Source: Spinacia oleracea (lineage: Eukaryota > Streptophyta > Magnoliopsida > Caryophyllales > Amaranthaceae). Taken from it: DNA of 64,000 nt. The notes below the pieces were generated by a model. The model searched no databases. It worked only from the letters and a program-made list of their open reading frames with translations, and was not told the DNA's origin. The DNA lies in the NCBI RefSeq assembly GCF_020520425.1, contig NC_079488.1:88083285-88147284 (forward strand), read 5' to 3'. Positions 1 through 64,000 of this stretch are shown here, piece by piece; within the stretch, counting starts at the first letter, position 1, and the number at the start of each line of letters is the position of its first letter. A program made the position numbers and the translations under genes.

Positions 1-173
1 CCCGGATTTTCATGAATGCTCTAGTGGTCCTAAGCCTTAAGGACTCTCATAGGGGATTGGGCGTAACCCCCACATTCACATAGGTAAGTTCATCAAGTTT
101 GTACCGTCACAAACCACCTTTTCAAGGCTATGAACTTATTAAGAGCCTTAGCTCAACCTTACGCATATGACAG

Positions 174-1385
174 TTAGAAAAATACTACATCACTTTTATT
201 ATTAGGAAGGGTAGTAGTAACAAACATGAGTTCTTTTGTGATTTCGTTTGACCCATTGAACTTAGATTTCCTAAGATGGGTGTCAAGCACCATTTTTCTA
301 CAAAGGCCTTTGGTGAGAGGATCTGCAATATTCCTCTCGGACTTTACATACTCGAGTGATATTACATTTTTTCTGATCAGATCTCTAACTATAGCATGCC
401 TTAAGCGAATATGCCTTCTCTTTCCATTATAGGCTTGATTTTTCGCTACCCCAATTGCAGCTTGTGAGTCACAATGCATTGAAACTGATGGAGCTGGTTT
501 CCCCCACAATGGAATATCAGCAAGCAAACTCCTTATCCATTCAGCTTCCTGTCCTGCCAATTCTAAAGCAATAAACTCAGATTCCATAGTAGATTTGGCA
601 ATGCAAGTTTTTTTAGATGATTTCCATGATATAGCTCCTCCAGCAAGAGTAAAAACATAGCCACTAGTAGATTGAATTTCATCACTATCCGACACCCAAT
701 TGGCATCACAATATCCCTCAAGAACACAAGGTGCTCTATGATAATGTAAACCCCAATTGATAGTGCCTTTCAAATACTTCAATAATCTAATCAATGCATT
801 CCAGTGATCTTGATTAGGATTATGAGTATATCTACTCAATCTACTAACCGCATATGCTATATCAGGTCTAGTGTAGTTCATCAAAAACATCAAACTTCCA
901 ATAATCTTGGCATATTGTTCCTGTGATACAGAATTACCTTTGTTCTTTTTCAAATGAATACTAGAATCATATGGGGTTTGCACTGGAGTGCAGTCAAATT
1001 GACCAAATTTCTTTAAAATCTTTTCAATATAATGAGATTGGTTTAAAGACATCCCATATGAAGTTCTAGTAATCTTTATGCCAAGAATCACATCTGCCTC
1101 TCCTAAATCCTTCATCTCAAAACAAGAATTTAGGAAAGCCTTGGTTTCGTTCACTATGTCTATATTGGTACCAAAAATTAACATGTCATCCACGTATAGA
1201 CATATGAAAACGCAACCAAGTTTTGAAAGTTTGGAATACACACAAGCATCAGAATCATTTACCTGAAAGCCATTAGAAATAATAGTTTGATGAAATTTGT
1301 CATACCATTGTTTAGGTGCTTGTTTTAATCCATACAATGATCTAATGAGCCTGCATACCTTATCTTCCTGTCCAGGACAACACAT
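174..1385 (-). pseudogene. Copia copy A C-terminal reverse transcriptase and RNase H
   Basis: This is the frameshifted continuation of the integrase/RT frame. It begins with the [10 protein letters not shown] motif, then the RT catalytic box [11 protein letters not shown] near residue 65, the [13 protein letters not shown] connection, and an RNase H domain ([31 protein letters not shown]). It ends with the [10 protein letters not shown] motif typical of the Copia C-terminus. The catalytic aspartates of RT and the first RNase H aspartate are visible. It overlaps the preceding open frame by 61 bases, consistent with a small indel in an originally continuous pol. Confidence 0.85.
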
Positions 1386-3076
1386 CCCTCTGGTTGCTTC
1401 ATATAAATTTCTTCATTCAAATCACCATTCAAAAAAGCAGTTTTTACATCCATTTGATGCACAACAAGATCATGAATGGATGCAAGTGCAATTAAGACTC
1501 TAATGGTGGCAACTTTAGTGACAGGAGAATATGTATCAAAATAGTCTACACCATGCTTTTGACGATGACCTCCTACCACAAGCCTAGCTTTATACTTAAT
1601 CAAGGATCCTTTTGGAGTATGTTTCTTAGTAAAAATCCACTTACTACATAAGGGCTTGCAACCTCTAGGAAGATCAGACAAAATCCAAGTGTTATTACTC
1701 ATGATAGACTCAATTTCACTATTTATGGCCTCTAACCAAAAATTTGAATCAATTGACCTCATAGCTTCTCCATAGGATCTAGGGTTTTCTTCTAAGAGAA
1801 ATGCATCAACTTCTTGCTCGTCTAATAACTCTTTCTCAATTAGGAAGGCAGTAATAAAATCGGGTCCAAAGCTAGACTCAGTTCTAGTTCTTTTACTCCT
1901 TTTAGGTTCTAGAGTCTCACTAGATGATGCAATGTCATGATGCACAATGGAAGGTGGAGATGCAACAGGTAAGCATGCTTGAACATTAACTTTCATAGGA
2001 AAAATATGCTCAAAAAACTCTACATCCCTTGACTCACGAATTGGTCCAAAACCAGATGCATCCTTAAGAATGAATCTATATGCAGCACTGTTGGACGCAT
2101 AACCTATAAAAATACCATCCACGGTTTTAGGTCCAATCTTACTCCTTTGGAAATCAGGAAGTCCTATTTTTCCCAAACACCCCCACACTTTAAGGTAACC
2201 CAAATTAGGCTTAAACCCTTTCCACAATTCATATGGGGTTTTATCTAATTTCTTATGGGGAACACGGTTAAGCACATAGCAAGCAGAAAGAATTGCCTCA
2301 CCCCACATGTTAGTAGGCATACCAGAACTTATAAGCATAGCATTCATCATATCCTTAAGTGTCCTATTTTTGCGTTCAGCTATTCCATTCTGTTCTGGGG
2401 TATAAGGAGCTGTAACCTCATGAATAATCCCATTAGCTTCACAAAATTTCTTTAAAGGAGTTCCATCATATTCACCACCTCTATCTGATCTAACTCTCTT
2501 TATTTTCAGGTCTAATTGGTTTTCAACCTCAGCCTTATAAATATGGAATTTCTCTTCTGCCTCATCTTTAGTACTCAATAAATAGACCTTACAATAACGA
2601 GAAAAATCATCTACAAAGGTAATATAATAACGTTTTCCTCCTCTACTCATGGAATTCTTAAAGTCGCCTAAGTCACTATGAATTAGTTCTAGTAGGGTAG
2701 AAGATCGACATACATTCTTATTAAAGGCTTTTTTCGGGTGCTTAGCTTCTACACAAACTTCACATTTGTCAAAAGAGGTATTACTAAAATCTGGAATAAG
2801 ACTAAGTTGTTTGAGTCTCTTGACAGATGCAACATTCACATGACCTAGTCTAGAATGCCATAAAGAAACTGACTCAGCAATATAAACAGAAGCAGGATTA
2901 TTATTATTATCAGTCACAACATCAAGCACAAATAAACCCCCATTACAAAATCCCTTACCCACAAATTCACCATTTCTGGTAAGTACAAGTTTATCAGATT
3001 CAAAAGTTAACTTGATACTTGCTTTGTTAAGTAAAGCACCAGAAATGAGGTTCCTGCGGATATCGGGTACATGCAA
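1325..3076 (-). pseudogene. Copia copy A integrase and N-terminal reverse transcriptase
   Basis: This continues the upstream frame after the stop at 3083. It contains the GAG-pre-integrase motif (LWHSRLGHVN) and an integrase core with HSDLGDF, FVDDFSRY, the SDRGGEY segment and the glutamate region PYTPEQNGIAERKNRTL. The start of reverse transcriptase follows (YKARLVVGGHRQKHGVDY, QMDVKTAFLNGDL). The frame is lost after the [14 protein letters not shown] motif; the rest of RT lies in another frame from about 1385 down. The first residue of the open stretch (TTG at 3076) is not a real start. Confidence 0.85.
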
Positions 3077-3082
3077 AACATT

Positions 3083-4240
3083 TTACAAAGCAATAGTTTT
3101 TCCAGAAGTAAGCTTTAGAAAAACTTTTCCTTTGCCAAGTACACTCACGGTGCTTGAGTTGCCCATGAAGACACATTCTCCTTCAGAAACTTTTTCATAG
3201 TCTTGAAACATTTCCTTGCTCGAACAAATGTGGCGAGTTGCTCCAGTATCAACAACCCATTCAGTCACGTTGCTCACCAGATTTACCTCGGACACAACAG
3301 CAGCAATGATGTCTTCAGTGAGATTAGCTTGAGGCTTGTTCTCCTTTGGCTTGTTCCCAGGTCCATGTCCTTGCCTGCATTCCCTAGCTGAATGACCATA
3401 CTTACCGCAAGTATAGCAATTTCCTTTAAACTGCCTTTTCTCCTTGTTGTTGTTCTGCCTTGTACCATGGAACTGATTTGGACCCTTGCCTTTCGGTCCC
3501 TTATTATAACCTGCATTTCTTTTAGTTTCAACAAGATTAGCAGTAGAGGAAGAATGGTCAGTAGTTTTTCCCTTGGTTTGGATACGGTTCTGCTCTTCAA
3601 TCTTAATGTGGGAAACGAGTTCTTGAAGGGTAAAGTCTTTTTGTTTGTGTTTCATGGAATGGACATAGGTTTGCCAAGAAGGGGGTAATTTCTCAAGGAG
3701 ACAATTGGCTTGGAAAAGCTCACAGATTTTCATACCCTCAGCAACAATATCAGCACATAAATGTTCATACTCGTGAACTTGATCAAGGACAGGCTTATCA
3801 TCAGTCATACGGAAATTTAACCAACGACTACAAGCATATTTCTTAGTCCCAAAATCATCAGTTCCATACTTAGTTTTCAGAGCATCCCGAATTTCCATAG
3901 CATTCTTAGACTTACTATAAATCATATAAAGAGAAGCAGTCATGTAGTGCAACAACATCCCACGACAGGTTTTGTTATCTTTCTCAAAATCCCTAGTGGA
4001 ATTAGCAGGGGCAGCAATAACAGTAAGACAATAATCTACCCCAATTTGACCCAAGAAAAACTCCATCTTATCAGACCACATCTTATAATTCTTCCCATCG
4101 AAAGGATCTAACTTAGACATATCAGGGATGAAAGGGTTGGGAAGCATGGCAGAAGTAAAAGGGATAGCAGTAGGGATATGACCAGCCATTGTAAAAATAA
4201 AACACGGAAGAAAAAATTCAACTTTAGATTGTAGGAACAA
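3083..4240 (-). CDS. Copia copy A gag plus start of protease
   Basis: The 385-codon open frame starts at ATG 4240. The N-terminal half is a Copia gag domain, containing a FDGKNYKMWSDKMEFFL-like segment. A CCHC zinc knuckle (CYTCGKYGHSAREC) follows near residue 275, then the aspartic protease signature WVVDTGATRHIC. The frame ends at TAA 3083-3085. The next 583 codons downstream are in the same frame and continue the protease/GAG-pre-integrase region, so this TAA is a single premature stop and not a natural gag terminator. Gag would form the virus-like particle and package the element RNA. Confidence 0.85.
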   Translation of the reverse strand: MFLQSKVEFFLPCFIFTMAGHIPTAIPFTSAMLPNPFIPDMSKLDPFDGKNYKMWSDKMEFFLGQIGVDYCLTVIAAPANSTRDFEKDNKTCRGMLLHYMTASLYMIYSKSKNAMEIRDALKTKYGTDDFGTKKYACSRWLNFRMTDDKPVLDQVHEYEHLCADIVAEGMKICELFQANCLLEKLPPSWQTYVHSMKHKQKDFTLQELVSHIKIEEQNRIQTKGKTTDHSSSTANLVETKRNAGYNKGPKGKGPNQFHGTRQNNNKEKRQFKGNCYTCGKYGHSARECRQGHGPGNKPKENKPQANLTEDIIAAVVSEVNLVSNVTEWVVDTGATRHICSSKEMFQDYEKVSEGECVFMGNSSTVSVLGKGKVFLKLTSGKTIAL

Positions 4241-4878
4241 TGACTAGTAATGAACGAATAAACTTATCTTTAACCAAGTCGTGGCGTGTATGAACACTGC
4301 CCTAAAGTTGAATTTGCCCCGTTACGTACACACGGCCTCTTGACAATCAACCTCCAGGGTTACACGACATCTATCTCGTTGGTGTAGTACAAAAAGATAG
4401 TTTGAAAACGAAATTGAACGTTGCCCAAAATGAATCAGAGAGTATGTGTTTGAGAGGAAAATTTTCGGAGAGCAATTTTTCTGTGTTTTTGTTTGTGAAG
4501 GAGGAAGCCAAAATAAATAACGGAAGGCTGAAGAATTATTTCGGGAAGGAAATAAATTCGGTAATCAATTAGAATCAATCAACAACTCAATTTCCGGAAT
4601 AAAATCTGTAACCGTTATGGAAAATATTCGGTTACCAAAATACAACAACTAGCCGTTACACGGGATTGATTGGTGGCAAAAAGGGCCCCACCCACACCCA
4701 CACCCACACCCACACCCGCGAACGCGTCGCGCCACTCGCCCGAGCCCGGCCCGGCCCGGCCCGCGCGCGCGCGTGTGCGGTGGCCTAGAGCCTCCTCTCA
4801 AGTCTTCTAACAAACCTATTAGTGGAGTGAGGATATATAAAGTGGGTAAAACTCTTATTTTTTTGTCAATGTGGGACA
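4241..4878 (-). other. Probable 5' LTR/leader of Copia copy A
   Basis: The stretch lies directly upstream of gag and has no coding content on the element strand. It holds a GC-rich block (about 4715-4775), a TATA-like sequence and an LTR-like TGTCCCACATTG start near 4878. Without the partner LTR the boundary between LTR and leader cannot be fixed. Confidence 0.45.
4687..4717. repeat. Hexanucleotide microsatellite (CACCCA)n
   Basis: About five uninterrupted copies of a CCCACA-type hexamer sit next to a GC-rich CCGG/CGCG stretch (4718-4777), inside the probable LTR of Copia copy A. Confidence 0.9.
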
Positions 4879-4925
4879 AGCACAATTTTCATTCTTTTGA
4901 AGCATCACTACCTATACTTCCAACA

Positions 4926-5860
4926 TGCTACTGTTATTCTAGGATTCTACTATTAGCATTATCCTAGTCTAACTCTAATATATTAGAAACGTCCAAGACT
5001 AGAGTCATAGTTGTACTACTATTCTAGTTTAACATCCTCTCAAGTTGGAGCATGAAGATTTCGAATGCCCATCTTGCCAAGAAATAATAACTCGAATTGT
5101 GCTTTTCTCAATGCTTTGGTGAAAATATCTACTAGCTAATTGCACCTTCGTTGAGACGTTTGAAGGACAAATAATACGTTCTTTGATTGCATCACGTATA
5201 AAGAGACAGTCTCCTTCAATATGTTTTATCCGTTCATGAAACACTGGATTTTGTGCAATGTGAAGGGCGGGCTGACTATCACAAAACACACTCATACCCT
5301 GCTTATGCTCTACACCCAAATCTTGAAGTAGCCAATTCAACCATTTTATCTCACAAGTTAACGCTGCCATAGAACGATATTCAGCTTCTGCCGACGAACG
5401 TGAAACTTTATGTTGTTTCTTAGTCTTCCAAAGACACAGGAGAAAGACCTAGCAGAACAAACCATCCGGTTAACGAACGACGAGTTAATAGGCAACTAGC
5501 CCAGTCCGAGTCACAACATTCCTCTAGTTGCAGTGCACTGTCAGAACGTAAAAGAATACCTTGACCCGGACACTTTTTCAAGTATCGCACTACCCTTCAT
5601 GTTGCTTCCCAATGCTCCTCCTTTGATGCTTGCATAAATTGGGACAAAATGTGTACTGAATATGCCAAATTTGGTCTGGTTACTGCCAAGTAAATTAAAC
5701 GACCTACTAGGCGCATGTACTTCTCCCCATCATCCATCTCTTTTCCTTCTGTGAGAGCTAATTTGTGATTTTGCTCCATTGGAAAACCTGCAGGCTTTGC
5801 ACCCAAAAGACCTGTTTCTAAAATAATATCTAGTGCATATTTTCTTTGACACACGTAATA
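4926..5860 (-). mobile_element. Degenerate Copia remnant: RT/RNase H end and short 3' LTR piece
   Basis: Two minus-strand open fragments belong to the C-terminus of a Copia pol. 5597-5854 carries a GRLIYLAVTRPNLAYSVHILSQF segment, and 5029-5370 carries the RNase H tail ([33 protein letters not shown]). They are separated by frameshifts and a short indel region. A polypurine-like stretch at about 5034-5045 (CTTGAGAGG on the minus strand) is followed by TGTTAAAC, so 4926-5032 is likely what remains of the 3' LTR. The right side is cut off at about 5860 by an AT-rich (TA)n stretch; gag, integrase and most of RT are missing. Confidence 0.75.
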
Positions 5861-6638
5861 AATTTACATATATATATATACAAATAGTTTGATCGATGAA
5901 TTGAAACACACCGCAATATTTGTCCTCTTCCTGAATTTAGGATGGGGCAAGAAAAAAGTTAGAGAGAAAAAGAAAGCAAAGTAGTGATGTTCCGAAAGAG
6001 ATAGTTGCAAACATACTTGCGAAACTTCCTGTGAAAACAATCTTCCGGTGCAAAACAGTTTGCAAAGAATTCTACGACATTATCTCAGAATCAAACTTGG
6101 CTGAATTACATTACCAAAACCCTCACCTTAGCCTTATAAGTCTCCGAAATATCCCTTACGAACGATTAATTAAACCAGTACAGTAACCACTTCTTTATGA
6201 TCGAAGGCTACAAAAGTAGTTATAATTATAAATTCGAGTCTTGTAATTTCGCAAATTTGGTTGATTTTATTTACGGCTATGAGATTGTTAATTCTTGTAG
6301 AGGTATTGTTCTTCTAAGAAAAGAATCACGTTATTGCAGTGAAGGTGATTCTTTAGAATATTTTTATAACTCTGTTATGGTATGCAACCCGATAACTCTG
6401 TTATGACAGATGTAGATAATTGTCGTTCTGAACTTGAGTTATGGGTGATGAATGATTCTTGGAGCAAATGTTATGTGATTCAGAGTATGCTACATAACCA
6501 CATTATCAATTCTAAGTATTTGGACTTCAAATTTTTTGAGGATATTCACAGTGGTATTATTGTTTTCTTGATCCAATTCAAAAATTCATGTAAACTTATG
6601 AAAAATTCATGTCAACTTATCACTTATGATCCTAGAAT

Positions 6639-7021
6639 TGATGAAATCGAACAAACAATGTGAACAAAGCTTGAGCAATACACAAACAATGGAGCTCATC
6701 AACTGTAAACTGAGTTGATGAGGAGAGAATAATTCTTTTATTACTAACTTGCTTAGAGTACAAGCTGATATTATGAAACGTAGTAAATAGAATAATGCTA
6801 AGGATAAAACTTATATAGTAGGAGCAATGATGTGCTGTCTCAACCAATCAGAAGAGAGGAGCTTGCTGACAACCAATCAGATATCAACTCACTAACAAAC
6901 AAACTGCCATGTCAGCATGTCAGTTATGGAATTCAGTTACAAGAGGAATCATCCTGTGTGTGCGTATGCATGACTGCTACTGTGTGGCATCTCTGGTGCA
7001 ACTATGTCATGCTGTCCAACA
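6639..7021 (-). repeat. 3' LTR of Copia copy B
   Basis: The LTR begins TGATGAAATCG and ends GTCCAACA on the + strand. On the element strand it runs TGTTGG...TTCATCA. A TATATAAG-type box lies near 6810-6817 on the minus strand. The C-terminal 24 or so codons of the polyprotein run into this LTR (stop at 6949). Confidence 0.97.
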
Positions 7022-9441
7022 CCCCCCCTCAAGCTAGGGGTGACAGAGGAAAGTCCTAGCTTGGACAATAAATCATTGAACTGAGGAGAGGGTAAAGCTT
7101 TGGTGAACACATCTGCAAGTTGTGAATGTGTAGGCAAATAAGTTAGTTGAATCAAACCTTCCAAAACCTTATCCCTTGTGAAATGGCAATCGATTTCAAT
7201 GTGTTTAGTTCTCTCATGAAAAACTGGATTCTTGCCTATGTAAATTGCTGATTGATTGTCACAATGTAAGGTCACTGGTTTCAAGTTGGTGACACCAATC
7301 TCCTCTAGGAGCCTAACCAACCAAGTAACCTCTGAAGCATCTGCAGCCATGGCCCTGTACTCAGCTTCAGAGGAGCTTTTAGAAACTGTTCCTTGCTTCT
7401 TTGATTTCCATGAAACTGGTGAGTTACCAAACAATAACACATATCCAGTGACAGATTTTCTGGTGTTGGGGCAAGCAGCCCAATCACTATCAGAAAAGGC
7501 TTGCAATGTGAGAGAATTTGTAGCTCTAAGAAGGATACCTTGTCCTGCAGTATGAGCAACATACCTAAGAACATGATGCAGAGCTGAAACATGAGGAATT
7601 CTTGGTAGGTGCATAAACTGACTTAGAAGTTGAACAGCAAAACACAGATCTGGTCTGGTGTGAGTGAGGAAATTCAGCTTGCCAACCAATGTTCTGTAGT
7701 GTTCTGGCTTCTCATAAGGCATCCCCTCATCTGAAAACAACTTAGTATTGAGAGAGAGAGGTGTTGCTGCAGTTTTGTGAAGATCAAAATCACAATCTGT
7801 CAGGAGTGATTTAGTGAACTTTTTCTGTGTAAGCACAACACCTTCTGGTAAGTATCCAACCTCAATGCCAAGGAAAAAACTCATGATTCCCAAATCTTTA
7901 ATGCTAAACACATCATCCAAATGTTTCTTGAGAGCTGTAATGGTAGGTAGATGATCTCCTGTAAGCAAAATGTCATCCACATACACAACAGCTAAAGTGA
8001 TGTGAGTGTCAGTTTTCTTAATGAATAAAGAATAGTCATTCTTGGACTGTATGAAACCCAGAAGATGTAGTTCACCATGGAGCTTGGCAAACCACTGCCT
8101 GGAAGCTTGTTTGAGTCCATATAAGGATTTTTTTAGTTTGCAAACTTGATTATCAGGATTTGGAATTCCTTCAGGCATTTTCATGTAAACTTCCTCATGG
8201 AGATCCCCATGTAGGAATGCATTGTTTACATCTAGCTGGTAGATTGTCCATTTCATGCTTGCTGCATAAGCAATAATACATCTCACAGTGGACATCTTAA
8301 CTACAGGAGAAAAAGTCTCTTCATAGTCAATGCCAAACTTCTGTGTAAAACCTTGAGCTACCAATCTGGCTTTACATCTTTCAAGAGAACCATCAGCTTT
8401 AAGTTTAACCTTGAACACCCATTTGCAGCCAATAGGTTTCTTTCCAGCTGGTAGTGCAACCACTTCCCATGTGTCATTGTGCAACAAGGCTTGAATCTCC
8501 TTTTCCATGGCTTGAACCCATTCTGGTTTCTGAACAGCCTCCTTATAACTTCTAGGTTCAGTCATATTTTCAAGCAGAACAACCATGGCATGATGACTAT
8601 CTGGAAGATTCTTGTAAGAAACAAGATTGCACCAATGTGTAGCTGTGTAACAATGGTAGTTGTCCAAATAGGAAGGTGGTTTGTGAGTTCTACCAGATGT
8701 TCTAGGGAGTTGGGATGAGATTGGTGGTGTAACAACAGAACTGGTAATAGAAGAAACAGAAGAAGAGAGAAGAGAAGAATCAGGTGGAGAATTAGATTGA
8801 GAGAAAGGTGTGAAAGGAGTGGAAGAAGAAGAAGAAGTTTCAGGAGAAGATGCAGATGTAAATGTTTGTGAAGGTGTGAAAGGAAGAATAGTGTTTGGGT
8901 CTGGTTGCAAAGGTGTATGAACTGGTAGGAAAAGATAAGAAGGAAAAGAAGAAGAATCTGGTGGAATTTCAGTGAGGAGATTGTTAGAATGATGAAATGG
9001 AAAGTGAGTTTCATGGAAAACAACATCTCTTGATACACTTATTTTTCCTGTTTTGGGATCCAGGACTTTGTAACCTTTCTGTGAGGGAGAATATCCAATG
9101 AAAACACAAGCTGTAGCTCTTGGATCAAACTTGGTTCTATGTGCTTTTGAGGTTGAAACATACACCAAACAACCAAAAGATCTCAAGTGTTCATAAAGGG
9201 GTTTGTGTCCATGAAGTTTCTCATAGGGAGTAAGGTTACCAATACTTTTTAATGGCATTCTATTGATGAGATATGTGGCACACAGTACACATTCTCCCCA
9301 ATACTTCATAGGCAGCTTAGACTGAAAGTGTAGAGACCTTGCAGTTTCAAGTAAATGTCTGTGTTTCCTCTCAACAACCCCATTTTGTTGAGGAGTACCA
9401 CTGCAACTAGTCTGTTGAACTATTCCCTTTTGTAGCAGAAC
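6949..9441 (-). pseudogene. Copia copy B C-terminal integrase, reverse transcriptase and RNase H
   Basis: This is the same frame as the preceding CDS, open from 9441 to TGA/TAG at 6949, with 44 codons between the premature stop and the first internal ATG at 9309. It shows the end of the integrase core (GTPQQNGVVERKHRHLLE), the RT motifs (CKARLVAQGFTQKFGIDY, YQLDVNNAFLHGDL, YGLKQASRQW, AVVYVDDILLTGD) and RNase H (DSDWAACPNTRKS, VSWKSKKQGTVSKSS, HCDNQSA, LADVFTKALP). All expected catalytic motifs appear intact. The only obvious defect in pol is the single stop upstream. Confidence 0.9.
7022..7036 (-). promoter_or_regulatory. Polypurine tract of Copia copy B
   Basis: The minus strand reads TTGAGGGGGG immediately before the TGTTGG start of the 3' LTR. 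This is the expected position for plus-strand DNA priming. It lies inside the coding frame (SLRGGVG). Confidence 0.9.
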
Positions 9442-11325
9442 TTATTTCATATCCCCTTCACACAGTTCCAAAGCATTGTCTGATCTAATACACAATACTT
9501 TTGAACTAAATTGTGTTTCAACCATATTCAGAAAAGAAATAATCACAGAAACTGCATCTGATTTAGATTTCAACAAGTGAGTCCAAGTTGTTCTTGTAAA
9601 ATCATCCACTATAGTAAGAAACATGGTACAACCAGTGTGAGTTTTGTGTTTATATGGACCCCAGGTGTCTAAATGGATCATCTGAAACATCTTAGTACTC
9701 TTTATGCTACTGACTGGAAATGAACTTCTAGGTTGTTTAGCTACAGGACATATTTGGCATATGCTATCATGTGCCAAAGGTGCTGCTAGACTATCAATCA
9801 CCATCTTTATTTTATGATAGGGAACATGTCCAAGTCTCATATGCCAAAGTTGTGCTGCAGCAGTGTTATTGCTGGAAGCTTTGAGGCAAGCAGCTGAAGA
9901 ATCTTCATTCACTTGTAGCTTGTTGTCATCCACACTGTATAGACCTGATCTGACACTACCAAGAACCTGTGGCCCTTTCATTGAATGGCCCTGAACATAG
10001 CATTTATCAGCTGTGAATGAGACTGTACAACTCTGATCTTTGCATAATTTATTGATGGATAACAGGTTGTAATGAAAATCAGGAACATGTAAGACTCCTT
10101 TTAACTGAATATGACAATTTAAAGTGACTGTTCCCTTATGATGCACTGCCACTTTTCTTCCATCAGGAATAGTAATGAACTCATTATCATCAAGTATAGC
10201 TTCATAAGTGTCAAACATGTTCAAGCTAGCACACATGTGATCTGATGCTCCACTATCCAATAGCCAACTAGATTTTGAATAGGTAAGAAAACAATATGTA
10301 TTACCTGCCATGAAGGCATGACCTGCAGTATCTCCTTCCTCATTCTGGTGTTCTGCTGCACTTGTCTTATCATTTTGTTGTTTGTTCAGAAGGCTCAACA
10401 GTTGAGTGCATTGTTCTGCAGTGAGAAAACCAGGTTGAGTCTGTGAGTGTTCTTTTTCTGCAGTAGTATAGTGTTGCTGCTGATATTCCATCAGATCTTC
10501 ATCTGTATAGCCTTCATCTGTGTAAGCAGCTCCTGCAACTCTTTTATCAGACTTAAAACCAGTGAAACCAGGTGGAAAACCATGCAATTTAAAACATCTT
10601 TCAGTGCTATGACCATTGACTTTACAATGATCACAGAAATAGATGGATGGCTTCTTATATGTTGTTGGCTTACTCCCAGCAGCCACACCATTATACTGAT
10701 AGTTGTTCTTGTAGTATGGTTGACTCTTGTAAGAGTTGTATCCACCTCTATTCTGATTGTCATTGTATCTCCTTCTGTCTGCTCCAAAAGCATGACTCTC
10801 ATGATGTGGTGCAGGTGCGCCAATCTCTCTTTGCTTTTCTTCTTGTGCCAGCATTCTGTAAGCATGAGATATTGTAGGCAAAGGTTGCATCATCAAGAGA
10901 CTTCCTCTGGTTGTAGCCAGATGTTCCCCCAATTTCATGAGAAATTGCATCAACCTTTGATCCTGTTGCATCTTAACAATCCTCTGAGTCAGATTACAAG
11001 TACACTGATTACAGGTACAAGTTGGCAATGGATTTGCTGCACTTATTTTATCCCATATTGACTTAATTTCTGTGAAGAACTCTGCTACTGTATGACCTCC
11101 TTGTGTGATCTCAGCTGATTGTTGTTCTAATGAGAACAATTGTGGTCCAGATACAAAACCTAACTTGTTCTTGGATGACATTGAAATCATCATGCTTCTT
11201 TTCCAATCTCCATAGCCTTCTCCTTTGAATTTAATCGAGACTAACTGACTAGCTGTGTTATCAGTTGGATGCAAGTAAAAAGGACTAGCAGGATCCTGAT
11301 TTGGGGCTAAAATTGGTGTTGCCAT
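9442..11325 (-). CDS. Copia copy B gag, protease and N-terminal integrase (ends at premature stop)
   Basis: The open frame has 627 codons from ATG 11325. The gag start (FKGEGYGDWKRSMMISMSS) is followed at about residue 60 by an abrupt jump to PQLFSLEQQSAEITQGG, then IKSIWDKI. The helical gag segment usually present between these parts seems to be missing, suggesting an in-frame deletion near 11140. Next come a CCHC knuckle (CDHCKVNGHSTERC), the protease box WLLDSGASDHM, a pre-integrase LWHMRLGHV motif and the integrase core (LDTWGPY, IVDDFTRTTW, RSDNALE). TAA 9442-9444 interrupts integrase; the same frame is open again immediately downstream. Confidence 0.9.
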   Translation of the reverse strand: MATPILAPNQDPASPFYLHPTDNTASQLVSIKFKGEGYGDWKRSMMISMSSKNKLGFVSGPQLFSLEQQSAEITQGGHTVAEFFTEIKSIWDKISAANPLPTCTCNQCTCNLTQRIVKMQQDQRLMQFLMKLGEHLATTRGSLLMMQPLPTISHAYRMLAQEEKQREIGAPAPHHESHAFGADRRRYNDNQNRGGYNSYKSQPYYKNNYQYNGVAAGSKPTTYKKPSIYFCDHCKVNGHSTERCFKLHGFPPGFTGFKSDKRVAGAAYTDEGYTDEDLMEYQQQHYTTAEKEHSQTQPGFLTAEQCTQLLSLLNKQQNDKTSAAEHQNEEGDTAGHAFMAGNTYCFLTYSKSSWLLDSGASDHMCASLNMFDTYEAILDDNEFITIPDGRKVAVHHKGTVTLNCHIQLKGVLHVPDFHYNLLSINKLCKDQSCTVSFTADKCYVQGHSMKGPQVLGSVRSGLYSVDDNKLQVNEDSSAACLKASSNNTAAAQLWHMRLGHVPYHKIKMVIDSLAAPLAHDSICQICPVAKQPRSSFPVSSIKSTKMFQMIHLDTWGPYKHKTHTGCTMFLTIVDDFTRTTWTHLLKSKSDAVSVIISFLNMVETQFSSKVLCIRSDNALELCEGDMK

Positions 11326-11581
11326 TCTATTCTAGATAGAAATGCAGTAATGCAATAATTTGAGAGAGTAACCAGCAAAAGATTTCAATGAAACTTTCAA
11401 GAAGATTTCAGCAGAAACACAGAATTGGCAGAAGAAGTTCCTAATCAATCAGCAATTAGGAATACAGACAACAAAGAAGAAATGAGGATTAACAGACCTC
11501 AAAATCGAAGAACTCAGAATTTTGATTGAATTGTACCAACAGAATAGGAGAGAAAATCTGATCCAGGATCTTGATTCTACT

Positions 11582-11593
11582 GCTCTGATACCA
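11582..11593 (-). promoter_or_regulatory. Primer-binding site, initiator-Met tRNA type
   Basis: The minus strand reads TGGTATCAGAGC directly next to the 5' LTR. This is the standard plant Copia site complementary to the 3' end of initiator tRNA-Met. Confidence 0.95.
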
Positions 11594-11976
11594 TGATGAA
11601 ATCGAACAAACAATGTGAACAAAGCTTGAGCAATACACAAACAATGGAGCTCATCAACTGTAAACTGAGTTGATGAGGAGAGAATAATTCTTTTATTACT
11701 AACTTGCTTAGAGTACAAGCTGATATTATGAAACGTAGTAAATAGAATAATGCTAAGGATAAAACTTATATAGTAGGAGCAATGATGTGCTGTCTCAACC
11801 AATCAGAAGAGAGGAGCTTGCTGACAACCAATCAGATATCAACTCACTAACAAACAAACTGCCATGTCAGCATGTCAGTTATGGAATTCAGTTACAAGAG
11901 GAATCATCCTGTGTGTGCGTATGCATGACTGCTACTGTGTGGCATCTCTAGTGCAACTATGTCATGCTGTCCAACA
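11594..11976 (-). repeat. 5' LTR of Copia copy B
   Basis: This is the same 383 bases as the left LTR with one substitution. It should drive transcription leftward through gag and pol. Confidence 0.97.
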
Positions 11977-12069
11977 AGAATAAATTGCCTCAAGAAGAAG
12001 AGAGTTGCACCGGTTCATATGGGGATGGATGTGCAATTCTATGTTCCCACTTTTTTCTCTTGTCTGTAG

Positions 12070-12261
12070 AGGTGAATACAAATACAATTAAAATATTACT
12101 TGCGTATTTGTATTGCTTTAATTTATTTCTTCAATTTTCTATAATGCACATGCGTTCACAATATTTGGCAATTCATGGTGTTGGAAGAGATGAGTTATTG
12201 TATGCAGTCTTAGGAGGTACTTATTAAGATTTAATTAGGGAGAGGAATGGAATAAGAAATA
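12070..12261. other. Intergenic, AT-rich, nothing recognised
   Basis: This sits between the F-box pseudogene stop and the MITE. There is no coding or RNA signal; it is probably old 3' flank of the pseudogene. Confidence 0.5.
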
Positions 12262-12523
12262 CTTCTTCCGATTTTTAATACTCGCAACGTTTGTCACTTT
12301 TACGCATGTCAATGTACAACTTTGATAATTAATATCTTTAATTCTTTTTAAGCAAAAATTACAAAAAAAAAATGATATTTTAGAAGTGCACATTGAGACG
12401 AATCTGGCAACATCTTACCTGACTAAATTTTATCTTACTTGTAAATCACCAATAATAGTTAAAGTAGAATATGTGAATAGTGTAAAAAGTCCAAATATTA
12501 CGAGTATTAAAAATCGGAGGAAG
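12262..12523. mobile_element. Stowaway-like MITE (262 bp)
   Basis: The terminal inverted repeats of about 25-30 bp begin CTTCTTCCGATTTTTAATAC on the left. On the right, the complement reads CTTCCTCCGATTTTTAATAC. The element is flanked by TA on both sides (12260-12261 and 12524-12525), as expected for Tc1/mariner-type Stowaway elements. The interior is AT-rich and non-coding. Confidence 0.85.
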
Positions 12524-12992
12524 TAAAGATATTGGACATAGTTTATTAGGTGTAACTAGATGCATTGTACGCCCAATGATATTTTTATATTCATTAATAG
12601 ATTTTCTTATATATTTTCCTGTCGAAGAGATACACCTAATAATTTTCATACACTGTATTTGATACAAAGGGACATCTAAAATTAAAAACTTCATCTGTTA
12701 CTTAAATAGGTTGACTTAAAAATTATAAAAATTATATTTATAAAGTATAATATATGGATATGAATCTAATAACCTATCAGGTGATGATAATAGTTTAATG
12801 TAAATATTGTACAAGACAAGAGGGTGTGATATTTATGAAAACAGAAGAAGTATACGGACGTAAACTCGTAAAGGATTAGCCTCCCCAAGTTTGGAAATTC
12901 GTCAACTGGTTTTAGTTCGTACTTCGTCATCAAAATAAAGGATTAGACAACAATCAGCTTCAGCAAGAAAAAAAAGCGGTGTAACTTCAGAA
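12524..12992. other. Upstream region of the ORANGE-type gene
   Basis: This is AT-rich sequence without coding signal between the MITE and the start codon at 12993. It should hold the promoter and 5' UTR, but I see no convincing TATA box. The last 150 bases are less AT-rich and probably transcribed. Confidence 0.5.
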
Positions 12993-15900
12993 ATGGAGTG
13001 TTGTCTCTCTCTTCACCCTTCTTCCTTCATTACAGTCCCTTCAAACATCAAATTCAAACACCATTGTTTCTCCCGTCCCAAATTTCTTCGAGTTTCTTGC
13101 TCGTCTTCTTCATCTTCTCCTTCTTCAAAGGATTCTTTCGACTCTTTTCCTATTGGCGAAAATGCATCCGGGTTCTACTCTTTACCCCTTTCCAATTTGT
13201 TGTATGTTAGACTAGTTTTCTGTGGATTTAGCTTACCATTTTTAGTGGGGATTTCTGAATAATTTGGGGAAAGGGTAATTTGATTTGTGTTCAAAATTTC
13301 ATATTGTGAATGCAAATTTAAGTCTGTATTATAAAATGATGAAGATTGCGACCTCAATTTGAACTAGTAGTTGTTGTACCTGTTTCAGTATTTACGGGGA
13401 AAGGGTTTGTTGTATGTCCATAGATTGTGGTGTTAAAGCTCTGGAATTGTGGTTGATGAAAGCTGATTGCTAAGTTTTAATTTTTGTTGATTTGCCTCTG
13501 GATTAGTTAATGTTTGTTGAAATTGGTATTGGGTTTTGTGATGTTGTTGAAAATGTTGTTGAATTTTTGATGTGATTGGCAGTGTTCCATTTGTGTGTCA
13601 TAAAATTATTAGTCTAGGGTTGCTTATATGGTGGAAACTATGCTTGCAGCAACTTTTGCATTATAGAGGGACCGGAGACTGTACAGAACTTTGTTCAAAT
13701 GCCGTCACAGGAGATTCAAGATAATATACGGAGTAGGCGGAATAAGATATTTCTTCTCATGGAGGAGGTGAAGTTTGTGACAGTCTTTGTGTAGCTATTT
13801 TTAGTTAATGTTATACATTGATCCTCTTCCCTTTGTTGGATTAAGAGGTAAAATCGTCTTATCGTTTTCCGACTATTATGTGCTAACTCATAGGTAAGGA
13901 GACTACGGATACAACAACGTCTCAAGGGGATGAAAGCTGTTCATGAGGGTAATTCAGATGAGGCAAATGAAATGCCTGAGATTCCATCATCTATTCCCTT
14001 CCTTCCTCATGTGGTAAGTCTTTGGGGGAAACCGCCATTGCTAATTTTCTCAACAATGTAATGTAAGAATAGTTGGCGTAGTAAAATCAACATTCACTTA
14101 AACTAGTTGCATTACTTGCATTCAATTAAACAATTGCAATTACAATTGCAGAAAGGTATGCTCTGATAACTGAGCTGTCTGGAAATAAAGAGAAGCAGGA
14201 GTGCAGGATATATTGACAAAACCTCTCACTTGGGTTTCAACTTTTCTATAATATATACTTCTTCTGTTCCTTTTTATTTGAAAGAAGTTGCAACACTTTT
14301 TTTTCACGCTTGCCAACGCAGAATTTGAACAGTTAATATATTTAATTATCGATAAGTAAAAATTATTTCTTAATACTCAACTGCTTCAATCTTCTGGTTC
14401 TATATACGAATGTAGGGAGGATAATGTATTGAGTTTGGATTAGTAATATCTTGAACGTTTTTTCCACATACCACTTCCCTCTTTCTTCTTTGTGTATTAA
14501 GTGTAGCTCCTCATTTTTATCAGTCTTCCTACCTGAAGTTGAAAGTTTGAGTTTCTTGTGTAATCTTTCTTTATGCAGACACCAATGTCCTTGAAGAAGC
14601 TATACTTGACGAGCTTTTCATTTATAGCAGGGATCATTTTCTTTGGAGGTCTTATTGCTCCAACTGTAAGCTTATACCGTTTTGTTGTTTTGAATATTTC
14701 ACTAATGCTCTTTTGAAAGGCTGGATAATTTCGGAAAATATGCTGCGGCCTAATATTCCTAAGTCAAACATTGTTATCTATACAATGATCATTACGAGGC
14801 TCTTGGTCGCATAACTACTTTCAAACTGAAATAAAATATTTATTAAAAACAGAACAATTAAATAACTTCCATGTAACTTGCTTGCATACAACTATAGCTC
14901 CATTTTTAATTCTAAAACACACTATCCAATCAGTTATGAAATTGTTGTTGCCGATTTGTGCTGCAGATTACTCCGTCCTTTTGAGACTAAAATTGTTGGA
15001 GATTTTCTTCAATTGAGTGTACTTGTTCTGTAGGCTCATTTGAAATTTCTCTGTGGCCAATTAATAAAACGAATTCTTCATATTGCTTCCTTTGAACTTG
15101 GTGATATGTTTGCTTTCTCACCTTATTTTTCACTGGCTAGGTGGCTCTATAAAACCTTTATGAATAGAGCCATGGAGAGGATAAATTATCATTGTAGATT
15201 TGGGAAAATATAATGACTTTGTGATGCTTCATTTTTTCACTTCATCAATTTTAACCTTGGAGACTTATGACTGTTTTCTACTTTTCTGGTTCGGAAAGGA
15301 AACATAAATTACTTTTTCTCTTCAACTGTATATGGAGTATTACTTAATACAGTGGTTCGTATAGAAACTTAACCTGCTTATATTTGCAGTTGGAATTAAA
15401 ATTAGGCTTAGGGGGCATGTCTTATGAGGATTTCATTCGCAGTTTGCATTTGCCTCTACAACTGAGGTATGATTAGAAACAATATTTCATTTTACTTTCA
15501 GATGATCTATCTGTCAACTATCTAAATAGTTTAATCTCTTCAAGTTGTATAATCAATTCATGCCAATGTTTTGAGCTGTTTATCGCCAATTTCAGTCAAG
15601 TTGATCCCATAGTGGCATCTTTCTCCGGTGGTGCTGTTGGAGTTATTTCAGCTTTGATGCTGATTGAAGTTAACAATGTCGAACAACAAGAGAAGAAAAG
15701 ATGCAAATACTGCCATGGATCTGGTACATGCCAACTTATTCTTCAAACACAAATTCGTTATTTCTTTTTTTTGGCAAATAAGAATTTTATTAAACCAAAG
15801 GGGTTAAACAAGAAAGAACATAAGCTACAGCACCACAACAACCAAGCAGCCTATGTAATATTTTTTGGGCTAATTCTTTGTTTCTTACTTGCTTTGTTTG

Positions 15901-17513
15901 CATGGATCATGATAAGAGAATTTGTTCTCTAATGCATTATGTTTTGCTACTCTCCCCTGATTTCCAGTTACTAGTTGTCTAACTTGGAAAGCGTAGATCT
16001 TGTCAAGACGGCGAAAATGACTCCTTTTTCATCTGATAGTTTCATTGTCTTTGTTTTTTCCTTTTACGAATTTGGACATCTATGAGAAGCTGTTTACTAA
16101 TGTTGTTACCATCTTTTTAAGCTCCTGGATGCTGTAGTAAAATCCTAATTGTGCTGAACGGTGGTTAGCAAAGGCTTGAATCTGCGATAGCTCACTATTT
16201 AGGATATGTTTTCTAGTTTTTGTTATGACTTGTGTATCCAATGAACCTCATTTTCAGACGACATATCAATCTTGCTGGGCCACATTGTTGCATTCACTCA
16301 AGATCTCTTTTTTCATCCTTTTGGTGTCGTCCATTAGTATGTTTTGGTGTCAGCCTTTAGTTTTTTGGTATCATTTCTCATTAGCATATTTCTTTTGCAG
16401 GATATTTGGCCTGTGCTCGATGTTCGGCTAGTGGTGTATGCTTAAGAACAGAACCAATTTCGATAAATGGTGATTTTAATCGTCCCTTGCGAGTGCCAAC
16501 TACACAAAGGTGTTCAAATTGTTCGGGGGTAGGAAAGGTATGGGAATTTTTTCCTGAAACATTGGTAACATCTCCATTCTCATTTATTTGATGTGATTTT
16601 ACCACTTTCCACTGTTACTTTGTTTTCATAGTCTGATCAAGTCGAAATTAACAGACTATGTTGTTATTACCTTGTATTTACACGCTATTTTCCTTGAGAT
16701 TGTCTGAATCTGTAAACAAAAGCAGGCATGTTGAAGTTTTTCCTTTTAAGGACAATGCTATAACAACATTACGTCAATGCCTCTAAAGGTGCTCCCATCT
16801 TGCTTGGGTTTATCACCCCAGCCAATTGACCCTAAATCTAATAAAAAAGTGTTTGCTACTTGACAAAACAAGCAACTGTACTATTATAATCTAAATTTAA
16901 AGAACACTTAATCTTTGAATTTATTGGAAATGGACATAGAAATTAGAACATTGCATGCCGAATTTTGTGTTATAATTCTGGTTTCTGAGATAACGTGAAT
17001 ATCAATAGTAGGAGATTTTTTTTTTGTTTTGTTTCTGTTTACAAGTTTTTTGTGAGAAGTTTGAGAGGACATGATAAGAAGAAAAGAAAGTCGATTCATG
17101 GATGCATTGAAACGTATGAATTCAGTTGAATCATTGCATCTGCTTAAGTTTGTATTAGTGTAGCTGGTGATGGGCGAAATGGCAGAGAAGAATTACTTAA
17201 AATAGGCTAGGAGTGCGTCATGCATAACTGGATGATTCTTTCCCAATATGAATCCCTATAACGAGTAATGTGGCACATTATCATTTGTTTCCAGTTGGTC
17301 CATGATGATTTGCTTGTAGATTCCAAACTCATATTTATCGGGATATACTCATGATTATGTAGTATTGACCCCGTCAAGTTCACTGGTTGGTTGATAATGA
17401 TAATTAACGTTAATAATCCCCCTTTTCCATTTCAGGTAATGTGTCCTACTTGCCTTTGCACTGGGATGATAATGGCAAGTGAACATGATCTCAGAATAGA
17501 ACCATTCGACTAA
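12993..17513 (+). CDS. ORL: ORANGE family plastid DnaJ-type zinc-finger protein, probably ORANGE-LIKE
   Basis: There are eight exons: 12993-13201, 13650-13767, 13894-14013, 14579-14665, 15390-15466, 15596-15723, 16401-16537 and 17436-17513. All junctions are GT-AG and keep the frame, giving 317 aa against about 300-320 for the family. Residues 1-60 are Ser-rich and look like a chloroplast transit peptide. The conserved FCIIEGPETVQ and QEIQDNIRSRRNKIF segments follow. Two membrane segments are at about 159-177 and 209-227. Four Cys pairs lie at 240/243, 251/254, 284/287 and 295/298. ORANGE proteins stabilise phytoene synthase and promote carotenoid accumulation and chromoplast formation. The motifs ANEMPE, PFLPHVTP and CSASGVCL fit the -LIKE paralogue better than ORANGE itself, from memory. 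The arginines of the NIRSRR stretch, near where the melon golden Arg-to-His change lies, are intact. Confidence 0.93.
14265..14420. repeat. Possible Stowaway relic in ORANGE-type gene intron 3
   Basis: A TACTTCTTCTGTTCCTTTTT stretch resembles a Stowaway terminal repeat, but no clean matching right end was found. The intron (14014-14578) otherwise shows only AT-rich sequence. Confidence 0.3.
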
Positions 17514-18461
17514 GATGGAACGGCTAATGCAGTTGTTTGAAAGTGTCAAACTTGTTGACAATGAATGAGCACTTGTAAATTTTTTTGGTAGTAGTGCTGT
17601 GGTCGAAACCCTAAAGCAATCCTTGGGAGGAGAAAAAGGGGGGGAGTAGGAGTATACATTACAATGTGTAAAATATGGTTGTATACTTGTATCACCTTGT
17701 ACGACACCTTTGTCAAATCTATCAAATGTCCAATTGTAACAACAAACAAATCAGGTATATGATCATTCATACGATTTCTTAAAGAATAATATTATACATC
17801 AGTACATCACACCCTCCCACTCTCTGTTCTCTGTTCTCTGTTCTCTGTTCTCTGTTCTCTGTTCTCTGTGAAGAGACTTTTGATGTTGAAATCCTAAATA
17901 CTAACCACATTCACTCCTTAAATCATCAAGAATAAATGTGAACAATATGTTATTCACTCTGGTCATAACATTGATTTTGTTGTAAACAATAAATTTGAGT
18001 CGTTCATAATCAAAATACTATAGCTGGAGTTATAGACCAGATACTAGCTGAAAACCAAATTCAAAGCAAAAAGTAACAACACCCCCCTGGGTTCAAAAAG
18101 GAATTATTGTCATACAAAATTGAAAATTGACCATAGAATTGCATCTACAAATGCTACAAACAAACATCATGTTGATCGAGATTCGAGAGTGAGTTATGTC
18201 ACGACTGCTTCCTGTTTGCGTAGTTGGTCCCATTCGATTGACAGAATGTCAGTGAGTTATACTTGTATCATAATTGATGCTTCTTGTCCGGGCAGTCGTT
18301 CTCCTTTGGTTTTATCACCGTTCTCATAAAGCAAGCCTTAGAAATGGTTGAATATCTTTTTTTTTCTTTTTTTTTTGGACACAAGAGCAACATCATTGGG
18401 GCCGTTTTTATAGCAACATCAAGAGCAACATTTTTTTATAGTAGTAGTGCTGTGGTCACAA
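17514..18461. other. 3' UTR of ORANGE-type gene and intergenic sequence
   Basis: This starts after the TAA at 17511-17513. The 3' UTR probably extends 200-300 bases; polyadenylation-like AATAAA variants are scattered. The rest is non-coding, with a heptamer repeat and fragments of GAGCAACATCA-type MITE ends near 18383 and 18461. Confidence 0.5.
17819..17869. repeat. Tandem heptamer (TCTCTGT)n, about seven copies
   Basis: A near-perfect run of TCTCTGT units lies about 300 bp downstream of the ORANGE-type stop codon. It is a minisatellite likely to vary in copy number. Confidence 0.95.
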
Positions 18462-18877
18462 GAGCAACATCAATGGGTAAATCGTAAATGGAATGAACTC
18501 AACATATGTCATGGCCCTTAGTTTTTCTCAACAGGGTAAACGCAATGAACTCAACAGGGTAATACTTTTCTCATATGTCATGTCATATTTTTACTACTCC
18601 ATTTAATTAATTAAATTTTGTTAAAGCTTCTTCATACTCATCCAAATTTAGCTCTTCACCCTCAAACTCATTTAAAATATATCAAATAATATAATATCTT
18701 AATATTTTTTATTCATTTAACTCACACATTGAGTCTTAAGTTGAGTCTTAGTTTTTCCAAGACTTTGTTAAGACTAACCTACTTCAATGCTACAAACTGA
18801 TATGTCTGATCTTAAGATTAGGTGAATCGTATGTCATGTCAGCCAAATTCAAGTCTTAAGACTTGGCGATGTTGCTC
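18462..18877. mobile_element. Tourist-like MITE, copy 1 (diverged)
   Basis: It starts GAGCAACATCA and ends GATGTTGCTC. It shares most of its interior with the adjacent copy 2, including the TTAATTAATTAAATTTTG block, the CTCAAACTCATTTAAAA block and the GAGTCTTAAGTTGAGTCTTA block. The left flank is not a clean TAA. Confidence 0.75.
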
Positions 18878-18880
18878 TAA

Positions 18881-19236
18881 GAGCAACATCAAGGGGGTCT
18901 TAACTTAAGACTTTCTTCATATGCCATGTCATCTTTCCACCAATATTTAATTAATTAAATTTTGTTAAGACTTCTTAAGACTCATTCAAATTTAGTTCTT
19001 CACCCCTCAAACTCATTTAAAACATATCAAATAATATAATATTTTAATTTATTTATTTTATTTAACTCACATATTGAGTCTTAAGTTGAGTCTTAGTTTT
19101 TCAAGACTCGATTTAAGACTTTGTTAAGACTAACCCACTTCAATGTTTCAAATTGATATGTCTCATCTTAAGACTACGCGAGTCATATGCCATGTCAGCA
19201 AAATTCAAGTCTTAAGACTTGGCGCTGATGTTGCTC
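18881..19236. mobile_element. Tourist-like MITE, copy 2 (356 bp)
   Basis: It has perfect 11 bp ends GAGCAACATCA / TGATGTTGCTC, flanked by TAA on both sides (18878-18880 and 19237-19239), as for PIF/Harbinger-derived MITEs. Its left TAA is shared with the right end of copy 1. Confidence 0.8.
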
Positions 19237-19325
19237 TAAGCTAAATAAAACAACATTACAACAAATTTTCACAAACTAATTACACAGAGGAGAGAACCAC
19301 CATTGTTGAGTTAATGAAGAACATG

Positions 19326-19344
19326 AAGTTGAAGAATAGATAAT
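19326..19344. repeat. LINE target-site duplication, left copy
   Basis: The 17 bp core GTTGAAGAATAGATAAT, plus up to two preceding A's, is repeated exactly at 24923-24941 after the LINE poly-A tail. Confidence 0.95.
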
Positions 19345-19467
19345 ACGCATAACTTATTTTACCTATATATGTTCCCTCTAGGGTTTCTCTCTTGGGAGGG
19401 TTTTTTGCTCTAGTTTCATACTAGCCCTAATCTTCTTAACTCGAAGCGTTGTTGACCTGGTTCGATT

Positions 19468-20814
19468 ATGGCGGACGATGATAGGGATACTTTACCACTG
19501 CAGAATGAGGAGAAGGAGGTTATCTGGGAAGAGGAAGGAGATGAGGAGGAGGAAGCGAAGATAAGCTTAGGGGTTGTGGGGAAGCTTTGGACAGAAAGGA
19601 ATGTAAACGCAAATGCGCTGATAGGTACTATGAAACGGATATGGAACCCGAAGCACGGATTGGAAGAAAATTGCATAGAAAAGAATTTGTTTTTCTTTCA
19701 ATTCTACCATTGGAGAGACAAGGCGTTTGTCATGGACTCTCAGCCATGGCACTTCGATCATCATGCCCTAATTCTAGCTGACATTACGGATACTGCTCGT
19801 CCATCAGAATTACCTCTGCATCAAGTACCGTTCTGGATTAGGGTTTATGATCTACCGTTACGAGGGAGGAACAATGAAAATAATGCTAGGGCTATCGGTG
19901 AAAAATTAGGCACGTACATCAAGATGGACAAGTCGGATGTAATTGGTATCAATAAGTCTCTAAGGATCAGAGTCCTAATTGACGCACGGAAGGAACTACC
20001 ACGTTCGGTGAAATTAAAACTGAGAGGTGGGTTGGTTCAGGAGCTCCCAATCAAACTGGAGAAACTACCAGTTTTTTGCTATGTGTGTGGCAAGTTGGGT
20101 CATGGAGACAAAGACTGTGAAGCCAATATGGGGGAGGTTGAAGCGGAACGACGTTTTAACGAGACACTCCGAGCATCTCCTTGGAAAGTCAATAGAGGGG
20201 ACGAGATGTCGGCGGACAAAAGAGTCCAGTGTGCTCGCTCATTATTTGTTACAAAGAAGAAGCCTAATCCCAGTCCAGTATTGGTGGAGAACATTACAGA
20301 GGTAGTAGAAAAGTTGCAAGATGTGTCCTTGTCTTTGAACTCTGTAAAAAATGGGGCAGACGCTACGGAAGGGGTGGTTCCTCAAACAGGCAGTGAGAGC
20401 CAACAACCAGTAATAACCCCACTCTCACTATTGGAGGACTCTCCGAGGAGGAAGGTGATAGGAAGGGAGGGAGTGGAAAAGGCAGGGCAAACGGAACATT
20501 CTAAAGAGGCAGAGGTGGAGTGCTACACAAGGTTAGTGGAACCAATACCGGGGGTGCCCTTAACTTTCTCCGCGGGCGTGGGAAATTCCACGAAAAAAGG
20601 ACGGTGCTGGAAAAGAATGGCGCGAGATAGTCAACCTTCGGGGGGGAGTACCTGTGCTAGGGTGGAGCAAAAGCGTAATAGAGAGGTGGAGGCGATGGTA
20701 ATTGATCAGCTTGACGGGTCTGACGGGAAACGAAGTAAAGTAGTTTTCTCCCCAAACCTTGTTACTGAAGGTCCGGCGGAGGTTGACGGTTGTCAGCCCC
20801 GCCAAGACCAATGA
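19468..20814 (+). CDS. LINE ORF1: DUF4283 / CCHC zinc-knuckle protein
   Basis: The intact 448-aa frame starts with an acidic N-terminus (EEKEVIWEEEGDEEEE). It is followed by a DUF4283-type fold (about residues 35-150, with WHFDHHALILAD and VPFWIRVYDLPL) and a CCHC knuckle CYVCGKLGHGDKDC near residues 204-217. The C-terminal half is low-complexity and charged. In plant L1 elements this protein binds the element RNA. The stop codon TGA (20812-20814) overlaps the ORF2 start. Confidence 0.9.
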   Translation: MADDDRDTLPLQNEEKEVIWEEEGDEEEEAKISLGVVGKLWTERNVNANALIGTMKRIWNPKHGLEENCIEKNLFFFQFYHWRDKAFVMDSQPWHFDHHALILADITDTARPSELPLHQVPFWIRVYDLPLRGRNNENNARAIGEKLGTYIKMDKSDVIGINKSLRIRVLIDARKELPRSVKLKLRGGLVQELPIKLEKLPVFCYVCGKLGHGDKDCEANMGEVEAERRFNETLRASPWKVNRGDEMSADKRVQCARSLFVTKKKPNPSPVLVENITEVVEKLQDVSLSLNSVKNGADATEGVVPQTGSESQQPVITPLSLLEDSPRRKVIGREGVEKAGQTEHSKEAEVECYTRLVEPIPGVPLTFSAGVGNSTKKGRCWKRMARDSQPSGGSTCARVEQKRNREVEAMVIDQLDGSDGKRSKVVFSPNLVTEGPAEVDGCQPRQDQ

Positions 20815-21320
20815 GTTACTTATTTTGGAACTGTCGGGGGATCGGCAACCCCTGGACAGTTCGCCAACTCCGTCGCTGGAGTAGTTCGTATGCCGTGGAT
20901 ATGGTTTTCTTATCGGAAACCATGATAAGTAAACAAGATGTTGAAGGTTTACGTAGCAGGTTGGGGTTCTCGAATTGTTTTGGTGTTTCTAGTAGAGGCA
21001 AAGAAGGGGGTCTGGCACTTTTCTGGAAGGCTGATAAGGTCTCCTTTACTTTGGTCTCGTATTCTCAACACCATATATGTGGAGATGTCAATGAGGGAGA
21101 TAGTAGTTGGAGATTTGTTGGAGTGTATGGGTGGCCGGATGGAGCGAGTAAGTACAAAACATGGAACTTACTACGGTATTTATGCGAGGACGCTGTTGTC
21201 CCAATTATGTTAGGAGGAGATTTTAATGAGATTTTAGGCTATGAGGAAAAGGAGGGGGTGCAGACACGGACCGAAGGGAGATCAACCAATTTCGTGAGGC
21301 AGTGGACGAATGTGGGCTAA
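20811..21320 (+). CDS. LINE ORF2 N-terminus: AP-type endonuclease (frameshifted at the end)
   Basis: The most likely start is ATG 20811-20813, which overlaps the ORF1 stop as ATGA. The protein begins MSYLFWNCRGIGNP, the usual endonuclease start with the catalytic Asn. MVFLSET, WRFVGVYGWPDG and GGDFNEIL (catalytic Asp-Asn) follow. The frame runs out at 21320. A one-base loss in the G run near 21253-21258 explains why the following FREAVDECGL-type sequence lies in another frame. Confidence 0.88.
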   Translation: MSYLFWNCRGIGNPWTVRQLRRWSSSYAVDMVFLSETMISKQDVEGLRSRLGFSNCFGVSSRGKEGGLALFWKADKVSFTLVSYSQHHICGDVNEGDSSWRFVGVYGWPDGASKYKTWNLLRYLCEDAVVPIMLGGDFNEILGYEEKEGVQTRTEGRSTNFVRQWTNVG

Positions 21321-23830
21321 GGGAGATGGAGTTTGAAGGTACTTGGTATACTTGGGAACGAGGCTTAACCCCGGAATCTCGGGTGCGTGAGCGGCTTGAC
21401 CGAGTTTTAGCATCCCCATCTTGGTACTCCCTATTTCCTAGTAAGGGGGTGGAGCATTTATTGCGTTACAAATCAGACCATGCGGCATTGTTGGTACGTG
21501 CAAAAACCTCTGGTAGACAAAAGAAGAGGAAGAATAAAGGCAAGGGGTACAAATTTGAAACAAGTTGGCTACTAGATGATGAGTGTGAGCTAGTGGTTAA
21601 GGGGGCATGGGATAGGGCGGTAGGGGAGCCAGTAGAACGTAAGCTGGCTGCAGTGGCTAGTAGTCTGTTAGGGTGGAGTGGGACGAGGTTCGAAGGGATT
21701 GGGAAGAAGATCAGTGATACAGAAAAAGCTCCAAAAGCAGTACAACAATTACCCGTAACCCCAGTTACTTGTGAGGAAGCAGCTACTCTTGAAAAAACTC
21801 TTGACGACCTCAATGCCAAGCATGAAGCCTACTGGTATCTTCGATCCCGAGTCTCTGAGGTAAAAGATGGAGATAGAAACACAAAGTATTTCCACCATAA
21901 GGCTTCACAAAGAAAACGTCGTAATACCATTACGGGACTTACGGACAAGAGAGGAGTGTGGCAAGAGGATGAAGACAGAGTGGAGGAGATAGTGGTTGAT
22001 TACTACAAAGAGCTGTTATGTTCCTCGAATCCGTCAGCAGCAAACCTCAATGAGGTTTTACAGTATGTGCCAAACGTCATATCCATGGAGAACAATATGG
22101 AGCTTCTAAAGCCCTTTACTAAGGAGGAAGTTTATTATGCCTTACAACAAACGCACCCATGTAAGGCCCCTGGACCAGACGGTATGCATGCTATTTTCTA
22201 TCAGCGTTTCTGGCATATTATTGGAGATGATGTTTTTATGTATGTTAGTTATATCTTGCATGGGGGACCCTTCCCTAGCCTGGTTAATAAGACTAATGTG
22301 GCACTGATCCCTAAAGTTAAATCTCCAAAAATGATTTCTGAGTTTAGGTCGATTAGCCTCTGTAATGTTTTGTATAAATTAGCTTCTAAAGCCATTGTCC
22401 TTAGATTAAAGTCTATCCTCCCGAATATTATTACAGAGAATCAAAGTGCTTTTGTGCCAGGGAGACTGATTACAGATAATGCACTCATTGCCCTAGAGCT
22501 ATTTCATTCTATGAAAAAGAGGTGCAAGGGTCGGAAGGGATACATTGCAATGAAGTTGGACATGAGTAAGGCCTATGATCGTGTGGAATGGGGCTTCCTA
22601 AGAAAACTAATGCTTACTGTGGGGTTCGATGGTCGATGGGTTAATTTGGTCATGGACTGTGTCACTTCGGTATCTTATTCTTTCATAATCAATGGTGGAG
22701 TCTGTGGGTCGGTTGTTCCAACAAGAGGTCTCCGCCAAGGGGATCCTCTCTCACCTTTCTTGTTTATTTTGGTGGCAGATGCTTTTTCTCGTATGTTGCA
22801 GAATAAGGTACAGGAAAGGAAGATACATGGAGTTAAGGCTAGCCGTAATGGACCCGAAATATCACATCTCCTCTTTGCTGATGATAGCCTTCTTTTTACA
22901 AGGGCTAACCGACAGGAATGCTCATTGATAGTTGATATACTCAACCAGTACGAAGCAGCATCCGGGCAGAAAATCAATTTCGAAAAGTCGAAAGTCTCTT
23001 TTAGTAGAGGGGTCAGTTCAGATCGCAAGGATGAGTTGTTGGGTCTCTTGAACATGTCGGAGGTCGACAGACATGTAAAATATCTTGGAATACCCACTAT
23101 TGCTGGAAGATCGAAGAAGGCAATCTTTGGTGCCCTACTTGACAGGATATGGAAGAAACTACAAGGGTGGAAGGAGAAACTACTCTCAAGAGAAGGGAAG
23201 GAGGTGCTTCTGAAATCAGTTATACAAGCCATTCCGACATATATTATGGGGGTGTACAAACTCCCGGTCTCAGTGATTAGTGACATCCACTCGGCTATGG
23301 CCCGTTTCTTTTGGGGATCGGAGGCAGAGAAGAGGAAAATCCACTGGCAAAGTTGGTCTGGAATGTGTGAACCAAAGTGTGTAGGGGGCATGGGATTCAA
23401 AGACTTATCGGTGTTCAACGATGCACTAATTGGTAAGCAAGCTTGGAGGCTAGTTAGGGGTGATGGAACGCTACTGGGCAAGGTAATGAAAGCTAAATAT
23501 TACCCACATACTTCTTTTCTTGAGGCATCCCTAGGCTACGGAGGAAGTTACTCGTGGAGAAGTGTTCGAAGCGCTAAGGCTCTAGTCAAGGAGGGGGTAA
23601 TATGGAGCATTAGTAATGGGACAAACGTAAACCTATGGTCGGAGCCGTGGGTAGCTGATGAGGAAGGTAGGTTCATAACCACTGCACCTAGGGACGATAT
23701 CACACAGGTCAGCGATCTAATAAACCATGAGGCAGAAGGTTGGGACCTTGAACTAATTGAGGCGTGCTTCAATGACCGTGACAAAAAAATGTATTCTAGC
23801 CTTGCCTCTCAGCTGGAGAAGACCAGATGA
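21302..23830 (+). pseudogene. LINE ORF2 central part: end of endonuclease and reverse transcriptase
   Basis: This is an 842-codon open frame. The endonuclease C-terminus is seen as RLDRVLASPSWYSLFP and KSDHAALLV. The RT domain shows the HPCKAPGPDGMHAIFYQ motif, FRSISLCNVLYKLASKAI, GRLITDNALIALE, KLDMSKAYDRVEW, GLRQGDPLSPFLFIL and the catalytic box LLFADDSLLF. The thumb and WGSEAEKRKIHWQSW region follow. The frame breaks near 23815-23830. Confidence 0.9.
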
Positions 23831-24890
23831 TGAGCTCATGTGGGCATACTCGAAAGAGGGGAACTACTCTGTCAAAACAGCATACCTACTAGGTAAGGGT
23901 CTGAACTTAGAAGCAGTACATCAAGCTTGGGGGGTTAATCTGGGGGATGGAGGTATCGCCCAAAGTGAAACACTTCTTGTGGCGTCTTGGTACGAACACC
24001 TTGCCTGTCCGACAATTACTGCACACGAGACATCTTTTAGAAGACCCGATGTGTCCATGGTGCGGTCTTGAGGTGGAGAGCGTGGGACATGCCATTTTTG
24101 ATTGTGTTCGAGTTCGGGGGCCGTGGCTGAGTAGTGGGTGTGAGGGTCTAACACAATGGGGTGTCGCTGTATCTTTGTGTGAGTTCATTGCAAGCTGGGA
24201 TACTTTTGATGTTAAGCTCCAGCAACGTGCAGCTAGCCTGGCGTGGGTAATTTGGTGTGAACGTAACAGGTATGTGTTCGAAAATAAATCCACCCCGGAT
24301 GTTGTTCTCATCTCTCGTATGCAAAGACAGGGCGTCGAACAAGAGGAGTATTGCTCGCGTATTTATAAGAAGCCAAGTCTGGCTACTCAAAAAAGCCCAA
24401 ACAGGTGGTTGCCCCCCCTACTGGTGTAATAAAGATTAATATGGATGCCTCACTTGCGGTCAATGGATGGATTGGTATGGGAGTGGTTGCTAGAGACTCG
24501 AATGGAAGTGTCATATTTGCCTCATGTAGAAGAGTTCGAGCATATTGGCCGGTGGAAGTCGCTGAAGCAAAGGCAATTGCCAATGCAATTAAGTTGGGGC
24601 GCAGGTATGGGTTCACACACATCATCTTGGAGTCCGACTGCCAGTTCCTGATTTCCCGTCTATCGAAGGGCGCTATTTTCTTCTCTGATCTTGACTCAAT
24701 TTTGGAAGATATTATGTCTTTTAGCTCATGTTTTAGCTCTATTGTTTGGTCGCATGTTCGTAGGGATAGCAATGATGTAGCCCATCACCTAGCGAGACTA
24801 GTTCCTTTTGGTATTAAACAGATTTGGGAAAATCATTGCCCTTCGGAGATTTCTCCGTATGTACTGATGGACATTTTGTCCCTTGATTAA
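23815..24890 (+). pseudogene. LINE ORF2 C-terminus: zf-RVT and RNase H
   Basis: Three overlapping frames carry the C-terminal domains. About 23815-23935 has the DDELMWAYSKEGNYSVKTAY segment. 23947-24400 has the zf-RVT region (VKHFLWRLGTNTLPVR, CPWCGLEVESVGHAIFDC). 24405-24890 has an RNase H-like domain (IKINMDASLAVNG, VAEAKAIANAIKLG, ILESDCQFLI, RRDSNDVAHHLARL), ending at TAA 24888-24890. At least two more frameshifts, near 23930 and 24400, separate them. A C-terminal RNase H is common in plant L1-type elements. Confidence 0.85.
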
Positions 24891-24922
24891 TGAACTAGCT
24901 CGTCTTTCCCCTCAAAAAAAAA

Positions 24923-24941
24923 AAGTTGAAGAATAGATAAT
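24923..24941. repeat. LINE target-site duplication, right copy
   Basis: This is an exact copy of 19326-19344 directly after the poly-A tail. Confidence 0.95.
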
Positions 24942-25035
24942 GGAATAAACTCATAAAGTCTGGGAAGAGGCATAAGTCGTTTAGGGCGTAATTGTTGGCA
25001 CTAGCCTGGGAAATAAAGTCAGTTTTATTTTTTAA

Positions 25036-26257
25036 CTAGATTTTAGCCCGTGCGATGCACGGATTCTTTTAAATTGTTATGTTTAAATAAAAATCCAATG
25101 TTTATACTACTTTTATATATTAAATTAGATTAGTTTTTGATTTTGCATTGAATTTCATTTTAGATTTTTTTTATTATGAAAGTGTTTGTTTTTGGATGAA
25201 ATTGTATATGCCTAATATTAATAAATAATTAATAAAAAATATTTACGTGAAAGTTAATCATTTCTTTACGTGGAACTCGACTTTTTTAATTCAAAATTAA
25301 TTTTGAAATCTTATTTTTCATTGGCCGAAACCATTAGATTTTTCTATGTGGCGCTCTAATATTGGATTAATTTTTGATTTTAAATTGAATTTTATTTATT
25401 TTATTTTAGATTATTGTTTGATTTTAAATTGAATTTTATTTATTTTATTTTAGATTATTGTTTGATTTTGGATGAATTTTATTTAGATTTATTTTTTAAT
25501 TATTAGAGTGTTTGATTTTAGACGGAGTTGTATATATTAGTAATTAATTAATTAAATTATCTACGTGGCACCTAATTAATTATCTACGTGGAAATCGATT
25601 ATTTTTTAATTATTATAGTGTTTGATTTTCGATGGAGTTGTATATATTAGTAATTAATTAATTAAAATATCTACGTGGCACCTAATTAATTATCTACGTG
25701 TCACTTGATTTTTTAAATTCAAAAAGAAATTAGAAATATTATTTTTCATTAATTGGCCGAAACCATTAGTAATCCTAGGTGGCGCTCTAATATTTCAGCA
25801 AATATTCCTCCATTGGCCGAAGCCATTAGATTTTTCTACGTGGCGCTCTAATATTGGATTAATGTTTGATTTTAAATTGAATTTTATTTATTTTATTTTA
25901 GATTATTGTTTGGTTTTTGATGAATTTTATTTTAGATTTATGTTTTAATTTTTAGAGTATTTGATTTTAGATGGAGTTGTATATATTAGTAATTAATTTA
26001 TTAATTAAAATATCTATGTGCACCTAATTATTTATCTACGTGGCAATCGATTATTTTTTAATTATTAGAATGTTTGATTTTCGATGGAGTTGTATATATT
26101 AATAATTAATTAATTAAAATATCTATGTTTACTTGATTTTTTTAATTAAAAAAGAAATTAGAAATCTTATTTTTCATTGGCCGAAACCATTAGTAATCCT
26201 AGGTGGCGCTCTAATCTTTCAGCAAATATGCCTCCTCCTTTATATATGTATATTAGA
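25036..26257 (-). mobile_element. Non-autonomous Helitron (about 1.2 kb)
   Basis: On the minus strand the element begins TCTAATATAC (26257) and ends with a hairpin CCGTGC-ATC-GCACGG, then GCTAAAAT and CTAG (25036-25039). It lies between A and T, exactly the Helitron signature. There is no coding capacity. The interior contains repeated AT-rich modules with TCTACGTGGCACCTAATTA, TTGGCCGAAACCATTAG and TGGCGCTCTAATA blocks. The 5' end is only 277 bp upstream of the hydrolase start codon, so it may supply part of that promoter. Confidence 0.88.
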
Positions 26258-26534
26258 TTTTTAGGAAATTTATTAAATTTAGTTTTAAAATATATTTATG
26301 ACATTATTATCCGATCGTTTTCACCACAATATGACCATCGAGTTGTAATTTAAAGTACGTGTTTAAGCTTGAGGTTGTAATACGTAAAAATGAAAATTTA
26401 AGGTTGTACCCCGTTGCAAAGTTGTATGGGTTGTAGTTGGCTAATTTTCCGGATAAAAAACAAAAATAAAAAATAATCTTCCTTGTGCTATCGACCGGCG
26501 TAGTTACACTTTCATACTAGAACCAGATAGAAAA

Positions 26535-29500
26535 ATGTCGAGAGCGATTCGAAACAAACTCGGGTTCACTCAGTTCGTGACTCAGCCCAATATTCTTGGT
26601 TTCAATTTAGGATTAACAAATTCATGCTATAGTAAGAGATGGTTGGAAATCCTAGCATTTGAAGAAATAAGAGCTTCAAATGCAATTGAAAAGCCGTATG
26701 ATCGTACTGCATTCATTCTCCATGGCCTTTTGGGTTCCGCAAGAAATTGGCGATCTTTCGCTCGCAACCTCTCTTCTTATCTCTCCTCTAATTTCTCATC
26801 TGGTAATTCCTTCTAATCTCCTTAATTTGTTGCAATTTTATTTTATTTTGTTAATTTTATGATTTGATTAAGTTCGAAATAGAATTATAAATTGCAACTT
26901 TTGATGCTAAAACTGCGATATTCTGGTCGGAAGGTTGAAATTTGTTGTCGATTTAGGCTAATTGTGATTTTTTTTTTTTTCCTGATGAATTGTTGAGCTA
27001 TTCTCAAGAGATGCTTGTATTTTTCTTCCCGATGGAAGTTAAAAGCTGTAATTTGTCTTTCTCTTTTTGCTTTGATGAATGCAATGTAGCTCACCTACTC
27101 GCGGGGTGAGTGGTGGCTATTTTTTGTGGATCTCTGATTTGTTTGTATTGCTACGAGTGCTCCTTCATACACCTTTTCGGATATTGACTAATTTTGCAAG
27201 TTAAGTCCAACATCTCAGAAGGAAAGGAAATAGGAACTATTATCTAGTGAAAAGTGGTGAATGCATACAAACCTTACAGCCTAAATTCCTAAATCCTAAT
27301 TCCCGGTGATTCTTTTGACAATTCGTTTCAAAGAAGTGAAAACTGTATGATCTTAGCTTGATCAATTTTGTAGAATGGAGATTGGTGCTCGTTGACTTGA
27401 GAAACCATGGAAATTCATCCGGGCTGCAAGGTCTTCATCCACCGCATGACCTTAACAATGCTGCTGCTGATTTGGCTAATTTGGTGAAAGCTCAAGGTTG
27501 GGATTGGCCTGATGTTGTTGTGGGGCATTCCTTGGGTGGTAAGGTTGCACTGCAGTTTGCTCAGAGTGGAGCTAGTGGAGATTATGGTGATACCATACCA
27601 TTGCCAAAACAGGTATGAATCTGTTGCAGCCCTATAATCAATTCATCAGAGATAGTCATCCTTGGATTTTAGAGTTGGAGCAATCGCTTGTTAGTTTTTG
27701 TGAGTAATATATCGATTTCTCCAATTTTCATCTGTATGAGATAAAGCTTTGTGCAATTTTTTTATTTATTTTAAAGCACGTCCTAGCTACTTTGCTACTA
27801 CAGTACATGCATTGCTTATGAGTTATGACCTTGTAGCATTAGGTTTGAAAGATGTCTTCTGTGAGCTTATTGTTTTATTCTGCTTTGTGTATTGCTGACT
27901 TGAATGGTGAGTGTTAACTGTAGCAGCCCTAGCAGGTCACCTCTCAGTTGATCGTGACAATTACTGTAAAAGTTCTAAGAATTTTGGTTAATAACAGAAT
28001 TCATATGGTGAAGATTTAGGTTGAGTAAGCAAGTGGCTTGATTTTACTGCTTCACATCTCCAGTGCCTAGTTATTACATAAGGCATGATAACACTCCTGC
28101 AGATCGACTCAGACCTAGGTTCAATGAGACTTTCTTAACCCAAAAACTAGATCTCTTGAAAACATTGTTGATGAAATAGCTCCCTTTTCAAAAAAAAGTT
28201 ATGAGCCGGGTTTATAAGTAGAAGTATGTGTATTTCATTAGTTTTTAGCTGTCTTATGTGAATGAATTATGTCCTAAGAGATTTCCAGCAATTACTAAAT
28301 ACTTAAAATTAGTAAATATTATGGAGATAAATGTTATGTTAAATTAGTCGTAGGCTTAATCCATTTGTAACCTAATATCATAATCATTCTCTAGTAAGTA
28401 ATTATGAATTACTAATTTAACATCAACATCTCATGTTCATCATACTTTTACTCAAATTTTGTTCCTTGATTTCCAAGTTCAAACTGTTAAAACAAGGATT
28501 AACACTTTAATCCAATCAAGCATGGCCATGCATTTTTCAGTTCTCGCTTATCAAGAGGCCCCGACACCAATTCCATCTGATAGGAGGAATTATCCGTTCT
28601 TATGGGATCAAAACTCCCACTCAATTCTTAGCTAACTTGATCACTGTCTTTGTAACCTTCTTTTACGGCGCAGGCGTTTAACTGTGTCAAAGTCAAACTA
28701 ATCCAATCATGGTTTTAAAGACCCACTCATGTCTTCGGAATCCACTAAATATAGAAAAGCGATTCTACTTTTAGAATCTTATTAGGTCATGTCACACATC
28801 TCCATGTCTTTATTCCCGTGGAACTGCGTTATTAATGAATCATATGCTAGTCTTTTATTAAATTACTTGTGTCCAGTTTAGTGATTTAGACTAGGACTTT
28901 CAATAAGTTGTGATTTCAGTTCACATATAGGGTTCCAATTTTCGAAACATATATGATAGTCCTATTTGAAAAACGTAGTTATTTTGACATTTTATTTAAT
29001 ATTAAACCAATAATTAAATAAGAAATGAATTTTTATTGATAAATGTTGCAATAATAATGTCTTTGTGATTGCAAACATATACAATCTAAAGCCATTCTCC
29101 CATATGCTTAATCCCATAGACCTAGTATGACCTTCATGCTTAGACTGTGGAAGCGGTTTAGTTAATGGATCTACGGCATTCCATTAGTGTGAACCTTGCT
29201 TACTTTCACATCATCTCTCTCCATGATCTCTCGAATGAGATGGAATCTCTTGAGCACATGTTTGAATTTTTGGTGCGATCTGGGTTCCTTGGATTGAGCA
29301 ATAGCACCATTGTTGTCACAATACAAATCAATGCCATTGTAAATGCTAAGAATCACACCAAGTTCACCAATGAACTTTATAATCCGAACAGCTACTGTTG
29401 CCATTTGAGAATCTGCGATGGTGCTCTGCTTAGAACTCTTCCAGCTCACCGCTCCTCCATTTAGACAAAAAAGGAAACCAGGTTGGATCGGAAGTCATCT

Positions 29501-32500
29501 TTGTGAGTCAGGAAGCTTGCATTGGTGTAGCCACTAGCCAGTAACAAGTAACTCATTTTCTCCGCCATAAACAAGGAAGTTATCCTTAGTCCTTCTGAAG
29601 TACTTTAGGATATTCTTTGCTTCCATCCAATGCGCATCTCCTAGATTTGACGGGTAATTGTTGCACATGCTCAGAGCATATGCAACATTTGGTCGAGTAC
29701 AAATCATGGCATACATAATGGAACCAATCATTGAAGCATAGGGAATATTACTTATACGCTTAATCCCATGACTCGAAGGACACTAAGTCTTGCTAAGCTT
29801 TATACCATGTTGTATGGGAATGAAACCTCGTTTAGAGTTTTTCAACTTGAATCTAGTAAAGACCTTATCAATATAAGTTTTCTGACCAAGCCCAATTAGC
29901 CTTTTTGATCTATCTCTATAGATTTTAATTCTCAAGATGTACTCTGCCTCTCCTAAGTCTTTTATAGAGAAATAATTTTTAACCCCATCCTTGACTGATT
30001 CAAGCATGGGTATATTGTTTCCTATGAGTAGTATGTCATCCACATAAAAGAGTAGAAAGGTTATGCTACTCCCACTTAACTTCTTGCATACACAAGGTTC
30101 CTCTTCATTTCTGAGAAAACCAAACTCTTTGATTGCTTCATCAAATCTAAGGTTCCAACTCCGGGGTGCTTGCTTCAGTCCCTAATAGGACTTCCTAAGC
30201 TTGTAAACCTTCCTTGGACTTTTTGGATCTATAAATGCATAAAGCGGAATTTCAAGAAACAATTTCCTAACATCTATCATAGGATCGTGCGCATAATTAT
30301 AATACGCATCATATTCCTCTTAGTTTTGAGATCTTAGAGCCCCACTTGTTGCTCCTCTACTAAGTCCAAATAACACCAATTGGATCCCACGTATGCTAGT
30401 ACGGAAGAGAGAGATCACAATCGATCTCCTGTCTTGAGTTTAGGTTAGGGATTTTGTGTTTTTCTTTTTCTGTGTCATACGCTGAATAAACGTTTATTGC
30501 CTAAATCCATGCACCGCTTTGTAATATGAGGGTTTTGGGTTAACAGGAAAACAAACCCAACCCTTTTGTTCTTAGTAGGCCGACTTCGATAGGGCCCGAA
30601 AGGCCCTATGGCAGTCGGCCTACTAAGAGTAAAAGGGTTGTGTTTGTTTTCCTGTTAACCTAAAACCCTTATATTATAAAGCATTGATAATATCATGGAT
30701 TTAGGCAATATAAGTTTATGCAGTGTATGACACACAAAAGAAAAACTCAAAACCGGCGCCCCTCCCAAGGAAAGCAGAAGATCGATTCGATTATGAATTG
30801 TGATCGCCCTCTTCTGTGCTGGCATACATGGTATGCAATTGGTGTTGTGGACTTAATAGAGGAGCAACAAGTGGGGCTCTAGGATCTCAAAAGCTAAAAG
30901 GAATTCACGCTATAAAGGTTATTATTCCTGAAATATAAATCTGATTTGTATTATTATGCATGCGGTATTGCGGTCCTATGTTAGATTTTAGGAAATTTCA
31001 TGAAATTCCGCTTTATGCATCTATGTTCATCATCATGTCTTCTATCTGGTGTGCTTTCTAAGCAACGGGAAATTTTCTTCTGTGAGATAATTAGCCTGCA
31101 TTGAATATCGACATAGAACTGAAATTTACTGGGTCATTATTTTATAGTTATCTTCTGATTGTTTTTCACTGTGATGATTGGGTATCATGTGATCATCATT
31201 TAAGCAACACATTTCTGCCCTGCTCTTTGCTCTTCAACTTTATGAGTGTATGTTGCTTTTTGACGATGAGTTGCTTTAGCTTCCATTTACATGATGCAGA
31301 ACAGATATGGGTACTGGACTCGGTTCCGGGAGTTGTGAATCCTGAAGATAGTAATGGAGAAGTGGAGCAAGTTTTGGAGACCTTGCAAAGTCTTCCATCG
31401 CCAATCCCTTCACGAAAGTAAGGACACTTGAAACTTCTTTGTCAGTATCTTTTGTATGTTTGCTTTTCATCAATGTTCAGTCTACTGCTTGAAGTCCTTT
31501 GTATAAAATAATAAGTTGTGTGTCTGATAAGAAGTGTAATTTAACCCATGGGTGAAATAATTGATAAACTAACCACTTGAACTCTGTTCATCTATAAATC
31601 TTGTAACAAAAATCACTTGCTGAAAATCTAATGAGGTTTCCTCCTTTAATTATCAATAAATCATTAGACTCCAGTACTCCAGTGGTGTATCTTGGTTCCT
31701 AGACTTGTTTGGTGGCTGTTGAATATTTTGAGACTGACATTCATGGTGAGACTGACCAATTTTGCATACCGGATAACCAGAGAAAGGGCTGAGAGATTGA
31801 GATGGGATCCTGGGAATTATCCTGCTAACTTTGTTGTCCTTAACATCTGACTCAGCTCTGTAGAAGTTTTCTGAACAATCACACTGGGAAAGTATCCAAA
31901 TCCTTTCCGAATTAGAACTTAAAATGCTCTTTTCCCCATTTTGCGGAAGAGAATGCAAAAATACTTATTTCCCCTAAAAAAGATGCTAAAAAGAAATCAT
32001 AATTAGACAAAAATATGTACTTAAGCTGTCGGTTTAACTCAGTTTAATCATAGGCTTCAGTAGCGCAGGGGGATGTTAGCCCTGTAAGGTGTTGCTGTGT
32101 CTTGAAATTGATCCACCAAACTGTTAAAAAAATTCCAATTCCAACATGTATACTGCTCGTTAATTTTTTTTCTTTTGTAATGTATGTGGGATTTGGTTAT
32201 GATCACCTGCAGGTGGCTTGTGGAACACATGATGAAGCTGGGATTTTCAAAGTCATTATCTGAATGGCTTGGCACTAACCTAAAGAAATCTAATGACCAT
32301 GAGACATGGGCCTTTAACCTTGAAGGTGCTGTTGAGATGTTCAATTCTTACAGGTTCTCTACATTGACCTTTCCCTTTATCTGTTGGCGTTTGTATTTGC
32401 CTAGATTCTCTGGCCTTTGACCTTCTGCATTATTTGTGGGTCTGATATATTTCAGGGAGAAGGATTATTGGGCTCTCCTTGAGAACCCTCCAAGAGGAAT

Positions 32501-32708
32501 GGAAATCTCAATTGTGCAAGCTGAGAAGAGTGATCGGTGGGATTCACATGTTGTACAGAGGCTTGAAACGCTTGCCAAGAAGGAAAGAGATGGATCTGAA
32601 GGGATATTTTCGCTTCATGTTCTTCCTAAATCTGGGCATTGGGTTCACGTAGATAACCCAAAGGGACTCTTGGAGATTGTTGCTCCCAAGATTGCTTCCC
32701 TGAAATGA
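26535..32708 (+). CDS. YbfF/ABHD11-type alpha/beta-hydrolase esterase
   Basis: The five exons are 26535-26802, 27374-27612, 31305-31417, 32213-32353 and 32456-32708. All have GT-AG introns and agreeing phases, giving 337 aa. The first 50 residues are not part of the fold and could be an organelle-targeting sequence. The oxyanion strand is FILHGLLGSARNW (63-68 HGLLGS). LVDLRNHGNS (95-104) precedes the nucleophile elbow VVGHSLGGK with Ser142. The likely acid is Asp174 (WVLDSVPG) and the likely base is His315 (KSGHWVH), so a full catalytic triad is visible. The family hydrolyses ester or thioester bonds of small or lipid substrates; the substrate here is not predictable. Intron 2 (3.7 kb) is expanded by a Copia relic and a foldback. 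The exon 3 acceptor was chosen because the nearby alternative AG leads to an early stop. Confidence 0.92.
29096..30236 (-). mobile_element. Degenerate Copia relic in hydrolase intron 2
   Basis: Minus-strand fragments of RT and RNase H: FIDPKSPRKVYKL (about 30200-30236), LKQAPRSWN, the catalytic FYVDDILLIGN box (about 30020-30043), DLGEAEYILRIKIYRD, GSIMYAMICTRPNVAYA, and RNase H pieces MSWKSSKQSTIADSQ and LYCDNNGAIAQ. They are interrupted by stops and frameshifts. The 5' half of the element is missing, cut at the edge of the foldback sequence. AT-rich sequence to the left (28255-29095) may include its 3' LTR, but no boundary can be drawn. Confidence 0.82.
30228..31025. repeat. Long imperfect inverted repeat (foldback, about 800 bp)
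   Basis: Two arms of roughly 370-420 bases are complementary over their whole length. The inner stem AGGGCC/GGCCCT closes on a CGAAA loop at 30597-30601. Outward come TAGTAGGCCGACT, TTAACAGGAAAACAAAC, TTGCCTAAATCCATG, AGAGCCCCACTTGTTGCTCC and, at the outer ends, ATGCATAAAGCGGAATTTCA. Pairing is best near the loop and includes small indels further out. It could be a foldback transposon, or two related repeats (such as LTRs) inserted head to head. An RNA from the hydrolase intron would form a very long hairpin. Confidence 0.85.
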
Positions 32709-33105
32709 GGCAGATTGCTGGATAAAGAAACTTCCTGGTATCTTCCACAGCAGTGCTCCATTGGAGATTCTGGTATAAATTATTTTCTCCAACCATGTTT
32801 CTTAATGACTAGATAAATTTGTATGAAACAACAGAGTTACGAAACCAAATATTAAGACGTTGTGCGATATGGTAGCCTGTTGTGTTGTTTTTTTGTTAAC
32901 AATATACATGTATTCAAGTGAGTGGGTGTCTGCTATTCATTCAGTGTGCAACTGTGCCTATAAGTTGGTTGGATAAGGAAAATCCCATAGCATACATTTT
33001 TATGATAGGAACATAATAGAAAGATGCATGTATTGTAGGGCATGGCCGTAGGTGCATGAAGTACATTGTTTATGTTTACTTTTCATAACTAATGATGCAG
33101 CGTTA
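32709..33105. other. Intergenic between convergent genes
   Basis: These 397 bases contain the 3' UTRs of the hydrolase (+) and the His-rich gene (-). No other feature was seen. Confidence 0.6.
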
Positions 33106-33864
33106 TTAGTTATTGTCAATGGTTCTATAGAAATTGAGCCTCTGTGGTGACTTGGAATGATGGTTATGGTGAGACTTTTTGTGTTGTTGGTGGTGATGAT
33201 GATGATGACGTCGACGGTGATGATATCGATGATCACGACTTTCATGAGGATGTGGAGCTGCAACTGCAGACTCTAATGGAAATTTAGAAGCCTCCATTGG
33301 GTCCAGGATGTGATAGTGAGGTGTTGTATGGTGATGGTGATGATAATGTTGATAAGGAACTCGAGTTTTCATAAGAGATTTTGAAGGATACAGAACCTCT
33401 AGATCTGGAGCATGGACATGGTGATGAGCTCTTTTATGGTGGTGATGATGATGATGCTGATGATGACGATGATTATGGTGGTGGTGATAGAGTTTAGTCG
33501 CCTTCATTGGAATATACTGAGAATCCCTCTCTATCTCTTGATGGTAGACATGATGACGGCGATGATTATAATGGTAATGTTGCTTGTCACTATGGCCAGG
33601 ATGATCATGATGAAGCTTTTTAGGATTGGGAATAACCGAATCTAACTCCAAGCTATAAGATTCCTGCTAATAGGAAGAAAAAGAAACTTAGAAGTTGATA
33701 AAATATACTCTCTTAACTCATTTAAAACTAGCTGCCTTCTGAATAACATAACATAGGGTTACCTTTAGGTTGGATTCCTGTTGAGCATCAGATACTGATA
33801 GTACTTGATAATGATACAATGCGAAGCAAAGCAGAAAGAAACACATGCTGGCTTTCCTCATCAT
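33106..33864 (-). CDS. Secreted histidine-rich protein, function unknown
   Basis: There are two exons. Exon 1 is 33763-33864 (34 codons); exon 2 is 33106-33663. The GT-AG intron is 99 bases. The product is 219 aa. Exon 1 encodes a signal peptide: MMRKASMCFFLLCFALYHYQ, then a VLSVSDA-type cleavage region. The mature protein is about one quarter His (53 in total). Clusters of 3-7 His lie in four to five blocks, separated by spacers containing Pro, Lys and aliphatic residues (IPMKATKLY, LYPSKSLMKTRVPYQ, LDPMEASKFPLESAVAAP). There are no Cys residues after the signal peptide and no recognised domain. It could bind Zn, Ni or Cu in the cell wall, or be a cell-wall structural protein; that is inference from composition only. 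Confidence 0.75.
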
Positions 33865-34876
33865 ATAGTTAGACTTATAGTTGTGTGTTTTTACTTTTTA
33901 GTGTAAATTGTGAGTCCATTCGTGAATGCCATTTATCTACCCATATTGTTTTGCTGTAGGTGTAAAATTGGTGATCTAATTGGTAAGATATGAGACTTTT
34001 TCTGAAAAAGGATGTTAGGTTAAAATCATTGCGACTAGATGTTGTCTAAGATTTAGCCTCAGAAATCAGAATATCGGAAAACTTCTAGCTCCATTTCTAA
34101 CTGTATATTCTTCTACATCCGCCTCATTTTCATATACTATGCATAATATACAAAATTATGCCGTTTATTTATTTTTTAAGATCGATCTTTAGCCGTTAAT
34201 TTATCCGTTACGAAACACTAACCAGGAGCCCTCCATAGTCAATACCTCAACTAAGCCCTACCCTTATGCAGTTGTGCAGCAGTTTAGTCAATATAATTCA
34301 ATTGTAATATTGCACGTAATTAAATAAATAAATAAATAAACAACATTCAAGACACCTAATTTCTTGAAAACATCTGTCTCTTGAAGAATCATCGAGAAAG
34401 ATAGCTAACCGTGTGTACTTGTTCTCAATTGAAATTAATCAGTGGAGTTTCTAAGCGATTAGCCATATTATTTTTTGTTTGTGATGATACGATGCTGTTT
34501 GGCTTGAATTTGCTTCGCAGGTTGATCTTAATTATCAAGTGTAAAAGAACATTATGAAACGGAATGAAACAGAAAGTGTAAAGATATTTTAAAACGGAAT
34601 TAGTACATATTTATGTATTATCAAAATTGTGTATGGCGGTAATATCATTAGTTGAGTCCTATTGTTATTATTTAGTGTGAACAAGCAACTTTTTGTTAAA
34701 TTTTCTTTTCACCGATGTTTTTGCGTAGGCAAAAGGTTAGGAAGCTGGAAAAGTGTGCAAATACTAAAGTGTGGCAAGATAGAAGGTACAAGGAGAACGA
34801 TCATCGCGAGTCCCTTTAAATAGTGTGTTAATCCGCCAATGTAATTTTGGTTCACACTCTCATATGTATGGCTATT
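33865..34876. other. Intergenic; promoter of the His-rich gene, otherwise unrecognised
   Basis: This is AT-rich sequence without coding signal. It includes an (AAAT)n run at about 34320-34342. The first few hundred bases should carry the His-rich gene promoter. Confidence 0.5.
34320..34342. repeat. (AAAT)n microsatellite
   Basis: There are about five AAAT units in AT-rich intergenic DNA. Confidence 0.9.
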
Positions 34877-35414
34877 AAACCTGTCAAATAGGTCGGTCAT
34901 GTCGGGTTGTAAAAAATTATTTATGAATTCATGTTAATTCGGGTCAGTTACTTTCGGGTTTGTGTTTACATATGTTTGTTCAAGATTCAAAAATTTCGAG
35001 TTCGGGTCGATCCAATGGGTTGAAAGATTTTAAAATGTGTATTATACTTTTATTTATTTAGGTAATAAGTTTAGTTGGTACAAATTAACAAATTTTCCTA
35101 CACGAGTTTATATTTAGTCAAATTCAACAATAAAATGGTGAATAATTTAAATTAAAGTCATATTACACCCAACAATAATAACAATAACTTATTTATTAGG
35201 CTTAAAGTTTCTCATAATCTCATTGATTACTATAAATACAATGGATTTCAATCGGTTCGGTCAAAACGGGTTCGGTTGGGTTTTGACCCATTAATTTTTG
35301 GGTTGCTCAGGTTCGGATAAAATCGGGTTACTTGTCAAAAAATCTTGTTCAAGATTCAGTATTTTCGGGTCGGGGTTCGAGTTGGTTTTCTGGCCGGTCA
35401 ATTTTGACAGGTCT
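34877..35414. mobile_element. Candidate hAT-like MITE with GGGTTCGG-type repeats
   Basis: The ends ACCTGTCAAA (34879-34888) and TTTGACAGGT (35403-35412) are inverted repeats, extended by a matching AGGTCGG/CCGGTCA region. The outer 100-150 bases on each side carry repeated TTCGGGT motifs, while the centre is AT-rich. Target duplication is not clear. Confidence 0.55.
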
Positions 35415-35576
35415 AGCTAGTTTAAATCATACAAAAAATTCATTTTTTGTACTTTTAGACCCAAATTGTTTTTTTTTATATTTTTTATTTCCAATTACCT
35501 CACTTGCATCATTATTATAAATTCTTGTGTTGGTGAACATTTGACTTCTAAAAAAAATACGATATGAGTACTAACT

Positions 35577-35915
35577 TTTTTTTTTTAAAGGTAAGATAAA
35601 TAGTACATCAGGAGCCCTCCGCACGAGGGTCACTCCTAAGTAATCACTGTCTAAAATGGAAAATAACTGAGGACTATTACAAGATTTTATACACATGTTG
35701 CTAATTAAATGACTAACATTTGCGATCTAATCAGCTGCTTGGTTAACTTCTTGGTACTTAATGTCCCAATTGGCAAAGAAGTTGAGAATATCTTTGATAT
35801 CTTGAATGATGAAATGGATCTTCACGGACTTTTTCAAGTTCCTTTTACTGTGTTAACAACCATTAAATTATCTCCTTCAATTATTAGATGCTTTGATGTT
35901 GAGGCATTTTGATTC
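35577..35915 (-). mobile_element. 5'-truncated LINE 3' fragment (RNase H domain)
   Basis: The minus strand from 35905 reads a degenerate RNase H-like sequence: LIIEGDNLMVVNTVKGT, then FANWDIKYQEVNQAAD and IANVSHLI, with stops. It ends in a T run on the + strand (35576-35588), that is, a poly-A tail in the element's sense. This is typical of a 5'-truncated L1-type insertion. Confidence 0.75.
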
Positions 35916-36676
35916 TTGACGTTAACTTATTTCACTTGGTAATTATATTGTACTGTTTTGTATGGTAAACAATGAAACTACGGAGTATCATTATACTACG
36001 GCAAAAACCTTAGGGTTAAAATTATAAATTCTTGCCACACATGCAACCGCTACATTATCAACCTAATGTGCCCAAACAATACTATCCAATTCATTAATGG
36101 AACGGCAAATTTCACCGTCTCAACAACCCCTCAAATAATTTAACAACTAACATTACTATTGAGAATAACATACAAGTATAAAACTAACACAATGAAAATC
36201 CCGTCTTTGGAAAAGTACAAAACACCATCACACTTTAATTGTGTAGACTGTGGTCAAGGAGTCTTACACACAGAAGTGTAACTATTCAATCTGCTAAAAG
36301 TTATTTTCAAAACTCAGCCAAGGAAAACAACAACGCAGAACCATTACCTTCAAACCAATCATCTTCGAACATTCAATGGTGGAATAGCAACAGACGAGTG
36401 TAAGGCAAGCAAATTAGCATATAGCATTTCAACTAAGGTAAGCATAGTAAATTTAAGAGCCAGTTGAAACATTATCACGATCATTGACTGTAAACGTTTT
36501 GTATCCAACTCAAAAAAACCCATCAAAATTGCTCTTAAACAGAACATCATAAATCTTAATGAAATTCCAAACTACAAGTCCTGACTTCAAAAAGAAGAGC
36601 AAAGGTCTCAACAGTTGCTAGACTAAAAAATCCATAATATAACAACACCACATGACAAGTGATGGAACAAGAAAAT
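35916..36676. other. Intergenic and 3' UTR of RPS14
   Basis: No coding or repeat signal is apparent. The 200-300 bases left of 36677 probably hold the 3' UTR and polyadenylation site of the ribosomal protein gene. Confidence 0.5.
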
Positions 36677-38973
<2,297 letters not shown>

Positions 38974-39356
38974 TGTTGCAGGCGACAACGGAGAGAGAGA
39001 GAAGGGGAGTAGGGTTTTGGTGAACACTGACGAAAAAAACGCTAGGGATTCTGAAGACGAAGGAGATTAGAATGAATAAATAGCTAGGGTTTGTGATATT
39101 GGGGTTTTTACTTATGGGCTTGTTAAGCTTGTTATGGGCTTACTTTCGTCCTACAAAGTACTCGTTTCGGGTCAACATATCCTACATTCGGGTAACTTTT
39201 AAATTGGGTCAAATTAGGTTCGGGTTCATATATTTCGTACTTAGTTACTTACTCGGTTACTCCCTTCGTCTCATTGTCCTTGCACCATTTGAATTATTGT
39301 TTTATTCACACAATTTATTTTAACCATCATTTTTTGTTAGTACATGAAATCAAATG
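38974..39356 (-). promoter_or_regulatory. RPS14 5' UTR and promoter with two telo-boxes
   Basis: Reading from the minus strand, AAACCCTA telo-boxes lie at 39085-39092 and 39010-39017. They are followed by a pyrimidine-rich leader (CTTCTCTCTCTCTCC) just before the start codon. Telo-boxes and pyrimidine-rich leaders are typical of plant ribosomal protein genes and fit growth-linked expression. Confidence 0.8.
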
Positions 39357-40459
39357 TAGGGGTGTCAAATTGGATCAACAGATCGGTTTTGGGTCGGACT
39401 CATCGGATTCGGGTTGAAACGGATCGGATTGAAACGGATTAATTTGTCTAACGGGTCGGATCGGATCGGAATGAAAACTAAACGGATCGGATCAGGTTGG
39501 ATTTTTTATGCACGGGTTCGTATCGGATCGGATTGTAAACGGGTCAGATTGTAGTCGGGTTGGCTCGGATCGGATTGGAACATGACGGATGGTTAACGGG
39601 TTTAGCCGGACTATACAGGTTCGGATTCATTTCGGGTCGGATTCATATCGGATCGGATTAATCGGGTGACGGACTAACACGGGTCGCATTGAAACGGATT
39701 TAGCCGGGTCGGGTCCATTTGGTTCCAAATTATATAATTATAATATCGATGACTTAATTATTAGACGAAAACGATAACTAACTTTTAAAAATAATAAGAA
39801 TTTAAGATCAATAATATAAGTTATTGAGTATGTAGTATAAAACTTAGTTTAATATTACATGATCTGTTCCTGAAAGTTCTTTACGCCTTAAATCTAAATC
39901 AATTACAAGTTTCAGTTGAGCAGAGTATATAAAGAGAGAATGAAGTACAAGTACATCGTATAACTAATAGTCATACGCTTAATTGGTAGTGCAACATAAT
40001 TAATGTTCTCTTATGGGCCGTGAACGATTTGTGTTAAACGGGTTCGGATCGAAATTGGTTTAGATTAAATGGGTCATGGGTTGAAATGGTTCGGATTAAA
40101 CGGGTAATGAGTTGAAACGGTTCGGATTAAATGGATTTTCCTCAGGTTGGAACGGATTCGGGTTCAAACGGATCGGATCATAAACGGGTTTCGGATCGCT
40201 TCGGTTCGGATTAAACGGATTCGGATTGTCACGAATCGGCCTGTTATCGGATTCGGATCTTAATCGGATCAATATTAACGGGTTGGGTCAGATTCGGGTT
40301 GACTATAATCGGACCGGATCGGATTTCGGATCTTAGCTCGCGGGTTCTAAACGGTTCGGATTCTAAACGGTTCGGATTCTAAACGGTCGGACAAACCCAT
40401 CGGGTTCACTGGGTCGGATTGAGAATTGACAATTACTAATTAAGGCTCGCACATCCCTA
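39357..40459. mobile_element. Candidate DNA transposon with subterminal CGGAT/GGGTT arrays
   Basis: About 370 bases on the left (39360-39725) and 420 on the right (40016-40440) consist of degenerate direct repeats of CGGATCGGAT, ACGGGTTCGGAT and GGTTCGGATTAAACGG type. They flank a non-repetitive AT-rich centre of about 290 bases. The edges TAGGGGTGTC (39357) and ACATCCCTAA (40451-40460) are near-inverted. This layout suits a non-autonomous DNA transposon with subterminal repeats. No target duplication was found. Confidence 0.55.
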
Positions 40460-40559
40460 AGACCCAAACAAACTAGGCAAAATTTTTGTGGACCCTAAGA
40501 AACAAATTGTATATTTTTACGACTACTAACAATTTTCTTATGTAGGTACAATTAATCTA

Positions 40560-41574
40560 TCTATACCTAGTATTTAAAAAGAAAAACCATAGGTTATTAG
40601 AAGCCATGTGGCATCTCATTCTTTGAAGCCATGTGGCATCTCTCCTTTCGTCCATCATTTTGTTTTTTTTTTTCAATTTTTCTTTATTGTTTCTATGTTT
40701 TACAACTTCTAATGCCTCTTCCACTCTATTTTCCTTATTCAACATCAAGTTATTAATAGTCTACTATACTCATTAGTCTTTTCCACTCCACCACTTTAAC
40801 ATCAAATATATATCTATACCTAGTATTTAAAAAGGAAAACCACATTTGATTAGATGACATGTGTCAACACATTTTATTAGATGACACGTGTCATCCATTC
40901 TTTCCTCCAACAATTTGCTTTTTTTTCTTTTTGATATATTATACAACTCCAATCGTCTCTTTTTCTCCATCTTCCTCATACAATCTATTCATTCAACATT
41001 TTCCACTGCATCTTCCCGATTAACACTCGATATTAATACACTATTAATTTATGTATTCTTTCAACTTTTAAAATTTACCTCTATTTAAATCATATAATCA
41101 CTCTAAAATCACAACCTCAATAATAGAACTTAAAAAAGATAGACTAATAACCACTGTACAACCGCCCGTTTTTTGAACGGGCTCAAAAGCTAGTTCATCA
41201 TTATAATTTTTACCATAGGTTATTATTAGCCATGTGGCATCTTTCCTTTCAATCCATCATTTTTATTTTATTTTCTCAATTTTCCTTTACTGTTTATATG
41301 TTTTACAACTTCTAATGCCTCTTCCACTCCATTTTCCTTATTCAACATCAAGTTATTAATAGTCTACTGTACGTATTAGTCTCTTCCACTCCACCACTTT
41401 AACATCCAATATTTATTTATCATTATAATTTTTATATTTTTTCAACCTTTAAATTACACCTCTATTTAATTCATGTGTTACCAAAAATCACAAGTAGTCA
41501 CTGATTAAAACTTCAAAAGACATCTGAACAACCAATATACAACCGTCCGTTCTTTGAACGGGCTCAAAAGCTAG
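40560..41574 (+). mobile_element. Helitron with internal duplication (outer)
   Basis: It begins TCTATACCTAGTATTTAAAA after an A. It ends with a hairpin (CCGT-TCTTTG-AACGGG), then CTCAAAAG and CTAG (41571-41574) before T. An internal segment starting CCATAGGTTATT, with GCCATGTGGCATCT, AACTTCTAATGCCTCTTCCAC and TTCAACATCAAGTTATTAATAG, occurs twice (from 40587 and from 41213). A second, related Helitron is inserted between the two copies. Confidence 0.75.
40813..41193 (+). mobile_element. Helitron (inner, 381 bp)
   Basis: It starts TCTATACCTAG after A (40812). It ends with the hairpin GCCCGTT-TTTT-GAACGGGC, CTCAAAAG and CTAG before T (41194). It is complete, non-coding and of the same family as the surrounding element. 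Confidence 0.85.
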
Positions 41575-42244
41575 TTTATTATTAATGTGTCATACGTATA
41601 TCTAATTATTATTTATTACTAACTTGTTTTATTTTGTAGATGACAATTAAATATATGAATCATATACATTATATTACTTTTATTATCATTAACAGTTTTT
41701 TTTTATTGTGGGTACAATTTAATATTTAAGTATGATTCTTGTACAATTAATTATTCTCTTCATCTAACTTGACTTTTCTTCACTACGGAGTACTATTTCG
41801 GAGCTAATGCAACGCTCAACTCAGTTGCAATAGGGCTAAAATACCGTGGAATTAGACCTTGTGCAGGTTGGATATTGTTGCATTCGCTTGCATTGCATCA
41901 GGTCTAATACAATGGCTTTTGGCACTATTGCAACGGCTACTTATAAGTTACTAGTATCGTTGCATTAGTGTTATATCTAATTAAATTGTCTATCCTGCAA
42001 CGTTAATCAATAGGTATTGCAATGATATATTAGTAACGGTTACTAGTGAAGCTTGAATCACCTAATGCAACGGCATATGCACAATACACATTTAAATTAA
42101 TCATATAATAAATGCAAATAAAACTTCATATATATATATATAATCCATAATACAATATATTGTTTCCCATATGGTATAACACAAAATACTGAGCAGTTCT
42201 TTATTGCATAAATTGGCAAGTGTTTGACAGTTTGTAACAACATA
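41575..42244. other. Intergenic, unrecognised; contains scattered TGCAACGG motifs
   Basis: Between 41800 and 42080 there are several short TTGCAACG/GCAACGGC motifs in both orientations. They resemble subterminal repeats of a CACTA-type element, but no TIR pair was found. Confidence 0.35.
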
Positions 42245-42501
42245 TTCGCTCCGTTTTGAAATAATAGGGACACTATGACTTTTGATACTATTCACACATT
42301 TTAATTTGACTATCATTGTGATTTATATGTAAGGAAAAGTATAGTTGGTATGAGGTCTTGTTTGATTTGTCTCGATATGTACTTTCAGAATATCAACTTT
42401 TTATAATTTCAGGAATACAAAATTAGAGATAATGTACAAACATTTAGATTGACAAGCGTGAAAAGATAAATTGTCCCCATTATTTCAAAACGGGTGGAGA
42501 A
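42245..42501. mobile_element. Stowaway-like MITE (257 bp)
   Basis: The left end TTCGCTCCGTTTTGAAATAA and the right end, read in complement, TTCTCCACCCGTTTTGAAAT form inverted repeats of about 27 bases. TA flanks both ends (42243-42244 and 42502-42503). Confidence 0.8.
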
Positions 42502-42787
42502 TAATATTCTCGAAACAAAAAGTTTAACATTGTTGAAACCATTAAAAGCTAGCACATAAGCTAAAAGGGATGTTGCCACGGAGTCACTATATATACATCA
42601 TTTGATAAATGGTTATATTTCTTCTCCACTTAGCTCATCTTGCACCTGCAAGTAAAAATATTGAGATTAATCACAAGTTAACAATTGGTATACTAGCTAA
42701 AATGTCATACTTCCTCCGTTTCTTAGATATTGCACCATGTTGACTTCACGCTTCCCAACACACGACTTTGACTCGTTTACACCATAT
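42502..42787. other. Intergenic with a truncated Stowaway-like end
   Basis: TA followed by CTTCCTCCGTTTCTTAGATA begins at 42710 and resembles a Stowaway left end. No right end is seen before the gypsy LTR, so the MITE was probably cut by that insertion. Confidence 0.45.
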
Positions 42788-43861
42788 TGGGTAGGGGTCG
42801 GGTAGAATTAGCCTAATCACCACGCCGATCGGCTACTCCGGCGATACAGCTCTCTAATTTCTAGATAAACACCACTAGGAAGTAGTAGAGAAGGGAACCT
42901 TGGATACAGTAACACCACCAAGGGGAAGGGAGATTATACTCAACCTAAACAACACTCAAAGTGTTAAATATATTTCTCATACAAAGGCTTGTGTTCAGCC
43001 GATTACAACCATGGCTATTTATAGCCTTAATTCAAGTACTATTACAACTACATAATTAATGCATTCAAATGTAAATGATACAAAAGTCAGCATTATTGGG
43101 CTAAGAGGTGAAGTTTTCTACGGTTGCAGACTTAGGGTGGCAATAGAGGTGGCTATAGGGGGTGGCAGTAGAGTGGTGCATCTTGTCAAATATTGTGTTC
43201 TCATGTAGGACTTTGTCAAACTCCCCCTGTTGGAGAAGACTCGACCTCGAGTCTTTGCTCTTCCTCATCTTCATAATATGGGGACAAATCAGCAACATTG
43301 AAAGTAGCAGAAACGTTATATTCCCCTGGAAGCTCAATCTTTATGCCTTTTCTCCAATCCTCTTTAGAACTTTGAAAGGTCCATCGACCCTTGGCTTCAG
43401 CTTACCATGTGTCCCTCGTGGGAACCTTTCTTTCCTTAAGTGAATCCAAACCATATCTCCTTCTTTAAAAGTGGCCGGTTTGCGAAATTTATTCGCTTGT
43501 TCTTGGTAACGTTGATTTTTCCGTGTGATCTGAGCTCGAACTTTCTCATGAAGCTTCTTGATTTCTCTAGCTCGTTCATCAGCATCGCCACTAAAGTTGT
43601 TAGGAGAAGGTAGTGGAGCAAGATCAATCGGTATGGTCGGATTTTTACCATAAACGATCTTGAACGGGCTTTCACTAGTAGTTTGACTTGGAGAACAATT
43701 ATAGGCAAATTCTACTTGAGTTATCATCAAATCCCATTGTCGAAGGTTTTTATCCACAAGACTTCTCAACATGCTTCCAAGAGTCCTGTTGACAACTTCG
43801 GTTTGACCATCAGTTTGAGGATGCGACGCAGAGCTGAATTGCAACCGCGTTCCCAATTTGC
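42788..43861 (-). mobile_element. Ty3/gypsy relic, 3' LTR and integrase C-terminus
   Basis: The minus strand carries the end of a gypsy pol. It is followed by an AGGGGGAG polypurine tract (about 43219-43227) and a TG...CA-bounded segment 42788-43218 that is probably the 3' LTR; its minus strand has a GGCTATAAATAGCC box near 43015. The rest of the element is separated by the large insertion at 43862 and is expected beyond the window. Confidence 0.75.
43228..43861 (-). pseudogene. Gypsy integrase C-terminal part (interrupted)
   Basis: It reads SSASHPQTDGQTEVVNRTLG, WDLMITQVEFAYN, SPFKIVYGKNPTIP and the C-terminal integrase segment GDMVWIHLRKERFP, then KLKPRVDGPFKVLK. A frameshift near 43341-43345 precedes the tail (YNVSATFNVADLSPYY, DEEEQRLEVE). 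The N-terminal side stops abruptly at 43861, where the large Copia-derived element begins; upstream integrase sequence is absent from this window. Confidence 0.85.
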
Positions 43862-44179
43862 TGAAGGAAATAATGCCTTTGGTCCAAGTATGCATTCAAT
43901 GTTAAGTCTAATAAATGCGGTTCAGTATTAATTAACAAGTTAATAATTCAGTGAGATCAAGTGAGTTGAATGCCTAGCTAGAGGCCGCTTCAGTTCAGGT
44001 GGAATTAATGATATTAATCCACAGCTTACTCTTGACTGAACCCGTAGGGTCACACAAATAGTACGTAAACGGATCAAGTATTTAATGGCATTAAATACTC
44101 CATCTATGGATATTCGGAATCGACGGATCTTGGTTTCAGTGGGAGCTGAGATCGTAACAGGCAAGAAATGAATACTCCG

Positions 44180-44490
44180 GAAACGATGATATTGCCGGAA
44201 ACGGAAATATGGATCGTATCGGAAATATAAATATTATCCAAGTCGTAGATGTTGCCGGAAACGGAAACATGGTACGTATCGGAAAATATTATCGGAAATG
44301 GAAATATTGCCGGAATCGGAAATATTGCCGGAAACGGAAATATTGTCAGAATCGGAAATATTATCGGAATCGGAAAATAATTCCGGAAACGGAAATATTA
44401 AATATTTGTTCGAAACGGAAATTGATTCCGGAATCGGAAATATTAAATATTGTTCGTATCGGAAATGAATTCCGGAATCGGGAATTTAAT
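44180..44490 (+). repeat. Degenerate CGGAAATATT tandem array in the LTR
   Basis: About twenty imperfect units of CGGAAATATTRYCGGAA type are arranged head to tail in the U3 portion, upstream of the TATA box. The same array is present in the 3' LTR (63059-63369). Open frames through it are compositional artefacts. Confidence 0.9.
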
Positions 44491-44884
44491 CGGAAGCGTA
44501 TCGTACGAATTAGCATCGGACGAGGCCTGCTAGACGAAGGCCCAGCACGAAGCCAGGCCATCGCCCAGCGAGCCAACACGCACCATCGCGTGCCAAAGCC
44601 TCGACCAGGCCCAGCGCAAGGCCAGGCCCAGCCAAGGCCTGGGGCGCGCGCGCGAGAGCACAGCAGCAGTGGGCCGAGCGCTGTGCGCCTAGCGTGGGCC
44701 GCAAGGCTTGCGCGGGTGTACGGTGCTAGTGCAATGCTTGTGCGGGAATCCTAAAGCAATCGGGATTCGAAATATGATTAAATCCTAAAACTATTAGATA
44801 ATGATTATTTAATTAGAGTCCTAGTAGGGTTATAATTAAATAAATTAGTATCCTAATAGGTTTCCAAATCCTTTTCCATAACTC

Positions 44885-44892
44885 TATAAATA
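44885..44892 (+). promoter_or_regulatory. LTR TATA box
   Basis: TATAAATA sits in the 5' LTR about 360 bases before its end. It is conserved in the 3' LTR at 63764-63771. Confidence 0.75.
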
Positions 44893-45246
44893 GGTGCCTA
44901 GGGTCACATATTTACAACGAGTTTTCAAGTATTCAAAGTGAGTTTTTGAGAGAAAAATTCAGTCACACATTTGCCTAAAAGTGCCGAAAATAATAGTACC
45001 TTAAGGGCGATTCTAGTTGGTCAATCTTAAGGCGGATCCGGACGTGCTGTGGACTATCTACGGAGGGACGACACTTGGAGTCCTAAAGACTTGTTCTTGT
45101 TCGGTTCGGGCGCAGCTAGGGAAGGCACGCAACAAAGAGTATGCATCTAAACTATGCTAAATGATTATGTGTAAATAATATGTTTTCCTGGCTTTATGGT
45201 TTTTCCGCATGATTTATGAATTGTCATATGTATCATAACCTGACAG

Positions 45247-45260
45247 TGGTATCACGAGCC
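45247..45260 (+). promoter_or_regulatory. Primer-binding site of the large Copia-derived element
   Basis: TGGTATCACGAGCC lies one base after the LTR end. It is close to the Copia TGGTATCAGAGC consensus for initiator tRNA-Met. Confidence 0.85.
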
Positions 45261-46189
45261 TCTTATTATTTTCATAATCTAAATTGCATGAACATGGTTA
45301 AATATTACAAATTTGCAAGAATTAAAAGGGGTGATTAATTTTCGTAATTGTTAATTAATTGAAAATTGCGTTTATTTAATTATACGTACGCAGGTTTTCG
45401 GCAGTTTCTTCGTTACTCATCCAAATCGAGTGATTTTTGTGTCAATTCCGCATGTAAAAGGCATTCTAAAATTTTGACAAAAATAGTCTTTTTCTGCCGA
45501 ACCCAGAATTCTCAAATTCGAAGCCTAACTATGACTTTTCGGAGGTTTTAGTTTTTCGAATGCAAAATTTCGTAAATTTAAGATGTTAAATTAAATATTT
45601 GCGATTCTTGTTGATAAATCTTGAATTTTTGATTGACCTACTGTATATGTTTAACAAGTTTGAATGCCTAGCCTTGTTAATTATGCAATCTAATTTGTAA
45701 TTATGATTAATTTGTTGAAAATTAGAATAATTTAGAATTAATTTGATTTTCATAATTAATTGTAATTTAATTAGAAACCTATGATTAAAAACCACCATAA
45801 AAATTGTAAATTTACGATAAATTTTAAATTTTTATGACCTAGACTTGAATCCATAACAATCGGAAATCAATTGGATAATAAATTTTCGATTTTTCGCCCT
45901 AAAATTATGAAATTAATATTATTTATTAATTTGTCATTAATTTTAAATATAAATTTTTTAAATTTTATGCGATTCGCTCATATAACTTGCACGCACAAAG
46001 CAATGGACGCTACGTGTTACCCTTAAGGGGTGTTGTATAGTGCGGGCATGTGACGACGAGCAAGGGAGCTCGTCGCCCATGCGACACGAATGCAATGAGC
46101 AAGGCCATGGTGCACGAGCACAAGGCAGCAGCCCTGCCTTGTGTCGTGGGCTATGAGCAATGGACGAATGGGCGAGGGCGAATGCAAGG
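45261..46189 (+). other. Element leader, AT-rich, non-coding
   Basis: This is internal sequence of the large element after the primer site. No open frame of the expected gag type was found. Confidence 0.6.
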
Positions 46190-46510
46190 CACAGCAATCG
46201 CGTGTGGGCAGCAAGCGAGCTGCGCCACAACGCGCACTGCCTCGCGCGCAGCGAGCGCAAGCTCGCGTGCCACGAGTGCTACGCCCAGCGTCGATGCCTC
46301 GCGCAGCGAGCGCTGGCTCGCACAAAGCGAGCGCTGGCAAGCGCGCGCAGCGAGCGCTGGCTCGCATAAAGCGAGCGCTGGCAAGCGCGCGCAGCAAGCG
46401 CTGGCTCGCATGAAGCGAGCGCTGGCGAGCGAACGCAGCGAGCGATGGCTCGCGTGCATCGAGCGCAGGCGCGCGCGCAGCGAGCACCAGCTCGCGTGAT
46501 GGCTTGCGAA
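46190..46510. repeat. GC-rich palindromic tandem repeats (GCGAGCGCTGGC family)
   Basis: Multiple 30-42 base units combine GCGCAGCGAGCGCTGGCTCG with CATAAAGCGAGCGCTGGCAA. Each unit is nearly self-complementary (GCGAGCGCTGGCTCGC). The block is sharply GC-rich within AT-rich element DNA, and the long open frames on both strands are by-products of its composition. Confidence 0.9.
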
Positions 46511-49500
46511 GTAAAGCAGCAGCAGCGATGCGACGCAGCGCATGGGCTGCGCGCACATGGCCAGCGATGGCTGTGTACGTGTGGCCCATGGGCGTGCGTT
46601 GCGTGGGGTTGTTGCGTTGCGATTGGATCGTTTTGAAATTTTAATTTGAAATTTTCAGTTTACGTAATTTTATTTAATTTTAAAATTAATAATTTAAATT
46701 ATTTTCTTGGATTTTAATTTTGAATATTGTAATTATAATAAATTTTATTTATTCTAATTATTTTACTAAAATTAAAATCATGAATTAATTTAAATACGAC
46801 TGAAATTAAATTAAACTTTTGGATTCAATTATAAATTTATATGAGCTTTAAATTTTAATTAAATTTGTATGTTTCCGGTTAGACTAGAAATACATTTTTA
46901 TGTTTAAAATTAGTAAAGCATATGAATTTATTGGTTTAAGTGGGAGCCCTTTTAGTCATAAACTCTTGATTAGGTCTACAAATCCTTAAGGTTAAAACAA
47001 CTTGATTAGAATTAATAAGGACTGAATAATTGGTAGATTATTGGTGCCCTTGATTAATTGCTGCAAATGTTTACGTGATGCATAAAGTGTTTAACTAACC
47101 AGCTATGTGGGCCATTCATGATAATGAATGGGTGAATGGTATATATTGTATATGTACTGTTTTGCAGGTTATGAAGTGACTAGTATGGCCCAAATAGGAT
47201 AGAAACTATGGTCTGCGTACCATTAATTTGAATGTAATTGGTCTAAAGTACCAAAGTTGTTTTTCAATTCAAATATGGTCTGCGTACCATCAAATAGTTG
47301 TAATTAGTTTTAATTATAGCTTATCCTATTTGAAGAAAATGGTGCCTCCCACGGAGATTTTCAATTAAGACGGACTTTGAAGTTAAAGCTTCAAGATGAA
47401 GTCGGGCCATACTAGATCACATTTATCTTATGCATGTTTTAAGTTATTTATTGCTTTTAAATATGTCTTAAAATGCATGAGATCAAAAGCTTGATTATGT
47501 TGCATGATTAAGGATTTTAGTTCACTTAAAATCTAACCAACATAGTAAGAGCCTTAAGTTCTAAACTTAAAAATTGAGTTAAAAGGTGCCATGCCAAAAT
47601 ATACACTTGCTTGGATATCCTTTACATCAATCTAGTAATAGTTTTCGCTCAGCGAGGTGTTACTTATTGGTCCTAAAGGGGCAAGGTACACAAATAATTG
47701 TGAGTACATGTTAGTTTTGGTGAAACTCAACGATATAAGTAAGGAGTCCTTTTATGTCGTGGCAAAATCGATAGGTTTACCTAATAAGTTCTTAGACGTA
47801 CCTATCAACCAAGAGTAGTTTCTAGACTATTAGCAAAAGGCTTTTGCTTACCTAAAATGTTTTAGGATTAAGTCGACAAACTGTGCTTAGTTCTTCAATG
47901 ATTTTAGGATCTTGGAATCATTTTATTCACACCTGCCGGAACACATAATTCGAATAAAATGCTAATGACTTGTTTAAATTGCATGATTGCTTTTATTTTC
48001 AAGTTATTATTCATGATAAATGTTTAGACTCTGCATGCTTCAATGTATGTTTTAATTATTGTTTATAATTAAATATCTTGCACTGCAATAAATCCTTTTA
48101 GAAAGGTAACAGTAAATTTCCTCGATTGGTAGTGAATCCAAGAACGATTCACGGAAATGAGAGAAAGTGAGCAATTTAAAATGTACGTTTCTTTTAGCGA
48201 CTTTTATGGTTGTTTTCGAATATCAAAATCGAATGGCAAACCAATTGGTGCTTGTGAATTCAAAATACATTGTAGTTTTGAGATCATAAAGCATTGAGTT
48301 TAATACGCTCAGCTTTACCAATGGTTAACAACCTAATATCTTTGTCCATTTAATTCTCGAATGAGTCTAGTCCCTAGACATTCGAATAGATCGATGCTTA
48401 GAGAACTTTAGAAGCTTCTAGTAAGATCATCTAGTTGAAACAAAATATTCAACATAAATTAAAATGGTAAAGAACCTTGTTGGTGACATTGGACATGTCT
48501 AACAAAGTATAAAAGTCAACACTAAAGAATTCAATTCTTAAGACTATAAGAAAGGGAACAAGAAATAGGAAAACGAGGAACAAATGAAAGGAATTTACGA
48601 TTCCGTTTCTACCTATAAGTTTATGTTTAAAGAGAAGTGACCTAGGAATCAAACTTCCTTGGTATCATATACCGCTTGAGGTTCTTACTTCGGTAATAAC
48701 TCAAATAATGGAAGCTAGGCTACACTAATGGCCTACAAGTGGGAAATGAAGCATGGCAATGCTACATTAGTTGTAGGGTCATCTAGTTTGTTTTAAAGGC
48801 TGGAACTAAATGGCTATTTTGTTCCATAATCAGCATTCCTAAATTTCTGCTTCAAACACATAAAGACTCACATTCAGAAGAACAAAAACAATGCTTGTTT
48901 GTTTGTTTATTTGAATGAAATTGTCATTTACGGGATGAGTCAATATGCTTGATTAAAACAAACAACTCTTTAAAGAACTTTACTAGGTTCAAATCAACCC
49001 CTTGATTTGAGTTCCACTAATCTTTGGCATTGTTGCTTAGACCATATCAATAAGTTAACATTCAAAAGCTCTATTTTGATGGACTTTTGAAAGTTTATTG
49101 ATTTCTAAATCAATTTAAGACAACTAGTCTTACTTGTTGAAAGTAACAAAGAATATGAACTATTGTTAGAACGCCTAGACAATAGAGTTCAAAGCTAAAG
49201 AAAGGTTTTATGACTTTATTATTTCACACAGATTTGAGTGAATATAGGTTTATTTACTCAATGTGATATAAGTTTGAATCTGTTTGGCTAGTTCAAAGAT
49301 TCAGAAGTATAAATCCCACTTGGCAAGAAATCATAAAGATCTAGGTTAGATCATGTTGATGATTACTTGAGACCAAAATGATCATCAATGATTGTGTGTT
49401 GTAATTTCACAATCTAGGTCCATAAGATATGGCATATCTTAGTTGGAATAATCGAAGTCAATTAGTACTTGATTCGATTAATGATGAATCATAAAGACTT

Positions 49501-50263
49501 TTCCTATAATTTCTAAAACAAAATGCTCAACTACCACCAAACTAAACCAAATTCGTCAAAGCTATTGAAAAGTAATTTCAGAATAACTTTTCATAAAATA
49601 TATCTAGAGAGTTGCAAAACTCAGTGGGAGCTTAGTGTTTGTCATTCGACAAACTAAGGCCCAAGTATAGATATATGTTTCATTGTGATTTATTCAAATG
49701 AGACACAAGGGTATTGTTTCTACCACGAATTTTTGAGAACATAATGTTTGTTTGCCCGAAATAATGTCCTTTTGGAGATTCGTTTCCAAAATGACAAGTG
49801 GCAGAAAATAGACCTCGAAAGGTTTTCGAGGCGAACAACAAACATAAACGGACATTCCGGAGGCTTTTCGAAGTTCTTCAGAAAATCCGAACACGTATTC
49901 TTTAAGGACTTTAGAAGTGGCTTTAAAGAATAGACATCTCTTAGAAGACTTTACAAGTGCTTCAAAGAGAACAAAATATTCAAAGGACTTTCAAGTGGCT
50001 GTTGGTATTCTATTGTTTGATCGATGTTCTATACCCAAGTCGGCATAGAGTTTAAGTCACTGAAACTATGAGATTCTTCTATTAGATAGTGAAGAAACCT
50101 ACAACTTGCAGTCAAACTATTATCATATAGATTAATGAGTTTGTGATCTGTAAGAAAGCTATGACGAAACCTAAAATGGTTAGAGGCCATATATAGACTC
50201 AAATGTTTTAAATGGTTAGAGGCCATAAAACATACTCAGTGTTTTGATGACAAAATTGAAATT
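46511..50263 (+). other. Degenerate interior of the large element
   Basis: No intact coding sequence is present. ATGGTCTGCGTACCAT occurs twice (near 47207 and 47275), an internal repeat. The sequence is AT-rich; occasional short stretches suggest decayed gag/integrase, but none is secure. Confidence 0.5.
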
Positions 50264-50476
50264 TTGTTGATTTGTAAGAATAGTTTCACACCTATTGGTT
50301 GCAAGTTTGTTTTAAGGATAAAAACCATCAAACATGAAATTGTGTTCACACACAAAGCTAGATTAGTTGCTAAAGGTTACAAGCAAATTCACGGCGTGGA
50401 TTGTGTTGAAACCTCATGCATAATCGTAATGCTCAAGTCTATGATTCAAGCAATGATTGCATATTGGTACATATGA
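50264..50476 (+). pseudogene. Copia reverse transcriptase relic in the large element
   Basis: An open stretch reads IGCKFVLRIKTIKHEIVFTH, then KARLVAKGYKQIHGVDCVET, clearly the N-terminal part of a Copia RT. Downstream, degenerate traces of the GFVDPNK and LKQ-type motifs (about 50530-50620) and a lost YVDD region (about 50680) continue in broken frames. The intact catalytic domain is gone. Confidence 0.8.
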
Positions 50477-52675
50477 CAATTGGATGACAAAACATCTTCC
50501 TCAGTCAAATGTTGGAAGAAACTATGTACATGGTATGTCATAGGATTTGTGGATCCAAATAAATGCTTGAAAAGAATAGCTAGCTTATGAAATCTAAGTA
50601 CAGATTTAAGCAAGCAATTGGGAATTAGAAATGTATTTTAGTGAAGCTAATAAGTATTTTAGTTTCATAAAATGTACATGATTCTTATAGATATATAAGA
50701 AGTTTAGTGGGAGTACATAAAACTTAATTGGTCCTATGTGTATCACACACATATCTCTCTATTGTGAAATAACATTCAAATGCTAAATACTTAGATTTGA
50801 GATTATTCCTCAATGATGGACCAAGGCGAAACTTAGTACATACTGGGTACTAAGATCTATTTACAAAGATCTTATAATATTGTTTTGGATTAAGTAATGG
50901 CATTTACTAAATCAAACACGAAATACTCCATTGGAGATATTCGACCCATGTGAATAAATCTAAGTAAAAGAATGTTTGAACTATGTATAAGCATTTACTA
51001 AGTTAACATCAAAGAATCTAATGAGATTCTTCACCTATATTATATGTCAAAGAATTTAGCTGGATTCAGTATCTACTGAAACTGAATGAGCTAAAGTTAC
51101 ATGAATAGAATTCAATTGGGAATTATTCTGCAAAAGAATTTATCATGTATGATATAATATGAGGATCGCCAAAAACGTACCGTATGACTTTAGGCATGAC
51201 GAACATATACCAATCTCTATTGATCTAAGTGAAGACCAATTAGATTGAGATCAAGAATACTTATGGTACTTGAAAAGGTACATAGGAATAGTTCTTGATT
51301 CAAGGAAATAAAGATATGCTAAATATTGATGCTACACGCATAAACACTGGCAAAGGATCAAGCAAGACCCTTTGGAGTTAACCATTGATAAGGACGAGCT
51401 ATAGAGCATCGTGTTTTGAAATGGCAACATGGATTGGAGACCATGAGTTGTTGCGTGGGATATTGAAATATTAATTTCTATGTTCTAAGATACAGCTGGA
51501 AAGTATTCCACATATCTTTGAACTGCTTGGATAAGTAATTCCAAACAAAGCATCACTAGCAACCTATAAAGTTGAAGTAAAAGTACTTATTGCCTAAGAA
51601 GCAATAAAATAGAGTTGTTTATATGAGTTCTTCATTGAACTTGGGAAGATCACATGTCTGTTGACTTAATGGTTCTTCATTGCAAAATGCGTAGAACCAC
51701 TAATGTAGCAAGAAAGACTAGATCACAAAATAAACATACTCAAAAGTTCTTATCATCATATCTCGAAGAACATTCGATGAAAAGGATATTAAGATTGGCA
51801 AAGCATGATAACTAAACCTATGCAACAAGTGAGAAGCAACACTCACATTGTAGCACTGGAAATCAAGCATAGCTTTGAATTCCATGAACTGTTTTAAAGA
51901 TGGGTTTGAGGCCCATGGTTGTAAAACAATGGGGTTGAACATTTATCATATATGAAATGTATTTTCATATTCCATTTAATCTTGGTTTAGTATTAAATGA
52001 TGAGTCCCTTCAATTTGACGATATATTCAAGATAGACTGTCAGGACCAGTCCTGTGACTAAGAAATGTCTATCAAGTGAACTTGAATGTCAAAGGTTGAA
52101 AATGGTCCCTAGTCGGAGTTTTCTATAAAATTGGACGCATAGAAAACGTTAGACGACTAGAATGCAAGATGACTAGTAGTTCTATTTCTTGAACTATGTG
52201 GACATGGCAATGTCATAATCATTTGCATATATACTTACTTTGGGAACACTAGTATCGGACAAGACCTATGAAACTTTACTGTAAGAGATGAAAATCTGTC
52301 ATAAGTAAATTTCATTAAAATTATTAGACACTAAATCCTCAATACCTGAGTGATTTGAGATTACTTGTTTGAGAACTGGTTGCTTTGACGCTGACCAACC
52401 GTCGCACCGTAAAAGGAGGCTATAAAGGCAACGCTCAGGTAATCACCTATCAAACGAAGTCTAATCTCAAGATCGCAAGATTGGGATTGTCCTCCCATAA
52501 ATCGGGATGAGATGCTTAAAAGTTGTACAAGGCCACTCGGAGAGCTAGAAACTGTGAAATGCATGGCCGTGCTTGGATGAATCATAGGCTATGATTATCT
52601 GTTTATTTGATCAGTTGAACTATGAAACCGAGAAACACCTCTGGACATAATAAGGATGACAACTCTTACCTTATG
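50477..52675 (+). other. Decayed Copia RT/RNase H region
   Basis: The sequence is full of stops in all frames but is collinear in place with the Copia RT and RNase H region. It ends at the target site TTATG (52671-52675) of the inner gypsy element. Confidence 0.5.
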
Positions 52676-55409
52676 TGTAACACCCCGACAATTCCCTTTT
52701 TCTAAAACAACCCTTTTATAAATATAACTATAGAGAATTATCAAGGCATTATCGCCCGTGTGGAAACGTACGGCTTATTCAGAATTTTGCAGCGGAAAAC
52801 ATAAAACTAACTTTTAGGTTCATAAATAATTGATTACATATTAAGTCCAAAACCAATTAACGGAAATAAAGAAATACGAATAGTACGACGACTTTCAAAT
52901 ATAAGTTAACAAATTAAATCACTTAATTAAACAAATAGAACTATAAGCTCTCTAATCCCGATCCCAATGATGCATCATCTTCAAACCTGTAGATGGGCAA
53001 CGCTTATTGATCCTTAGAGACTGCTCACCAAAGATGGGTCATCACAGGATCAATAGGCATAGCCATGATCAACACACACAAACAAGGCACGTAATCAGCA
53101 AAGCTGAGTACTACATACTAAAGCAATAATAATCCTAACATGATACTATTAAACATAATTAAGGGCAGACAAAGCATGATAACCTGACGACCATACTTAA
53201 CTAGACTAAGCTAGACTTGACTAGACTTTTATAACAATAATATTAATTTAATTGAAATAGGCAATGGACCGAGTTTTCTAGCTAGGCGAGGTACGGGCGC
53301 GACTCCGTAACCTCAGTGACCTGCGATATCGAGGAACGTTTGACTGAAAATAGGACGCGGTGATCAATCCGGTCCGAATGAAAGGCCATGGGCTACCACC
53401 ATGAACCCCAACTCCTGTTTGTCCGTCACTTTAGACGTGCACAGTCTAGAGCTATTGCTACTCAGTTTCACTTTACATGATTTACAAATTGACACCCTGT
53501 TATGACTCAACAATCACATAAGGCATGCAACTCACATTTATTTATAACTGTTTTTATCTTGGAATTGAGTAAGTGATCACAAAGGCCTCAAACAAGACTC
53601 ATTCCAATTAACTCCAATCTTTTCTTTAATACTGATCAACCCCTGAATATGGGTATAAGGTTTCAACTTACTAAATGAGGTCCTCCGCCCTCATAAAGTA
53701 GTGAAAAGCTAAAAAGGGAACAACAATTAACTGATCTGAATTATATACTAAATAATCTAGTGTTCCCAATAAAACATGTTTGCATCAATCTTCCATACTA
53801 ACATGTTATAATCCTCAAAATGCAATAAAGGTTTAATATGTTCATCCAACAGTATCAAACATGCAATTTCAACCTGACTAAGTTCATCCACAACATTAAC
53901 ATAACCAAGTTCATCAATAATTCAACATGGTTTCAACAATTAGCACACATTCCAAGCACACAGGTATGTACGTACCTTGTGTAAACAAACTGCAAGACCA
54001 CTTTAATAATTCAAAAGTCGCCTACGGAGAATTCTCCACCTAACAACAACCAATATAGACTCATATCAATTCATATTGAATTTTCAGCAACATTAGGGAG
54101 CTTCAAACCCTTCCTAAACATAATTAGAACATTTCCCAATATCGAAACTTGAATATTTGATTTCCTAGCATCATAATTTTTATATTAATTATTGAAATTC
54201 GTTGAAAACTCTTCAAAGCATCATACTTTAAATTTCCAGCAATATAACTACTTTCAAACTACTCCAAAACATAATTAACATGTTTGAAATCATAATAACA
54301 ATAACTTTAATAATTCCTAAACATCCTACCATGATTTAAATCATTAAAAACCTTAAAATTCATACTTTAAATAATTAAAAATCAATATTTCAATGCATTT
54401 ATATAATCTGAAATTAATAATTTAATTATGCAAACATATAATTCTTGAAATTCATAGTCAAATCATAAAACTTATAATTTAAATTCAAGAAACATAATTA
54501 AATCATTAAAACGTAATTCAATTCATTAATTAGTTTAGGGTTTAAGAATTAACCAAAAAGAGAGACAAAAGGGTGGCTGGCCGGTGGTCTGAGACGGCGC
54601 CAGCAGAACAATCGGCAGCTGACAGGCAAGGCACGATGGTGGCGCAGCGGTGGCGGCTGCGACTGACTCGTGTTTGCGGGATATGAAGAACGAAAAGGAG
54701 TTCCGTCAAGCAAGAGGGAGAACAAGGGAGGACGTTGGTTGGTGTGGGCAAGGAACGCGGCGGCGCAGCGATGCAGGTTGGGCGGCGACGTGGCGGTGGT
54801 GCTGTTGGTGGCTGTCGCACGTAAAAAGAAAAGAAAAAGCAAGTAAGGAGAGCAAAACGCAAGAGAGAGAGGAAGAAAGAAATACGAGGGGAGAGAAGAG
54901 GTTACCGGCGACGATGGGTGGAAGTCGGGCGTCGGAGGAGAGCAACGGCGGCGGCTGCTGCTTGACCGGCGGCGGTGGTGGTTGCCTGAGAGGGAAGAAA
55001 AGAGAATTAACGTGAAAGAGAATGAGGGTTTCACGTGAGTGTGTGAAGTTGAGTGAGGAGAGAGAATTAGTTGTGGGTAAAATTTGGGTTTAGGGGGTTT
55101 ATTTACTTTGTGGGCTATAACAATTGGGCTAAGATTAAGATTCCTTTTCCAATTTGAGAGTATTTAAATTCAAACCCGATTAGAAATACTTTTCCAAAAC
55201 CGAAGTGTTTCTATGTTTCAATTCGTTTTCGAATTATGATTCTAAAGTGTTTGATTTCAATAAATCATTAAAATATTTATAATTCATTTAAATAAAATAA
55301 ATATACATTAAATATATATTTATTACTAAAATCGACCAATTTCATTTAAATATAAAAAACTATACGTTAACATATGTTAATAAACTTTATAAATTTACGG
55401 GGGATTACA
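52676..55409 (-). repeat. 3' LTR of the inner gypsy element
   Basis: It starts TGTAACACCCCGAC and ends GGGGGATTACA on the + strand. It includes a GC-rich, pyrimidine-rich (minus-strand) block at 54570-55040 that looks like a 5' UTR. The open frames there are the same in both LTRs and are probably not genes. Confidence 0.96.
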
Positions 55410-57317
55410 ATCTACCCCTCTTAAAAGAAGTTTCGTCCCGAAACTTGACATGAAAATTCCACATTTTTCAAAAGTTCTGAACTCATTCTTACTGGAGAAG
55501 TACTGGTTTCTCATGTGCACTCTTTAGCCAACTTAAAGTTGCTTGTGTTACTCATGAACAGATTTTCTTATGCGGCGAATCTATTTATTTTGCATCAACA
55601 TGTATAATTTGCTAAAATAAGCATTAAAAATGCATAAAAACACCATAAAATTAGGTAAAAAGCGCGAATTTATATCGCATTCTACCCCCTAAAAGAAAAC
55701 GAGTTACGCCCTCGTAACTCATGGATATTCCTAATTCAACGAATCCTTTTCCCAATACAACATTTTCACGGAAGTCATTCCAGTAAGTGGGATTTCTACA
55801 CTTCCATACTATGCCTCAAAAGGTTTCATCTTAATGTTCGCATGGTAGCTATTGTTGTAAGAAAATTCAATCAAATCTATGTGGTTCTCGACTACCATTA
55901 AAGTTAATACCACAGGCTCTCAACATATATTCCATAGTTTGGTTAGTCCTCTCAGGCTGACCATCAATTGCAGGGTGGAAAGCAGTACTCGTTTTCAATG
56001 TTGTCCCCAAGATTCAACTAGACTTTATTGCCAAAATTTCAGACTTTTGTGGTCGGAAAGGATCTCAAATGTTGCTCTATAAAGGTAATGTCTCCAAATA
56101 TTCGTAGATAACACCATAACAGCTAACTCTAGGTCATGGGTTTGGTAATTAGCCTTATAAGGTTTCAATTGACGCGACAAAAGCTAAATCTAAAAAGCTT
56201 CCTCACATTTCTCACTTCACTTGAATTTCGATTCCTTTTTCAACAAGTTGGTCAATGGTTTTTCTCTCTTCGAAAAGTCTTTCACAACATCCTATAATGG
56301 TCATCTAGGCCTAGAAAACTTTAGATACATACACGTTCTTGGAATAGGTCACTCACTCACCTCTCTAATCTTAGCAGGATCTACAGAGACTCCTTCTGGT
56401 CAACTTTTCCTTTTTACCAAACCTCATTATGCCTTTCATGGATATGTATAACTTTTGGGCACAACCCCTAGCTCTTTCACCAATTCATATATTTCTTTTC
56501 ATCTTTTTAAGATGCCAAATGATTTCTAACGATCCTGGACCACTCAAATCTTCTCTTAAATTTATTCCCTTAAGTAACGTAGTTTTCAATCAATTTAGTC
56601 CTTCACTATTCCGCCAGTGTCACTTATACCCACATGACTTCAAGATTTGTATACTTCATCCATATAAAACTAGATTCTTTCTAAGCGTCTCCAAAATAAC
56701 TCTCAAGTGTTTACCATGCTCTTTCTCATTCCTTGCTATACGGTGTTTCAGATATAGGTGTCGTTTCAGGATTTAACTCTATAGTGAACTCAAATGCTCT
56801 AGTTGGTGACATACTCGCAATTCCACTCGGAAACACATCAATGAATTCATTCACACTGGGAACATCCTCGATCTTCACTCCAACTTATTTACTCCCAACT
56901 AGCACACTACAGAAAAAATAGCTCACGCTCTCTATTCGTCCATTTCCTCACTCGCATTACAGAAATAACTAAAGGTTCTTGGACTTCTCAAAACATCTAC
57001 ATGAGGTCAATTTCCCAACAAGGTTCCTTAAAATTACTCTCTAAATTTCACAGTCTATCTTAGCCTTGGAAAAACTTAGTCAATCCGTCCCTGGAATTAC
57101 ATCTAGGTCCCTAAAATTAAACTTTTGTCCAATCAGAAGGGAAAACGCAATCTTTTGTCTTCAAAGGCAAGTTCTTAAATAATCTTATACACCTTATGGT
57201 TACCCCGGTGGGAATAATAACAGGTAAATGAAACATTCAAAATCTACTAATTTCAGACTTTTAATAACAAATGACAAAATGAAAGAATAAGTTGCTACCG
57301 AATCAAATAATGTTTAA
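55410..57317 (-). pseudogene. Degenerate gypsy pol of the inner element
   Basis: Short minus-strand traces of pol remain, for example an integrase-like stretch around 55885-55985 (FHPAIDGQPERTNQTMEYML-like). At under 2 kb the region is far too short for a full pol (usually above 3 kb), and all frames are broken. Protease, RT and integrase functions are lost. A polypurine tract (AAGAGGGGTAGA, about 55411-55421) is still present next to the 3' LTR. Confidence 0.75.
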
Positions 57318-58448
57318 CTAGCACAAAATTAATAAAAAAAAAAAGGTACCATGAACTACGTCTGCAGAACGTTCAGCTTCATTTCTAGTCATCATGAACG
57401 GTTTGCCCGGAGTCTTATTCTGGTTGTTGTTATCATTTGCAGGTTTATTATAGTTCTCTTGATTGTTTTGTGCCCCTCCAGGCTTTGAATTTTGACCTCC
57501 AGACTGGTTAAATCTCACTTGGTTCCCACCTCCATTACTATTTTGTTCCTTTCTGTGCTTAGTGAAGCACTCATACTCCCTATGCCCCCTTTTCTGACAA
57601 TAGTTGCAGGTCACTAATTCTCCTTTGCAATTCTTACCAGGGTGATTATTGTTGCACCTCTTGCAGTGATACATTCTCACGGATTGCCTCCTATTGTTGT
57701 GCCCCTGACTGTTTCCTCCTCGATAATTTCCATTTCCATTTCCATTCCTATTCTCATTCATATTCCTCTTGAAATTCCCTTGGTTTTCCCGGACATTAAA
57801 CACTTTTCTTTTCTTCCCAACAACGTTTTTCTCGTCCCTTAAGGACTGCAAACCATAAATATTAGCGGTTCCCTCATACACATTATCTAAAGATGTAAAG
57901 GTTTCTCCACCTAATCCCAACTGGATCTCATCGGTCGACCCTTGCTCAAACCTCTGAGCCTTTATCTCTTCTGTGGCTACAACCTCAGGTGCAAACTCCG
58001 ACAGCGCTATAAATTTGCTATAATATTCAGCCATGGTCATACTCCCCATCCCAAGGTTTATGAATTCCTGCGCTTTTCGTTTTGTTATGAAAGGAGGATA
58101 AAACTTTTCCCTCAACGCAACAACAAATGAGTCCCAATTAAATCCTTCAACAACACTTAGCCTAGTTCCATTCTCTTTCCACCATAGATCGGCCTCATCT
58201 TTTAGGTAAAGGACAGCTTGACCTATTTTCATATTTTCAGGACAGTTTACTACCCAAAATAGTTTTTCAAACTCCCTAATCCAGTTTTCTATGAAGGTCG
58301 GGTCTGCTTGCCCCTCGAAATATGGTGGCTTAAATTTCGCAAGCCTTTCAAACATGTCCCCTGCAGAATCGGGGAGCTCAGTTCTTTCCTGGGCTAGTTT
58401 TTCCGCCAAGAGGCGAAAAACAACAGCTAGGTCATTATTGTTGGTCAT
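57318..58448 (-). CDS. Gypsy gag protein with zinc knuckle
   Basis: A 376-codon open frame from ATG 58448. Residues about 30-190 form the gypsy capsid domain (FKPPYFEGQADPTFIENWI, VLYLKDEADLWWKEN, FYPPFITKRKAQEFINL, MTMAEYYSKFIALSEFAP). An Asn/Gly-rich linker follows, then CKRCNNNHPGKNC and the CCHC knuckle CNYCQKRGHREYEC. It ends in an artefactual tail just after a T run (57328-57350 region) at the gag/protease border. Beyond it a protease-like LFDSVATYSF is visible in another frame, with Val where the DSG glycine is expected. Confidence 0.88.
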   Translation of the reverse strand: MTNNNDLAVVFRLLAEKLAQERTELPDSAGDMFERLAKFKPPYFEGQADPTFIENWIREFEKLFWVVNCPENMKIGQAVLYLKDEADLWWKENGTRLSVVEGFNWDSFVVALREKFYPPFITKRKAQEFINLGMGSMTMAEYYSKFIALSEFAPEVVATEEIKAQRFEQGSTDEIQLGLGGETFTSLDNVYEGTANIYGLQSLRDEKNVVGKKRKVFNVRENQGNFKRNMNENRNGNGNGNYRGGNSQGHNNRRQSVRMYHCKRCNNNHPGKNCKGELVTCNYCQKRGHREYECFTKHRKEQNSNGGGNQVRFNQSGGQNSKPGGAQNNQENYNKPANDNNNQNKTPGKPFMMTRNEAERSADVVHGTFFFLLILC

Positions 58449-59931
58449 CCCAGAACGCGGCCTGAAATTAATATACTCTAATTCAGGTTCGAAACTTTAC
58501 TTATATTATCCTCTAGCAAGGTAATATCACACCAACATCCAAAATTCACGTAAAATAAACAAACATTTACGAATGTGCAACAATTATTTACGAAGGTAAT
58601 CCCCTCGATCATTTATGAATGATATTCACATACAGGGCATTCAACTGAGAAATAAGAAACACAGTCCAATCATCACGAATAACAAGGAAGCATAAAAGAA
58701 GAAAACATTCTCTTTGCGTGCCCAAAATAAACTCTTGATCCTTTGGATAATCAATGATCTAACTCTATTCCTCAAAAGAATGTTAATAACAATCCTAAAT
58801 ATCCACAACACACATGTCCTCAAAATAAAATTAAAAGTTCTATGACATAAACATAAACTATTGTTGGCGAATTATGGAATTCTCACATTGGAAACGAATG
58901 CCTTAACTTTTATTGCTAATTCTATAAAGGTTTAATACATCCTTGAAAAGAATAAAGAATAACTCAAACTCTTATTGCTTTAACTTTAAACTGTTGTAGC
59001 TTTGCTACTTATTCTCCAAAACATTTAAGAACAAACTAACTATTACAACTTCAAATGTTTAAGGCATCTTGTCTATCTGTTCTTTCTTTGGAAATTTGTG
59101 AAGTGAAATCTAGATCCTCAGTATTCGTCGATCTTCTCAAAGGATCCTATGTTGGTGTACTTGGAAAGAAGCGTTTTATTCATGAAACAAACAACTTAAG
59201 ATCTTACTAACGATTTCCCAACCAAAGCATAATCAGAATTCAATAAAACAATAAGTTTGGTGTAATCAAACAATTTTTATGCACATTTACATGCAACACT
59301 TAAACATTTAACATATGCACATAGCAATTAACTTCTTATGCTAGCAATTAACTACTAATGCACATATAATTCTATCCTATATGCCCTTTCCTATATTACT
59401 CATCTCTCATAATAAATCATAATAGGTCAAACATTGAAGAATTTAAAGAATAAAACAAGAACGATTAGTAAGAAAAAGTTTATTAAACGAATTAATAATA
59501 AACGAATAAATAAAATAAAGAAATTTTATTATTATTTTTATTTTCAAACGAATAATTAATAAGAAATTTTTTTTTTTTTATTAAACGAATAAATATTAAA
59601 CGAATAAATATACTTAAGGGATAAGATTTTTTTTTTTTCTTTTTTTTTTTTTTTTCCGAATATATTTAATTTAATTTCGAAAATAACGAAAAACGTACTT
59701 AATTCACATAAACGAAAAGTTTCGAATAAATAAGTTAATTCTGAACTTAAATAAGAAATATTATATACTTTCAAACAAGATAAAAGGAAATCGGCCCCCG
59801 AAAAAAAAAGTACCAATTTTTGAACACTATAATACGTAGAAGCTCGATTTTTAAGAAGTTTATTTTAAATAACTAGATAGTTAGGCGCCTAAAATTTTAT
59901 TAAAGTAAAACCTTAGCTTCTGACACCACTT
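58449..59931 (-). other. Leader of the inner gypsy element
   Basis: About 1.48 kb separate the primer site from gag. It is AT-rich with long T and A runs (59566-59580, 59626-59656). No coding signal was seen. Confidence 0.6.
59914..59930 (-). promoter_or_regulatory. Primer-binding site of the inner gypsy element
   Basis: The minus strand reads TGGTGTCAGAAGC a few bases inside the 5' LTR. It resembles other plant LTR-element primer sites, though I cannot assign the tRNA with certainty. Confidence 0.7.
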
Positions 59932-62665
59932 TGTAACACCCCGACAATTCCCTTTTTCTAAAACAACCCTTTTATAAATATAACTATAGAGAATTATCAA
60001 GGCATTATCGCCCGTGTGGAAACGTACGGCTTATTCAGAATTTTGCAGCGGAAAACATAAAACTAACTTTTAGGTTCATAAATAATTGATTACATATTAA
60101 GTCCAAAACCAATTAACGGAAATAAAGAAATACGAATAGTACGACGACTTTCAAATATAAGTTAACAAATTAAATCACTTAATTAAACAAATAGAACTAT
60201 AAGCTCTCTAATCCCGATCCCAATGATGCATCATCTTCAAACCTGTCGATGGGCAACGCTTATTGATCCTTAGAGACTGCTCACCAAAGATGGGTCATCA
60301 CAGGAACAATAGGCATAGCCATGATCAACACACACAAACAAGGCACGTAATCAGCAAAGCTGAGTACTACATACTAAAGCAATAATAATCCTAACATGAT
60401 ACTATTAAACATAATTAAGGGCAGACAAAGCATGATAACCTGACGACCATACTTAACTAGACTAAGCTAGACTTGACTAGACTTTTATAACAATAATATT
60501 AATTTAATTGAAATAGGCAATGGACCGAGTTTTCTAGCTAGGCGAGGTACGGGCGCGACTCCGTAACCTCAGTGACCTGCGATATCGAGGAACGTTTGAC
60601 TGAAAATAGGACGCGGTGATCAATCCGGTCCGAATGAAAGGCCATGGGCTACCACTATGAACCCCAACTCCTGTTTGTCCGTCACTTTAGACGTGCACAG
60701 TCTAGAGCTATTGCTACTCAGTTTCACTTTACATGATTTACAAATTGACACCCTGTTATGACTCAACAATCACATAAGGCATGCAACTCACATTTATTTA
60801 TAACTGTTTTTATCTTGGAATTGAGTAAGTGATCACAAAGGCCTCAAACAAGACTCATTCCAATTAACTCCAATCTTTTCTTTAATACTGATCAACCCCT
60901 GAATATGGGTATAAGGTTTCAACTTACTAAATGAGGTCCTCCGCCCTCATAAAGTAGTGAAAAGCTAAAAAGGGAACAACAATTAACTGATCTGAATTAT
61001 ATACTAAATAATCTAGTGTTCCCAATAAAACATGTTTGCATCAATCTTCCATACTAACATGTTATAATCCTCAAAATGCAATAAAGGTTTAATATGTTCA
61101 TCCAACAGTATCAAACATGCAATTTCAACCTGACTAAGTTCATCCACAACATTAACATAACCAAGTTCATCAATAATTCAACATGGTTTCAACAATTAGC
61201 ACACATTCCAAGCACACAGGTATGTACGTACCTTGTGTAAACAAACTGCAAGACCACTTTAATAATTCAAAAGTCGCCGACGGAGAATTCTCCACCTAAC
61301 AACAACCAATATAGACTCATATCAATTCATATTGAATTTTCAGCAACATTAGGGAGCTTCAAACCCTTCCTAAACATAATTAGAACATTTCCCAATATCG
61401 AAACTTGAATATTTGATTTCCTAGCATCATAATTTTTATATTAATTATTGAAATTCGTTGAAAACTCTTCAAAGCATCATACTTTAAATTTCCAGCAATA
61501 TAACTACTTTCAAACTACTCCAAAACATAATTAACATGTTTGAAATCATAATAACAATAACTTTAATAATTCCTAAACATCCTACCATGATTTAAATCAT
61601 TAAAAACCTTAAAATTCATACTTTAAATAATTAAAAATCAATATTTCAATGCATTTATATAATCTGAAATTAATAATTTAATTATGCAAACATATAATTC
61701 TTGAAATTCATAGTCAAATCATAAAACTTATAATTTAAATTCAAGAAACATAATTAAATCATTAAAACGTAATTCAATTCATTAATTAGTTTAGGGTTTA
61801 AGAATTAACCAAAAAGAGAGACAAAAGGGTGGCTGGCCGGTGGTCTGAGACGGCGCCAGCAGAACAATCGGCAGCTGACAGGCAAGGCACGATGGTGGCG
61901 CAGCGGTGGCGGCTGCGACTGACTCGTGTTTGCGGGATATGAAGAACGAAAAGGAGTTCCGTCAAGCAAGAGGGAGAACAAGGGAGGACGTTGGTTGGTG
62001 TGGGCAAGGAACGCGGCGGCGCAGCGATGCAGGTTGGGCGGCGACGTGGCGGTGGTGCTGTTGGTGGCTGTCGCACGTAAAAAGAAAAGAAAAAGCAAGT
62101 AAGGAGAGCAAAACGCAAGAGAGAGAGGAAGAAAGAAATACGAGGGGAGAGAAGAGGTTACCGGCGACGATGGGTGGAAGTCGGGCGTCGGAGGAGAGCA
62201 ACGGCGGCGGCTGCTGCTTGACCGGCGGCGGTGGTGGTTGCCTGAGAGGGAAGAAAAGAGAATTAACGTGAAAGAGAATGAGGGTTTCACGTGAGTGTGT
62301 GAAGTTGAGTGAGGAGAGAGAATTAGTTGTGGGTAAAATTTGGGTTTAGGGGGTTTATTTACTTTGTGGGCTATAACAATTGGGCTAAGATTAAGATTCC
62401 TTTTCCAATTTGAGAGTATTTAAATTCAAACCCGATTAGAAATACTTTTCCAAAACCGAAGTGTTTCTATGTTTCAATTCGTTTTCGAATTATGATTCTA
62501 AAGTGTTTGATTTCAATAAATCATTAAAATATTTATAATTCATTTAAATAAAATAAATATACATTAAATATATATTTATTACTAAAATCGACCAATTTCA
62601 TTTAAATATAAAAAACTATACGTTAACATATGTTAATAAACTTTATAAATTTACGGGGGATTACA
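59932..62665 (-). repeat. 5' LTR of the inner gypsy element
   Basis: It has the same 2734 bases as the left LTR with very few substitutions. Transcription would run leftward from here. Confidence 0.96.
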
Positions 62666-62740
62666 TTATGTTCAAGAGCAAGCATCGAGCGACAAAGGAA
62701 TTAGGAAATGCACACTTGTCCCTAAGGACAAGTGGGAGAC
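62666..62740 (+). other. 3' end of the outer element interior, with hairpin and polypurine tract
   Basis: TTATG (62666-62670) is the target duplication of the inner element. A perfect 8-bp hairpin ACTTGTCC-CTAA-GGACAAGT lies at 62714-62733, directly before GTGGGAGAC (62732-62740), the polypurine tract priming the outer 3' LTR. Confidence 0.8.
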
Positions 62741-64000
62741 TGAAGGAAATAATGCCCTTGGTCCAAGTATGCATTCAATGTTAAGTCTAATAAATGCGGT
62801 TCAGTATTAATTAACAAGTTAATAATTCAGTGAGATCAAGTGAGCTGAATGCCTAGCTAGAGGCCGCTTCAGTTCAGGTGGAATTAATGATATTAATCCA
62901 CAGCTTACTCTTGACTGAACCCGTAGGGTCACACAAATAGTACGTAAACGGATCAAGTATTTAATGGCATTAAATACTCCATCTATGGATATTCGGAATC
63001 GACGGATCTTGGTTTCAGTGGGAGCTGAGATCGTAACAGGCAAGAAATGAATACTCCGGAAACGATGATATTGCCGGAAACGGAAATATGGATCGTATCG
63101 GAAATATAAATATTATCCAAGTCGTAGATGTTGCCGGAAACGGAAACATGGTACGTATCGGAAAATATTATCGGAAATGGAAATATTGCCGGAATCGGAA
63201 ATATTGCCGGAAACGGAAATATTGTCAGAATCGGAAATATTATCGGAATCGGAAAATAATTCCGGAAACGGAAATATTAAATATTTGTTCGAAACGGAAA
63301 TTGATTCCGGAATCGGAAATATTAAATATTGTTCGTATCGGAAATGAATTCCGGAATCGGGAATTTAATCGGAAGCGTATCGTACGAATTAGCATCGGAC
63401 GAGGCCTGCTAGACGAAGGCCCAGCACGAAGCCAGGCCATCGCCCAGCGAGCCAACACGCACCATCGCGTGCCAAAGCCTCGACTAGGCCCAGCGCAAGG
63501 CCAGGCCCAGCCAAGACCTGGGGCGCGCGCGCGAGAGCACAGCAGCAGTGGGCCGAGCGCTGTGCGCCTAGCGTGGGCCGCAAGGCTTGCGCGGGTGTAC
63601 GGTGCTCGTGCAATGCTTGTGCGGGAATCCTAAAGCAATCGGGATTCGAAATATGATTAAATCCTAAAACTATTAGATAATGATTATTTAATTAGAGTCC
63701 TAGTAGGGTTATAATTAAATAAATTAGTATCCTAATAGGATTCCAAATCCTTTTCCATAACTCTATAAATAGGTGCCTAGGGTCATATATTTACAACGAG
63801 TTTTCAAGTATTCAAAGTGAGTTTTTGAGAGAAAAATTCAGTCACACATTTGCCTAAAAGTGCCGAAAATAATAGTACCTTAAGGGCGATTCTAGTTGGT
63901 CAATCTTAAGGCGGATCCGGACGTGCTGTGGACTATCTACGGAGGGACGACACTTGGAGTCCTAAAGACTTGTTCTTGTTCGGTTCGGGCGCAGCTAGGG
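62741..64000 (+). repeat. 3' LTR of the large Copia-derived element (cut by window end)
   Basis: The first 1260 bases of the LTR are present, aligned without gaps to 43862-45121 and with about seven substitutions. The TATA box is at 63764-63771. Confidence 0.95.

Follow-up and report, generated by a model that had tools for sequence, protein, structure and literature searches.

How does a retrotransposon move when its long terminal repeats (LTRs) are nearly identical and its pol is dead? We analysed a 64,000-nucleotide stretch of Spinacia oleracea DNA (the window), in which an element of this sort (the window element) lies on the minus strand at 52676-62665. The preliminary description of this locus proposed that pol was supplied in trans, as in TR-GAG-type elements, and the sequences support that proposal, with the partnership itself inferred.

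Structure of the window element

The 5' LTR (59932..62665, minus strand) and the 3' LTR (52676..55409, minus strand) are 2734 bp each, and the pair is 99.85% identical with 4 mismatches and 0 gaps, as expected from the preliminary description of near-identical 2.7 kb LTRs. The perfect target site duplication (TSD) that it also reported is TTATG on either side (left, 52671..52675; right, 62666..62670). The LTRs give an age of about 56-105 thousand years, and the window element is, judged from its sequence, a recent insertion. The internal region of 4522 bp has a leader (58449..59931, minus strand) adjoining its primer binding site (PBS) end; the PBS region at 59912..59931 (minus strand; AAGTGGTGTCAGAAGC...) presumably resembles the end of the initiator-Met tRNA, with an imperfect match. 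The polypurine tract (PPT) at 55410..55422 (minus strand; AAGAGGGGTAGAT) is unchanged in all 27 sequences read, namely the window and L009-L034.

The gag open reading frame (57318..58448, minus strand) encodes 376 aa with a capsid domain (Pfam Retrotrans_gag, E=1.4e-10) and what we take, by eye, to be two zinc-knuckle motifs. It is the sole intact coding frame of the element when frames of 106-161 aa in the LTRs, which are low-complexity by eye, are excluded from the count. The earlier claim of a 376 aa gag as the only open frame thus stands, with the small correction that the conserved part of gag stops near codon 368 (..SADVVHGT); the last C-terminal residues, downstream of a variable-length T run, vary among copies. 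A plasmid collection searched with the window gag gave no match.

The pol remnant (55650..57344, minus strand) is about 1.7 kb long and contains pieces of protease (PR), RT, RNaseH and integrase (IN), with stops in all three frames; it had been described as under 2 kb and broken in every frame. Six short pol pieces were submitted to Pfam: five had no match, and the one from RNaseH hit PF17917 (E=6.9e-12). The protease DSG is replaced by DSV, visible as 'DSVATYSFI', just as first noted. At 56030..56045 (minus strand), RNaseH (..HKSLK) is joined to integrase (FWQ..), and compared with intact relatives this junction lacks the RNaseH end, the integrase zinc domain and the start of the core. RT has a further deletion at 56731..56735 (minus strand), about 430-475 bp long relative to all 6 other lineages read (L029-L034). 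We take the element to be a Tekay/Del-like Ty3/gypsy chromovirus. The pol remnants are nearest to single-frame gag-pol elements with an RVP_2 protease, and a chromodomain-like stretch was recognised by eye in the intact relative, of which the window retains only the end.

Dead pol is shared by independent insertions

The RNaseH-integrase junction is common to 18 of the 18 copies aligned, so that the shared pol deletions suggested as a check were indeed found in many copies. The sister copy L009 is 99.55% identical to the window element over 9.8 kb and sits at another site with its own TSD, CTCCC. Of 20 fetched copies, 18 yielded an LTR pair, with 98.45-100% identity; LTR differences were 0-0.65% across 16 family copies, and perfect 5-bp TSDs, all different, flank 15 of the 16 copies examined for them. 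The longest open frame among the gag relatives is at most 484 aa (best 109 of 6750 candidates scored), and an element with the same LTRs and a full pol was sought and was absent among the matches listed. It appears from these sequences that the family transposed without a pol of its own, since young copies with TSDs have the same dead pol.

The idea that an autonomous element was inserted recently and then lost pol on its own has nothing in its favour except the dead pol itself and a negligible chance of being right, given an insertion only about 56-105 thousand years old, the same lesions in L009 and the junction in all 18 aligned copies. Decay after insertion, which the preliminary description had also dismissed, is rejected because the lesions are common to independent insertion sites. 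The young look of the LTRs could instead reflect gene conversion or unequal exchange, as many family copies are tandemly spaced, with arrays read in L014, L015 and L019. This is very improbable in view of the differing perfect TSDs: the single checked copy without one sits inside an array, and the near-identity of the sister copy extends to the internal region.

A candidate autonomous partner

Intact families from a list of protease matches were considered as partners and set aside: 12 of the 13 gag stretches fetched were only 35-45% identical, and the remaining one (L062) contained no gag. These families being unsuited, the partner search was based on RT, and the best 150 of 9517 candidates were scored. 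In this set, matches with at least 73% RT identity had frames of at most 197 aa, and the nearest intact frames appeared at 69-71% RT identity, with 5 of the 150 frames longer than 1500 aa. The nearest intact gag-pol family found has a frame of about 1525 aa with PR, RT and IN domains (RVP_2, E=2.5e-33); the window RT piece is only 60-65% identical to four other RVP_2 families. Because the searches covered only the best-scoring candidates, a closer intact copy may exist.

The intact-family copy that was read agrees with the window element in PPT and LTR start, and the two are 97% identical over the final 234 bases of the LTR. Outside these bases the LTR of the intact copy is about 81% identical and unalignable over much of U3. 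Both PBS begin AAGTGGT, with TGGTGTCAGAAGC in the window and an irregular TGGTATTTTTGAGC in the intact copy. The LTRs of the single intact-frame copy that was dated differ by about 0.65-0.7%, and the 3' one continues into another internal region. An autonomous partner with related LTR ends had been suggested as a further check, and on the evidence of these termini the autonomous partner is most likely the gag-pol family of about 1525 aa.

The gag of the intact copy is only 76% identical to the window gag. Within a set of 9 pol-dead sequences, gag dS reaches no more than 0.33, and between each of these sequences and the intact copy it is 0.88-0.99; these distances do not support a recent re-import of the intact family's gag, which was considered too. 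The gag tree was rooted on this single intact copy, so the support for gag clades in it is meaningless and was left unused.

Selection on gag and pol

A comparison of dN/dS between gag and the pol remnant had also been proposed, and it distinguished them in the deepest pairs. For 8 sequences against L032, the deepest lineage sampled, gag dN/dS was 0.23-0.30, and the corresponding pol pieces gave 0.57-0.97 (Fisher p 3e-5 to 0.007, every contrast having L032 in common), and the gag changes in these pairs show a third-position excess. No gag stops were observed against 4.0 expected (P=0.015). In the 28 pairs excluding L032, gag dN/dS was 0.25-0.89, and close pairs within the main group reached 2.9 with few changes. 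Between the window gag and 8 nearer copies it was 0.45-0.56, a mild constraint. The changes there are spread evenly over codon positions because gag was exchanged as a block, and the idea of tight gag conservation relative to the nearest group of the window element was accordingly abandoned. For the deepest pairs, the results support selection that would preserve gag, with pol evolving nearly neutrally.

Gag might nevertheless be a mere leftover or part of a packaging signal in a pure passenger that obtains all proteins, Gag included, from autonomous elements. The frame is open in 17 of 21 copies and broken in 4, some of them young; constraint is weak at shallow distance, and recombination with good copies could preserve an open frame temporarily. 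We consider such a passenger distinctly improbable, in that it is at odds with the gag/pol contrast and third-position excess in the L032 pairs, with the missing stops, and with the distance of gag from that of the intact copy.

Mosaic structure of the window element

Alignments indicate that the window element is assembled from pol-dead relatives: its gag, pol remnant and 3' segment are 97-100% identical to three different pol-dead copies or groups. The window gag has 99.5-100% DNA identity to L034 (approximately internal 1466-2415). The block 56069..57387 (minus strand) matches 12 copies of the L010-L022 group with 3-12 differences per copy over 1313-1316 aligned bp, whereas the same 12 copies differ by 5-23% in the flanking 200-bp windows on both sides; P values for this block are post hoc, and L015, whose internal region is cut, was omitted from the mosaic alignments. 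The first part of the leader is nearest to L024/L026 (98-99%, versus at most 95.6% for others); further into it, several groups lie within 1-2% of one another and no single donor stands out. The U3 part of the LTR (61900..62520, minus strand) is present twice, at 96-98% identity, in at least 7 other loci among the matches listed; these 7 are all pol-dead, their RT frames being just 122 aa long. Its source would thus be a further pol-dead group. The mosaic make-up had not been apparent in the preliminary description.

Ectopic gene conversion among genomic copies, at the DNA level, could also have produced this patchwork, and the tandem arrays suggest such exchange within the family. We regard it as unlikely, though less so than the preceding alternatives: several segments over the whole length are involved, and the patchwork is repeated in L009 at another site, and therefore the mosaic predates transposition. 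A mosaic formed before transposition is still compatible with conversion of a mother copy.

Discussion

We consider it quite probable that the window element belongs to a gag-bearing, non-autonomous Ty3/gypsy (Tekay/Del-like) family that is mobilised in trans and recombines. At the sequence level, we demonstrated a young insertion, TSDs, a shared dead pol, a gag/pol contrast, a mosaic and an intact family with matching ends. In the model we propose, element RNA would be transcribed from its own LTR, yield Gag and become packaged, and an intact relative would supply reverse transcriptase and integrase. When two differing RNAs are co-packaged, the borrowed enzyme may switch templates, and new copies would therefore be patchworks of older ones; the window element may so have received gag, pol remnant and 3' segment from three pol-dead copies or groups and U3 from a further one. 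Selection would retain gag and the cis signals, leaving pol free to decay.

More tentatively, and with the balance of our judgement somewhat against it, the family may form a self-renewing swarm, in which pol-dead elements have swapped gag and pol remnant as well as U3 and 3' end by template switching over millions of years, supplying Gag to one another and perhaps also to the intact family, whose enzymes they would receive in exchange. If so, the unit on which selection acts would be a common pool of gag and cis signals instead of a single element lineage.

Elements of this kind are already known (TR-GAG, Quinta/Cereba, Sabrina/Wilma and Athila), and the window family is a new member. Within a single genome assembly it provides numerous young copies, several lineages, sharply bounded recombination blocks and an intact relative whose ends match, and therefore both selection on gag in elements that are immobile alone and mutual rebuilding of pol-dead elements become testable.

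TR-GAG elements were reportedly described by Chaparro et al. in 2015, and the window element has their LTR pair, TSD, PBS region and PPT. The TR-GAG element AT5TE33540 moved in Arabidopsis ddm1 (PMC8704663); the window element likewise has two LTRs and gag as its sole open frame, but it still has 1.7 kb of pol remnant, in which an RNaseH piece can be recognised, and is a mosaic of several relatives. The Inpactor rule calls TR-GAG when a domain scan yields GAG only or GAG and protease (PMC6022998); the broken RNaseH piece of the window is still above the Pfam cut-off.

In wheat, the RLG_Quinta/RLG_Cereba system similarly has a non-autonomous element with an intact gag, its partner recognised by PBS, PPT and LTR ends, and gag was swapped between lineages, which was ascribed to template switching (PMC11302176). 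These are centromere-specific, whereas copies of the window family are dispersed, and the frame of the non-autonomous element is described there as gag and a domain of unknown nature with no RT or INT coding, in place of a decaying pol remnant (PMC11302176). RLG_Sabrina_SA and RLG_WHAM, described together with RLG_Wilma, are comparable semi-autonomous elements with gag or gag-protease; such elements were paired with an intact family on the basis of LTR ends and PBS, and gene conversion or template switching was proposed for the transfer of LTRs (PMC9744471). By the same partner criterion, the LTR termini and PPT of the window element are as in the intact family. RLG_Sabrina_SA and RLG_WHAM have scarcely any sequence homology to their partner (PMC9744471), compared with 76% in gag and 97% at the LTR end here. 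Non-autonomous Athila elements of Arabidopsis also form gag-only families under purifying selection, which multiplied for up to 2 My while recombination made new lineages (PMC2410132). Athila is another lineage, often with env, and some of its parents had pol, whereas every donor of the window element examined for pol is pol-dead (PMC2410132).

Results

The element is an LTR retrotransposon on the minus strand (52676-62665), delimited by two LTRs of 2734 bp each with 4 mismatches and no gaps, and by the target site duplication (TSD) TTATG at both flanks; a PBS region and a PPT were both found. The gag ORF (57318-58448, minus; 376 aa, Pfam Retrotrans_gag domain) is the sole long frame of the internal region. 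Downstream of gag, a pol remnant of ~1.7 kb has stops in every frame, and among six short pieces of it compared with Pfam the RNaseH piece alone matched, the remaining five of six giving no match. The preliminary description of near-identical 2.7 kb LTRs with a perfect TSD, gag as the only open frame and a broken pol of less than 2 kb is thus borne out. By eye, both LTRs also hold a proline/serine-rich frame of 161 aa on the sense strand (54549-55034 and 61805-62290), and frames resembling it occur in LTR stretches of related lineages.

A direct repeat (43861-45121 / 62740-64000; 99.4% identical) reaches the window edge, and because the element lies 74 bp from it, it probably sits inside a further young LTR element. 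Elsewhere in the window, labels being by eye, are a copia-like element (6639-11976, minus) with 383-bp repeats 99.7% identical and a frame of 1460 codons with one stop inside it, another copia-like frame also with one in-frame stop (1328-4243, minus), and LINE-like open frames of up to 861 codons (19456-24887, plus).

The window occupies C2:88083285-88147284 of an assembly of 894,210,420 bases, in which its positions 56000-57500 as DNA query gave 45 matches (best 40 of 1700 candidates scored), and 20 copies were fetched for comparison. Searching with the gag protein identified 109 relatives (82-100% identity; best 109 of 6750 candidates scored) with open frames of 348-484 aa, and therefore none of these 109 joins gag to a whole pol. 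In the lineages L029-L034, gag (85-99% to that of the window) is open and pol broken in six of six, and all six retain ~430-475 bp of RT absent from the window element. RNaseH (HKSLK) is joined to integrase (FWQ) at an identical junction in 18 of 18 aligned sequences, the window included; in intact relatives RNaseH continues, and integrase retains its zinc domain and core.

Family copies often follow one another at intervals of 7.2-8.2 kb, a spacing like that of tandem arrays with shared LTRs (e.g. C4:162248755/162256215/162263676/162271135; C3:2411646/2418887, which are L014 and L015; C5:24025454/24033229; C1:128510836/128518887). LTR sharing was read directly for L014, L015, L019 and one intact-frame copy, and is inferred from spacing at the others.

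LTR pairs were found in 18 of the 20 fetched copies (98.45-100% identity over the part covered); L015 and L025 had no pair above 800 bp, and L012, L014 and L019 are in arrays. At substitution rates of 1.3e-8 and 7e-9 per site per year, 16 LTR pairs, several of them partial, date to 0-251 and 0-465 thousand years, respectively, and the window element to 56 or 105 thousand years. The former rate appears in PMC5818461. Of 16 copies checked, 15 are flanked by perfect 5-bp TSDs, each one different; the sixteenth, L014, lies within its tandem array. The insertions are thus recent, independent events, and the integrase responsible is one that the copies themselves do not encode.

Of 21 copies (the window and 20 others), 17 have an open gag; it is broken in L012, L016, L018 and L024. 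Against L032, the deepest lineage sampled, gag dN/dS was 0.23-0.30 in eight comparisons (dS 0.26-0.33), with third codon positions changed more. For these pairs, stretches of the pol remnant read in frame (267-354 codons) gave 0.57-0.97, the window having 0.97. This contrast, which the preliminary description had proposed to examine, gave one-sided Fisher p values of 3e-5 to 0.007, all pairs sharing L032 and so not being independent. Among 28 gag pairs without L032, dN/dS was 0.25-0.89 (gag alone). Between less diverged copies the signal is weak: window gag against eight copies gave 0.45-0.56 with changes evenly spread over codon positions, and close pairs within the main group, with few changes, scattered up to 2.9. 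The 71 gag changes include no stops versus 4.0 expected (P=0.015), with a synonymous excess at P=0.095; gag (1103 bp) holds one indel, against 17 in the diverged stretches flanking it on both sides (1080 bp).

Divergence of the window from the L010-L022 group is 0-2% at internal positions 401-1000, 5-15% at 1201-2600, 0-1% at 2601-3800 and 6-23% past 3800. Against each of 12 copies of this group, the block 2545-3863 (1313-1316 aligned bases; picked after the data were seen) holds 3-12 of 246-256 differences, with 73-76 expected. Block trees of 20 sequences conflict: gag sets the window and its sister copy L009 apart (support 1.0), whereas pol nests both in the L010-L022 group (0.80-0.98).

In a scan by 200-bp steps against L010-L034, the best match was L034 for gag (~1466-2415; 99.5-100%), several copies of the L010-L022 group for pol (~2666-3765; 99.5-100%), L031 for ~3866-4215 (97-99%) and L024/L026 for the leader start (98-99%). 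Several groups are alike over the remaining leader, so no single donor is picked out, and LTR 151-750 had no best match among these lineages. Among the best 40 of 350 candidates scored, the U3 part occurs twice at each of seven other loci (96-98%), all with an RT frame of 122 aa, as well as in L009 and as a single lone copy at C4:1140013. Since pol is broken in L034 and L031 and the L010-L022 block is the window's own broken pol, every resolved donor is pol-dead.

The sister L009, which matches the window element at 99.55% over 9.8 kb and has a TSD of its own (CTCCC), shows the identical patchwork at a separate site, so the patchwork predates transposition. The simplest route would be template switching between co-packaged RNAs, with enzyme supplied from elsewhere, yielding mosaic copies; the rival is exchange at the DNA level within a mother copy.

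A search by protease family turned up numerous frames of 1500-1575 aa (best 150 of 3765 candidates scored), which were rejected as partners: 12 of 13 fetched gag stretches were just 35-45% like the window's, and one had no gag. The RT piece retained in L029 was then the query (best 150 of 9517 candidates scored); matches of at least 73% identity had frames of at most 197 aa, and those at 69-71% included a family in which five frames reach 1521-1527 aa. This candidate helper was characterised from one copy read piecewise: its gag is 76% like the window's over 367 sites, and it further carries a protease, an RT with FIDD and, for integrase, a zinc domain plus a core that matches below the Pfam cut-off. 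An autonomous partner with related LTR ends had been anticipated, and PPT and LTR start are identical to the window's; the first 160 LTR bases agree at 81% and the last 234 at 97% (87-98% for the LTR end part in the 20 fetched copies). Its LTRs differ by ~0.65-0.7% (~250-510 thousand years), a weak date because the 3' LTR continues into another internal region.

Between this copy and each of nine pol-dead sequences gag dS is 0.88-0.99, compared with no more than 0.33 among the nine, so recent gag re-import from it fails to explain the selection signal. The 97% LTR end alongside a gag dS of 0.93 points to an exchange of LTR ends between the pol-dead and intact groups.

Discussion

The finding is real, and the preliminary reading of a young element with intact gag and dead pol, moved in trans, is right in substance. 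To it we add the gag/pol selection contrast, the origin of the mosaic in donors that are pol-dead, and an intact relative whose ends match. At face value, a dS of 0.3 places pol loss ~11-21 My ago; this could be an overestimate owing to errors made in retrotransposition and to recombination spreading the deletion.

A narrow search of titles and abstract beginnings on Spinacia non-autonomous or gag retrotransposons found no description of this family. Tekay/Del elements are reported in a survey of spinach repeats (PMC6337768). The type of element is already known: examples are TR-GAG, one of which moved in Arabidopsis ddm1 (PMC8704663), Quinta/Cereba, with gag exchanged (PMC11302176), Sabrina/WHAM paired with Wilma (PMC9744471), and gag-only Athila elements, which are under purifying selection and recombine (PMC2410132).
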